DNA of 64,000 nt from Watersipora subatra (taxonomy: Eukaryota > Bryozoa > Gymnolaemata > Cheilostomatida > Watersiporidae), in NCBI RefSeq assembly GCF_963576615.1, contig NC_088711.1, positions 58,880,248 through 58,944,247 of the forward strand, written 5' to 3'. This document shows positions 1 through 64,000 of this stretch, in pieces. The stretch's first letter is position 1. Every line of letters begins with the position of its first letter. Position numbers and translations under genes: made by a program. Below the pieces are notes generated by a model that saw nothing but the letters and a program-made list of their open reading frames with translations, searched no databases and had not been told where the DNA came from.

Positions 1-905
1 AATTACAAATATAGAATTATATTTGTAATATTTTTGAGTGAGAAACATATACCTTACTGAGTGCATTGCAAAATATTATGTGATGAACATCAGCCCTTGC
101 GAGTATACTGCGCAATATTGAATGAGGAGCATAGGCCTCCATCATTTTATAGATGTTATTATTCAGTGAGGAAGATATGCTTTGATGATTTCATTAACAA
201 TCAGCGAGTAATATACGTTTTTTGATTATATTTACAAAATCAAATAATCAGAAAACAGGCTTTAGTTTTTTTTAATTTAATTATAATACAATCGCTTGGA
301 CAACTTATACAGTACGCATTCCTACATAAACTTGTTTATTGTATTCTTGCGTGAGAAACATCGGCAGAGCTAATGTGCTGAGACGAATCATCAGTCACTT
401 TTACGTCCGCAACGTCTAGACAGCAATAAATTTACTGATTGAGCCGTAGCGATTTGCGGAACATAGGGCCTTGCGGAACATAGGGCCTGCGGAACATAGG
501 GCTGTCCCCTGTTAAACACGGCCCTGAACGTGCCAAGCTAGGGAAAGCGTGTCGCTGTTATTTGCTTTTGCTGTATTTACGTTAGTTTTGAATTAAAATT
601 TGTCAGGTGCTGGTTTATTTGCTGAAAAGTCTTTTTTTACGCGCTAATTACTAACAAATATATCTGACAACTATCCTTTCAAATGGCACTGACTGAATTC
701 CTGCACTTGCTATTTAATAGGAAGTTCAGAGGGCAGCTACTTATGTTGTATAAATGATAAAAATTTGCATGCACTCAAACAAAAAAAGGAGAAAATAATC
801 TGTCTTTTGTTCCATATTTTTATATACTCCTAATCTACTAGCTTTACCCACTAACTTTATTCGCTAGCTTAACCAACCGTCTTTAAGCTCAGACACCAAT
901 ATAGC
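1..905. other. Intergenic DNA, no gene recognised
   Basis: AT-rich sequence without a convincing exon. The only structure seen is a short triplication of a 15-base unit (GCGGAACATAGGGCC) at about 454-503. Confidence 0.5.
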
Positions 906-1505
906 CGGAGCCTAACAAATTGTAATATACAACAACCTAATGACTGTCAATATGGATTTAAGGCTCAAAGAGGTTGTGAGTCGAAGCTGTTGTTTCTGGT
1001 CTTAGAGTATGTTAATAATTTTGATAATAGGATTCAAAATGATATGTTTGTACAAGGCATTGCCAAAGCCTTTGATGTGGTCTCCCATAAAAAAAAACTG
1101 GTCTATAAGTTAGCTAAAAATGAAATACGTCCACATTTAGTAGACTGTATTTCTAATTGGTTTGGGGAGCGATCGTATTTTGTAAGCATTAATGGTGGCA
1201 CTTTCGTTCTGCATAGGGTAACGTCGAGAGTGGCTTCAGGTTCAGCGACGGGATCGCTTTTGTTCCTTATTTACATAAATGTCACACCTGATACAGTGCA
1301 AAACTCGAGGCAGAAACTTTTTGCTGATGACTTGTTATTTCGTTCTGTTGAGAGCCCTGTAGGCATTGTTGCTATGCAGCAAGACTCGGACCATTTAGTA
1401 AAATGGGCTGATGATTGCCAAATGTGTTTCCACGCTTGTAAGTGTGTAACTATGTCTATTGTCAGATCAAACTGCCTGAAACAGCATTCTTACTACCATA
1501 TGTAG
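906..1505 (+). pseudogene. LINE reverse transcriptase fragment
   Basis: The frame reads as the palm region of a non-LTR reverse transcriptase. It contains YGFKAQRGCES near 951-983, an AKAFDVVSHKK block, a decayed PQGS-type turn (here ASGSATGSLLFLIYIN) and the catalytic LFADDLL box near residue 110 of the open stretch, followed by LVKWADDCQMCFH, which is typical of Jockey/CR1-like elements. Endonuclease, N-terminal RT and 3' tail are absent. The reading frame ends at 1505 and nothing LINE-like follows. The palm motifs are degenerate, so this is an old, dead, both-end-truncated copy and not a host gene. The exact clade is uncertain. Confidence 0.8.
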
Positions 1506-1589
1506 GGGACCCACTTATTAACAACCCTCTCTTTTTTTAACTTTAGTGGGGTTACAATCAATGATACACAATCATTTGGTGAACATTTA

Positions 1590-2492
1590 CCGTAAAACCT
1601 TTATTTGAACGCCATGGCGCTCTGTCTTTCAGTCCTATTTTTAGAGTGGCACTTTGTTGGAAGTGATGCTCAAATAAAGTGTGGCGTTGTATTTTTCAAA
1701 CTCCTCGTCAGAATATTGAGAAGATAAATTTAACCCTTAACGAGTGAATTGAATGTCGCCCATATGTTGCACTCTCCTTTGGGCTGTGCGACATTAACCC
1801 TTTTGGATGCAAGAAATTTGCTTACCTACTTTCAAGTTGTCATAGATCTCTAAATAAATTTACGCAAGGAAGCCTATACATGCCTCTACCAGTTGACATA
1901 TATTCCTTGCAATTAACCTACGGTGATCTTATAGCCTGCGTTGCAATAAGCAAAAGCTTTGCAGTTTTTTATTTCATTTTAAATTTGAAGGCATATTTTC
2001 ATTTTATAATTATATTTAACAATGTTTAAAAGCTCAAATATAAAAGCTCATTGCAAGTTCTTAGCTAAGCAAAACTTTTACACGCGATATTCTGCACAAA
2101 TACATGTGACGTCATGATGAACTTTTAGCCACATGTGCGCTAAGCACAACTTTTAGCCTAAAACTACTCATTCATATACCATCGTAAATGTAAACCATTT
2201 TTTATATACGTACAAGTATCAAACCGCATTAAGCAAAAAAACTACTATTAGTCTGATACAGTTATTAAATTATTTCTATTTGGTTGCTTTCAAAGCTTTA
2301 ACAAAAAAAAACAAACAAGCCTTGGAGTTGGACAATGGGAAAATTAATTGTTATTGATGTAAGCGATTATATATTATTTTGATTTTGTGGCCACTTTTCT
2401 TCTGATCCCTTGCTACTATGGATTCGGAAAGATTGATCAAAGAATGTCAGTGGCGGTCAAATGGGGGTGGCATTCAATTAGAGGTTTTACGG
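1590..2492. mobile_element. Family A DNA transposon, copy A1 (non-autonomous)
   Basis: The 903-bp element starts CCGTAAAACCTTTATTTGAA and ends in the inverse, AATTAGAGGTTTTACGG, with TA on both sides. It carries several subterminal copies of a 'GGTGGCATTCAA' type motif. Related copies lie at 4870, 17504, about 29160 and 43630. A TA flank and CCGTAAAACC-type ends suggest a Tc1/mariner-like or other TA-targeting element; the superfamily is inferred. No open transposase was seen. Confidence 0.75.
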
Positions 2493-3422
2493 TAATTGAC
2501 GGAAACGTGAAAATTACGAAAGAATTGTCAAGTACAAACTTAAAAACTTCACATAATATATGATTTTGTGCCACAAAGGGATATGTAACAACAGATATTA
2601 AAAAGAACTCATTATTTTGTCAAACACCAAACAAAATTGGGTAGTCATGACACAAGACTATCTTCTTATGCACCCTACAGGATGAAAATATTCGATGGAT
2701 ATAAAAATTCGCGATTTCGCGAACAGTCAATTCCGCGAGTTATTAAATTCCGGGAAAAAATAGTTCCACTTTTAATCACAATGGAGAATAACTACTGCCT
2801 CAAATTTAAAAACTAGTCGCTAGGCATAAATACTAAATGTAGCTGAGTTTCAAAACCTTTTTAAAATAGTCGCGTTAAAATTTGAGTTAACCCCATTGCT
2901 AATACACCACATTTCTTTACAAAATTATTCAAGGTGTCACAAAATATGCAGAATGGCGTTATTGCAAAAATAGCCGCTAGGCAGATGTACTAAACGTGGC
3001 CGAGTTCCAAAGCTTTTTTAAAATCATTGCCGGGGATTCGAGTTAAGCCCATTGCCAATGCATCAAACTTCTTTACAAAACTATTCAAGGTTTTCACAAG
3101 TTGCTAGGCATGGTATCGTCATCATGCTACAGTCATTTTACATTGAAATCAACTCTATCAACCTCTAATACCGAAATTGAAGACGATAATGATTCTGACC
3201 TGGACCTTATGGTATGTATTTGATTTGCAGTGCAGATACGTTTTTCCATAATTAACTGTGTTAGTTAATTCTTTTGTTTAAAAGCAGATCGCGTTCATTA
3301 AATACTTCTGCTATTGTTTTTGTACTTCCTTTACACAAGTTAATGTTTCTTTTGTGTTTACTGCAGATTGAGAATGAAACAGCACCTACCGGTATTCTGA
3401 TTACGAAAGCTAAAGACAAGTA

Positions 3423-3845
3423 CAGTCATACTTCAACTTACGAGCTTAATGCGTTCCGAGACTGAGCTCGTATGTCAATTTACTCGCATGTTGGTGCAAT
3501 TTATTTATATATAGAACAATTAAATATATATTTATTGGTTTCCATACTCTGTAAAATGCAAATAAAACACTCAAAACAAGATATTGTAACAGAAAAAAGA
3601 TGTTGGTTATTGTCCTAACTTACCACTTGCTTTCAAAAAGCAACAAATAAAAAATAATGCAAGGAAATGTGTTAAATTAAAATGTAAAATTAAATACATA
3701 CAATAGCAGCTAACGCTAGCATTTGCCAGAGAGAGATATATAAGTTATCCTTCATTACAACAGTTGACTTTGATAAATTTGGATTTTATCAAAGTCTTAA
3801 AAGACAAACTTAGAAGCAAATCTAAAAGCAAACTTTCATTTTTAA
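3423..3845. mobile_element. Tigger-like element G1, truncated, nested in F1
   Basis: It begins CAGTCATACTTCAACTTACG directly after TA. It matches the first roughly 420 bp of the complete copy G2 at 39123 almost base for base, then diverges near 3845. The right terminus is missing. Confidence 0.7.
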
Positions 3846-4092
3846 TTTTAATTTTATTTCATGTTTAGATATATTATAATTTATTACAAACTTGAGAGTA
3901 CAAATAAAATATTTCAAATGCAAATAAAATTTTACAAACGATGAATGGAGTAAATAAAAACAGTTTCGCTCATATGGCGGTTGTCTGACAACAAAATTAA
4001 ACTGATACCCATGGTAAGTAAATACTAGCGTGTAATAGTGCTCTCTGTCTAGTTATTTTGGTAATAGCAGCTCTATATCGCTGTCACTGTCT

Positions 4093-4667
4093 TTATGTAG
4101 ATGTTAAAGGCGATTCTCTCGCTACTACATGGCTGGTAAGGGAGTTATCATCAGAACTCTCCTTGTGGCTTACTATTGGAAAGTTTTGTTGGTTGGCAAA
4201 AGATTTGTGCTTGTAAAAGCACTTTTGTTCCTTTTTTAAAACAGATATATTCTCCTCGTTAGCAGCTGCGGTCACTTCTACCTCAATTTCAAGACCTCCC
4301 TGAATGATTGGTGATCTTCTAGGAATGACATCTACCACCGTTGCAGTCATTGTGCCTCCGTGTATGATGAAAAATCTCTCACACTAAAACAAATAACGAA
4401 GCGGTAGGGATGGAAAAAAGTAAATATTGCGTTTAACCGATGAACCAAAGTAAAATTCAACTAATTTAGTAAATGGTTTTGAAAAAACTCATTACTTACC
4501 ACAAGTTGTTGGTTCATCAAAGGCCTCCAAATCGATGAATATTCGTGAAAACCTCTGAACGCAGCAAAAGATTTATAGCTTAGCATGATCGACTCGTAGT
4601 TGTAAGCTAAATAGAAACCGAAACACGCGGTTTGCGCATGCATAGAGTTAACTCTATATCTAGCCAC
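4093..4667 (-). pseudogene. Two-exon HIRAN-like reading frame carried by element F1
   Basis: Exon 1 (minus strand, from about 4667) ends FHEYSSIWRPLMNQQLV before a GTAAGT donor near 4500. Exon 2 starts after TTTGTTTTAG near 4387 and reads CERF, then VVDVIPRRSPIIQGGLEIEV. The order Y-x-x-x-W-x-P, C-E-R, V-V-x-x-x-P-R-x-S and G-G resembles the small HIRAN-like proteins common in invertebrate genomes, whose usual pattern is VWxP, GExLxCxRE, VGHxPRKxS. The same two exons recur in copy F2, so they travel with the element. The match was made by eye against remembered family motifs. Both copies look decayed between CER and the VV block. Confidence 0.4.
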
Positions 4668-4869
4668 AATAGAGTTAACTCTTCATAGAGAGTGACAGTG
4701 TTCAGCCGCGAATAAATTAATTCGCGAATAGCATAAAAAAAGCATTTTTCGCGAAATTCAACTCCGCGAATAAATTCATCCTGTAGGGTATTTTCTTTCC
4801 TAAAACTGGTAAATTTGTTGCACATCGCTATAATGTATCTTGGATGCGAATGTGATTATTTAATATATA

Positions 4870-6913
4870 CCATCAAACCTCTATTCTAACCCCATGACTC
4901 TATTTTTCAACTTTTCCTCTATAATGGCACTTTATTATTTGTGACTTTCTAATGGATGATGGTGTTGTATTTTCTAAATAGCTCGTCAGACATTTGGAAA
5001 GATAAATTTAACCTTATCATGTGCAAAGAAAATGTTGCCGGTATTTTGCATTTCCATTTAAGCGGTGCGACATTAAAGGTTGACTTGCAACAAAATTCAC
5101 ATTACAGTTATTTGGTATCATAAGATTCACCATGTCTTACTCTGTTGTGTTGTAGGTGCAAAATATATGGAAATGTGATTACAAGCTCTTAAAAGCTCAA
5201 AAACGAACAGTTAATCGCAGCCACACAAGACCGCCCTAGTTTGGATTCGCTTTCCAAAACGGCTCAAATGGGACGTAGTTGTTACAGGATGGTTTCTGTT
5301 TACACTTTCATGCAAGCTCATTCGTCGAAATATTTTCACAAATATACTTCACGCATTCAATAAAACCATGTCTATTGTTTTTACGCGTCTTTTTTATCGT
5401 CATTGTAATGCTGTCACTTTTAGCACTGATATCTTATAATTTACCGTAAAAAATCGTTAAACTTTTTAACCTTAGCTCGAAGGAGTATATATCATTGTCT
5501 GATAATCATGACGAGCCTGTTGGTTACCCGTGATAATTGAAAAGAGCTGCAAAAATTATTTACGAAGTATTGGGTCACGTGATCAGATTACGACTTGGCG
5601 ATTGAATAATGCCGAAAGAAAACTGTAAAGTAGCGAGCATCTATATTTGATACGGGATCTTCGGTAAAACCCGAAGTGTTTGTCATAAACTAGTGCTACG
5701 ATAAGCTTTACATTAAGCTTTTTATTGGCCTTTCAATTCATGTGAGAACATCACGTGACAAGACGATAACCAAACTGGAATGACTACGTCAGATAAATAA
5801 ACAGATTCCAATCTACGGCGGCTTTTCGTTTTTGAGCTTTTAAGAGCTGGTAATCACATTTCCACGTATTTGACACCTACAACACAACAGAGTAAAACAT
5901 GGTGAATCTTTTTTACCAAATAACTGTAATGTGAATTTTGTTGCAAGTCAACCTTAAACCATTTTGGATGCAATAAATCTTGTTTTAACTTATCTCCAAC
6001 TTGGCTTAGATGTCTAAATAAATATACATTGGAAAGCTGAGAAATATCTTTACCAGTTGATATCTTTTGCTTGCAATTAACCTATGATGATCTTAATGCC
6101 TGCGTTTTAATTTGTTGAAACTTTCAATTTTTTGAATTCATTATTAATTTAAAGGCAAACTTGATTTTACAACTATATTTAACAATGTTGCTTAAATGCT
6201 CATTGCAATCATTGATATGTTTGCTACAGTTTGCAACCAGAACTAGCTTTTTACGTGCAATAGAAGATGAGTTATGAACATCGATCCATTGTAAGCCGAG
6301 TTTACATGTAGATAATTACAATAATGCTATCAAATAATATGTCATAAATCTGTATAATATAATAATAATTAATAGTAATAATCTATCAAATGCTACAAAA
6401 CTTTTACTCAAGCGTTGCTATTTGGAAAACTTTTTGTAAAAGTACATGTAATGATAAACTTTAAGCCGAATGCACACTAAACTTTTATTGTCTGAAAATA
6501 GCTGTACAGTTTCCATCGTAATTGTAAACTTTTTATCACATACATCGAAGTATCAAGACTGCGTTAAACAAGGATCTGTTATTAGCATGATACAGTTATC
6601 AATTATTTCTGTGGCATTGCTTTCCAAGTTTCAAAGAAAAAACTTACACTTTTGAGTTGGAAAACGGACTTCCACAGGAACAGAAACAACGAAAGAATTA
6701 ATTATTAATGAGGTAACCAAGTCGTTATTAGCACCATTTTGTGGACACTTTGCTACTGACCCACTTGCTATTATGAGTTCGCTAAGATCAAAGAATGTTG
6801 AAGTGGTGGTCAAATGAGGTAGCCAGTTCAATTAAAGGATGGCGTTCAATTAATGGGTGGCATTCAAATAATGGGTGGCATTCAACTAAAAGTGGCGTCC
6901 AAATAGAGGTTTC
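4870..6913. mobile_element. Family A DNA transposon, copy A2, interrupted by B1
   Basis: The left end CCATCAAACCTCTATTCTAA follows TA. The right end, with three to four repeats of the GGGTGGCATTCAA motif, lies near 6913 and is degraded. Removing the nested B1 element (5077-5953) restores continuity with A1: GCGACATTAA on one side and CCATTTTGGATGCAA on the other match positions 1788-1810 of A1. Confidence 0.7.
5077..5953. mobile_element. Family B palindromic transposon B1 (TTAA target)
   Basis: Long terminal inverted repeats of at least 40 bp (AGGTTGACTTGCAACAAAAT at the left, its inverse at the right) enclose 877 bp without a gene. TTAA lies on both sides (5073-5076 and 5954-5957), and the uninterrupted target is visible in A1. 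TTAA targeting is known for piggyBac and Kolobok elements. The ends give no further assignment. Other copies are at 38221 and 45841. Confidence 0.8.
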
Positions 6914-6966
6914 AAAATGTCTACATATATGTATTATATGTAATCATTCATATATATATATATATA

Positions 6967-7687
6967 CAGTGGAACCTCGATTCTCAAACGCTTCGGTTTT
7001 CAACCGATTGGGTCTTGGCCCAAAAAGGGGAGATTTGTTCTTCTTGGATCTCGAACATAAATTTAGTTCTCGACCAAACCGGAGCATGCGCATTAGAATT
7101 AAACGTTCGAAACAGCTCCAAAAATAGCATGGAAACATTCGTTAACAAATGGAAAAGCCAGTTACACTTCATAAATTTTTTACAAAAGGGAAGGAACCAG
7201 CTGGGACGACGTCCCTCTACCGAATAGACTTGCTAGAGAGAAATCTCCTCCAGTCGAGTCACCCTAAATTGTTTCCAAGGAGGATTCTCTTTCAAAGATG
7301 TGAAGTAAACGTGCCATTGCTGTTTATATTTTCTTTTTCACACGATTTTTGATGTAACTGATCTGTTGTATTTTTCGCTGTTTCATTAGCAAGTTCTGCA
7401 ATTTTTGGTATTGTATCTTAACCTAGAATATTTTCAATGTTTTAAGAGCAAAACATACGGAATGTTTAATTTTTGTTTTCTGTTTTTATCATCATAGATA
7501 GAAAATATTTTATTAAAACTAAACACAATCTATATCTACCAGTTTTTATTTATAGTATGTAGTATACAGTGCAGTTCATGGTGTAAAATGATGAAAAATA
7601 CTTGACCGAAGTTGTTATTTTGGCTTGGAACGGATTAAAATATACATACATTAATTCAAATTGGAATAATTGCTTCGGAACTTGAAC
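6967..7687. mobile_element. Tigger-like (pogo) element, 3' truncated
   Basis: It starts CAGTGGAACCTCGATTCTCA after TA, a classic Tigger-type terminus. Inside, the plus frame at 7149-7352 begins MEKPVTLHKFFTKGKE, resembling the C-terminal TLxxFF tail of Tigger transposases. The right terminus is lost where the F2 element begins. Confidence 0.6.
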
Positions 7688-7689
7688 AA

Positions 7690-9095
7690 GTGGCAGCTCT
7701 GTCGCTGTCACTGTCTTGGGTAGGTGTTGAAGGCGATTCTCTTGCTACTACATGGCTGGTAAGGAAGTTATCATCAGAACTCTCCGCGTGGCTTATTATT
7801 GCAAAGTTCTGTCGGTTGGCCAAAGATTTGTGCTCGTAAAGGCGTTTTTGTTCCTTTTTTAAAAAGAGATATATTCTTCTCGTAAGTAGCTGCGGTCACT
7901 TCAACCTCAATTTCCAGACCTCCCTGAATGACTGGTGATCTTCTAAGAATGACATCTACCACCCTTGCAATCATTGTTCTTCGGTGTATGATGAAAAATC
8001 TCTCTCTCACACTAAAACAAATAATGAAGCAGTAGGGATGGAAAAAAATTAGTATTGCGTTTTACCGAAGAACCAAAGTAAAATCTAACTAATTTAGTAA
8101 ATGTAAAAAACTCATTACTTACCACAAGTTGTTGGCTTATCAAAGGCCTCCAAAGCGATGAGTATTCGTGAAAACCTCTGGACGCAGTAAAAGTTGTTTA
8201 CGATAGAATAGCATGATCGCCTCGCAGTTGTAAGCTAAATATAAACCGGAACACGCGTTGGCACATGCGTAGGAATAACTATTACTAGCCGCAATAGAGT
8301 TACCTTTTCCTAGAGAGTGGCAGTTTTCAGCCGCGAATAAATTCATCCGCGAATATGCATGAAAAGACAATTTTCGCGAAATATAACTCCGCGAATAAAT
8401 TCATCCTGTAGGGTAATAAGTGTTAAGGAAGTACAAAAACAATAGCTGAAGTATTTACTGAAAGCGATCAGTTTTTAAAGAAAAGAATTAACTAATGCAG
8501 TTAATGATGGAAAAACGTATCTGCACTGCAAATCAAATACATACCATAATGTCTAGATCAGAATCATGATCGTCCTCAACTTCGCTATTAGAGATTGATG
8601 GGGTTGATTTCATTGTAAAAAGACTAGGAGAGAGTTTTTTGCGATGACGAAGCCATGGCGAGTAACTTGTAAAAACCTTGAATAATTTTATAAAGTTTGA
8701 TGCAACGGCAATAAAACTCGAAGCCCAGCGATGATTTTAAAGAAGTTTTGGAACTCGGCTACGTTTAGTACTTCTGCCTAGCGGATATTTTTGCGTTGAG
8801 GCCGTTCTGCATATCTTGTGACAACCTTGAATAATTTTGTAAAGAAATGTGATGAATTGGCAATGGTGTTAGCTCAAAGCCCAGGCAATGATTTTAAAAA
8901 TGTTTTGGAACTCAACTACGTTTAGTATTTATATTAAAAATTAGCCTAGCAGCTAGTTTTTAATTTGATGCAGTAGTTATTCTCCCTTTTGATTAAAAAT
9001 AGAACTAATTATTCACGGAATTTAATAATTCGCGGAATTGACTGTTCGCGAAATCGCGAATTTTTATAATCAACGAATATTTTCATTCTGTAGGG
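7690..9095. mobile_element. Family F transposon, rearranged copy F2
   Basis: Positions 7690-8413 match the right half of F1 in the same orientation and end in ATCCTGTAGGG. Positions 8420-9095 match the left half of F1 in reverse and end in ATTCTGTAGGG. Both outward ends are followed by TAATAAG. The piece therefore has two like-oriented termini and is not a simple insertion. The minus-strand HIRAN-like exons (7774-8020 and about 8120-8200) and the acidic KSTPSISNSEVEDDHD exon (about 8548-8613, minus) are kept. Confidence 0.6.
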
Positions 9096-9638
9096 TAATA
9101 AGAAACATAACATTTGCATTAGCATATGCTTGCTGTTCGGCTCAGTAGGTTTGTGCAGTTACTTCGAACATCTTCGAACATATAGTGTAATGAAGAAAAT
9201 TCTCGTTGGGCGTGACCATGAATTGATTTGAGACTTCAGTTAACCAAAATTACTAGAAGTTTTATACTAACAAAGCGTGACTCTTGCTGATCTTTTTTGA
9301 TGATCAATAAGCCAATAATTGAAATAATTTAATAATTTAGATGTACAGTGGAATAAACTATGTGAAAATGTGAAATATATGAAATGATATGTGAAATAAA
9401 CTAGACCCTTTTGTTGGAACACTACAATTCCCATTTACAATATTGTTACACGGTGTGAGTTTAGCCAATGTCCATAAATTAGATATTAAATTAATCCTCA
9501 TTTTGTTGAGATTTCAAATAGGTAAACTAAACATCTAGGTTGAATTCTAAACATTTCATGGTTTAGTCGTCGATGGTAACAATCTGTACTGATATGATCA
9601 CACCATGTACATATATTTTGCTTATTTGAAGTCATGTA
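9096..9638. other. Intergenic DNA
   Basis: No exon, RNA gene or repeat end was recognised in this stretch. Confidence 0.4.
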
Positions 9639-10519
9639 CAGTAGAAGCTCCTATAACGTAAATTCCAGATAACTTAAAAAATTTATGGGAAGTTTTTGCT
9701 TCGTACAACGTAAAAATTTCCATATAATGTAAAGTGTCAAAGTCAGGGGAGTTTTCTAATTCGATTTGAATTTTTATCGACCTGTCGCACTTGCGAAAAA
9801 GAAAATGATCTGCGTATAGCATTATATCTATTATGTAAACAAATTTTGCAACATTCTAGTTCGTCGTGATAAATCGTCATAGGCCTATACGTAGACAAAA
9901 CAGAGACTAGGCTAGCTGTTCAATTATTCGTAATTATAAAGGTGATCGATTGTGCGCAGGTTTTACAGCGTCAGTCCACCAACCTCAATGTCACGAGTTG
10001 GAGTATTTTCGAAAGTGTTTTTTTATCCTAACCTTGACCCCATGGATACTGATAGCCAAAGAATAGGTAGTACTTGTACCACTTATTTATAGTAAAAATA
10101 TGTGGCGACTTTGCTCTATCGTGGATATATAAAATATTTATTATTAGTTTTACTTTGTAGAATAGACTTAGCTGTTTAGAAGAAATAAGCAAATCGTTGT
10201 AAACCAAAGCAAAGATATGCGCATTCCATCAACGTATTGCAAAGATTATCGTGATCATGGTCTATAAGACCAGTGAGATTGATCAGAAAAAGGAAAATAG
10301 TTGTTGATGCAAACCAATAATACTGCAGTTACGGTACAGCCTACAAATTAAAAGAGTTAAGTGAAGTTTTTCCTTTTTACATGGCAAAGGAGGTGAGTTT
10401 AAAAAGTTCTTGGAACGAATTAGGCAATTTACATGTATTTTACTGTTCTTATAACGTAAATTCCCGATAAAAGTAAACGTTCCTGGAACGGATTGTTTAC
10501 ATTGTAGGAGTGACTACTG
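9639..10519. mobile_element. Tigger-like MITE (881 bp)
   Basis: The left end CAGTAGAAGCTCCTATAACG and the right end TGTAGGAGTGACTACTG are imperfect inverted repeats flanked by TA. The subterminal AACGTAAATTCC motif occurs at both ends in inverse order. No transposase is present. CAGT ends with a TA duplication fit the Tc1/mariner (pogo/Tigger) group. Confidence 0.7.
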
Positions 10520-11142
10520 TATTTATATATGACTTGAAATAAGCAGATAGATGCAGTTAAACCTCTACATGCCAAGTTCATAAAATCCCACCACCCCCAA
10601 GACAATGTTAACTCATTGATAAATGCTGCAGATAATCACACATAACATTAAAATGAGTTGAATCAACTTAAAGAGAACGCTAAATTGACTATACAAGTGA
10701 AACTAACACAGTAAAGGATGTGTTCATCATTATGTTTTCTCAGTTGTAGCTTTGGAGGTAGAGACAGTGAAAGTACACGGCATAATTTACACTAACTTAA
10801 GTAGATTAGGTTTAAAGTAACTTACAGATTTTTTGCTCTATTTTTTTTTTGTGTTGTTTTAAATTAACATTAGCTTCCTCTCTCTTACACAACGGCGGTG
10901 TTGTAAGTGACACTGAATGTCATTTGTTGAAAATTTCTTCAAGCGCCATGTCGAATTTTACATCCTAAATTTAAAAATTGTATGTTGAAATGACTAAGTA
11001 GATGTTTTACTGTTCTAAGATATACTGTGAAGTGTCTGTTTTTCGGAACTTTTGGTGAGCAGGAATAAGTTGGGTTTATATTTTTAGAGTTGGCAGTCGA
11101 GTGGTCATTTCAAGCAGAGCAGTTTCCTAGCCTCGAAGAAGA
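10520..11142. other. Region upstream of IMP3
   Basis: No repeat was recognised. A TTTTTAG at about 11081-11087 could be a 3' splice site for a 5' UTR exon of IMP3. This is possible but unproven. Confidence 0.35.
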
Positions 11143-11688
11143 ATGGTTCGAAAACTCAAGTACCACGAGAAGAAACTTTTGAAGAAAGTAGACTTTTTGA
11201 ACTGGGAAGTTGATAGGAACAACCTAAATGAGGTGAAGATTATGAGGAAGTACAGCGTCACTCGCAACGAATATCTTGCTTACAATAAACTCTCACGTGA
11301 AATCCGAACACTGGCAGCGAAAATACAGGCTAATGAGAAAAAAGCTTTTGGGGTTCTGGCTCAGCGTCAGCTATGCCAGAAGCTCTATGACATGGGTGTT
11401 ATCACTATACAAAAACTGGGCAACTGTCACGAAGTGTCAGCCTCTAGCTTTTGCCGCCGGCGAATAGCTGTTATGGTAGTCAAATGCAAAATGGCTGACA
11501 ATCTAGTAGATGCCATAAAATATGTTGAGCATGGTCATATTAGGGTTGGGCCGGAGTGTGTTAAAGACCCAGCGATGTTGGTGACACGTAGTATGGAAGA
11601 CTTCATCACTTGGTCAGATACATCTGCTATCAAAAGGAAAGTGCAGGATTATAATGAAGTGCGAGATGACTATGATTTGAATGAGTGA
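11143..11688 (+). CDS. IMP3: U3 small nucleolar ribonucleoprotein IMP3
   Basis: Intronless 181-residue frame that is collinear with animal IMP3, which is about 184 residues long in human. Key blocks are MVRKLKYHEKKLLKKVDFLN at the start, LCQKLYDMGVI near 95, SASSFCRRRIAVM near 105, then the S4-type RNA-binding segment around 110-160 with VEHGHIRVGPECVKDPAMLV, and the conserved close SMEDFITWSD and YNEVRDDYDL. IMP3 joins IMP4 and MPP10 in the small-subunit processome and helps the U3 snoRNA pair with pre-rRNA in the nucleolus. The ATG opens the known family N-terminus, so the start is secure. An AATAAA lies at 11745, 57 bp after the stop. Being intronless it could be a retrocopy, but the frame is intact and no poly-A tail or duplication is seen. 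Confidence 0.97.
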   Translation: MVRKLKYHEKKLLKKVDFLNWEVDRNNLNEVKIMRKYSVTRNEYLAYNKLSREIRTLAAKIQANEKKAFGVLAQRQLCQKLYDMGVITIQKLGNCHEVSASSFCRRRIAVMVVKCKMADNLVDAIKYVEHGHIRVGPECVKDPAMLVTRSMEDFITWSDTSAIKRKVQDYNEVRDDYDLNE

Positions 11689-11744
11689 TCCCTCATCTCT
11701 TGAAATATGACTTTTAATGAGTAAAGCAAACTTTTTTATTATTG

Positions 11745-11750
11745 AATAAA
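11745..11750 (+). terminator. Polyadenylation signal of IMP3
   Basis: AATAAA, the canonical signal, lies 57 bp past the IMP3 stop codon. Confidence 0.6.
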
Positions 11751-13038
11751 CATTAGTATTATTTAAGTTTTGAAATGTTATGAATTAGATCACATTTATT
11801 TACAAGTATGTTAACCATCTTTCAGAACATGCACAAACATCAAACGACGAAACAAGTAATGGAGAAGTGTAAATGAACTAATTGCATTATAGCTGGCACT
11901 AAATTGAATAAGCAAAAATGTTATATATTGTGTAAATGAATAAAAAAGGGGTTTCTGTAAATCGTACATACCATCTGTAGAAAGTATGAAATCCAAATAT
12001 TATATAAAATATAAATATGCATAATAACATTAAAACAAATTGTTTGATGAGCATTCAAGTTTCACAGGTATATTGGAGCAGTTGGTTTTAGTTCGAGTTA
12101 GTGCATTGAATTGAAGATAAAGCAGTTTATTTGTATGTACTAATATTCTATCTATATAGATAAGTGTGTAAGGTACAAATGACTTGCTTCGTTCAGGTAT
12201 ACATGCCGACAATAAAGCACCAAACACATTATATACCAGCATTTCACATAATAATTCATAGCATAGTAATAGGTAAGTACAAAGTGCGTGCAGAACAATT
12301 AAATAGGAGAATAGCTCGTCAGTTAGTTTGGTTTACCCAGAACAAAGAAATAACTTATAAACCATAGTAGTTACATAATAATTCTAAAATGACACACAAC
12401 TACATGCAACTACCACGGTGCAAAGACAAGTTGCATGTTATAACTAGTCTTAGACAATTTACAGCACGGTGCCAGATGAAAATAGGTATACCATGACCAT
12501 TTGAACTGATTTTTAGTTAATTACTTGCTGTTGTACCTTGTGGAAAACATGTTGTGAAATATGACTATTGATTACCACAATAAAGATTGCTCATACATGT
12601 ACATATATACAGTATATAAACTGACTCATCAGAGTTAGCACATTTCATAGATGGCACATCGGCCTCGTACAACTACTATGCGTATAGGAGAGATGATGTC
12701 ATAACACGTGCTCTTAGTCTCTTACGTGTTAGCTGCATTGATATGGTGAATTTTATTAACAATAGCTTTCCGCAGCCAATCACAGGCCGTTGTCCGAAAG
12801 CCAATCATATCGTTGAATAATGTAAATGTAAACATTGCCGCATGCTTTGTTTGATGCAATGGTGCAGAATCACATGAGTGGAAACTACAGGGGAAACGAC
12901 TGTGTGGTTTATGTTAGTTTTTGGCCAATTATATCTTTGGCCTCACCCTCACTAGCAGTAATACCAACAAGCAGGATTTTCAATAATCATACGCATACTG
13001 CCCCATATTGAGCATCAGCTTCTAATTGGAAATAAAAT
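11751..13038. other. Intergenic DNA between IMP3 and the minus-strand gene
   Basis: No exon or repeat was recognised. A TTTATT at about 12748 would be an AATAAA on the minus strand and could serve the neighbouring gene. Confidence 0.35.
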
Positions 13039-15848
13039 CTATATATTAATATTGGACTTGATACTCTGTTTAATTTCCGATACATTAGCAGAAACAACAA
13101 TGCAAGTCTGATCATCAAGGGCTGGGTCAGATGGCTCAGGAGGTTTCATCACAAAACTTCTGGTACACATCCTTTTCTTCTTTGGTAGAGCAGCAGTTCT
13201 CGGGAGTCGTCGGATTGATTGTTTAGGCGCTGCCAAGGCGATACCCTCTTTTTTGGGCAGTAAGACTAGCAGCCGGTGTTCCATGGCAAGAAGGTCCTGG
13301 TGTAAAAGGTGTTGATCTTCTGGTGGAATGGTCAGGTATGTGAGGCTGGTAATTCTCTTCAACGTTTCTCTAGCAAGCTCCAAGGGCTGACAACTTGAAG
13401 TGAATGTGGAAGGCGGGTCATCAGCTGGTTCATCAGACATATGAGTAGAGCTTGATCTAGGATCAGCGGTCATCGTGAATCCAGCAGCCTATCAATAGAG
13501 AAATTTCAAAACTACTATAATATACAATCCTTTTACAGTCAATAATATTCATTGATACATCATGGTCCTTTTTAAGCTTGAAGTCTCCAAAAATGTTTGT
13601 CTTGGTGTATTTGGAAGTAAGCGTTTTATACATAGGTACACGGACTGCCATTATCACCTTAATTATTATTCAGGTTCCCACAGGGTCACATACAAGAGCA
13701 ATCAGAGCTTCTTTATTCCTTTCCCTCTTTTCCTTCCCTACGAAGGAACAACAGGAAGGAGGGAAAGGAATGAAAAAGCTCTTGATTACTCACGGTCACA
13801 TACCTCACCCATAGTGTGGTTTTGATGTTTAGAGATATCGGGGATCAGACACGAGTAACTTATCTCACAAGGGATTTGTCCTTTTAGACTCTTTAACTTG
13901 TTACTGTTGGCAGTTTTATGACTCTTGGAAGCATTAGGGTCGACCTAAAGTAGATGATTAGAAAATTTAACACATACATGTGCATACAATATCTTCGTTG
14001 TTGGTTTTACAAAATCAGCATAATTACAGTGTTTGTTCATCCTGTTAGAGTCACAGGATATCTGGTACAAATGCATAAAACATAGATGGATGGTAGGTTA
14101 TCCATTTGAGTTGGTGAGTTTGAGTGACTCCAAGTGAAAAAACTGCTGGAGGTTATTATGCAAGCTACGAAATGTCCTTACCTTGAACGTTGGATATATG
14201 AAAAGTCTTTTGATGATCAATTGTGCTGGGCATCCCATTTTGATTGAAGCTTGGACAATCCGACGTTTTTTTTTGTCAGTAAGTCCGACATGGTCAGATA
14301 ATGCCTAATCAATAAGAAAAGAGATACTCACAAACTCCATTCTACAAAAAACTTCCCTTGATTGAGAAACTTAAATGAATTCAAATCTATGTTACTATAA
14401 AAATTTTTAACTTACTTGGCTATTTGAGCCGCCAACATCTGAGTCTGTTTTGACGTTTGCCTAAGAAATATAAGAACACCTTTTACAAGCTGAATCCAGA
14501 GCAGCAAGCAAATTAGTTTGATTGAATTCATTTTTAAAGAACATGCCTACACCCTTGGCTTGACCGGGTCTGGATTACAGTGCCCCAGAGCAAGAATGTA
14601 GAATAAACATTGTCAACTCACATTGGAATGAGCGGCTGATTTATTTTTCTGCACTCCGTGACGGCAATCTCGGAGATGAACACCGATGACAGAATACGGA
14701 ACACCATCAGCACTGTAGAAAATTCTCTTGTTAGAAATAGTATGCTGATCTAAAATAGAAAAATAAGAATGAACAAGACAATATAATTATACTGAGCTAA
14801 CCTGTCATTCAACAACCATCGGTCTTACCTTGCATCCAAGTGCAAAGCCATATTCCTATCAAAGGTGGGAAGTAAATCGTATTATTTGATTCCTGAACAT
14901 AAATTCTGTGACGGCATTACCGGTCACAGCCAAACAAGTGGCTCACTATATCAGGTCTGATGTAATATTAGGCAATATATTACATTTATTGAAGGCCAAA
15001 CCAGGAACAGAAAGAAATAGAGAATTACTTCCACAAAAGGATAGAGATCTCAGTTGAGGATAACTGCCTTCTTTGGGGCAGCAGGGTAATCATTACCGCC
15101 AAACTTAGAGAAGCAATGATTGAGGAATTGCATGAGGGACACCAGGGTATTGTGAAAATGAAAGCGCTAGTGAAACTACATTTCTGGTGGCCACATCTAG
15201 ATCAGGCTATAGAGGGTCAGGTTAAGAGGTGTCAGATGTGTCAGAGCATGCAAGAGGCACCGGCCAAACTAGCCAAACAATTTTTTTACATTTTAACTTC
15301 TAAGTTTATAAATAATTGACGTCGTTTTGGTTTTGTATTATAATCGCTGATTGGTTAATCCATAATCAGAATAATCAGACGAACGACGGCGACAAGAAAA
15401 GGAGAACTGTATTTTTTTTTTAATTTTTAGTTTTATTTAGATAGTTGATAATAAATATTTGGCTGTTAGGGGTTACTAAGGCCAGACAACCTAAATATAA
15501 TAGTGTAGTATTAGAAACATCTCAACCACAAGCCACGGAAGACAGAAATTTATATCAGCTTCACCGACTATGATGTCATGGGCTGTGTAGGGGCAGTATA
15601 TGGCATTTAGTTGTCTGGAGTTACTAACTCATTTCTAAGCAATGATATACAATCCCCCAGGCCGCAATTAGAATTGGGTTTGCATAATCTTAAAAATTAA
15701 TATTAACGACCTACATACCAACAAATGTTATAGTCTCTGAGAACTTCTTCTCTGTTTTGTACGTCGACCATTGAACGTTTGTTCGTAGCTCCTCTTTTCT
15801 TATAAAGCTGTTGGCCTCTTCCAATGAAGAGAAGAAGCATGCCGACAT
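13039..15848 (-). CDS. Seven-exon gene, family uncertain (CARF/ALS2CR8-like?)
   Basis: Exons, minus strand, in order: 15848-15719, 14855-14829, 14749-14622, 14460-14416, 14304-14182, 13944-13804, 13488-13039. Every junction is GT-AG and the phases agree, giving 347 residues. The N-terminus MSACFFSSLEEANSFIRKEE, with NVQWSTYKTEKKF, resembles the opening of invertebrate CARF/ALS2CR8-like proteins. YSADGVPYSVIGVHL and DCRHGVQKNKSA lie in residues 57-85, and a KKKRR basic patch near 115. The C-terminal 150 residues are Ser/Pro/Lys-rich with KKKRMCTRSF, suggesting a nuclear protein. The second exon is only 27 nt. The gene is head-to-head with NOP9. A Gypsy integrase scrap sits in intron 1. The exon chain is my own reading; the family call is weak. 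Confidence 0.6.
15025..15285 (+). mobile_element. Ty3/Gypsy fossil fragment (integrase zinc-binding region)
   Basis: The frame near 15116-15290 shows the H-x3-H...C-x2-C integrase zinc-binding pattern (HEGHQGIVKMKA, WWPHLD, CQMCQ). It is a short relic inside intron 1 of the minus-strand gene; no LTRs or other parts were seen. Old and broken. Confidence 0.7.
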
Positions 15849-16092
15849 TTTTTCACAATATCTCCTTATCAAAATTCCCAGAAATTTCGTTACAAAACAT
15901 GACTGTTTCCGGTTTAACAATAGGCGGTTTAGCGTCATCTATGCCGAAAGCTATTGTTTATAAATTTCACCCATTGATACAACTTGTTGGTCGCGCGGCT
16001 TTGACGCGCCACAGCGAGTTCAACTGTCGCATGTTCAAAAACCTCACGTGTGGAAAGAGGCCGTCAGCGTGGTAAATCATTATTGAGTAAAT
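15849..16092. promoter_or_regulatory. Shared bidirectional promoter interval
   Basis: 244 bp separate the two divergent start codons. The interval is richer in GC and CpG than its surroundings (for example TCGCGCGGC and GACGCGCC near 15990-16010) and contains an E-box CACGTG at 16045-16050. No TATA box is evident. Confidence 0.5.
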
Positions 16093-19000
16093 ATGGATTC
16101 GGAAAAATCGCAGAGCCATCGGGTAGATACCACACATTGTTAAAGTTTATTCTATTTTTCATTTTAAAGTTTTGCTTGTTTATGTATGGTTGACTATAGT
16201 TCGTCCTCAAACAACTGCGAATACATTTTTAAGTATCTCTCCCTTTCGTTATGAACCTTGTAAACACCGTTCCGACGTTTGAAATAGAAAAACGTCTTTG
16301 CATTTGTATAACAGGTTTAAAATTTTATTGACGGTGCAAATTTATGTTTGATGAGTGGTAGAGGTACTTGGTGTGGAGTTAGTTGGTATAGATTGTGTCA
16401 ATTGTTCATGCAAGTCAGCCATTTGAACAGAGAAAAAATTGAACGTAAAATTTAAAGTAGATTAAAATAACTTAATGACTAGTAGTGTATGATCTTAAAA
16501 GCTGTTTTACCTCAAATATTGTCTTGCTTCTTTTTCAACGATGTGCAAAAATACCCAAACTCGAATCATCCAGTCTGAGCTGCTTCTGATAAAATGTCTT
16601 GTTTGAATACAGTTCCTTTGCAATTTCAGACTAGATATGGTTATGTTGACTATGTGTGGTTATTCCTAACAGAGCCAAAGGAAGGATATACCTTCATCGG
16701 ATGTCTTTTCCTATTTCCACCGCATTAGCCAAGAGTTGGAGGCAGAGTTTCCTGATGATGAGCAAAAAGGTTCATGTCTTTAAAATTTCTATCACTAAAG
16801 CTTGACCATGCCAAATGCTATTCAAAGTAGCCTACTGACTATGAGTGTTTAATTAAGTGTTGCATGAATAAGTTCATGCTTGTCATACGATATCTGTCGT
16901 ACGTGGTATATGCATGGTCGGTATCGGTCGTAGCTTGTCATACGTCCATGTATAGATGGACATAATTGGCTTAGTCATACTTTTTTGTAACATTTGACCG
17001 GTGTGCATAACTTTAACCTCACTTTCGATTAATATTGTATTTATAATTTGAAATGAGTTTTAAACATTCCAAGGGTTTTAAAATAAATATTTCCTAAGGG
17101 TTACCAATATGTTAGCAACTAAGTAGTTCTATATTTCCTTGTCTATCTAAACCAAACTGATTTCAAAACAAAATACTATCTCTAAAGGAGTATCTGACAA
17201 TCTAAAACTCATCTATGTGTAATAGACAAATAAACATGCTCTTGCGTTCACTGTTTGTTTGTTACTTAGGGGGTACATGTGACAAAATGTCGCAAACATT
17301 TCATCCATGGACAAGGTACTCCGTAAGTATTCAATTAGTCCAACATGTATCTATAAACAGGAGTTATCCTGTATGTGTTGCTTTTAGGGATGTGCGAATG
17401 ACACAATAGTTACTTTATCAAAAACCTGTGAATCATTCCGAATATGATTCAAGTCACGGCTATGCACGCATTTATCTACGGTCAATGGAACCTATCTGTC
17501 TTACCATAAATCTTCTATTTCTATGCCATGACGCTGTATTTTTCAAACCTTAAAATAATAGTGGCATTTTATTAAAGGTGATGTTCAAATACAGGGTGGC
17601 ACTGTATTTTTCAACAGACTCATCAGAATTTTGGGACGATAAATTTAACCCTTTTACGGGTGAAGCGACACTAATGTCGACAATATTATGCACTCTCATA
17701 AAAGCGAAGCAACATTAATGCTGTCAGCCTCAGCATTTTGCTAAACTGTTTTTCATATATGTCGAAGTATCAGACTGAGTTAAAGAAGGAATGAGTAAAA
17801 GATATTAGCTGGATATAATTATCAATTGTTTCAATGGTGTTGCTTTCTATATTTTATTACTAAGCAATTCATTAAGCAAGTTTTAAAGAAAGAAGCGTAA
17901 AGCTTTAGATTTAGAAAATGAACTCCGATACGCTATAACAAGGGCTGCAATTACGCCGCACGCCCTTCTGGAAGAGTATTCTCATCTTTCATCAAAGGGC
18001 TTTCAAGTAGAGTTGCCCCGATTTTGGTATCGGAATCAGTACCGGTGCCGATATGGGCGTCAAGTACAGTCAAACATGGATAACTCGAACTTCAAGGGAC
18101 CGAGCAAAAGTGTTCGAATTATCAGAGCATTCAAGTTATCAGAGCACTGTCACAAGTCCATATATTTACTTATTTATTAGTAGATACATGTACATATACA
18201 AACTATAATATAAATCAAAAGCACAAATGGCTTGTTTCAAATTAAATGCTTCTAATGTAAAGTTTAAAACGTTTTCATGAAAAAGTATAGAGATTTTTCT
18301 ATCACTTGAGATTGGTTTGTTGTTTGAGGTGATGTTATTGCCAGGACGTTTTTCAGATTGACATTGGCAAAACTTGATCGTTGTTGAAATGCTCAAAAGA
18401 AAAGACATTTTTTTCTTTTGAGGTTTTACCCACGATCAATTTTGCCGTTTTTTCTTGAAGTTTATGCAGATTACCTTACTTTACCTGGGATTCGTTAAGA
18501 GCAACACTCCGAGGCAGTTCAATTAGAAGTTTTACGAGGTTTTACGGTACATTCTATATCACTCACGCTTTTTTAATAGATACTTATTGAATGTATACAC
18601 GTATTCTGTGTTTAGGTCAAACGATGAATAGTTTTTTGTAGCTCAGCCAACGTATACGTTTAATTACAACATTTTTTAAGACGTTTTAAACATTCAACGT
18701 TCCGACGTTGATTCAACACGGAATCAACGTCGGAAAACTATTCATCACGAGCTAGCCGAGTCACGCACTCAAGGATTTTCGCCACGCACATACAAAACAA
18801 CATGCGATTTTTGTTTTGTATGTGCGTGGCGAAAATTCTTGCGCGCGTGACCCGGCTAGCCCGTGCTATTCATCGTATCGCAGTATAAATCAAATTTCAC
18901 CAAACTTTTAGAAAAGTCGTTGACAAAAATATTTTGCCGATGGTGGTAATAACGACGCTTATGAATTACGAAAAGATGAAGTTTACCTCTATGGCTTTGA

Positions 19001-22000
19001 ATAAAGTGATTTTCTAAAGCGAAAACAACCGTTTCGGTAGCTGTTGGGCAAAAAAACAGTTCGAATTAACAGTGTTGAGTACGAGTTATCTATAGCAATT
19101 TATCATTACGTGGGAACGGACCAAAGGAAATGTTCGAATTAACCATGTGTTCGACCTATCCATGGATGAGTTATCCATGTTTGACTGTATATGAATCGGT
19201 ATCGGCCGAGTTTTTCTTAAAAACCTGAAATTTTGGACAGTTTTCACAGATCAACTATTGAGTAGAAAACAGTATTTTAGCCTGTTACATTGATAAAGAT
19301 CGTCAGCTGCAAGTTTCTTACTTTTACCTAATGAGTTTCGGGCCTGCAACACTATTTATTTTAGTCTATAGACTGATCAACATCAACACAGCTAAGGAAC
19401 CTTTTTGCTTTAATCTGGACGTGATCACAAATGTGGTATTTCCCGATTGCAGCAACGGCATTTATTGCAGCCAATCGCGAACAAGATAGCAAATAAGGGA
19501 ACCAAGAATGCAGTGTAATAATTTTATTTACTAGCATTACGAAATTAATTTGAGCAAGCGATGCAGAAAGTTATCTATTTCTCTCTTTATCCTGACAATT
19601 GATAGCTTGTTTGTTTCTTTCTTTTATTACTCATTAAATTATTATTAATTAAATTTTATTTACACATTAACTTTTGAAGTTTGTCTAAATAATCATGGTG
19701 CTACAGATCACTTGATGAGCTAGTTCTTGTGAGTAAACTTGCAGGTCTTACTACAAATTAAAAACGCTGTTCTTTCACAGGTGCTGCCAACGTTGCTGTT
19801 TTTGTTGACAACAACAATAAACACAAATAAATACATTTATATTTTCTATATTAAAATGAACAATTATCTATGCAACACAAAATATCAGAACAGAACACAG
19901 ATTATTTTTCAATAAGACTCAGTAGATCAGATCGGTAGCTGAATTGGCTGGTGAATTTGGAATTGAGGCATCTCTCCTTTTAAGTCTTCAGGTCAGATTA
20001 TAACCCACATTATGGCCGAATCTCAAGACAATGGATCAAATTTAGGTCTTAGTGACTTTGAACCAGAGTGTAGTTCTGATGGTTGCGATGATCGATCTTC
20101 TCGGGTAAACCATCGCTGAAACCATGGCAACAACGAAAGAATTAATTGTTCTTGATGTAACCGAGTCATTATTAGTACCATTTGGTGAATACTTTTGTAC
20201 TGATAACTTTCAGAATAATGGTACCGATGGTTTCGGAATAATCAAAGAAATGCATAGTGGCGGTCAAGTAGAGAGGTTTTCAATTAGAGGGTGGCGCTGT
20301 ATTTCTCAAACCTTCACCTATAGTGGCGTTTTGTTAGAGATGTGGTTCAAATAAAAATAGCTTAAATAGAAGTTTAAATAGAGGTTTTATGGTAATTGTC
20401 ATGTACCATGGTGCACCCTGCTCAAAACAAAAGCTGCTGTATTTTTCCAAACGTTATGAAATCTAAATACATCACATTCTCATGTACCATATGTGTAGCC
20501 AGTCTGAAAGCACTCTTATTGCATATTATTTATACTATTATTGCGTATCTTATTTAGTAATCCCGAAATTCAGATGTTGTGACCTTGTTTAATAGGCCAA
20601 TCTAGTTAGATACTAAACAGTTGTGACCTTGTTTAATAGGCCAATCTAGTTACGTAGATACTAAACAGTTGTGACCTTGTTTAGTAGGCCAATCTAGTTA
20701 GATACTAAACAATGGTGAGACAAATAACGATGGCCAATATGTATCCCACTCCTCACAACAGCTACCACGATTGTGCAAATGTTGACGGTATGTGATTGAA
20801 ATCGGTTGAGAGTCTTGTACTACATATACATGTACATGCATCTTATGGGTAGGGTATTCACAAACATCCTCCGAGTTGTATATATATAAGAATTCCAGTC
20901 TTTAAATAAAGAGAGGTGTATATTATGTGTTACAGAGCTCTTTCTTAACAACATCTTTGATGAACTTGAGACGCACTTTGTTGCCATTGTCACTCATAAA
21001 AGGCACAGCTACACTGTTCAAAAGTTGGTAAACTTGCTTAACTCCGACCAGCTGGAGAGAATCTTTCGAAGAGTTCTGAAGGATTTTGAGGTATTTTTAA
21101 TGTTATTATCTGGGTCTATCCATAATCACCATTGTTACAATTAGAGCATAAATTTAATTATAAATATAAAAGATTGGTATTGCATTTAAGATGATTTTAA
21201 ATCAGATATTCTCCTAGAGCTCAACAAGCTCTTTCGAATGATGTATAATATGTCACACTAAAGTTAATTTTTACTGAGAAATTTTTTAGTTAGTGTGTCA
21301 CTCGCGTTACATCAGAGAAATATGCATTTTGAAGAGCTAGTTGCTTATCCTTAAAACTCTCTGATTTGTTGGCAAGCACAATTATAAAAACTTATTTGTC
21401 TTATTTTAAAGAAGCTTGCTGACATATGCACTAAAATTTATACAGATATTAGATGGTAGCGGTGAACTACTTGCTTGTAAACATGTCACCGCTGTTACAT
21501 CCGATTGTCACCGTTGTTACGCTTCTTATATTCTGTAAACTTATAAGTATTTAAGTTCACTGCAATGAGATCAATAATGGTATTAAAGCTAATGATTACA
21601 ATATATATAGACAAGCCTTAACTTGAAATGTTTTTTATTGGTTTCAAAGTATAAAATATAACAATATAATAGTAATAATACATGACAAACATGATTAAGC
21701 TTAAATAATGTAAGATGAAAAAATGAATATTGATCATGTAATTGTGAGAATGTACTAACAAAATGTTTTAGAGCATTCTGCATGCTCTAAATCTTCTGTA
21801 AAACATTACTGACCTCTTTTAGAGAGAGTAGGAAAGACAGTGACTTGGCTATGTGATGAAATTCTACCAATGCAATATTTTTTGTATTAACAACAAAAGT
21901 GTTTTTTGGCTTCACTCTTTAAAAAAAACTGCAATTTAGCTTTGAAGGTATCTACACTATTTACCACTCCTACATAATGCCTAAAAGTTTTTTTTTCCAG

Positions 22001-25000
22001 GCAGTAGTGTTAGCACAAAATCACCTTCTTTCATTGTGCTTGCTAGTTGTTTGATGGGTTCGGAATTGCACTCACTTTTTGGGTCACTGATTGCATGGTC
22101 ATCAGGATCTATGTAAAAGTTAAAACTTTTCAATGGCATACTTTTACTTTTCTATTTCTTTGTTTTATTTTATCTTTTCTCGTCTCTATTGCGGTCTTCT
22201 GACAATGATAGTCCAACTGTCATTGCTAGTTTATGGACAGTCTGGCGACATTTGCTTGGGCTGTTTAGAAGTGCTCGATCAATCTTTTTACAGCTTTATC
22301 TTCAGATTGTGGGTTGCCAAATTGGGAAGTGGTGGCTACAAAAAATGAATATAAACTTTAATAACATTTTTTTACAAAATACATGAAACATTAACTTGAA
22401 ACATCCATAATGTACGCATATGTAGTGAAGCATTAAGTTTTTTGAAGAAAATAAATGAATGTACATACACGGTAATTTTACTTTCAAAAGGTTTTTCCCG
22501 ATCTCTGTATTGCTTAACTCTAGTTCTTGCTTTTTCTCTCGAGTTTCCTCCAATTGGTCTTCTGTAAGTTGAGCTCTTTATTTTGTTCTACTCTTTTGAT
22601 TTTGACTAGGGCAGTCAAATATTGAGTCTATTGTTTTGAATATTGACATATTTTTTACGATATTTACGCATCTGCTCTGCAGATGTTGTCTTACCCATGT
22701 TGAAAGCAGAAATGACCGGCAGACTTTCCACCTAACAATATTCTTGTTTCAAGCACTTGTTACAAGTTACTCCCATGAGTAGATTTGATTAAATTTTGAA
22801 CCATTCTCAGTATCCTAGTCTCAATTCTTAGTAATACATTTGTAAGGTAGGAACCATTTGCTAACTTGCTAGAAGAAGCTTGTTAAGTTCCCACAAATTA
22901 CTGTTAAATGTGAAATTCACTCAAATTAATCCTATAATTATATGAGTTGAGGGGTGTAACAATGGTGACAGTGTAACAGCGGTGACGCAAATTTCGGAAA
23001 CATGTGCAACTTTGAGCAAAACTGAAATTAGTTAAAGGTACAACGTATAAAGTTAGCGTTGAAAACAAATTACTACTAATTTTTAACTAATAATACAAGT
23101 GTAGTAGAAACTTATTGATGTTTCCTGTCACCATTGTTACTCAAAACATGCCAACTTATAAAAGAGCCCCACACCAATAGATCAGTGCACGCAATGCCAA
23201 TATATGCATTAACGGGCAGCAAAGCCATTGTGAAATCCATTACAATTAGATATTTGGGTTCAGAGTAATATGTATACCATGTACAAGCATCTCTATCTTA
23301 CCATTATGGCCATAAAGTATTTTGTGCATATACACTAACTTTAGCAAACTATTAAAACACAATAGAGGAGCACTACCCCCACAATTATTTCCTATTTTAG
23401 GGTTTGGTATGTATACTTCATATGTGAAGCATTATTTTAATGAAATTACTGTTTTGAAATTTTGCCAAAAAATCCATTTATTTATGGATAGACCCATCTA
23501 TACTACTCAGAAGTGTCTGTCAAAGTGTTATCTATATTACCTTTTCTCTTTTATTTGGTTGTGAGTCGGAAGTAGAGACATTTACACTCTATATCATCTT
23601 AAAGATAACCCGCATGTCTATGTTTTTATAAAGTTGGCCAAAAATGTTGCATTAAAAATATTTTGAGCTGTCGGGAAAATAAAGTACTAGAGGAGATAAC
23701 TTTGCTCTTCCTGTCTTGTTTTGAAGATGAACTTTGACCAATTTTTAGTAAATTTTATCAGAAACTCAGCATTTTTCTGTCATTTGCAATTGTTTTTGAC
23801 GTTTGAGGTGATCTGACTTACAGGATGTTTCAAGATTAAAATCAACAGAATTTGATCGTTGTTAAAACTCTTAGAATAAAAATGTGTGTCGTAATGATGT
23901 CACTGGTTACGCGGCTGCCTGTCTCTCTGATTATCGATATCGGCTATTGCGCTCAAGTTATAGCGTTACACGTCTCTATTCTGTCGGTCTGTTTGCTGAA
24001 GTGCAACTACAGGCATCATAATCGCACTCTCGCTTGAATCTGTGTGTTTCGATCGCCATCAAGTTGTGTCGATTTCAATCTTGAAACATTTTGGCAGTCA
24101 GCTCGTCTCAAGAATAAAAAATAATCACAAATTATAGAAAATTATCGATACTTTGTGATAAAATATACTAAGTTTGTGTAAGTTCATCTTAAGCAGTTGT
24201 CTTCATGTGCCACATAATAGCATAACTTGTAAAAGAACATCGATGCTCTGATCAATAAATGATATGATACTCTGAATCATGTGAACAACTCAATAGTGTT
24301 AGTTATGCTTCAATTCATGTTTGGCTTTTATCCTTTAAGTAACAATTTGTTTTCGTAAGTATGATAAACCTTTTCATTCAATTTTTAAACTTGAAAATTA
24401 GACTTGACAGATTGTCTGTGCCTAAAAACTTAAGTATGCATTGAACAGAGCCGAGGTTAGCATAAACATGCGCATGCAGGCTCTAAAAATACGTCAAACT
24501 CTCAGAGGTTGCAACATTGGTCATGACTAACAACTTTCCATAATTCCAAATTAAATCCAATCTTAAATCCAAATCAATTAATGTAATTTGGTTCATCCAT
24601 CTTTAAATTTATTCTAAATTTTCTAAGATCGTTACCTTGAATTGTTTTTCTCACGCACTTTAATAATCTGAGGTTGGCCCTATACGTTTTGTGCGTCTTA
24701 AAAATATATACACATACCCGGAGTATTAATAAATATATACACATACCCGGAGTATTAATAAATATATACACATACCCGAAGTATTAATAAATATATACAC
24801 ATACCCGGAGTATTAATAAGTATATACACATACCCGGAGTATTAATAAATATATACACATACCCGAAGTAATAATAAATATATACACATACCCGAAGTAT
24901 TAATAAATATATACACATACCCGAAGTATTAATAAATATATACAGGGTAAGGCCGTTTTTGGCAGGATTGTGACGCGCGGGACATTTGAATGTTTCCTCG

Positions 25001-28000
25001 CATACATCTCAGCTCAGATGCGAAATTCTGGTGTCATTTATACTGTTTTAGAAAGCACTTGACATCAACTATCAGTGAATAAGATTTTATCCTTGTCATG
25101 AAATGCGTTAATAAATTATGAACCATTAAAGCTAGTGTGACGCGCGGGACCATAATTTGACATGAAAAACTACTCTTTGATCAAATGGAAAAATCTTCTG
25201 AAATTTTAGACTCATAACATTATTATTTGACTAGCTTAAAGCTCTTATGCTATTCTACTAGGAATACATACCATTTGTTTTCAGGCCAAAGTTTAATGAT
25301 TCTGTAAAGTTTGAAAGAAGACTACCACTTGTGACGCGCGGGACTGTGACGCGCGGGACAAAAATAACATTATGAAAAATTAAGCATCTTTCTATGTTTT
25401 GTAGTTGTTAGACCACAAATTGCCATGAGTTGTAGTTGTAACATTGAATATACATGTACTTGTGCTAAACCAACCAATAATTTAAAATTATTATATATTG
25501 TATTTATTTTATTTAAACGTCAAACATAAAACAGGTATAACATAAAGATTGTCAGACTTTTATGCAGTAAACCATTTTCTTTTAAAATCATCATACTCTG
25601 CCATTATTATCGCCTCATTTTCTAGTACAAAGTATCTCAGGGACCGGGTAGTTGCAGCTGGGACAATAACAGGGCATACTTGAAGAAGAAAATTCCTGTG
25701 GGTGGTCCTTATGTCGTCGGGGCTTGGCCACATGAACTGCTTGCGTGCACGGTGCATATATTTTATAATGTAGCTACCTTCATTAACTTCCCCTGTGAGA
25801 ATTTCTCCAATGCTTACTTCAGAATCATAGGCCACTGCGACTAGCATTTGTGGTAAGAACTGAGTCAATGTTCGTGAAGTAGCTTCTGTGGTTACCATTT
25901 GATCCGGTTTGCTGCTCGGTGTGGATGGAACTGGCTGCCAAGTGGAAGGACACCATTCCATCAGTCTAACATCGCCATCTTCTTTAATGGTTATGTGATG
26001 GCAAGATCGAATGCCATGAATTGGAGGTGCAGTGGACCAGCGTTGTTTGCAGATCCACGCTGTTTTAGTGATCACATTTTCTGAGATGTATAAAATCTTT
26101 ATTGGTTTTACTGATTTGGAAGTTATTTTTGTTGCAGCTTCTGCAAATGACTTCGCTGAGTTTACGACATACCTTCCCCGATATACTGCCATTAATACCT
26201 GTTGCTTGATGCTTCCCCCAACACCATCTACTGCACCTTTGCCATGCGATGTCTCAAAAAAACTTCAGTCAGCTGGCATACCCATTTCTTCCTTATGCGC
26301 AATCAAGTTCTGAACTGTGAACCGATTTTTAAATTGCGATGCGGATCCATCACTTACATAATGAATATGTTGCAAGTTAATACTTTCTGCTTTCAGAAAC
26401 TTGACAAGTTCTCTATTAAACGTGTAAACTGCATCCTTAGTGTGTTCTAGACTATCACTAACTATTGCAAAGCATTTGTGGACTAGAACTCCATCCAGCT
26501 TATAATAAATTATGACAGTGAATACTGTCACCCCTATTGTGGTGTAGTAGGCACTTTGGATTTCGGTTGCTTGCTTACAGTTAAAGTTTTCACTGAAGTC
26601 TTCGTGAATGATCACTTCCCCATTTTTTAAATTTTGTTTGAGGTAACTGATTGATTTGTGTTGACGGTTGGAAGTGTACATATGAAGGGAAAGTGATGTC
26701 AGTTGGTATTTCAGCAGCACAAGCAAGTCAGACGATGGCATCTGATCTTCGAGCTTGTTTAGGAAGCCATTTTCACCATCTCTCCACTGATAAAAATTCA
26801 CATGTTCTTTAGCGCTAACAACCAAACTATCGATTGAATCGACGCCACAAGAGTTGCATTCCCTCTTCAGGCATGATTCATTTTCCATGTTACACACAGT
26901 TCTTTTCAGTAGCTGGTGGACAGTAGTAGGCATTTCCAGAGAACAGACACTTGCCTGCCGCAGTCCCAATAGAGCTAACTCCGCATTTTCGCAGTATTTG
27001 CAAGCACAGACAATTTGATCATGTCTAGAAACTGGCTTGCAATTTACCGGGCGCAACTCCTTAAATTTACTAAGGCTCACCTTGATATCTGGATATTCCT
27101 CATTAAAAATCTCAAAGATGTCACTCAACGTGTAGTTCAGCAAGTGTTTTCGAAGTTTTCGTCGCTTACCAGTCTTGTCTTTTACACTGATGGTATCCTT
27201 CTGGCCTGGCATTACTCGACTGATCTTACTGTCCAGGTAAAAATGTGTTATCTTCTCCACTGTTGATTCAAGTAGCTTGTTCCGTGGCTGAAAATTTATT
27301 CGCGCTTTTGGTTTAGGCTGACAAACTGCTTGAAGGACAATATCCTGTTTGGTCGGGCTCATCATGGACAGCTCTTTACCAATCAAAAGAGCTTTTTTAC
27401 GCGGAGAGTGTGGCAATGCTGTCTGTAGTTTTTTTCTTGCTCGTCCTTCAGACTGTCGACTTGGAAATATGGAAGAGGTGCTTGTTTCCGGTGTTGAATT
27501 AGTGTCTGCCTTTTTAGCGCGATATTTGGCCTTTCTCTCTCTTTCCTTATCGCGCGTTGCTTCTAAATCTGATGGAGTCATGCGAAATTTCTTTCTCTCC
27601 CTGCGCTGTCTACACCTATAAAATCATAAAGCTGTACACTCATATGCAATACAGATTATACCATATTATGTACATATTATATACATGTATATGGCATGAA
27701 ACCTGTTGAATGTTTGCTCAAATTCGTGATTCACTTTACATTATTGAAGCACCACTATGGTGATTGATAAAACATGCTGTACATACTCGTATATATTTGC
27801 TCAGAAATGTAAAATAGGCATAAAAATATATTTTACCTTTCATTCTCTAGTTTCCTGAATGCTTTAAATCCATGTTGTGCTATGAAGATTTCTCTACTTT
27901 TACGCTTACGATCCATTGAGTTAGGCATCTTGCAAGCAAATGACATCTAACATAACGTCAAGTATGACATGACGCTGAGCGTTATGCTGAACGCAATGTT

Positions 28001-31000
28001 ATTCTGTCAGCCCTGCCTGACAGGGAGGATGGCATGCTGTTTAGTATGGTGTCATTTTGGCAGTATTACCATGCCGCCAGGAAGTGTGGCATGATGTTAA
28101 CAGCAGTTTGGCAGTCATTAGAAAACATGCAAGTTCGAAAGTGTGAAAACAGCAAACGTATTTCATTCTGAAAAATTCTGACAGTGTTTATGAGGGAAAC
28201 CTACTTACTCTACTGACTGAAAATTCAATGCATGAGTGAAAGGGAATTTTCGTAACCATACTTTAAGAATACACATTTGGTTCAAAGATTACCTCGTGAT
28301 CTGCACACTAGTGTGTATCAAAAGAATAATCTTGACAAGCTCCATATTCTGAGTTACAAAACATCATAAAATATTTCTATTTCATTATTTTTCTAAAAAA
28401 AACTGGCTCTATAAACTTGGAATATCCAGCATTACTTTCACATACCAGGGTATCAGAGAGAATTCCCAAACAAAGGCAGACATCACCAAATTACTAAAAA
28501 TGTCCCGCGCGTCACAAATACATCCATGTACCTATAAAACTGAAACTTGCAGTATTTTCAGAAAATTGGCGAGTTTATCTAAGCTATAGCAGCCCAAAAT
28601 CGAATTATAGATGAGAATTTTTTATCTCAGATAGCTTTGAAAAAGTAGGCTGCAACTAAATACACTAAAATTGTGACGCGCGGGACAAACTATTTTTTGC
28701 TTGCCTGAATGGTAAGGAAAAATTTTCATTTTCTAGGAAAAAACACCTGGGCTAGAAAATCCACTCATGTATTGATTATAAAATGGAAGCAAAATTTATT
28801 TCAGAATGATTTGCAAAGTTTGAGAGCATATGATCAATTGTCCCGCGCGTCACACACGATACCAGAGAAACCTACTTGCATGCCCAATATCTTCATGAGA
28901 GAAGATTTGATTATAAAAACTTTTGTGTTTCCATATGTCTGAACATGTTTACTCGCTAATTAACTGAAAATTATGGTTGCAAAAGGCAGAAAAAAAATTG
29001 CCTTTGTGTGTGACACCATGCTTGGCCTTGCCCTACACATACCCGAAGTGTTAATAAATATATACACATACCCGAAGTATTAATAAATATATACACATAC
29101 CCGAAGTATTAATAAATATATACACATACCCGAAGTATTAATAAAATATTAACTGAAGAGTTGAACACCAAAAAATTACTTTCCGTGGACTAAAATAATA
29201 TTATAAGTAAGAGGAAATTATGCCTTGCTAAAAGTCACTACAAATATGTTTCGTGTAAGACTGACAAGTTGACGGATTGTTTTTTCAGCTGACAAGCAGA
29301 GAGTTACAAAAGGCTCTTAAGGTGACAATTCACCATTTGTTAAGAAATTTATAAGTTATATAATAATAAGCTATCAAATACTACAAATATATATATTCAA
29401 GACCAAGTGACATAAACAAACCATACTTATAATACATGCGAACAAAAAACTAACATTTTTGAAACAAAAATATTTGCATCGTTTGCTTGACCAGTTGTGT
29501 TCTGATTGTTGCATTTGTTTGGAACATTTCATATTCTTTTGGCTGTTCAATATCTTCCTCAGTGTCTTCTGACCTTAACTCTTCTGAACTCGTCGATATT
29601 AGCGCCCAAACAATTTTTGTAGGAGAGCAAAAATTTTACACGTTGCTTTTCGCACAGATAAGGAAATACAGTCAAACATGGATAACTCGTCCACGGATAG
29701 CTCGAACACATGGTTAATTCGAACAGTTCCTTTGGTCCGTTCCCACGTAATGATAAATTGCTATAGATAACTCGAACTCAACACTGTTAATTCGAACTGT
29801 TTTTTTGCCCAACGGTACCGAAACGGTTGTTATCGCTTTAGAAAATCACTTTATTCAAAGCCATAGAGGTAAACTTCATCTTTTCGTAATTCATAAGCGT
29901 CGTTATTACCACCATCGGCAAAATATTTTTGTCAACGACTTTTCTAAAAGTTTGGTGAAATTTGATTTATACTGCGATACGATGAATAGCACGGGCTAGC
30001 CGGGTCACGCGCGCAAGGATTTTCGCCACGCACATACAAAACAAAAATCGCATGTTGTTTTGTATGTGCGTGGCGAAAATCCTTGAGTGCGTGACCCGGC
30101 TAGCCCGTGATGAATAGTTTTCCGACGTTGATTCCGTATTGAATCAACGTCGGAATGTTGAATGTTTAAAACGTCTTAAAAAATGTTGTAATTAAACGTA
30201 TACGTTGTCTGAGCTACAAAAAACTATTCATCGTTTGACCTAAACACAGAATACGTGTGTACATTTAATAAATATTTATTAAAAAAGCGTGAGTGATATA
30301 GAATGTATCGTAAAACCTCGTAAAACTTCTAATTGAACTGCCTCGGAGTGTTGCTCTTAACGAATCCCAGGTAAAGTAAGGTAATCTGCATAAACTTCAA
30401 GAAAAAAACGGCAAAGTTGATCGTGGGTAAAACCCCAAAAGAAAAAAATGTCTTTTCTTTTGAGCATTTCAACAACGATCAAGTTTTGCCAATGTCAATC
30501 TGAAAAACGTCCTGGCAATAACATCACCTCAAACAACAAACCAATCTCAAGTGATAGAAAAATCTCTATACTTTTTCATGAAAACGTTTTAAACTTTACA
30601 TTAGAAGCATTTAATTTGTAACAAGCCATTTGTGCTTTTGATTTATATTATAGTTTGTATATGTACATGTATCTACTAATAAATAAGTAAATATATGGAC
30701 TTGTGACAGTGCTCTGATAACTTGAACGCTCTGATAATTCGAACACTTTTGCTCGGTCCCTTGAAGTTCGAGTTATCCATGTTTGACTGTACATGGTAAC
30801 ACGCGCTAAGCACAAATTGTAGCTAAAAATAGTAGTGCAGATTATATTGTGATTGCTAATCATTTTTCACATACGTCGAAGTATCAAGATCACGTTAAAC
30901 AAGAAACTAATATTAGCCTGATACAGTTATTAATAATTTCTATGGGGTTGCTTTCAAAGTTTTAATGAAAAAAACCAAAAAGCTTTGGCATTTGAAAATG

Positions 31001-34000
31001 GACTTTGATACGAACTGAAACACCAAAATAATCTTATTGATGTAACTGAGTCAATATTAATATAATTTAGTGGACTGATCATTTGCTATTACGGGTTCGT
31101 AACGATCAAAGAATATTAAAGTGGCGGTCAAACGGAGAGGGCGTTCAAGTAATGGGGTGGTGGTCTATTTTTTAACCCTTCACCCATAGTGGCGGTCAAT
31201 TAGAGGTGGCGCTTTATTTTTCAATCGTTTTTCTTTAGTGGCGTTCAAATATAAGGTTGGCGTTCAAATAGAGGTTTTACAGTAATTGGCTTTTCAAAGC
31301 GATAGCTCTAAATGTTTACAAAATGGTCAATCAGTTGTTTATAAGTGGGTTTAACCAACATGCTGAACACAAAAACTACTATGAAGTAATTAGAAACTAC
31401 ATGCCGCAAGATTAGGTTCTAATCATATGTGTGTTGAAAACATTTAATATTCTGTGTAGCGGCTACAGATTTGCACTCTGTTATAGTTGACATACTGCTG
31501 TGATGTTGCAAACCAAGCAATTGTACAATTGTATTTTCTAGGGTTGACCGATTAAAAAAATTAAATTGATTTAAATCATCCTATAAGAACATTTTTAATG
31601 ATTTCTTTGATTTTTTCCATTAGTCAGTCAGCCAAGGTAGTTTATCGTTCAGTTTCGTTTCTACTTAATTTAAACTAAGTTTTGTAACTATAGAGTTATG
31701 TAAGGAAGTTTGTAGATTCCATTTCTTATAATTTGCCCCAAAATCTGTTGCACATTAAATAATTATTTGATTCAAGACATTGACATTTTATTAGCGTAGC
31801 CGGCGCAACAGTATTTATATATAATCTATCGGAATGTGATACGGTTTGTTATGAACATTGACCAATGAGCATCAGTTTCCGGAATCGGCAAACTGATGAA
31901 AGTTTGCAAAAGTCGTAATTGAAGCGTTAGGAGCGATTGATGATCTAAATGACTGCTATAATTGCTACTGACGCTTGTTGCATTCATCTTGAGGGTAGCT
32001 CATCAAAGCCTGAAACTGTATCACGATTGACAACAGTTAAAGTAAACAAGATAAAATAATGCTCTAACAGATGGGCTGCTGTTTCTAAACAACCTGAACA
32101 TTCACATCTAAAGAAGTCATCAACTGTTACATTATTAGAGGTAAGATAAATTATATTATTATTATTTGATGGTGTAGCTGCTGTATATATTAAATTAAAA
32201 AAACTTCTAGGAAGTTTGTAAACATCAACATTTTTCACTATGAACCTAAGGGTGGAAGGTATGTTAAATACAATTAATCTCTGTTATTAAAAAAAACATT
32301 GCTTTTTAATCAGTCAGCCACATAACAGAAAAGTGACTAGAAATAAATTTTCGTTTCTACTTTAGTCAAACTAAAGTTTGATAGTGGAAAAACATTCTCT
32401 ATATAATAAGGAACTTGTTTATAAACTTTTGCCCCAAAATTTCTATGCACGTTTTCGAGTTATTACCAAAATTGTTATCGCAAAAATTTGGCCAATTCGC
32501 AATAATTGTCCCTATTGTGCCAAAAAGAAATATTTTGAGAAAGGCTGTTACTATCTTTATAATATATGTGCATAACAATCAAGTTATGTTTAAAATTATA
32601 TCCTGCAAACATGTACTGTTGATTTACCTCTTTTGTAGCAAAAGTAGAATTGTTTCTTATCTGCAAGTAATACAAGACGGACAACTCCGAATTCTATATT
32701 TAGATAATAGATGTTGACTAAAATTGGATGAAGATTTGACAAAAAATTAGAAAAATAGCCCAATTACAGATTTACTTAATCATCAAAATTATCAAAGTCC
32801 TCCTCAAAGTCACTGGAAACATGCTGTGCATTGTCCAAACATTTTTCCTTTGTTGAATCTTCTATGACATTTCTTATTTGTAGACCACTATAATACAGTT
32901 CTCTGTTTACATTAGATGCTGAAGACGGTATCGACTGACTAAGATTACAGTCTACAGAGTCTTCACTGGTTGTTGATGATCTGGCGAGTCGAAAACTGTC
33001 ATCTGCCACAATATCAGACAGTGAAGCAGTATCAGCATAGACAATTTCAGATCGAGTTCGGTTTGCAGGCTTGTAAAAGACCAATCTGTCAAACTGCTTA
33101 TGAAGCTTTAGCTGATACTTTAGCTTAGCTGATGTCCTGAAGCATAAAACAATAAAATCTAAATTTTGTGCTGCATGAGGCACACAGCACAGAACACTTG
33201 CTTATTGCTACATAAAATTACAATTTGCACACCGAATGAATACATCTTCTACCTAGTTTGTAAGTCAATCTCAAATGAAACAGCTACTAAACACCTATAG
33301 GTAAGTGTTCCAAAATCACATGTAACTAGGACAAACGCAAATTGGTTTTTGGCTGGTTACAATGACACCTAAATGTAGGCTCCTCACATTAAAAGTAAAG
33401 GAAGTATTTATATCCCGCCTTATGTACCAAAGCTGGTAGTTCTAAGTGGCTATAGTACAATGAAGTGTCACTATCACAGCACACAGGACATCCAGTATTT
33501 TACACCAAGTATTTAACATAACAATGAAAAATACATACATTTAAGAACGCTAAAAACAGAAGTGACAAAATTCATTTAGTAACGAGCATGCCAAAAGCAA
33601 TGTTTTTTTTAATCACATAGATTAATTGTATTTAAAATACCTTCCACCCTTAGGTTCATAGTGAAGAAAGTTGGTGTATGTTTGATAACAAGACATGATA
33701 TCGAACCTCGGAGGCTACAGGATCCGCGTCTCTTACATACATCAAGATTCTATGATCATTTCTTATTTCAGCTGCTTTCTTCAGCAGCCCTACAATCCAG
33801 TTAAATAATAAAGTATGGAAAAAAGATAATTGACTGATGGAGATTCGAGCTACTATAAATTTCAAGGAATTAGTACAAAAAATATAACTATATTAATATA
33901 GGCCTACCCGCTGTAAAAGTTTGGGTCTGTGATAATGCTTCCGATTTCCTTTTGTGAGTACGCTTAGATTTTATGAACTTTCCCAACCATTGACATATAA

Positions 34001-37000
34001 TGCAAGTAGGATCAAGAACAGAGGTTCGTCGACGTGCCCTCACAGTTGAGCTAGGGCGTAAAAGCTTGGCAGTTGGTTCACTTTCAGAGTTTTTAGTTTT
34101 CTCCTCATCAGAAGATGGGACGCTCTGGTAAACATAAGTATACTCATAAGAAAAAATAAGTGCTTTGTTGGGTACAGGCCTAGTACATGAATATGTAAAG
34201 ATAATTAGCAGCAGCAGCCCATGTAACCTTCAGTCTCTACATGCCAGTTATTCACATGCTGCTACTTACAATAACAAATTGTATTTGTCTGATTCACAAA
34301 TTTGCTAGATTTTTTATAAGTTTTTTAATTTAATATATACAGCAGCTACACCATCAAATAATAATAATAAAATTTATCGTACCTCTAATAATGTAACAGT
34401 TGATGACTTCTTTAGATGTGAATGTTCAGGTTGTTTAGAAACAGCAGCCCATCTGTTAGAGCATTATTTTAACTGTTGTCAATCGTAATACAGTTTCAGG
34501 CTTTGATGAGCTACCCTCAAGATGAATGCAACAAGCAACAGTAGCAATTATAGCAGTCATTTAGAACATCAATCAATCCTAACGCATCTTCATCGGTTTG
34601 CCTATTCCGGAAATCGATCCTCATTGGTCAATTTTCATAACAAACCGTATCACGTTTCAATGGATTCTATATAAAGATGATTGCGCTGGCTACGCTAATA
34701 AAATGTCAATGTCTTGAATCAAATAATTATTTAATGTGCAACAGATTTTGGGGCAAATTATAAGAAATAGAATCTACAAACTTCCTTACATAACTCTTTA
34801 GTTACAAAACTTAGTTTAAATTAAGTAGAAACGAAATTTTATTTCTAGTCACTTTTCTGCTATGTGGCTGACTGACTACATGTCAAAGGCTGTGATTTAG
34901 TTCATCCTAAAATATCATGTTCGATTTATTTTCTTTAGATCTTTCCCATCTCAAAGGCTGACCCCCAAAAAATGGGAAAGAGGGTCAACTGTGAATATGA
35001 ACTGCACAAGTTGGTCAAAATTAAAATAAAAACAACTTTTGATAAATTAAAGTGATGCAAAGTTGTTTTGTTATGTTGCTGATGTTTTTATGTGGCACAC
35101 TTCAACAAAATAATATTATGTTAGCAGTTATGGAAAAAAACTGCTAATTGATGTTTTAAAAATAATCCGGTTTTAATAAAAACAATCTGATTTAAATAAA
35201 AAAAATCTGATTTAAAAAATGTTTTTTTTTTCTCCAACCCTGGTATTCTCTTATGTAGATATTGGCTGAAGACCCAGCAGCCAGCCACGTTTTAGAGACA
35301 GTATTGTTCAAGGCAACGCACTTCTTTGACGCTGACAATGGAGATGTCATCAGAAAGCTTGTCTATCTGGTATATCTGGTTATATATTATTATTTTATAT
35401 CTTATATTATTATATATCTGGTTATCTTTATTGCCTAGTTTACTTATCTAAGTCAGACGATCAACACGTTGTTCTCTGATAGCGTGTCCATCATTGTTAC
35501 ATCTCCCTAAAGATGATTGTATTGCGGTGTATCTTCTTTAGCTATGCCTCTTTGTTCCCAGTTTTCTTTTTCAACCAAGATCATAACCCAGATTTACACT
35601 TGTCTGCTGTGATCAAATAGGGAACATTTCACAACCAAACATTTTTGTTAGATTTGTTATGTATAAGACACCATTTTAGAGGCAAATAGCACGTATCTTA
35701 CGTGTGGTAAAAGCTAGAAGATTGTGTTTGAGCTTGACCATTTTTACTATGAATTAAAAATTAAGTTAATTTTTCTCCATAGAAGGTATGTAGTCCACAA
35801 ATAATCTCATCAAAAGATTTATTTGGATATTTTCGTAAAACGGTTTACCAAAAAGGCCTTGCTACTCATGATATCACAAAAGAACTATTTCCTTTACATT
35901 TTTACTGCTATTGGTAAGCTGTGGGTTCAGAAAAAGACGAAATAAAAGTATGTGACTTCGCATAGAAACATTTTATTTCAAAATATAGTCGTTGTTGCTA
36001 AGGAAGCTAGTACATGCACTCAATAAAAAGCGCATGTACTAGCTTCTTTGAGACGATATATGATTTTGTGCCTTTCTGAAAATGGTTAATATAAAATTGC
36101 CTCCATATTCACGAATTTTAAAAGCATTAACGATACCTATGAACGCTAGATGGGGACAAGATTTAACAGTTGTGAAGTGGTTCAAAAGGTCAGCAACTGA
36201 AGACGAGCTATCACTTTATCTCTCGAGGGAGATATAGCATCCTCACAGTCAGATGAGGGCTGGCATCCTAATGGCTGATAATTTAAAAAATAAGTGGCTC
36301 ATGTCTAGAAGTAACAAACTCATATGTATTTCACAGATGTGTGCTAGACCAGTTTGTTGTTATTGTTTTATCAGTTTTAATATAAATTGAAAATAAATCT
36401 CTTGATTTGAATCATTTGCCACAAATGATGAAGGCATCATCGTTTGTTTAACCCTAAATCTATCCAAAAACTTTCAACTATATAATACTCAAACTTTCAT
36501 TACCTAGAAATAGGTCTTCCACTTTCCTATTAGGGAGAGTCTGCAAAACCAATAGCTCAAAAGGATTCCTTCAATTAATAATTTTCTTCATGCCTGATTG
36601 TGCATGGAGAATGGCATAGATAGGATATGTAGGAGTTTGTATTCTTTGGATACACTCACTATGTTTATCGTATGTTACTTTTCCTTGAAAGCTGGAGCAT
36701 AGTGAGGAAATATTGTGTAAATGTTTTGATGTTGATGCCATGGCCAAAGCAGCGTAAATAACATAGAGTTGGATTGTATTACGAGACTGATATTTACCGT
36801 TACAACTTTGTCATGATTGCCTTCCTGACCGTCAGCATGTTTTGATATGAAGCTCAACAGTATTTTACTTTGATAAAATATGTTATCTTCAAGCCTCATG
36901 TTGAACGAGCAGGTAAATGTAGTTTATTCAGATTGAAATAGCCAGATATCTATGCATCGTGTGCTATATGTGACTTTGTTCTATTTACAAGAACCAAGTC

Positions 37001-40000
37001 AAATTTCAGACTAGAGCACTAAGTCTGTTTTTTCAGATGGGTATGAAGATGGTAGAGTCTCCAGGTATTATAACTAGCCAAACAGGCAGTTACACAGCAC
37101 GAGCTCTCATAGCGGTTGTTTCTGGCCTGTCACAACCTGACGAGGGAGCTGTCAGCAGCACGCCGGCTAATTCAAGTAAGTATTGCGCTGGTGCTGAGGC
37201 TATCTGAATCGTTCTGTAATCATAGTTTGACGTGTTTTTGCGAGTTTTAAGCAGGTAATGTGTGAAGCCAATTAGGAGTGGTGAGGCCAATTGCTGCAGG
37301 TTCAAGTCACATTTGATGAAATTTTTTTCGCAACCTCCAATTGTGTCTTCAGGCGACTTTTGTTATTGTACAGACTACTGAATGCCCGGCGTTGTACAGG
37401 TAATAAAAGGTTTTTGCAAAAAAATTTTTTTCTAGATATATACATCTCAGTCTGTCATTGGGTCTGTTCAGTTATAGTTATTAAAGTCCTGGAATGAAAA
37501 GCTTGCTTCGTGCGGGATTTGAACGCCTGGAGATTGAAACTGCAAGTTTCTAACCACGTATTTAACCACTGAGCTACACAGCACCTAGAATTCTATCGCT
37601 CTTATCATATACCGTATACCCTTTTCTCGATTGCACCAGCTAAATGACGTACTAATTAATACATTGGGCCCGTTGATTACGATGCCTCTATTATAAATTA
37701 TTTTTTGCCTGGCTGTGAAACACGATGCTTTTTCGTCCTTGTCATACTAAGGCGAACTTGTTTTCCGTCATACGATATTAACAATAATTTATATCGAAAT
37801 AAACATCTTGCGATTGTTGTACTGATTACGACGAAATAACAAAAATGTCAATGTGCTATTTTGCCGCTATCTCAGTTCAGCTTTATATCCAGTTGTAGCA
37901 ATAAACTTTTAGCAATGAAAAATCACCTAGATACTGGATTTGAAGTCGAAACATTTGAATCACAAGTCTGCTAACAAGCGTGTGTAACCACAAGGCTAAG
38001 TCATTCTTATCACACCCTAAGCTCTTACTATATGCTGCATATCCTTTTCGCAATTGCACATGCTGAATGTGGACATTTTATTGATCAATGTTACCTTTTG
38101 TTAATTTTTTGAAATTTTTTTATCATCACCTATTTTTTTAATTTGTAAGTTTCAAATGTGCCGTTTAAATTGTGCCGTTACACTCATATTTTCAGTTTCG
38201 GTAAATCTGTAAAAGCTTAAAAGGTTGACTTGCAACAAAATGCACGTTCAAGTTTCAAGTTCAATTCAAGTTCAGTTACATCCCAATTGAGCCGCTTTGG
38301 AAAGGGATTCTAATCTATGGCAGTTTCGTAATGGCGGCGATTAACTGTTCGTTTTTGAGATTTTAAAAGCTTGTAATTACATTTCCACATATTTTGCACC
38401 TACAACACAACAGAGTAAGACATGGTGAATTTTTTAATACCAAATAACTGTAATGTGAATTTTGTTGCAAGTCAACCTTTAAGGTCATGAATGCCTTATA
38501 GATCGTTGTACGTAATGTCACAAGCTAGCTTCAGATGTAGGACACGGCTCTTACTATAGTAAGTTACTAGATAAGTTACTGAAGTTCATCGGGTAATCAT
38601 TTTACTACTTATGCAATACCGGCATTCAACTAGTATACATGTCTGGGCACGGTTTTTTTCCTAGTACAAGTGTGTTAGCTGAAGCGTTCGTATTTTAATC
38701 AAGCGCCATTTAAGATTGACAGGTGTAATAAGTATGTGCACAATTATTTTATAGTATGGCAAGTAGGCTTTATAGTAATATAGTAGCAAGCCTGTCTGCA
38801 AAACTGAGGTTTCCGAGTTCAGTTCCAGTGTTGAGCAGTTTTTCATTCCTAAAAGTTTATCGCTATAATTATCCTACAACAAACCAACAAACACTTACAA
38901 TTATATATACGTATATACTTATATAGATAGATACTTAATAGATAAGTAGTCAGGCCTACTGCTAACAGCACTCTTTATATGTTAACAGAGTGCCGCACTT
39001 TATATTTATATATATTATATATTTATTATATATATATTTGTGTATATATATTTACATATGTGTATTTATATAAATATATATATATAAAATCAATAAAACA
39101 GATAATTATATATATACTGATACAGTCATACTTCAACTTACGAGCTTAATGCGTTCCGAGACTGAGCTCGTATGTCAATTTACTCGCATGTTGGTGCAAT
39201 TCATTTATATATAGAACAATTACATATGTATTGATTGGTTTCCATACTCTAAAAAAAGCAAATAAAACACTCAAAACAAGATATTGTAACAGAAAGAACA
39301 TGTTGGTTATTGTCCTTACGTACTACATGCTTTCAAAAAGCAACAAATAAAAAATAATGCAAGGAAATGTGATTAATTAAAATGTAAAATTAAATACATA
39401 CAATAGCAGTTAACACTTGCATTTGCCAGGGAAGGAGATATAAGTTATCCTTCGTTACAACAGTTGTCCTTGATAAATTTGGATTTTATCAAAGTGTTAA
39501 AAGACAAACTTAGAAGCAAACCTAAAAGCAAACTTTCATTTTCAACTAAATGTAATTAAAATTTTTACGGCGTTCATAGTTTGAAATTTCTCGCTGGTTA
39601 GCGAGAAATTTTTCCTTTTTTTCGCTTTCACGACTAGACGGCCGTTTTAAGATAAACCTATCTAAGGACATTTGCCTTTGTCGCCCTTGCAACATGTTGC
39701 GATTAGGACGAACACAGGTGTCGTCACAAATGGTTAACGCACGACCACTAGCCAACTTTTCCGAATGTCTATTAAACAGTTTGGATAGATAGCGCCGGCC
39801 TTTCCACATAGCATCGTTTCAGTTACGCTGTCACCGGCCAATTGTTTGTCCAATGCCATCAGCGGTCGTGAAGATCGCTGCACCGTTTAGAAACTATGGT
39901 TAGTCCTTTTGCGAACTAAATGCCCTGAATATAATCCTTCTGTTTGATAATTATGAATGTATTTCTGTCATATTGCCGAGCTAGCTGAATCACGCATACA

Positions 40001-43000
40001 CATTTCGTATATTTTTCCGTTTAATATCGACTTATCATTTGCTTTCTCTTTGTATTATCTTTCATTTTACTGGCAAACTTTCGGTCTACGCGCAGTACTT
40101 TTAATTCACATAATTCTGCACAGAAAATCGTGCACACAAAAACACGGAACAACAGTATAACCTGAGCAGTTGAAAAATACAGAGTGATGCTGTTCTCATA
40201 AAACACCTCCGGCATACTTGGCAACTGACTCAAGTGCTCGCATCTCAAACATGGCTCGTATGTTAGTGCTAAAACTTGCTTGAAAGCTGGCTCGTATCTC
40301 AAGTTTCTCGTACGTTGGAGCACTCGTAAGTTGAAGTATTACTGTATATACAAGCAGTTGGTGATTCACTGCTCAACTTGCAAAATTTTTGTTTGCTCTT
40401 TTTTATATTTAATTTATATGCTGCTGGTGAGCCGTACTTGTAAACAATTGTTTAGTGTAAAAGGCTGGGGAACATCCTTTTCTGGTTTTTCAGGTTGTTA
40501 ATTTCAACCTCCATCCTGTGTGGAGACTGTGTAATTGTGTGCATTGACCTTAGTTTTCTGTGTAACATCTGTATAGTAATTGCCAGGAACTGGACAGCGT
40601 GATGTTAAATGCAAAGACCATGAGTTCTATGAGGAGTTTGCTCCCCTGCTCAGAGTATTCTCCAATCAGCTTCTACCCACCTCAGACGCAACATTTGGTA
40701 TGGCTGAGTTTATAAGCTTCTATTTCTTGCACCATTTCTCCTTGAGATCGTCTCATGTACATGTCTAAATTCAAAGTTCTTCCTGTATGTATTGGTTTAT
40801 TCATTGAATTGTCTGCACTTGTCTGTCTGTTGTTTCACTAGTGTTTTCATAGAATTGCCATTATTTTTTACTTATTCCTATGTAGAGTTATTCTTAGATT
40901 GGCTTGTCTATATGCGGAGTTGTGTTCCAACATAAATTTCTCATCAAGTGAACTGGCTTCCGATTTGTTGTCTACACATAGGCGTGCCTTGACTGATTAA
41001 ACAGAATTTTGCTTGTGAGAAAGCCATGGTGTACTAGTTAAAATGGACTCTGTGAATTACTTTGCAAAAAATGCTTAGCAAAGATTTAAAAGAATGGTAG
41101 ACATCAACTTGTTTGATGATTCGTCAAATGTTTGCCGAGTTTCATTTACTAGCAATGTCATCGCATAGTTTTTTTTTGACAGATTGGTATATTCAGGAAT
41201 GAAGATACCTTTAGCAAACCTATAGCCTTACACAGTTATACATAACAGCTATACGCAGTTATACATAACAGCTATACACAGTTATACATAACTGCTATAT
41301 ACAGTTATACATAACAGCTATACACAGTTATACATAACTGCTATATACAGTTATACATAACAGCTATACACAGTTATACATAACAGCTATACGCAGTTAT
41401 ACATTACAGCTATACACAGTTATACATTACAGCTATACACAGTTATACATTACAGCGATACGCAGTTATACATTACTGCTATACACATAACAGCTAGCCT
41501 TGTTAAAATGTTCAACTTCTTTAGTACTCCTAATAATTATGGATTTATTTCATAATTCCATTGCAGGGCTGATCCATGATAGCGCTACGTCTGCATTGGC
41601 TCAGACACTCATGGCTGTGGTTGCCAAAGCTGACCAGGATGAGTTCAGAAAAATGTGCAGCGCCATCATTAACAATGGCTTATTCGATAAAATGGATGCG
41701 TAAGAATGTTTCTCTTTTTTGAGTTATCTTCCCAATGTCATAATATTGCCTCTCTAACATTATTGATGGCATTCAATTTTCGGTCCTGCAATTTCGTGTT
41801 TTAGCGATAGACATTCTGTTTTGTTTCTAACGGATTGACATGCTATTTTGTTGCCTAGGGATGGACTTCCAGCTCCTATGACCAGTAAAAGTGGGTCATA
41901 TTATTGCTCGAAGCTGTTCCAGTTATTTGATTCTCACTCTATGGGCGTGTTCATCGAGCAAGTGATTGTTCCCCATTTTGATGAGTTACTCGCTCACCCT
42001 ATTGCTAACCATGCACTGAAGGACGTAATCGGCAGTGTCCGTGAATACAATCAGGTCAGTTTAGACATCAGCTACAGAACTACAGCTGCTTATAGGCATA
42101 ACTCGAGATTGCGAGGTTCCATGCTTTAGAAGTGCATAAATAAAAAGGCAAGCTAAAGTCTGGTTCCCATATACGTCGCAAAGCACCGGCGACAGCACCG
42201 CAGGCTATTAGTGGTGAAATGGAAACCTACGCGCCAGGTATCGCCGAGGACCGCCGGTAGTTGCCGGCGGCATCGCGATAGTTTAGCACTGTTTAAATTT
42301 CGCAAAAGGCTGCCGTCAAAACCTTCCCGAAATGCACTGTACGGGTGAAGGTCACCATTATAGAAACGGCATGGCTAGCGAACATTTTATTTGATTACGC
42401 ATTATGTTAACGGTACAGCTTATATGTGAACATATGCCGCCAAGCCTAACGTCGCAAACGTTTCGCTGCGCAAGTTACCGCCGGAGTATCGCAATCGATA
42501 TGGGAACCAGGCTTTAGCAATGCCTAGGTTCGGTGGTAGATTGAGAAATAGAAATATGCGGCATGAATTTTTCTAAGTTACCCTACATATAGTTTTAATA
42601 ACTGAATCTATTTATCTCTCTTTTTGTTTTTAATCTATACCACTCTTTTTATTTTTTACCTTCAAACTTAAAATATTGCAAGAAATTTTGAGAATTGCGT
42701 CAAAAAGGGAAGCGAAATATTTGCTCAATTTTATGTCATTCGTCAAAAACTCTTGTAGGTGTAGATGGTTATAACTTCTAATCATTGGTGATTAACTCAT
42801 AACTTATTATGGTTTACCTGCGTTATGGTTTACCTGCGTTATGGTTTACCTGCGTTATGGTTTACCTGCGTTATGGTTTACCTGCGTTATGGTTTACCTG
42901 CGTTATGGTTTACCTGCGTTATGGTTTACCTGCGTTATGGTTTACCTGCGTTATGGTTTACCTGCGTTATGGTTTACCTGCGTTATGGTTTACCTGCGTT

Positions 43001-46000
43001 ATGGTTTACCTGCGTTATGGTTTACCTGCGTTATGGTTTACCTGCGTTATGGTTTACCTGCGTTATGGTTTACCTGCGTTATGGTTTACCTGCGTTATGG
43101 TTTACCTGCGTTATGGTTTACCTGCGTTATGGTTTACCTGCGTTATGGTTTACCTGCGTTATGGTTTACCTGCGTTATGGTTTACCTGCGTTATGGTTTA
43201 CCTGCGTTATGGTTTACCTGCGTTATGGTTTACCTGCGTTATGGTTTACCTGCGTTATGTGTTGCAAATACAAAGACATGCACAATGTCATTGCTAATTC
43301 TGGCATATGAGTATTAGCTGTATGGCTGGTCATCATCAATTATTTGGAAAGAAAAATGTGTTTTCTGTAATTTGTAATTTAATAAAATTAATTCTATTGA
43401 CATTGCCCGTATTTGGTCCTTCCTCTGTTTTCTTGTTTTCTCTGTCATCTGCCTTTCTTATTGTTCTACCACTTATTCTACCACTTTCTGTGTCCTCTCC
43501 ATATACCCTCTTTGTCTGCCAACAAAAATGAATTGTAAGCTGGTTCTTCAGTGTACCAGATAAATTATATCGACTAAAGCTTAATCCTGCTGTGAGTCTG
43601 TTTGTTGGGCACCCGCAATGTGTTATATACCATAAAACATCTATTTTAACGCCACTATAGCAGAAGGATTGAAAAATACAGGGCCACCCTTTTATGGACG
43701 CTATTTCTTATTGTTCCGCCACTTTAATATTCTTCTGATCTTCTGAACTCATAATAGAAAGTAATCAGTAGAAAATTGTCCACAGGATAGTCCTAATAAT
43801 GACTCGGTTACATCGATAACAATTAATTCTTTCGTTTTTGCTGCGGTGGCTGGTATGACTTTAGTTACGGCGTACCTGAGAAGAATGATCGTCAAAATCA
43901 TCAGAGCTACTCTATGATTTGAAATTACTAAGGTCTAAATCAGATTCATTGTCTTCAGATTTGTTCAAAATGTGGTTTGCAATCTGACCTGAAGACTTTA
44001 AAGTTGAAGTGTTTTTTAATGAGCGCTGAGAATAATTTCCAGGAACACCATACTAAGTAATAGCAGCCATTATTATGGCGTATTGAAGTCCGTTTTTTTA
44101 ACTCCAATGCTTTACAGTTTTTTAAACTCTGAAAGCTACACCAACAGCAATAATTTCTAACTGTATCTGGCTAATATCCAGATCATTAAATCCGGGTTGA
44201 AAAATACAGCACCTCAAATAGAGGTTGTACAGTAGTCACTTTTGTTTCCCCTGTCTGCCTGTCTCATCCCTTGTTTCATTTAATTAAGTTCAGAGGAAGT
44301 ACTCCCTATGTTATAGTTTAAGAAGGTGTGCGAACTCCTCAAAGGAAAGTTGTTATTCGCAATCAGCCAGAACAGAGGAGGTTTGGTGCACTCTTTGGCC
44401 TCTGCTGCCGTTGGATTCCCTAAAAGAGAGGCAAAGCTGCTGCAAGTAAGTCCCTGTCATATTGAACCTTTTGATAGACTGGAGACTTTTGATAGACTTT
44501 GATTTAGACTAGGGAGGTCTCGCATCACCTCTCGCCATTTCTTGTAGAGTCTCAATGAAGAGCTGGACAATCCTGAGATAAACCTTATCTTCGCAATTGC
44601 TAGTGGCTCACCCTCCGCTCTCAAAACTGCTGAGGTTGGTAATGGATGTAGTTATGTTCTTGGAATGGTTTTAGGTGTCTGCAAAGTTAGTTTTCAGACA
44701 TCATGAAATTATCAGTTTGTTATTATCATCAGTTGAATTATTAGTTTGCTCAGAAATGATAGTTGCGGTGAAAAATATTGGAAAACCCTTGTGCTCATTT
44801 TTTACAATTTTAAATAATATAAACCCGTAAAACTCAAATTTGTCTTTAAATTCCAGCTTTTCTCCATCGTTGATGGCGTTGCTAGGTCAGACCAGAAAAA
44901 CAAACAAGAGAAATCATAACTATGCAAATTGAACTCGGACAAATTACAAAAATGGAATTGCCATTTGCATCACAATCATGATCTACCAACATACGAGTTG
45001 TATCAATTTTTTCGCGATGCCGCACTAATAAAATTTATTATTAAGTCGAAGGAAGTGAAGATATTTGAAAACTTAAAAATAAATGAGACATTTCTGGTCA
45101 AACATCCTGTGCAAAAAGTAATCTGATTGGTTTACGCTGTTATTTCGAAACTGCCTTTGTAAACAAAGCTATGTGAATGCCAGAATTCCAGCCGCTAGGG
45201 ATTTTGACACACCCTACGCAATGCTGGAAAATCGGACGTTAGGGTTCAAAGGGTTAATTCTACAGGCGGGCCAGACGTTATTGATTTTATGACAGAGGCT
45301 GCGGGCCGGATGAAAATTGACCCTGGGCCACATTTGGCCCGCCGGCTGGACTTTGGACATGTTTGATCTATACAATATACCAAATATCTATACAATATAC
45401 TCCATATATATACAATATACTCCATATATATAATAAAATATACACAATATCCATACAATATACACAATATCTATAGAAAATACTCAATATACATGTAGAT
45501 GCAATACACACGATATATATATATACAATATCTATACAATATACTCAATATACATACAATATACACAAAAGACAATAAAACTCGGATAACTTGCCCTGGG
45601 ATAGCTCGAACATATGGTTAACTCGAACGGATTTGTTTGGTTCGTTCCCACGTAATGATAAATTGCTTTAGATAACTCGACCTTAACTTCGTTAACTTTA
45701 ACAGTTTTTGCCCAACGGCTACCGAGATGGTTGTTATCACTTTAAATTATCACTTTATTCTAAGCCATAGAGATAAACATCAACCTTTAGTAGTTCTTAG
45801 GTGTCATTATTACCATTATCGGCAAAATATTTTTTGTTAAAGGTTGACTTGCCACAAAATTCACATTACAGTTATTTGGTATCAAAAGATTCACCATGTC
45901 TTACTCTGTTATGTTGTAGGTGCCAAATATGTGGAAATGTGATTACAAGCTCTTAAAAGCTCAAAAACGAAAAGCGGCCGTAGATTGGAATCTCTTTATT

Positions 46001-49000
46001 TCTCTGACGTAGTCATGAAATTTATTTATTGTCTTGTCACATGATGTTCTCATGTGAATGGAAAAGCCAATAAAAAGCTCAATATAAAACTTATCGTAAC
46101 ACTAGTTTATGACAAACACGTCGGGTTTTACCGAAGACCCCGTATCAAACATGGATGCTCGCTACTTTACAGTTTTGTTTCAGTTTGGTCTAATCGACAA
46201 GTCGTAATCTGATCATGTGACCCAATACTTCACAAATAATTTTTGCAGCACTTTTCGATTATCACAGGTGACCAACAGGCTCGTCATGATTATCAGACAA
46301 TGATATGTACTCCTTCGAGGTAAGGCTAAAAAATTATACGAATTTTTACGGTAAGTTATAAGATATCACTGCTAAAAGTGACAGCATTACGATGACGATA
46401 AAACAGACGCGTAAGAACAATAGACATGGTTTTATTGAATGCGTAAAGTATAGGTATTTGTGAAAATATTTCGACGAATAAGGTTGCATGAAAGTGTAAA
46501 CAGAAACCATCTCCCACAACTACGTCACATTTGAGCCGTTTTGGAAAGAGAATCCAAACTACGGCGGTCTCGTGTGGCTGCGATTAACTGTTCGTTTTTT
46601 AGCTTTCAAGAGCTTGTAATCACATTCCCACATGTTTTGCACCTACAACACAACAGAGTAAGACATGGTGAATTAGAGCGTTATTAGAGTTATTAGAGCG
46701 TTCAAGTTATCAGGACAGTCATAAGTGCACGTATTTATCAGTAGATACATGTACATATACAAACTATATATCAATCAAAAGCATAGATTGCTTGTTGCCA
46801 GTTAAAGGGTCTCTCGTGTGAAGTTTTAAATATTTTTAATCGGAAAGTATAGATATTTTTCCATCACTTGAGATTTGTTTGTTGCTTTAGGTGATGTGAC
46901 TGCCAGGACGTTTTCAGATTAAAATTGGCAAAACTTGATCGCGGTTAAAACGCTCAAAAAAAATACATACGTATTTTTCTACCGAGCGTTTTAACCAAGA
47001 TCAATTTTGCAGTAAGTTAGTTATTACAAAACTGCTTTACTATTAAAAACCCATTATCAATTTTGCCGATATTACTTTAAAGTTATCCAAATTTTACTTC
47101 GCTTTTCTTGCATTCGGAGGGCTTATCGCTAAGCGGATGTTTGTTAAAATTTAATTTTTGCAAACTTTTAGAAAAGTCGTTAATGAAAATATTTGCCGAT
47201 GTTGGTAATAACGAGGCATAAGAACTCCTAAAAGTCGATGTTTATCTCTATGGCTTGGAATAAAGTGATATTCTAAAGCGATAGTAACAACCGTCTCGGT
47301 AGCCGTTTGGCAAAAAACTGTTCGAGTTAACGGAGTTTCGGTCGAGTTATCTAAAGCCATTTATCATTGCGTGGGAACGGACCAAGCAAATCCATTCGAG
47401 TTAACCATGTGTTCGATATATCCGAGGGCGATTTATCCAAGTTTCACTGTATCTACAATATAGGACTATATACTGCAGTACTACCTCGTAGCTAGTTTAT
47501 GTTAGTCTCTGGTTACATGAGTCTGGTGACAAAAGAAAAGGGGTTCAACATAACGTAGTCAGAGTTGAAATATATGTTAGTTAATGAATCAATTTATATT
47601 TTTGGCAGTAGTTGTATATTATGATGCATCATATATCGATGGCTGGGGTGTGACTACCAACGTAATACATACTGTACGTAGATGGAGTAGCCTGTGGGTC
47701 AAATGTCACTGAGAGTGGCTTGTTGATGATAACTCCGTGTTTATGGATACATGTAGGGCTAAATTCATGATTATCTTAATTGATTACATGATAATTGGGT
47801 CACATAGAGTCTGTTGACAGTAAGCTTTAATCTTTTTAGTTAGTTTTTAGGCTATGATAACCAAATGTTTGCCTTATTGCAAATACTTTGACTATTTCAT
47901 TCTGTTCATTAGTGGGACATTAATATAATATACATCAATAGAATAGACATTAACAGAATAGACATTAATCGAATAGACATTAATAGAATATACATCAATA
48001 GAATAGACACCAATAGAATAGACATCAATAGAATAGACATTAATAGAATAGACATTAATAGAATATACATTAATAGAATAGACATCAATAGAATAGACAT
48101 CAATAGAATAGACATTAATAGAATAGACATCAATAGAATAGACATTAACAGAATAGACATTAATAGAATAGACATTAACATAATAGACATTAATAGAATA
48201 GACATTAATAGAATAGACATCAATAGAATAGACATTAATAGAATAGACATTAATAGAATAGACATCAATAGAATAGACATTAACAGAATAGACATTAATA
48301 GAATAGACATTAGTAGAATAGACATTAATAAAATAGACATTAATAGAATAGACATCAATAGAATAGACATTAACGGAATAGACATTAATAGAATAGACAT
48401 TAATAGAATAGACATTAATAGAATAGACATTAATAGAATAGACATCAATAGAATAGACACCAATAAAATATACATCAATAGAATAGACATTAACAGAATA
48501 GACATTAACAGAATAGACATTAACAGAATAGACATTAACAGAATAGACATTAATAGAATAGACATTAACAGAATAGACATTAATAGAATAGACATTAATA
48601 GAATAGACATTAGTAGAATAGACATCAATAGAATAGACATCAATAGAATAGACACCAATAGAATATACATCAATAGAATAGACATTAACATAATAGACAT
48701 TAATAGAATAGACATTAATAGAATAGACATTAATAGAATAGACATTAATAGAATAGACATCAATAGAATAGACATTAACAGAATAGACATTAATAGAATA
48801 GACATTAGTAGAATAGACATTAATAGAATAGACATTAATAGAATAGACATCAATAGAATAGACATTAACAGAATAGACATTAATAGAATAGACATTAACA
48901 TAATAGACATTAATAGAATAGACATTAATAGAATAGACATCAATAGAATAGACATTAATAGAATAGACATTAATAGAATAGACATCAATAGAATAGACAT

Positions 49001-52000
49001 TAACAGAATAGACATTAATAGAATAGACATTAGTAGAATAGACATTAATAGAATAGACATTAATAGAATAGACATCAATAGAATAGACATTAACGGAATA
49101 GACATTAATAGAATAGACATTAATAGAATAGACATTAATAGAATAGACATCAATAGAATAGACACCAATAAAATATACATCAATAGAATAGACATTAACA
49201 GAATAGACATTAACAGAATAGACATTAATAGAATAGACATTAACAGAATAGACATTAATAGAATAGACATTAATAGAATAGACATTAGTAGAATAGACAT
49301 CAATAGAATAGACATCAATAGAATAGACACCAATAGAATATACATCAATAGAATAGACATTAACATAATAGACATTAATAGAATAGACATTAATAGAATA
49401 GACATTAATAGAATAGACATTAATAGAATATACATTAATAGAATAGACATTAATAGAATAGACATCAATAGAATAGACATTAATAGAATAGACATCAATA
49501 GAATAGACATCAATAGAATAGACATTAATAGAATAGACATCAATAGAATAGACATCAATAGAATAGACATCAATAGAATAGACATTAATAGAATAGACAT
49601 CAATAGAATAGACATTAACAGAATAGACATTAATAGAATAGACATTAACAGAATAGACATTAATAGAATAGACATTAATAGGATAGACATTAATAGAATA
49701 GACATCAATAGAATAGACATCAATAGAATAGACACCAATAGAATATACATCAATAGAATAGACATTAACAGAATAGACATTAATAGAATAGACATTAACA
49801 GAATATACATCAATAGAATAGACATTAACAGAATAGACATTAATAGAATAGACATTAACAGAATAGACATTAATAGAATAGACATTAATAGAATAGACAT
49901 TAATAGAATAGACATTAATGGAATAGACATTCATAGAATGTTAATAAAATAATTACTGTGTCAAACAGATATTGCTAAAGTAAGATGTAGACGATAACTG
50001 AAGGTTACGGAGTAATCATAAGATATGTAACACGTGTTTCATTTTCATAACCGATCACCTTCTCATCAAACAAATTTCTGTTTTACTAATGATTTGCACA
50101 TAAGCATAGATTTTCTTGAGATTTGTCATTTGTTTTTTGACAAATTAAACATGGTATGGTTTGGCAAATGGCAATTCATTACACCGTGATTTAGGTCAGC
50201 TTTTCAGTTCACTGTTAAATTGAATCAAATAATCTAAGTTTTGTTTTGTCAAATTATCCTCAATTCCGTAAATTATTTATGATGTCACTGTTTAGTCATG
50301 TTGTCTTTAGAAGGCTAAGGCTCTCAATCGCCTGCCTTATTGGAGCTCCCAGCTTCTTCAGAAGATGTTCAATTTCAAGGATACCACACAAATCTGCGCT
50401 AGCCTCAGCTCCATTCCTGCTGATAATGTAGTTACTGAACTCGCCTGCAGCAAAACTGGATCATACGTATTGGAAAGCGTGTTCACATCTACAAATGTTG
50501 ATCAGTCTTTCAAGCTCAGCTTTTTACGATCACTCCTGGTAAGTGTATAGATTTATCCCAGATGTCTTAGTACAAGATTTGGAGAAGAGCTCATCTTGTA
50601 CTTGCAATGTTTGTAAAAGAGGTGTGTTGGAAAAGGAGGCAACTCCTAAAGAGTATGGTGTAAGGCTTTTCATAATATTTAACAGGTAATGTGTCGGTAG
50701 TGGTTTAGTTACATTTGCAAACACGATATGCCAGCATAACAACTATCTGATAAAACAATGCAAACTTTCCTGGAGCGAGGAAAGTTAACCAGTCATTACA
50801 GGTTGATTGTTTGCTTCGTGTCTTCATAAATCACACAAGTGTTAAGTACCTTCTGAAACAGCCAATCCTAAAAGGGAGCCTTTCATCAAGCTCTTTAGAG
50901 GATAGAAAGGTTCATATTAGTCTCATGTACAAAACTTAACAATTCATTCCATTTCTACTGTCCTATTCGTATGCAGTACGTCGAGGGTCTGGGTTGTTTA
51001 CCTTTCATAAAGCTGATGTATGTTACAGAACTATCTGTCTATAATGATCACGGACAAAGTAGGAAGCAGAGTGTTTGACTCTGCCTGGCCTGTCATGACA
51101 ATTCCTCTCAAGAAGGAGGTTATGGAAGCACTGAAAAATTCAGTAGCCGCAATCATGCGTAAGTTCTAGCTACTCATTGTTTGTGCATTTTAAAGATTTC
51201 TGTTGTTTTATAAGTCAGAGACAAGTACTAACAAGTAGTTTCCTAAACATAAATTACTTGTAGGTATCATATAACTAAACTCCCTGCTGTTTAGATTACA
51301 AGTGTCAGAACAAACTCATACCTTGAGTAGTTCGTCATGTGCAATGGAACGTTATAGTAAAGAGAAGATAACTTCTATATAACTGTGTACAGTGGAACCT
51401 CCACTTACTAAAAACTCTACATTCGAAATGTTCAAGTTACAAAATGTCTTTTGGTAGAAATTTTCGAGGATTTACAAAAACTATTTCTAGATTGAATTGA
51501 ATTTTTGGAATGGGGAATACTATTGTGAATGATGGTCCAAACCCTGGTTGGTCAGTTGCACGGCCAGACCTCTTTACTGGGTAAAGAACTTGTATGAATG
51601 TTTTTTGCAGGTTCTCAGACTGGCAAATTTGTGGCTCGTAACATAATGCTGCAGGACTACATTCATAGCAGAGACACCTGGAACTCTTGGGTCATTGCAG
51701 AAAATCAGAAGAGATCCATGAAGTATGGCAAAAATACTAAAAAAATTTCCAAGGATTCAAGGTCGGAAAATCTAAAAGTGGTGCAAAAAGGTTTGAAGTT
51801 TTCTAGCCCTAAGCAGAAACTTGTGAAGGATGGTGGGGCTTCAAAATTGCCTTTCTCTGAAATAAAAAAGAAAAAGCTAGCAAGCAAGACTGAGGATGAA
51901 CCAACCGAGCATAAGATTAAAAAAAAAGTGGTTCAAGCAACTGAACTTAAAGTTAAAAAGAAAAAATCAATCGACACCGCCGAGGTTGAACCAACAGAGC

Positions 52001-52254
52001 CCAAAATTAAAAAGAAAAAATCAATCGACACCACCGAGGTTGAACTCACAGAGCCCAAAATTAAAAAGAAAAAAGCAATCAACATCGCCGAGGTTGAACC
52101 AACAGAGCCGAAAATTAAAAAGAAAAAAGTCGCTAGCAAGGAGAAATCCATGTCTGTTGGAATAGAAAAGAAGAAACTAGGAACACAAAGCCCCGCATCC
52201 AAAAAGAAAAAAAAGCAACGAATGGTTAATGACATCACTAACTCTAGCTTCTAG
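16093..52254 (+). CDS. NOP9: Nucleolar protein 9 (Pumilio-repeat pre-rRNA processing factor)
   Basis: Exons: 16093-16122, 16673-16769, 20936-21090, 35259-35369, 37037-37175, 40587-40697, 41567-41699, 41859-42054, 44323-44445, 44548-44634, 50311-50538, 51029-51158, 51611-52254. Lengths sum to 728 codons, with all phases matching and all junctions GT-AG. Human NOP9 has about 636 residues. Diagnostic blocks are SSDVFSYFHRISQELEAEF (N-term), EDPAASHVLETVLF, TGSYTARALIAVVSG, LLAHPIANHALKDVI, LACSKTGSYVLESVF, DKVGSRVFDSAWP and TGKFVARNIMLQDY. NOP9 wraps structured pre-rRNA near the 18S 3' end and restrains NOB1 cleavage. The ATG follows an in-frame TGA at 16084. The C-terminal about 150 residues form a Lys-rich tail built from 18-residue repeats. 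The first exon (10 codons) is the least certain. Confidence 0.93.
16770..17503. other. NOP9 intron 2, first part
   Basis: No exon or repeat end was recognised before the A3 element. Confidence 0.4.
18067..19187. mobile_element. Tigger-like element C1, 1121 bp, with nested hairpin
   Basis: CAGTCAAACATGGATAACTC at the left and its inverse GAGTTATCCATGTTTGACTG at the right, with TA on both sides. Length and sequence are nearly the same as C2 (29669-30789) in opposite orientation. It carries a 120-bp hairpin at 18746-18865. No transposase is present, so it is a MITE of the pogo/Tigger type. Confidence 0.85.
18746..18865. mobile_element. Palindromic hAT-type MITE nested in C1
   Basis: A 120-bp near-perfect hairpin whose arms include TTTTCGCCACGCACATACAA. 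It is bounded by the 8-bp direct repeat CTATTCAT on each side (18738-18745 and 18866-18873), the duplication length of hAT elements. Confidence 0.75.
20577..20712. repeat. Three-copy tandem repeat (44-48 bp)
   Basis: The unit TTGTGACCTTGTTTAATAGG plus GCCAATCTAGTTAGATACTA is repeated three times. The middle unit has a 4-bp insertion. Confidence 0.85.
21112..23495. mobile_element. Element E2: novel-type DNA transposon, decayed
   Basis: Terminal repeats GGGTCTATCCATAA and TTATGGATAGACCC are perfect over 14 bp, with the 4-bp duplication ATCT on each side (21108-21111, 23496-23499). Seven subterminal copies of a 15-mer of the form TGTCACCRYTGTTAC lie at about 21125, 21296, 21484, 21506, 22956, 22972 and 23126, in both orientations. 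The minus strand keeps a basic N-terminal relic, MGKTTSAEQMRKYRKKYV (22698-22615), and later REKARTRVKQYRDREK in another frame. It shares its architecture with E1 (24945-29033). It sits 22 bp after the NOP9 exon 3 donor. Confidence 0.8.
22615..22698 (-). pseudogene. Transposase N-terminal relic of E2
   Basis: 27 codons beginning MGKTTSAEQMRKYRKKY, then a TGA. The basic RKYRKK block parallels RKAKYRAKK in the E1 protein. Downstream (22480-22560, minus) similar basic sequence continues in other frames, so the gene is dead. Confidence 0.5.
23786..24118. mobile_element. Palindromic MITE-like element
   Basis: Left arm ...TGTTTCAAGATTAAAATCAA with TTTGATCGTTG and right arm ...ATTTCAATCTTGAAACAT are imperfect inverses about 300 bp apart. 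Ends are not sharp. Similar sequence occurs inside C3 near 46900. Confidence 0.45.
24701..24944. repeat. 29-bp minisatellite, left block
   Basis: About eight copies of a unit containing ATACACATACCCGAAGTATT with AATAAATAT. The right block (29034-29146) is the same array, split by insertion of E1. Confidence 0.95.
24945..29033. mobile_element. Element E1: novel-type DNA transposon with transposase-like gene
   Basis: 4089 bp. Ends are GGGTAAGGCC (left) and GGCCTTGCCC (right, inverse GGGCAAGGCC). TACA is duplicated on each side (24941-24944, 29034-29037), and the empty target TACA exists in every unit of the host minisatellite. A 15-mer TGTGACGCGCGGGAC occurs seven times: 24969, 25136, 25330 and 25345 on the left; 28502 (inverse), 28672 and 28840 (inverse) on the right. 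Only the gene on the minus strand lies between. GC-rich CpG motifs in AT-rich DNA stand out. The pattern of subterminal repeats suggests transposase binding sites. I cannot assign a named superfamily. Confidence 0.9.
25560..27946 (-). CDS. Transposase-like protein of E1 (SDG..QFKN / HGKGxxDGxGG family)
   Basis: Two exons, 27946-27837 and 27615-25560. The junction GAAAG|GTAAAA to TTTTATAG|GTGTAG completes an Arg codon. Total 721 codons, with one in-frame TGA at codon 487, where relatives probably have Trp; otherwise the frame is open. The N-terminus is strongly basic (MDRKRKSREI, RQRRERKKF, RERKAKYRAKK), then SPRKKALLIGKEL. Possible zinc ligands are CACKYC (about 240) and CNSCG (about 292). 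EDFSENF (Asp about 376), YVSDGSASQFKN (Asp about 459) and HGKGAVDGVGG (Asp about 500) are the conserved core of an uncharacterised family I recall from cnidarian and mollusc genomes; a DDE-type role is inferred. An alternative start is 27928. Confidence 0.75.
29034..29146. repeat. 29-bp minisatellite, right block
   Basis: Four copies of the same unit as 24701-24944, directly after the right end of E1. Confidence 0.95.
29669..30789. mobile_element. Tigger-like element C2, 1121 bp, with nested hairpin
   Basis: Same ends and same length as C1 but in opposite orientation. TA flanks at 29667 and 30790. By eye identity to C1 is above 95 percent. Confidence 0.85.
29990..30109. mobile_element. Palindromic hAT-type MITE nested in C2
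   Basis: A 120-bp hairpin starting CACGGGCTAGCCGGGTCACG and ending in its inverse. The 8-bp repeat ATGAATAG lies on each side (29982-29989, 30110-30117). Confidence 0.8.
31539..35242. mobile_element. hAT-like element H with long inverted arms, ends beside NOP9 exon 4
   Basis: Ends TAGGGTTG and CAACCCTG, with 8-bp flanks GTATTTTC (31531) and GTATTCTC (35243), one mismatch, as expected for hAT. Inside, about 600 bp at 31620-32265 are inverted at 34315-34890 with high identity. Between the arms lies a minus-strand multi-exon gene relic. The total is 3704 bp. The right end with its run of T lies 16 bp before the exon 4 acceptor. Confidence 0.75.
32776..34124 (-). pseudogene. Gene carried by element H (C-x2-C protein), fragmentary
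   Basis: Exon-like blocks on the minus strand: 34124-33908 (SVPSSDEEKTKNSE..., DPTCIICQWLGKFI), which joins in phase to 33789-33656 (LLKKAAEIRNDHRILMYVRD, ASEVRYH). A block at 33136-32776 follows after TTATGCTTCAG (KLKYQLKLHKQFDRLVFYKP, NRTRSEIVYADT, then acidic EEDFDNFDD). The CxxC followed by an E/D-V-R-Y-H segment recalls an uncharacterised invertebrate family with zinc ligands. The frame of the middle block stops at a TGA, so the chain from block 2 to block 3 is not established. No DDE or hAT dimerisation motif was seen. Confidence 0.4.
35370..37036. other. NOP9 intron 4
   Basis: No transposon end was recognised. The only feature seen is an 18-bp-stem hairpin around 36003-36050 (GAAGCTAGTACATGC and its inverse). 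Confidence 0.4.
37500..37645 (-). repeat. tRNA-derived SINE-like unit 1
   Basis: On the minus strand, TAGCTCAGTGGTTAAA (A-box-like) and GGCGTTCAAATCCCGC (B-box-like) are spaced as in a tRNA, but the cloverleaf is imperfect. The same tail (CTTA.TATATGC, CCCTTTTCTCGATTGCAC) follows unit 2. Confidence 0.5.
37920..38065 (-). repeat. tRNA-derived SINE-like unit 2
   Basis: Minus-strand TTAGCCTTGTGGTTA and CTTCAAATCCAG stand where the A and B boxes should be. The flanking tail is shared with unit 1. Confidence 0.45.
38221..38478. mobile_element. Family B transposon, short copy B3
   Basis: 258 bp with the B-family ends AAGGTTGACTTGCAACAAAA and the inverse, flanked by TTAA (38217-38220, 38479-38482). 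Most of the B1 interior is deleted. Confidence 0.75.
38680..38860 (+). repeat. SINE-like unit with degenerate tRNA-type B box
   Basis: GACAGGTGTAATAAGTATGT, then GCCTGTCTGCAAAACTGAGG and GAGTTCAGTTCCAGTG. It shares the GACAGGTGTAA...ACAATTATT head with 53630-53800. Confidence 0.4.
38900..39120. repeat. TA-rich low-complexity stretch
   Basis: Irregular TATATA-type sequence immediately before G2. Confidence 0.8.
39123..40344. mobile_element. Tigger-like element G2, 1222 bp
   Basis: CAGTCATACTTCAACTTACG at the left and CGTAAGTTGAAGTATTACTG at the right, both TA-flanked. The minus strand at 39809-39546 reads 87 residues with QRQMSLDRFILKRP, similar to the LDxFF-type C-terminus of Tigger transposases. 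The catalytic core is missing, so this is an internally deleted non-autonomous copy. Confidence 0.8.
39546..39809 (-). pseudogene. C-terminal remnant of a Tigger-type transposase
   Basis: 87 residues. RQRQMSLDRFILKRPSS matches the recurring tail of pogo/Tigger transposases, and a Lys/Arg/Glu-rich end follows. No DDD core is present. Confidence 0.5.
40698..41566. other. NOP9 intron 6
   Basis: The first 500 bp hold nothing recognised; the last part carries the 23-bp tandem array. Confidence 0.5.
41226..41490. repeat. 23-bp tandem array
   Basis: About eleven copies of ACACAGTTATACATAACAGC followed by TAT, with a few substitutions, in NOP9 intron 6 just before exon 7. Confidence 0.9.
42152..42518. 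mobile_element. MITE with CTGGTTCCCATAT termini
   Basis: Left CTAAAGTCTGGTTCCCATAT and right ATATGGGAACCAGGCTTTAG form an inverted repeat of about 20 bp. The interior of about 330 bp is unusually GC-rich (GCGCCAGG, GCCGGCGG) and encodes nothing. No clear target duplication. Confidence 0.75.
42809..43258. repeat. 16-bp tandem array, about 28 perfect copies
   Basis: Unit ATGGTTTACCTGCGTT repeated without a visible mismatch over about 450 bp in NOP9 intron 8. Because 16 is not a multiple of 3, all three plus frames stay open and cycle; these are not genes. Confidence 0.97.
43630..44232. mobile_element. Family A transposon, copy A5 (inverted)
   Basis: Ends CCATAAAACATCTATTTTAA and AAATAGAGGTTGTACAG, TA-flanked. 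The minus strand carries the same acidic exon relic as A3 (near 44000-43880). About 600 bp. Confidence 0.65.
45262..45365. mobile_element. hAT-type terminal remnant
   Basis: GGGCCACATTTGGCCCGCCG followed by GCTGGACTTTGGACATG resembles the GGCCC-rich ends of Charlie-type hAT elements. The other end is missing. Confidence 0.45.
45365..45572. repeat. TA-rich tandem (ATACAATATAC type)
   Basis: Irregular repeats of CTATACAATATACTCAATAT. Confidence 0.75.
45573..47449. mobile_element. Tigger-like element C3, interrupted by B2
   Basis: The left end CAATAAAACTCGGATAACTT and the right end TTATCCAAGTTTCACTG then TA are diverged versions of the C1/C2 ends. Interior GATACATGTACATATACAAA is shared with C1/C2. 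B2 is nested at a TTAA site. Confidence 0.65.
45841..46678. mobile_element. Family B transposon B2, nested in C3, right end lost
   Basis: Starts AGGTTGACTTGCCACAAAAT after TTAA (45837-45840) and parallels B1 in reverse. The last about 40 bp of the right arm are missing at ACATGGTGAATTAGAGCG. Confidence 0.7.
47925..49935. repeat. 15-bp satellite, about 134 copies
   Basis: Unit GAATAGACATTAATA with variant positions (TTA/TCA/CCA/TAAC). The length is a multiple of three, so long minus-strand frames (NVYSI or MSILL cycles) arise without being genes. Variant units repeat with a period near 720 bp (for example TTAACGGAATAG at about 48370 and 49090), which shows higher-order duplication. Confidence 0.95.
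50539..51028. other. NOP9 intron 11
   Basis: No repeat or exon was recognised. Confidence 0.4.
51390..51500. mobile_element. Tigger-type left-end fragment
   Basis: CAGTGGAACCTCCACTTACT after TA; no right end follows. It lies in the last NOP9 intron. Confidence 0.45.
51950..52130 (+). repeat. 54-bp coding tandem repeat in the NOP9 tail
   Basis: The pattern KIKKKKSIDTTEVELTEP (18 residues) recurs three and a half times with near-identical DNA. It builds the basic tail of NOP9 in alternating KKKK and acidic EVEPTEP blocks. Confidence 0.85.
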
Positions 52255-52871
52255 AAAAAAGTAACTCTTAGCAATGAAATTGGTTTTACAAGTCTCAAAG
52301 TTTTTAGGTCCCCACTTCTTCACAGATCTCCGCTACTGTTTTGGGAGCGTTTCATGTGTACTATACATGTAATTATTTTGTATTGATATTAAGAAGTAAA
52401 TTTTAATCACCTTAGGGGTTATTTGGCATGGTAAGCTCTTTTAACGGACGTTGTAAACTCTCTGTTGTGGGAGGGCTTTTAAACATTTATGTCGAGCAGT
52501 TTAAACTTCAGGAACTGTTGCATCTCAGCCGCATTCACCTGTGTTGCAGTATTGTATATCGTACAATAATAAACTTGCTTTGCAATTGCCTGCCGCAAAA
52601 TTGTTTTTATATGAAACAACAACATTCATGCTCCAAATTTAGCAAAACGCAATGTACATGAATATTTGTCTGTCCTTTGAGTTACAGCACATTTAAATGC
52701 GGTCAAGTCTGTATGTTTGCTGTTACCCATGCATTAATTCATAGAATCCTACATAACAAAATAATAGCTTAAATTCGTCCTCATATTTCCATATCAGCCT
52801 AAGATTTTTTTTGTATTCTATTAAACCTGAAAAGTTAATCGATATTAAATTTTACTGAGTTTCAAGATATA

Positions 52872-52877
52872 AATAAA
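52872..52877 (+). terminator. Possible NOP9 polyadenylation signal
   Basis: AATAAA about 620 bp after the NOP9 stop. No closer canonical signal was noticed. Confidence 0.35.
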
Positions 52878-53619
52878 GGTTGCAATGTCTCGGGACACCA
52901 AGATGAAGCTACACTGAGTATAGGTGAACACTACTAACAGTGCATATCATTTTGCACTGCTGTCAGCGCTGCAACAATGACAGTAGAGCGCACACATCTA
53001 ATTATCTTGCTAAATGATAAGTTTATCAATAGACCACCTGCCTATATAAATGTACAGCATTGGTTGAAAATTTGTTAGAACTCATTTTCGGGAGAACGTA
53101 AGAAGGCATAAGGAGGATGTGCATTGGTCCTGGACTAATAACTCGCACAACTCATTCTAGCGCGAAAGCTATGCATACGTTTAGTGTAATCCATAGTATG
53201 TATAGCACTAGTAAGCTCATTTTGAAATATTTTTATTCTTCAACTTGTTTATTTTGGCTAGTTTATTGATCTAGTCACACAGGACATGTGTCGCTACTTA
53301 GGAAAGAAAAGCTTTTGCTAATAACATTTCGTTTAGACCAATAGTCAACTAGTAAACGGCAAACCAAGTGTTATATGAAAGGTCCTAAATGTACATCGTG
53401 CGTGTTTATTGTCAAAAAATCATTGAATATATTCATGTTTTTTACATTTTGAAAATTGATAGCTCGTTAAGGATCTTCTAATGTTTTTTGTTTGTAATTT
53501 GCGAGGTTTAAAAGCTCGTGGCAGTTTGTGAACTCCTCAGATAATCTTGTGATGTTAACCTTTACATTTGTATCTCTAAGACATGCGTTATTGACAATTA
53601 GCACCCTGGCACTCCCTTA

Positions 53620-53800
53620 TGCTGTAACAGTTTGTCAGGTGTAAATAAGGCACAGAGAATAAGTATATGTACAATTATTCTAAAACGAACGAAGGTTGAC
53701 GAATAGTATGGGTGGTAGCGTGCCGGGCAGTTCACCCGCTTGTTGCAGGATTGATCCCTGGACCATGCAAGCATTTTTCTCAACCAAGCTCTTATTATAT
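53620..53800 (+). repeat. SINE-like unit with tRNA-type boxes
   Basis: GTCAGGTGTAAATAAGGCAC, then GGGTGGTAGCGTGCCGGGCA and GCAGGATTGATCCCTG (B-box-like). Related to 38680-38860. Confidence 0.5.
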
Positions 53801-55620
53801 TAAAGAATAGTAATCTGTTAAATATGTCACATGACTTTAGTTATTACTCCTAGACTATTTCACTCACAGTCCTTTTGGGAAGTTATTATTGTGAATGCCT
53901 GCAAGAATAATAATTTATGTACTTTAAAATAGTTCATACTTTTTCCACTTGAAATTAATCGTATGTGATATGAAACATCGTTGTTGCGACAAACTATCAA
54001 GTGACACAGCTGATTCAAAACATTTAAATTTTGTATCAGTAACCAAATTTATAATAAACATCCATTTGGGTGTTGCCTTCACACCAGTAGTGCAGAGCCA
54101 AATCTGAACAGCTGGTCACAGTATTATGATTATAGTTTCTTTGGGCATTAGAGGTAATGTGCCCAACAATAGCAGCCCTATATACCAAGTCATGAACGCT
54201 CCCAGGCTAGATATATTTGTTAATAATAAATGTGGCTCAAAGTTTACATATATAAATTTGTGTCAAAGCTGGAAAGTTTTCCAATTATTAAAAAACCTTG
54301 GATTAAAAGTGTAGCCAATTTTTTATAGTCGTGTGACCATCTTAAAGCTTCACATTGAATTTGTAGTCAGCATGTCTACGTATTTGATTTTGGGAGGAGA
54401 CTAATTATGGGACAGGTACTCCAGCACCAGTCTGCAAATGAGAGATTGAAATTTTGGTTTTTTATACAAGGGGGCCACAAGTGCCAATTATATGTTGTTC
54501 AATGAGTGGTTTGATGTCAATGAAAACTCCAAAGTAATTTATATGATTTACTCTAGAAAGATATACTTTACCTATGGTGATTTATTGTAGGTAATTCTTA
54601 CTATCTATCAAGGCTCGGAGGTACTCACAATTAATAATGTTAAGTTTATATGAAACCCTTCAGCAGAAGTTTGTAAATTGTTGGGGTCTGTTTGCTGTTG
54701 AACAACACTAATAAATGGATAAGCAGGGTTCTGTAGCAGAGAACCATCCGAAAAGAGTTTTATGTTGCTGCGACTTATTCAGTGGAAAATTCATTAATGA
54801 GTGATAAAAAGTTTAAAAACTGCATCGACCCATCTGCACCACCCTTGATGAGATCCAACAAGGCAAGCAGCGGTTATATAGAAATTGCATTCCCTTGGTT
54901 ACAAGTATAGCTGAGATCGTTATTGCTTGCGATGGATTAAAAAGGATAGAGGGGCCCGCTTTTAATCCGCGTAACTTTAAAGCTAGCAAATGTACTTGGG
55001 CAGAGCTGTATACTGTAGTTTCGTGAAACTATACGAAACTGCTTGGGAACTATCTTTCTAGTATAAAACTAGTCGCCAAAGTTGAAGGCCTTTTTTCCGG
55101 TCGGCTTTCAGTTTTTATTACTTACTTATTGAAAGTTATTTTTTTATCGTAGAGCTCGTATGGCAACGGCATCAGCGACATTAAGTTGTGTATGATAACG
55201 TTTAACATTGAATATTAACCTGGGTTAAATTCGTATACACCAGGCCTACTCGTTGATAAAAGTAAGTAACAATATCCAACATTAATGCGTTTGAAGCCAG
55301 TTTACTCGCTCGGCGTTTCTACAAAGAAGGTTGTGTACAAGCGTATGTGGTACAAACTCTGTCGATCAGTAACGTAAATTTAAATGTGTGCGTTTCAATT
55401 GTCTGCTACATAATTATTAGATACCGGAAATATCATTTGCATCAAGTAGGCCTAGTATCCGAATTTTTTACAATGTAATTAAAAATATAAATTAGATATT
55501 TAACTTTAAACACGACACACCACACTCTCTAAAAATTAAATTCAGGCAGTTTCTTTGTGCTACCACGTTTTGTAAAAGAGACATATCATTCAAACATCCC
55601 TTAATGTTCATAGAGATAGA
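53801..55620. other. Intergenic DNA downstream of NOP9
   Basis: No exon, RNA gene or clear repeat was recognised. Confidence 0.4.

Positions 55621-55623
<3 letters not shown>

Positions 55624-55676
<53 letters not shown>
55624..55676. repeat. (TA)n microsatellite
   Basis: About 26 TA units. It is the landing site of the Gypsy element; TA repeats resume at 60428. Confidence 0.95.
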
Positions 55677-55681
<5 letters not shown>

Positions 55682-55892
55682 AAGTCTGTAGTTGATTGAC
55701 TTCAAGATGTTTATTTAATTGGTAAACTAATTACAGTCGAAACACTAATGTCAGCACGTGCTAGAATAACGTCCGTGAACCAAAGCCAAGTCACCACATC
55801 ACTTCCGGTCAAGTTAAAAACTAAAAACAAAAACACACAACTCCAATATTGGTAACACAACTAAGTATAACTATTTTGTTCAGTCCATTACA
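55677..55892 (-). repeat. 3' LTR of the Gypsy element
   Basis: 216 bp, matching the copy at 60212-60427 without a difference that I could see. Confidence 0.9.
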
Positions 55893-55933
55893 TCTCCCTT
55901 TTCTCTTTGTGATCTATTCTTCTCTCCAGCTCG

Positions 55934-58900
55934 TCACCATCTAAAATCATAATCCTTATGCCAGATTGGTTTCTTATGAACTCGCATTGGTTTAGCCTCA
56001 TGTGACTCGCCTGCAGGCATGGCAGGTACAGTTGGAGCCGCTTGCTCAATATTACAGTTCATGGCTGAAGTATCTTCTGGTTCAAAATTTGTGAGTAAGT
56101 CATTGGGATTGTCACTAGAGTTTGAAGGTGTATCAGTGATACTGTCTCTCACTCCTAACCCTGTGATAGATCTAGTAGGTTTGTCTTTCACCTGTGACTC
56201 ACGCAGATCTTTGCGATTACGTCTTAACTTAAATGCCCCAGCATCAATCTCATAAGACCTTTCACCCAGGATTTTGGCAATCACCCCTGGTCTCCACCTC
56301 CCTTGAGCAGCCTTGTAATAGACCTGTTGGCCTGGTTTGAGCACTGTCTTCAGTGGGCCGGCATGCGAGTCATGGTAATGTTTGTTGGAACTTTTTATAG
56401 CACCTAACTTTTCTCTTATGTGTTCCAAAGAATAACCAGTAACTTGATATCGGTCTCTACATACCGGGAGACTGTCTCTTATATATCTGCCCTGCAAAAG
56501 CTCAGCCGGGGAGGGTAGACTACTGGCTATAGGGGTATTTCGTAGAGTGGTCAAGCCGGTTAGCCAGCTTGATCCATCTTCTATACATTTCTTCATCATA
56601 CCTTTCACTGTCCCAATGGCCCGCTCCACCTGACCATTCCCCGAAGGGTGGAGTGGTGAACTTGTATTATGTACTATACCAAGCAAAGAACAGAACCGCT
56701 TGAACTCTTGCGAAGAAAACTGAGGACCATTGTCCGACACTATTGACTCAGGCTGGCCAAAATCAGAGAACACTTCACGTAAACACTCAATCACCACAGC
56801 ACTACCAGTACCAGAGCCTAGCTGTTTCACCACAGGCCATTTTGTAAGATAATCGACCATCATGAGATACGATTTCCCTCCTATTGCAAACAAGTCAACT
56901 CCTAATGTCTGAAATGGATAAGCAGGAATAGCAAACGGAATCAATGGTTCCTTTCTTTCATTTCTCTCAACAGACATGCATGGTTCACAAGAACGACATT
57001 TCTCTTCCAGCCGATGACGAAGGCCAGGCCAAAAAACTGAATTTGAGGCACGTTGGAGAGTCTTAGTCACCCCTTGGTGGGCACAATGTAATGTATCAAC
57101 AACTTCACTTTGTAAGGACACTGGTACAACTAGTCGTCTACCATAAAATACTACATCATTCACAATACTTAGGCTATGTCGTAAATTGAAATATCGGAGA
57201 GCTCTCGATGCACATGATTTCTTATGACTAGGCCATCCCTCCTGAATATATCTCATGACTACCTGAAGCTCTTCATCAGCTAATGTAGCTTTCTGATATT
57301 TGGTCATGACATCAGCGCTACGGATGACTACTGAACAAACTGACAACAGAGGATCTGACCCCAGGTCATCCTCTTGGCTCATTTTTGCTGGACAGGATCG
57401 TGAGAGGGTATCTGCTAACACCATCTCTGAACCTGGACAGTATTTGAGTGCAATTGGATACGGCAGCAACTCAAGTCTCATAGCTGCAAGTCGAGGAGAC
57501 AGTTCATTAATCGGTTTGTTCATCAAGCCTAGAAGTGGAAGATGGTCTGTCTCCACCTCAATAGTTTTTTGCCCAAGACAATAATATTTGAAGCGCTTGC
57601 AAGCAAAGAGAGATGCTAACAACTCCTTCTCTATTTGACTATAGCGGCTCTGACAATCTGTCAGCGCTTTGGCTGCGAATTCTATAGGGCGGCCGTCTTG
57701 AAGAATGACAGCTCCGAGACTACTCTTAGAGCTGTCCGCTGAAAGATAGACAGGTTTTTCAGGATCATATAGCTTAAGAGTTGGGGCTTCTACTATCAGG
57801 TTACGAATGGTTTCAAAAGCCTCAGATTGAGCAGGTCCCCAATAGAATTGAACATTTTTCTTCATTACTTCTCGCAGAGGTAGTGTGTGGTCGGCGAGGT
57901 TGGGAATAAATTTAGCTAGATATGTCACAAATCCCAGGAACCGCTGAACTGCCTTCTTGTCCTGAGGTTGAACCATATGCTGTATGGCTTCTACTTTTGA
58001 GTGGCACGGGGCAATGCCTTTACCCGAAAGCTCATGTCCTAGGTAACCAACTGATTGTTTCGCAAACACCACTTTGGCTGGATTTAGAGTAAGACCAACC
58101 TGTTTGAAACGATCCAACACTTTCCTAAGACGAATATCATGTTCTTCACGAGTGGCAGCATGAATTAAAACATCATCAATGTACACCTCAACACCTTGAA
58201 GATCTTCAACTGCATCAGCCATCCTCTGATGAAAAATCTCAGGGGCATTACATATGCCCATTGGTAATCGTTTATAACGAAACTTACCATACGGTGTGAG
58301 GAAGCTAGTAAGCATGCTTGACGTCTCTGTCAAGGGAATTTGGTGGAAAGATTGATTTGCATCGAGGGTGGTGAAATACTTAGAGCCAGACACTTTGGAA
58401 AATATCTCAGTAGTGGTAGGTATTGCACACTGAGCACGAATAAGATTTTGGTTCAAATTGTGGGGGTCCAGGCACAAGCGGACATCACCGTTGGGTTTGT
58501 TAACTATTACTAGAGGAGACATCCACTGTGAGGGGTTTGTGTCTCTTACTATCACACCAAGCTTAACCAACTTATCCAGCTCCCGCTTCAGGGGTTTCCT
58601 CAATTTATGCGGTACTAACCTGGATGGTACAGTTTTTGGCTCAGCAGTAGATTTGAGCTCTAACTCTACTGGCTTTCCAAACCTACCAAGTCCTGAAAAA
58701 ACTATATCATACTCAGCTATAAGTTGCGACAGCTCTGCTGGCATCTCAAGACTATTTGATGTAACCTGATTTACTTTGCTGCCTTTTACTCTGATCAATT
58801 GTAACTCATCAATTGCAGGGGCCCCAATCAGAGTTTCATTATCATCATCTGTTACATAAAATTTTACCACGCTTTCTTTCCCACTTGGATCTACCACGGG

Positions 58901-60085
58901 TAGCTTTACCCTTCCTATGACAGATATATGGCTCCCACCATACCCTGTCAGTTTAGCCTTAGTACGAGTCACACGAGTACATCCAATGCTAAGGAAAGTA
59001 GGCTTAGACATAGTACTAACAGCTGCAGCTGTATCTATTCTTGCATTAATAGTTTTACCTTGTATAGTAATTGGAATGACATACCTATCATTTAGACAAG
59101 TGGTGTTGCTGACTGCCTGAACATGGAAATAATCATCATCTCCAGAATTAGAGGCCTGGTCATGTTCAAGAGAAATGCTACACTGGTTATAGCCTCTATC
59201 CGATTTAGCATGACCTGATTCACATACTCTTTCAAAATGACCCATCCTGCGGCAGTTTTTGCAACGCTTACCATAGGCAGGGCAACGACCACGCACATGA
59301 CTGCTCCCACAATATCGACAACTATCAATCATTTGACCAGACTTTCGACCACTTGTCCTAGTTTCTACTGATTTTGATTGATGCTGATACTTAGCTGGTG
59401 GTGATGTCTTTGGCCTAGTGCTGCGTACTGCCATCACCATGTGGTCGTCCTGCTCCGCTTTCTGATTGGCTAATATTATCTCCTTTGTTCTTAGTTGCTG
59501 CTGTATCTGTTGGAGTGTGATATTTGCATTCAGTTGCAATTCACGACTCAGGTCTTTGTCTCTCATGCCTGCTAAAATGCGAGTCCGTATCATATCATCT
59601 CTGTGATTTTGGTCCCAGCCAGTGCATTTTGCTGCCATTTCATGCAGGCTACGAATAAACTGATCATTTGACTCCTCTGGAGCTTGCATACGAGAGCCAA
59701 AAAGCACTGCATAATGCAGATGATTATCTCTAGGATTGAAATATGTATCAAAAGCTTCCACAGTTCGATCAAATAGGGTTTCATCGGCATCCTCCGCAGG
59801 TATATTGTTGTCTTCATCTGCTTCCTGTGGAGGTCGAACTTGTAGGTGTGGAATGATAGACTCAGCCTCCTCACCCATACAATATATTAGCATGTCAACT
59901 TGTTGCTGTGCAGGCTTTTCTGATAAACCTGAAGCACTACGATATCGTAAGAACCTGCGCTTGTACTCAGGCCAGGCCTTTTGTGTATTTGAAAAATCTA
60001 GTCCCTTCGGTATTTCAAGTCCACCTGGCATCTTGTAGTCTGGAAGTAATTTGTCTGGAGATTGTTTGAATGCAAATCTCAACAC
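55934..60085 (-). CDS. Gag-pol polyprotein of the Gypsy element
   Basis: A single 1383-residue frame. Domains in order: gag-like helical region (1-250), paired CCHC zinc knuckles (about 255-290), retropepsin-type protease (about 345-430), reverse transcriptase with YIDDVLIHA (about 490-680), RNase H (about 760-880), integrase zinc-binding and catalytic core (about 1000-1200, with VSDNGPQFSS), and a C-terminal tail. This order is that of Ty3/Gypsy (Metaviridae). Gag and pol lie in one frame, as in several Gypsy lineages. Fossil rules apply; it is described only as looking whole. Confidence 0.95.
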   Translation of the reverse strand: MLRFAFKQSPDKLLPDYKMPGGLEIPKGLDFSNTQKAWPEYKRRFLRYRSASGLSEKPAQQQVDMLIYCMGEEAESIIPHLQVRPPQEADEDNNIPAEDADETLFDRTVEAFDTYFNPRDNHLHYAVLFGSRMQAPEESNDQFIRSLHEMAAKCTGWDQNHRDDMIRTRILAGMRDKDLSRELQLNANITLQQIQQQLRTKEIILANQKAEQDDHMVMAVRSTRPKTSPPAKYQHQSKSVETRTSGRKSGQMIDSCRYCGSSHVRGRCPAYGKRCKNCRRMGHFERVCESGHAKSDRGYNQCSISLEHDQASNSGDDDYFHVQAVSNTTCLNDRYVIPITIQGKTINARIDTAAAVSTMSKPTFLSIGCTRVTRTKAKLTGYGGSHISVIGRVKLPVVDPSGKESVVKFYVTDDDNETLIGAPAIDELQLIRVKGSKVNQVTSNSLEMPAELSQLIAEYDIVFSGLGRFGKPVELELKSTAEPKTVPSRLVPHKLRKPLKRELDKLVKLGVIVRDTNPSQWMSPLVIVNKPNGDVRLCLDPHNLNQNLIRAQCAIPTTTEIFSKVSGSKYFTTLDANQSFHQIPLTETSSMLTSFLTPYGKFRYKRLPMGICNAPEIFHQRMADAVEDLQGVEVYIDDVLIHAATREEHDIRLRKVLDRFKQVGLTLNPAKVVFAKQSVGYLGHELSGKGIAPCHSKVEAIQHMVQPQDKKAVQRFLGFVTYLAKFIPNLADHTLPLREVMKKNVQFYWGPAQSEAFETIRNLIVEAPTLKLYDPEKPVYLSADSSKSSLGAVILQDGRPIEFAAKALTDCQSRYSQIEKELLASLFACKRFKYYCLGQKTIEVETDHLPLLGLMNKPINELSPRLAAMRLELLPYPIALKYCPGSEMVLADTLSRSCPAKMSQEDDLGSDPLLSVCSVVIRSADVMTKYQKATLADEELQVVMRYIQEGWPSHKKSCASRALRYFNLRHSLSIVNDVVFYGRRLVVPVSLQSEVVDTLHCAHQGVTKTLQRASNSVFWPGLRHRLEEKCRSCEPCMSVERNERKEPLIPFAIPAYPFQTLGVDLFAIGGKSYLMMVDYLTKWPVVKQLGSGTGSAVVIECLREVFSDFGQPESIVSDNGPQFSSQEFKRFCSLLGIVHNTSSPLHPSGNGQVERAIGTVKGMMKKCIEDGSSWLTGLTTLRNTPIASSLPSPAELLQGRYIRDSLPVCRDRYQVTGYSLEHIREKLGAIKSSNKHYHDSHAGPLKTVLKPGQQVYYKAAQGRWRPGVIAKILGERSYEIDAGAFKLRRNRKDLRESQVKDKPTRSITGLGVRDSITDTPSNSSDNPNDLLTNFEPEDTSAMNCNIEQAAPTVPAMPAGESHEAKPMRVHKKPIWHKDYDFRW

Positions 60086-60211
60086 TTCAATCGATCACTG
60101 TGCACCGGCAGCTTTCAATAGTAGCGATAGGAACCAAATTAACTACAGGATTGTCCAATAGTATATTATACAATCTAATGTCATTGACATTAGATCCTGC
60201 CTACGACGCCA

Positions 60212-60427
60212 TAATAAAGTCTGTAGTTGATTGACTTCAAGATGTTTATTTAATTGGTAAACTAATTACAGTCGAAACACTAATGTCAGCACGTGCTAGA
60301 ATAACGTCCGTGAACCAAAGCCAAGTCACCACATCACTTCCGGTCAAGTTAAAAACTAAAAACAAAAACACACAACTCCAATATTGGTAACACAACTAAG
60401 TATAACTATTTTGTTCAGTCCATTACA
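60212..60427 (-). repeat. 5' LTR of the Gypsy element
   Basis: 216 bp; partner of 55677-55892. Confidence 0.9.
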
Positions 60428-60470
60428 ATATATATATATATATACTGTTAATTACATACTGTTAATTATA

Positions 60471-60506
<36 letters not shown>

Positions 60507-60508
60507 TG
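60428..60508. repeat. TA microsatellite, right side
   Basis: TATATA runs interrupted by TACTGTTAATTA. It continues the array that the Gypsy element split. Confidence 0.9.
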
Positions 60509-62816
60509 TCATTTATGTAGTCTCCCCAAGAATAGATGTTGTATTTGAGCGCTATATCTCTTGTATTATAGCTGATGTTTGAATTTAAATGTTATTATTG
60601 TGGATTTGCAATGAAAAAAGTAGTAAAAGAACCTCTGTGTCATATTGTGTAATTAAGATTCTTCTGGCTCACCCATGCTTTAGTATCAAAATATCAAGTA
60701 TTTTTTCTTGTGTCAGGGTTGGAAAGTTTGAAATTTTGAAAGACGCAGAAAGCAGCAATCACGCTAGGATTGAATTCGCGGAGATTGTTACGCTAAAACC
60801 AGAGCGTGATAAACTGCCCAGTTAGGAATGCATCAGCATTGGAAGCTCTGACAGGTCAGCGTGTCAGACTGCGGAGATAGGGCTGCATCTGTGTTGGAAG
60901 CCTTGCTACAACAGCGCGTTACTTGTCAAAACAATTTATAAGTAAAACAATTTATAAGTAAATTGTTTGACAGGTAACACCAGCATAGGAAACTTGAAAA
61001 AACTATGAGAAACCGCAACCTCTCCCCGCTGATACAAACAGTGTAATAAATGATGTATTACCCCTCTGCTCCCATGTATCAAGCATAGTAGCCGTCTAAT
61101 CATTACGGCTGATGAAGAGAGACATTAACAAGCTTGGTGTATGTATGACCATATATGATGTCACCACTACATATGAAGGAGAGCAATACATCACAAGAAG
61201 TACCAAAGGTTATTCTACAGAGCAAACAACTTTGCAGAGGGACAAGCACAAGCAAGGACATACATACATCGAACTGTCGACCAGTCATAAACGAACCGAA
61301 TATTTACAACACTTTTGTAGGTATAGCTTATAACATCATTTATTATATAGATATATTATTATAGATAGTATGATTTTGTAAAATCATAATATAACTATGC
61401 ATGAATTTTTAGAGGTTTTGAAAAACAGAATTGATGTAATGGATATAGAATAGCATGAAATATGAATATATCTTTTGCTTTATGGAAGATAAATAATTAG
61501 AACTGTCTCAGGATGAGTATTATAGCAAAATCCAATTTTTATAAATCAGCTATTGTCGGTTTTCAAGTTATGGCCAATCTTGTACAAATTATTGACTTAG
61601 TTTAATTCACTGGCGTATCGCATCGTCATGGAACCCCATAAAATGTCAACTGTCAAGGCGTCAGATATCAAATGTCAGAAAGGAATGCTGGCTGACATCG
61701 AAGACACTAGAAATAAACATTACGAAAATGTTGTAAGGATCCAGTGACATTTGACACTAATCCGAGAATAAGTATATAAGGAGAAGCTGGCAGCGAGCCA
61801 GAGACAGAAACTGGCAGCGAGCCAGATAAAGAGAGAGGATCTGGCAGCGAGCCAGATCGCAACTGGTAGCGAGCCAAGAAAGCAGCTAGAAGCTGGCAGT
61901 GAGCCAAGCAGCAAAAGAGGGCGCATAGAGAGGCTAATATAAGCTATAGGAGCCTGCAGCGGACAGCCTGCAGAGGATCAACCCATTGAGGAGGAAACAT
62001 ACAGCAGATACAATTTACCCAAAGAGGCGGTAAGCCAGAAAACTACAAAGCCCTGAAAAAATAGAATTCGTTCAGCCCCCTGCCAGCAGAAGGAGCCGTC
62101 ATCACACGCCTCATCACTACACGCATCGCAGACATACATAATTATTGAACCTAAAAAGGCCATAACTAATAGAGCTAATTATACAAGTTATTTTTGCTCT
62201 GGCTAATGAATATTGAATGAATTACTATTATTTTTGATCTTCTGAAAGAAATAGAGTTTACAGATACTTAAAACAAATCACTGGTGTATTATTGTTAGTT
62301 ATAGGATATTTGCCTACAGGCAGTAACTATTGTAGGCCTCGCAATCTCAATACTACTTGTGAACATTGATACTTGGGCTCATTATTGCAATAGCGTGTTA
62401 CCTGTCAAAACAATTTCAAGGAGAACTATATTAGTGCCTATCTATTAATTGAGTTGTTTCAATTTCGCTTCATAGCGGCAGTCTGATTTTTGTGGGGCAG
62501 AAGTTCCACTTTGTCTGCGGTCAAAATTTGTCTTGAGAGAAATAAAACTCAAGGTCCAGAGGCTAACCATTACACATCGAACCACAGAACCATAATATTA
62601 TTACACTCTAAGGAAACACACAAAAACAATAAATTTCATATTATTATTTAAATATTATTACTGCTAATAGATTTGTTTTGAAAAACATGAAATTTCTCCC
62701 TTGACACTTGTGCAAAATGTTGTCTTTTCTTACATTCAAGTTACCTGCAATTATAAAATTTTAGAAAAATTAAATGTTGACATTGCATTGCCATTTATCT
62801 TTTCTAATGGTTACAG
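60509..62816. other. Region upstream of HMGCL exon
   Basis: No exon was recognised. It contains five imperfect copies of CTGGCAGCGAGCCAGA at 61787-61915, preceded by a TATATAAG at about 61776, which could be part of a solo LTR or a promoter-bearing repeat. The call is tentative. Confidence 0.35.
61787..61915. repeat. Imperfect repeat of CTGGCAGCGAGCC
   Basis: Five copies at spacings of 20-35 bp (CTGGCAGCGAGCCAGA, CTGGTAGCGAGCCAAG, CTGGCAGTGAGCCAAG). Confidence 0.75.
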
Positions 62817-63404
62817 GGATTGCTTTAGCATGTGGTCATCTGCAGGCAAAAGAGTAATGATGCGATACCTATCGCAAAGGTACTGCACCGTGCCTGTGCT
62901 CAACCAGGTCACCCATTCGCTACCCAAGTCAGTGAGGATTGTCGAAGTTGGTCCGCGCGATGGCCTTCAGAATGAAAAAGTACATGTAGCCACCGATGTT
63001 AAAATAGAAATGGTAAACCTTCTTTCAAACAGTGGCATTAAGGATATTGAAGTTACAAGCTTTGTCTCTCCAAAATGGATTCCACAGCTGAGCGACAGTT
63101 CCGAGGTCTGTGACAGGATTCAACGTAAGCCGGGCATTAACTATAGCGCATTAACTCCAAACATTCAAGGCTACAAGTCAGCTCAGAAAGCCAAAGTTAA
63201 TCAGGTAGCCATATTCGCTGCCGCTAGCGAATCCTTCACCAAGAAAAATATTAACTGTAGTATTAAAGAGAGTCTAGAGAGATTTGAGCCGGTTTGCCGA
63301 GCAGCGAAGGAAGACAATGTACCAGTGAGAGGCTATGTGTCATGTATGATAGCCTGTCCCTATGAGGGAAAAGTCTCGTCAGCTAAGGTGGCACAGGTTG
63401 CAAG
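62817..63404 (+). CDS. HMGCL: Hydroxymethylglutaryl-CoA lyase, first coding exon (partial)
   Basis: After the acceptor GGTTACAG the frame reads an Arg-rich leader (MMRYLSQRY...), then SVRIVEVGPRDGLQNEK, SNSGIKDIEVTSFVSPKWIP, ALTPNIQGYKSA, ASESFTKKNINCSI and VRGYVSCMIACPYEGKVS, all hallmarks of HMGCL. It breaks HMG-CoA to acetyl-CoA and acetoacetate in mitochondria (ketogenesis, leucine breakdown). R-D of GPRDGLQ, including the metal-binding Asp, are present. The leader looks like a mitochondrial presequence. Start is at 62830, or 62857 (MMRY). The exon ends CAAG|GTAGGC at 63404, and the rest (including the HCHDTYG metal site and the GGCPYA loop) must lie beyond the window. Confidence 0.93.
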
Positions 63405-64000
63405 GTAGGCATCGGCAACATTGATCTATATAACACAGTGCGCTGCTATTATAAAGTTTAGTATGTTACTGCCAACTCTCATCTTCTGCTCTTCAAATCT
63501 GTTCTAACTTTTTAATGAGTTTTCCGTGCAATGCAAATAAGAGGATTCTTTTTAGCTTAAGTTCTTAGTTCGCTAGTGGTTCAATTTTTTATCTCATATT
63601 TATCATTGCTTTATGAAATGTTATGGGAATTACCAGCTTGGCATGCATCACTGCTCATAGCCTTGACAACCAGCTGAGTTGTTCAATGCCAATGCCCAAA
63701 TATTACCACAAAAAATCACCACATCGGAGAAAAATATTTGTTTGCGCCTTTCCTCGTTTTATTAACACCTGCACTATATTTTTAATTGATACCCAAAATT
63801 TAAAGACTGAGTTTCTTGTCGCTATAAGAAATAATATAAGCCACAGCGCTACTTCATTGCAATAGAAACACAGCCGAGCCGCACTGTGACCAACAATTGT
63901 GGTACTGTTAGCTCTTCGTCTTTGCGAGAGACTCGCTTGAATTTTTATTCTTTGAAAGCAATTCGTGCCACAAAAGATTCACATAACTCGCTGCGCTCTA
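63405..64000. other. HMGCL intron, partial
   Basis: No exon was recognised to the window end. Confidence 0.5.

Follow-up and report, generated by a model that had tools for sequence, protein, structure and literature searches.

Organization of the locus

The window, a 64,000-nucleotide stretch of the genome of the bryozoan Watersipora subatra, harbors an element, termed E1, with one two-exon gene of 721 codons (stop at 25560), short terminal repeats, and copies of a 15-mer in its two non-coding ends (Table 1). An earlier note, made from the letters of this stretch, had proposed the extent of the element, its GGG-type terminal repeats, its gene, and seven copies of the 15-mer. The coordinates of the element proved exact, the repeats are 10-mers located at the two ends, the exon/intron structure was confirmed, and all seven motif copies are exact.

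Table 1. Features of E1 and of its insertion site, in positions of the window
Feature	Position	Strand	Remark
E1, whole element, 4089 bp	24945..29033	gene on -	ends, duplication, further copies
Tandem array of 29 bp, left part	24698..24944		split by E1
Target-site duplication TACA, left	24941..24944		array phase test
Terminal repeat GGGTAAGGCC, gene-3' end	24945..24954	+	
15-mer TGTGACGCGCGGGAC	24969..24983	+	exact; offset 24 from gene-3' end
15-mer TGTGACGCGCGGGAC	25136..25150	+	exact; offset 191
15-mer TGTGACGCGCGGGAC	25330..25344	+	exact; offset 385; tandem pair, first
15-mer TGTGACGCGCGGGAC	25345..25359	+	exact; offset 400; tandem pair, second
Exon 2	25560..27615	-	predicted DDD transposase (model): Cys/His cluster, RNase-H core, C-terminal beta domain
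In-frame TGA	26265..26267	-	
Intron, GT..AG	27616..27836	-	
Exon 1	27837..27946	-	codons 1-37, last codon split; same structure in uninterrupted copy L060
15-mer TGTGACGCGCGGGAC	28502..28516	-	exact; offset 517 from gene-5' end; inward-reading
15-mer TGTGACGCGCGGGAC	28672..28686	+	exact; offset 347 from gene-5' end; reversed
15-mer TGTGACGCGCGGGAC	28840..28854	-	exact; offset 179 from gene-5' end; inward-reading
Terminal repeat GGGCAAGGCC, gene-5' end	29024..29033	-	one mismatch against GGGTAAGGCC
Target-site duplication TACA, right	29034..29037		array phase test
Tandem array of 29 bp, right part	29034..29149		

Because the insertion splits a 29-bp tandem array, the empty site of E1 is unusually clear. 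With 4 bp of overlap, 107 of the 116 bases of the right flank are in phase with the left array, against 55/116 for the next-best overlap among 0-28. Since the right flank is in phase only at this overlap, TACA is a true 4-bp duplication, which upholds the one first proposed. A scan of 24000-30000 with Rfam gave no match.

When up to three mismatches are allowed, the window contains eight matches to the 15-mer for 0.16 expected, and 279 exact copies occur across the 783.7 Mb (239 contigs) of the host genome; on these counts, the idea of a chance repeat was dropped. The motif pattern read backwards has zero copies in the same 783.7 Mb and 239 contigs. Apart from the tandem pair, the flanks of the E1 copies are unrelated to each other. 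Each copy carries three CpGs, and 21 of the 39 CpGs of the two non-coding ends fall in motif copies.

The in-frame TGA lies at a conserved tryptophan column (Trp in 63 of the 67 rows of alignment A2, the window row itself being read as Trp), and the gene of this copy is therefore broken. The earlier note had overlooked this codon.

Copies in the host genome

Twenty regions were hand-picked from 100 listed of the 279 motif places. Both ends were found in 16 of them, with a perfect 4-bp duplication in 13 and a duplication off by one base in the other three. Eight further loci of the E1 family include six with both ends, five of which display a perfect duplication. With E1 itself, 29 loci were examined, and the duplication is perfect in 19 of the 23 two-ended copies and not in the other four; the six loci L025, L027, L028, L029, L068, and L069, which have no identifiable end, were left out of this count. 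The 19 perfect duplications are 84% A+T and comprise more than one word, such as TACA, ACCT, TGTT, and ATGA. Many copies are internally deleted yet keep both ends, in the manner of non-autonomous derivatives.

A full-length copy, L060 (4086 bp, 97.8% DNA identity), is located on another contig with ATAT on both sides. With the splice sites of E1, its reading frame stays open over all 721 codons; being uninterrupted and flanked by a duplication, it is an apparently intact copy. Additional copies sharing the ends of E1 and flanked by 4-bp duplications, on whose existence the initial proposal depended, are thus found in the host genome, and the inverted ends, the constant length of the duplication, and the presence of copies at unrelated sites bear out the view of E1 as a DNA transposon.

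The protein and its relatives

Alignment A2 comprises 67 rows, of which 66 are relatives, mostly near full length, hand-picked from 128 among the matches listed; one relative search found 235 proteins, 120 of them among the matches listed. The earlier note placed the family in cnidarians and molluscs. It does occur in both, and this range was too narrow, as other named matches come from insects, echinoderms, a tunicate, and fishes. Most relatives are unnamed, and the named ones are called 'uncharacterized', 'hypothetical', or 'unnamed', with one 'Sentrin-specific protease 2'.

The Pfam search proposed in the earlier note gave no match for the window protein, and no named transposase family is present among the 25 families listed of 33 for the 67 members (E 0.1). 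The best Pfam link is DUF7869 (PF25273), matched by 6 of the 67 aligned members at E 0.1 or better. The best of these matches has an E-value of 2.1e-5 over 148 of 192 profile positions and a score of 24.6 bits, against a curated cut-off of 26, and relative P0118 carries the domain according to the protein database. This profile does not match the window protein, and Pfam assigns no function to DUF7869; a literature search by its name found no paper.

Two scans of viral contigs with family alignments gave 43 and 18 pattern matches, none of them a relative, and tblastn of plasmids and phages with the protein of L001 (see below) gave no match. Among sequences of solved structures, the best profile match has an E-value of 0.043. 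A structural search of viral proteins yielded no relative by name; two matches fell below 1e-3 (an unnamed protein and a 'transactivator/viroplasmin'), followed by several RNase H and terminase entries.

The residues Asp 376, 459, and 500, singled out in the earlier note, correspond to residues 339, 422, and 463 in the exon-2 reading. D339 is kept in 66/67 rows of A2, and D422 and D463 in 67/67; the conserved triad of the protein is D-79-D-40-D. A structure model built from 67 sequences (mean pLDDT 86.9) replaced a first one built from 17 (pLDDT 69.5). It places D339 on a predicted strand (333-340), D422 on another (416-422), and D463 in a helix (461-478). The three acidic residues would thus belong to strand 1, the end of strand 4, and the last core helix, as in DD(E/D) transposases of RNase-H fold, and alignment and model together support the suspected clustering of the three Asp in such a fold. 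The catalytic core of the model matches the fold of solved integrases and transposases, including retroviral integrase and Mos1 transposase. Identity to these two is 8-16% in the rows listed, and the third residue in the E1 family is Asp; nothing points to membership in either of their families. Foldseek searches with the 67-sequence model, performed without realignment, returned weak E-values (best 4.3e-3).

Spacing of the sites in related families

Relatives of E1 carry arrays of their own. L001, a metagenome contig labelled as bacterial that is presumably animal contamination, encodes a 29% identical protein. It possesses eight copies of the motif GTGTTGGACGTACA for 0.01 expected, all of them outside the ORF; beyond these copies lies a GGG repeat of 12 bp (12/12). 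A GGG-started pair of at least 11 was seen in 0/1000 shuffles; the L001 ends are provisional, since any pair of at least 12 was seen in 22/1000 and the flanks (AAAT/TTCT) show no duplication. The gaps on the gene-3' side are 169, 188, and 21 in L001 against 167, 194, and 15 in E1, with all sites in one orientation. The absolute offsets on this side are 15-21 bp shorter in L001, and the 5' array matches in part only. This spacing match has a P of 6e-5 with a 16-bp tolerance, for a pattern seen before the test.

A further family from the host genome is represented by L061 (42% identity) and its sister L062 (40%), counted as one because they are 96-98% alike where aligned. Both have the motif ATCATACAAGGGACA, imperfect GGG repeats (16/18 matching in L061), and duplications, ATTT and CTAT. 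The L061 motif consensus contains no CpG. The array that the earlier note had assigned to the element ends does belong to them, and recurs in relatives with other letters.

The site places were measured to the GGAC core common to the three motifs. On the gene-3' side, the cores stand at 37, 204, 398, and 413 in E1, at 36, 204, 400, and 414 in L061 and L062, and at 20, 189, 377, and 398 in L001. On the gene-5' side, E1 has 192 forward, 349 reversed, and 530 forward; L061 and L062 have 192 forward and 349 reversed, the third site of E1 being absent from both, and L001 has 370 reversed, 526 forward, and 547 and 561 reversed. The agreement between E1 and L061 at the 3' end, within 3 bp at the outer edges, has a random P of 3e-6 with orientation not counted, and that of the two matched 5' sites a P of 7.6e-5 with orientation counted; the 3-bp tolerance was chosen after looking, and the match was foreshadowed by the E1-L001 comparison. 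The DNA between the sites displays no similarity above shuffles in four of five stretches and a weak local match in the fifth (6/300 shuffles as good). Between E1 and L061, the places of the sites are kept, within 2 bp over 414 bp, while the letters of sites and spacers changed. In a more distant relative, L070 (C1:4290608, 27% to L001), no repeated motif or end was found in the 1001 bp downstream of the matched frame.

Classification

Long target-site duplications are made by hAT, P, and Zisupton/KDZ elements (in a 7-12 bp range with MULE), and Sola3 duplicates TTAA only. The 4-bp duplications of the E1 family rule out hAT, P, and Zisupton/KDZ, as well as MULE, with a long duplication, and Tc1/mariner, with a 2-bp TA duplication (in the available text of PMC10741241). 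Sola3 is likewise set aside, as are Kolobok and piggyBac, for which the accessible part of PMC9587614 gives TTAA as the rule, the E1-family duplications being not TTAA-only.

Sola elements, as portrayed in the excerpt available from PMC10741241, have a DDD transposase, 4-bp duplications, a size of mostly 2-9 kb, and very variable termini with repeats of 11-1124 bp, and Sola2, according to the available portion of PMC3627910, has TIRs of 12-21 bp and 4-bp duplications that are AT-rich. E1 may then be a member of this superfamily already deposited in Repbase, with only its motif array undescribed, a reading to which we give even odds. The DDD triad of the E1 family (by alignment and model) and the 4-bp duplications of E1-family copies and of L061/L062 are marks of Sola, and size and, for Sola2, AT-rich targets are also shared with Sola1-3 as depicted in these extracts, the TIRs being short in both; E1, L060, and L061 agree with Sola in triad or duplication, and in size. 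Against it, the window protein has no Pfam match, most relatives are nameless, and the 10-bp repeat of E1, with one mismatch, falls slightly below the 11-1124 bp of the PMC10741241 excerpt (16/18 in L061; 12/12 in L001, provisional). The portions available from PMC10741241 and PMC3627910 mention no motif array of fixed spacing, such as E1 has. E1 is filed here as a DDD cut-and-paste transposon with features compatible with Sola, because Sola combines DDD with 4-bp duplications, the comparison being one of descriptions. The earlier note had called the element apparently unclassified and would have taken a clear match to a known superfamily of equal duplication as contrary evidence; the duplication half of such a match applies to Sola.

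Proposed mechanism and alternatives

The reading that we favor, with a probability of roughly 0.8, is that E1 is a cut-and-paste DNA transposon copy with a broken gene, that its protein is the transposase, and that the subterminal array provides the sites of this protein in a ruler-like manner. The transposase would bind the subterminal motif, probably via a helical, basic N-terminal region and the Cys/His cluster. The sites are arranged asymmetrically at fixed distances, the gene-3' side bearing an outermost site and a tandem pair and the gene-5' side sites of alternating orientation. Array-bound transposase may pair one gene-3' end with one gene-5' end. The DDD core would then cleave the DNA at the GGG termini and join the ends to the two target strands at a stagger of 4 bp. 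Between families, the motif letters would change along with the protein while the spacing stays, and the array may therefore act as a ruler whose steps measure about 168 and 195 bp. The step common to the families, 167-170 bp, comes near 16 helical turns or one nucleosome, both readings being speculation.

Short repeated subterminal sites in both orientations are also found in the plant Spm/En (the TnpA 12-mer) and Ac/Ds elements, at both ends of which they are bound by the element's protein. These belong to other superfamilies, with duplications of 3 and 8 bp, and we know of no array there whose spacing is kept between families of different motifs. In Tn7 and phage Mu, too, the transposase sites of the left and right ends form fixed, asymmetric arrays; both are bacterial, use other transposases, and have their sites much closer together.

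The motif might instead be a promoter or methylation element, or the target of a host factor (e.g., a CpG-binding host protein), which the transposon bears for its expression or silencing. The CpG content of the E1 motif fits such a role, as does TATG in several L001 copies where others have TACG, a change at a CpG. The motif is, however, present near either terminus, and 24 bp inside the one away from the gene start, the L061 consensus is devoid of CpG, and the keeping of places despite different letters suggests a co-change with the element's own protein; we consider this role distinctly improbable. Shared spacing could also be inherited without selection, if substitutions were saturated and indels few. 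The E1 and L061 families are indeed related and reside in the same genome, and the L001 spacing drifts a little, but diverged unselected DNA would gain indels, the spacing is kept across spacers that are largely unalignable, and the sites hold their places despite new motif letters, which makes neutral inheritance unlikely. As for a chance minisatellite or host tandem repeat, E1 does interrupt a tandem array, and its motif copies include one tandem pair; the recurrence of the same gaps in copies at unrelated sites refutes this explanation, and directly tandem surroundings occur in 3 of 24 examined insertions (E1, L060, and L024).

A bolder form of the favored transposase-and-array reading would be a DDD superfamily spread across animals and distinct from the named ones, with its ends acting as a molecular ruler (sites about 24, 192, 387, and 401 bp inside one end and 180 and 347 bp inside the opposite end) and with these distances constant to a few base pairs while site sequence and transposase specificity change together. 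It is put forward tentatively, and we regard it as doubtful. If it held, the step of about 168 bp would match one nucleosome wrap, and synapsis may occur on chromatin.

Meaning of the finding

A large animal protein family, mostly unnamed in databases, is tied here to a mobile element with ends and a target-site duplication, and a potentially working copy is known for this element family. The change of letters at constant places offers a direct test of the co-evolution of a transposase and its sites. It also opens the way to testing whether the synapsis of eukaryotic ends is measured in helical turns or in nucleosomes. Should the element prove to be a Sola, it would give that superfamily a mechanism to test.

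Insertion Sites and Diverged Copies

Three of the 24 insertions examined sit directly within tandem arrays, namely those of E1 and of two other loci of its family in the host genome, L060 and L024, with array units of 29, 25, and 38 bp, respectively. L060 is the uninterrupted full-length copy. A target preference is possible. More diverged E1-like copies (DNA identity 77-82%) are found at L026 and L027, which lie ~0.5 Mb apart on one contig and share an unusual motif gap of 176 bp. They may form a subfamily of their own or reflect a segmental copy.

Other Features of the Window

Two 1.13-kb copies in opposite orientation, ~98% alike, are present in the window. Each possesses short inverted ends of its own (TACAGTCAAACATGGATAACTC...), and we take the pair to be, probably, a mariner-type non-autonomous element. 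The window, whose host is presumably an animal, also harbors two long minisatellites and several open frames.

Features of the window around E1
Position	Feature	Description
11143-11688; 62671-63408	Open frames	By eye like IMP3 and HMG-CoA lyase
18061-19190	1.13-kb repeat	Copy of inverted pair
29666-30795	1.13-kb repeat	Copy of inverted pair
42807-43259	Minisatellite	28 copies of 16-bp unit, 100% matches
near 45.6-47.5 kb	Matches to 1.13-kb pair	Partial, weaker
47916-49939	Minisatellite	135 copies of 15-bp unit
55934-60094	Open frame	1386 codons; by eye like Gypsy-type retrotransposon polyprotein

Related Transposase Families

The relatives P0003, P0017, P0019, P0020, P0053, and others carry an Ulp1-type cysteine protease domain as a fusion, and one other relative displays a weak OTU match. 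The protein encoded by the metagenome contig L001, which is 29% identical to that of E1, has 65 matches in the host genome (identity 26-41%). Part of these are copies of the E1 family or of L061, a further family of this genome, and several others are stop-free open frames spanning 500-750 codons. A single genome apparently harbors additional families of this transposase.
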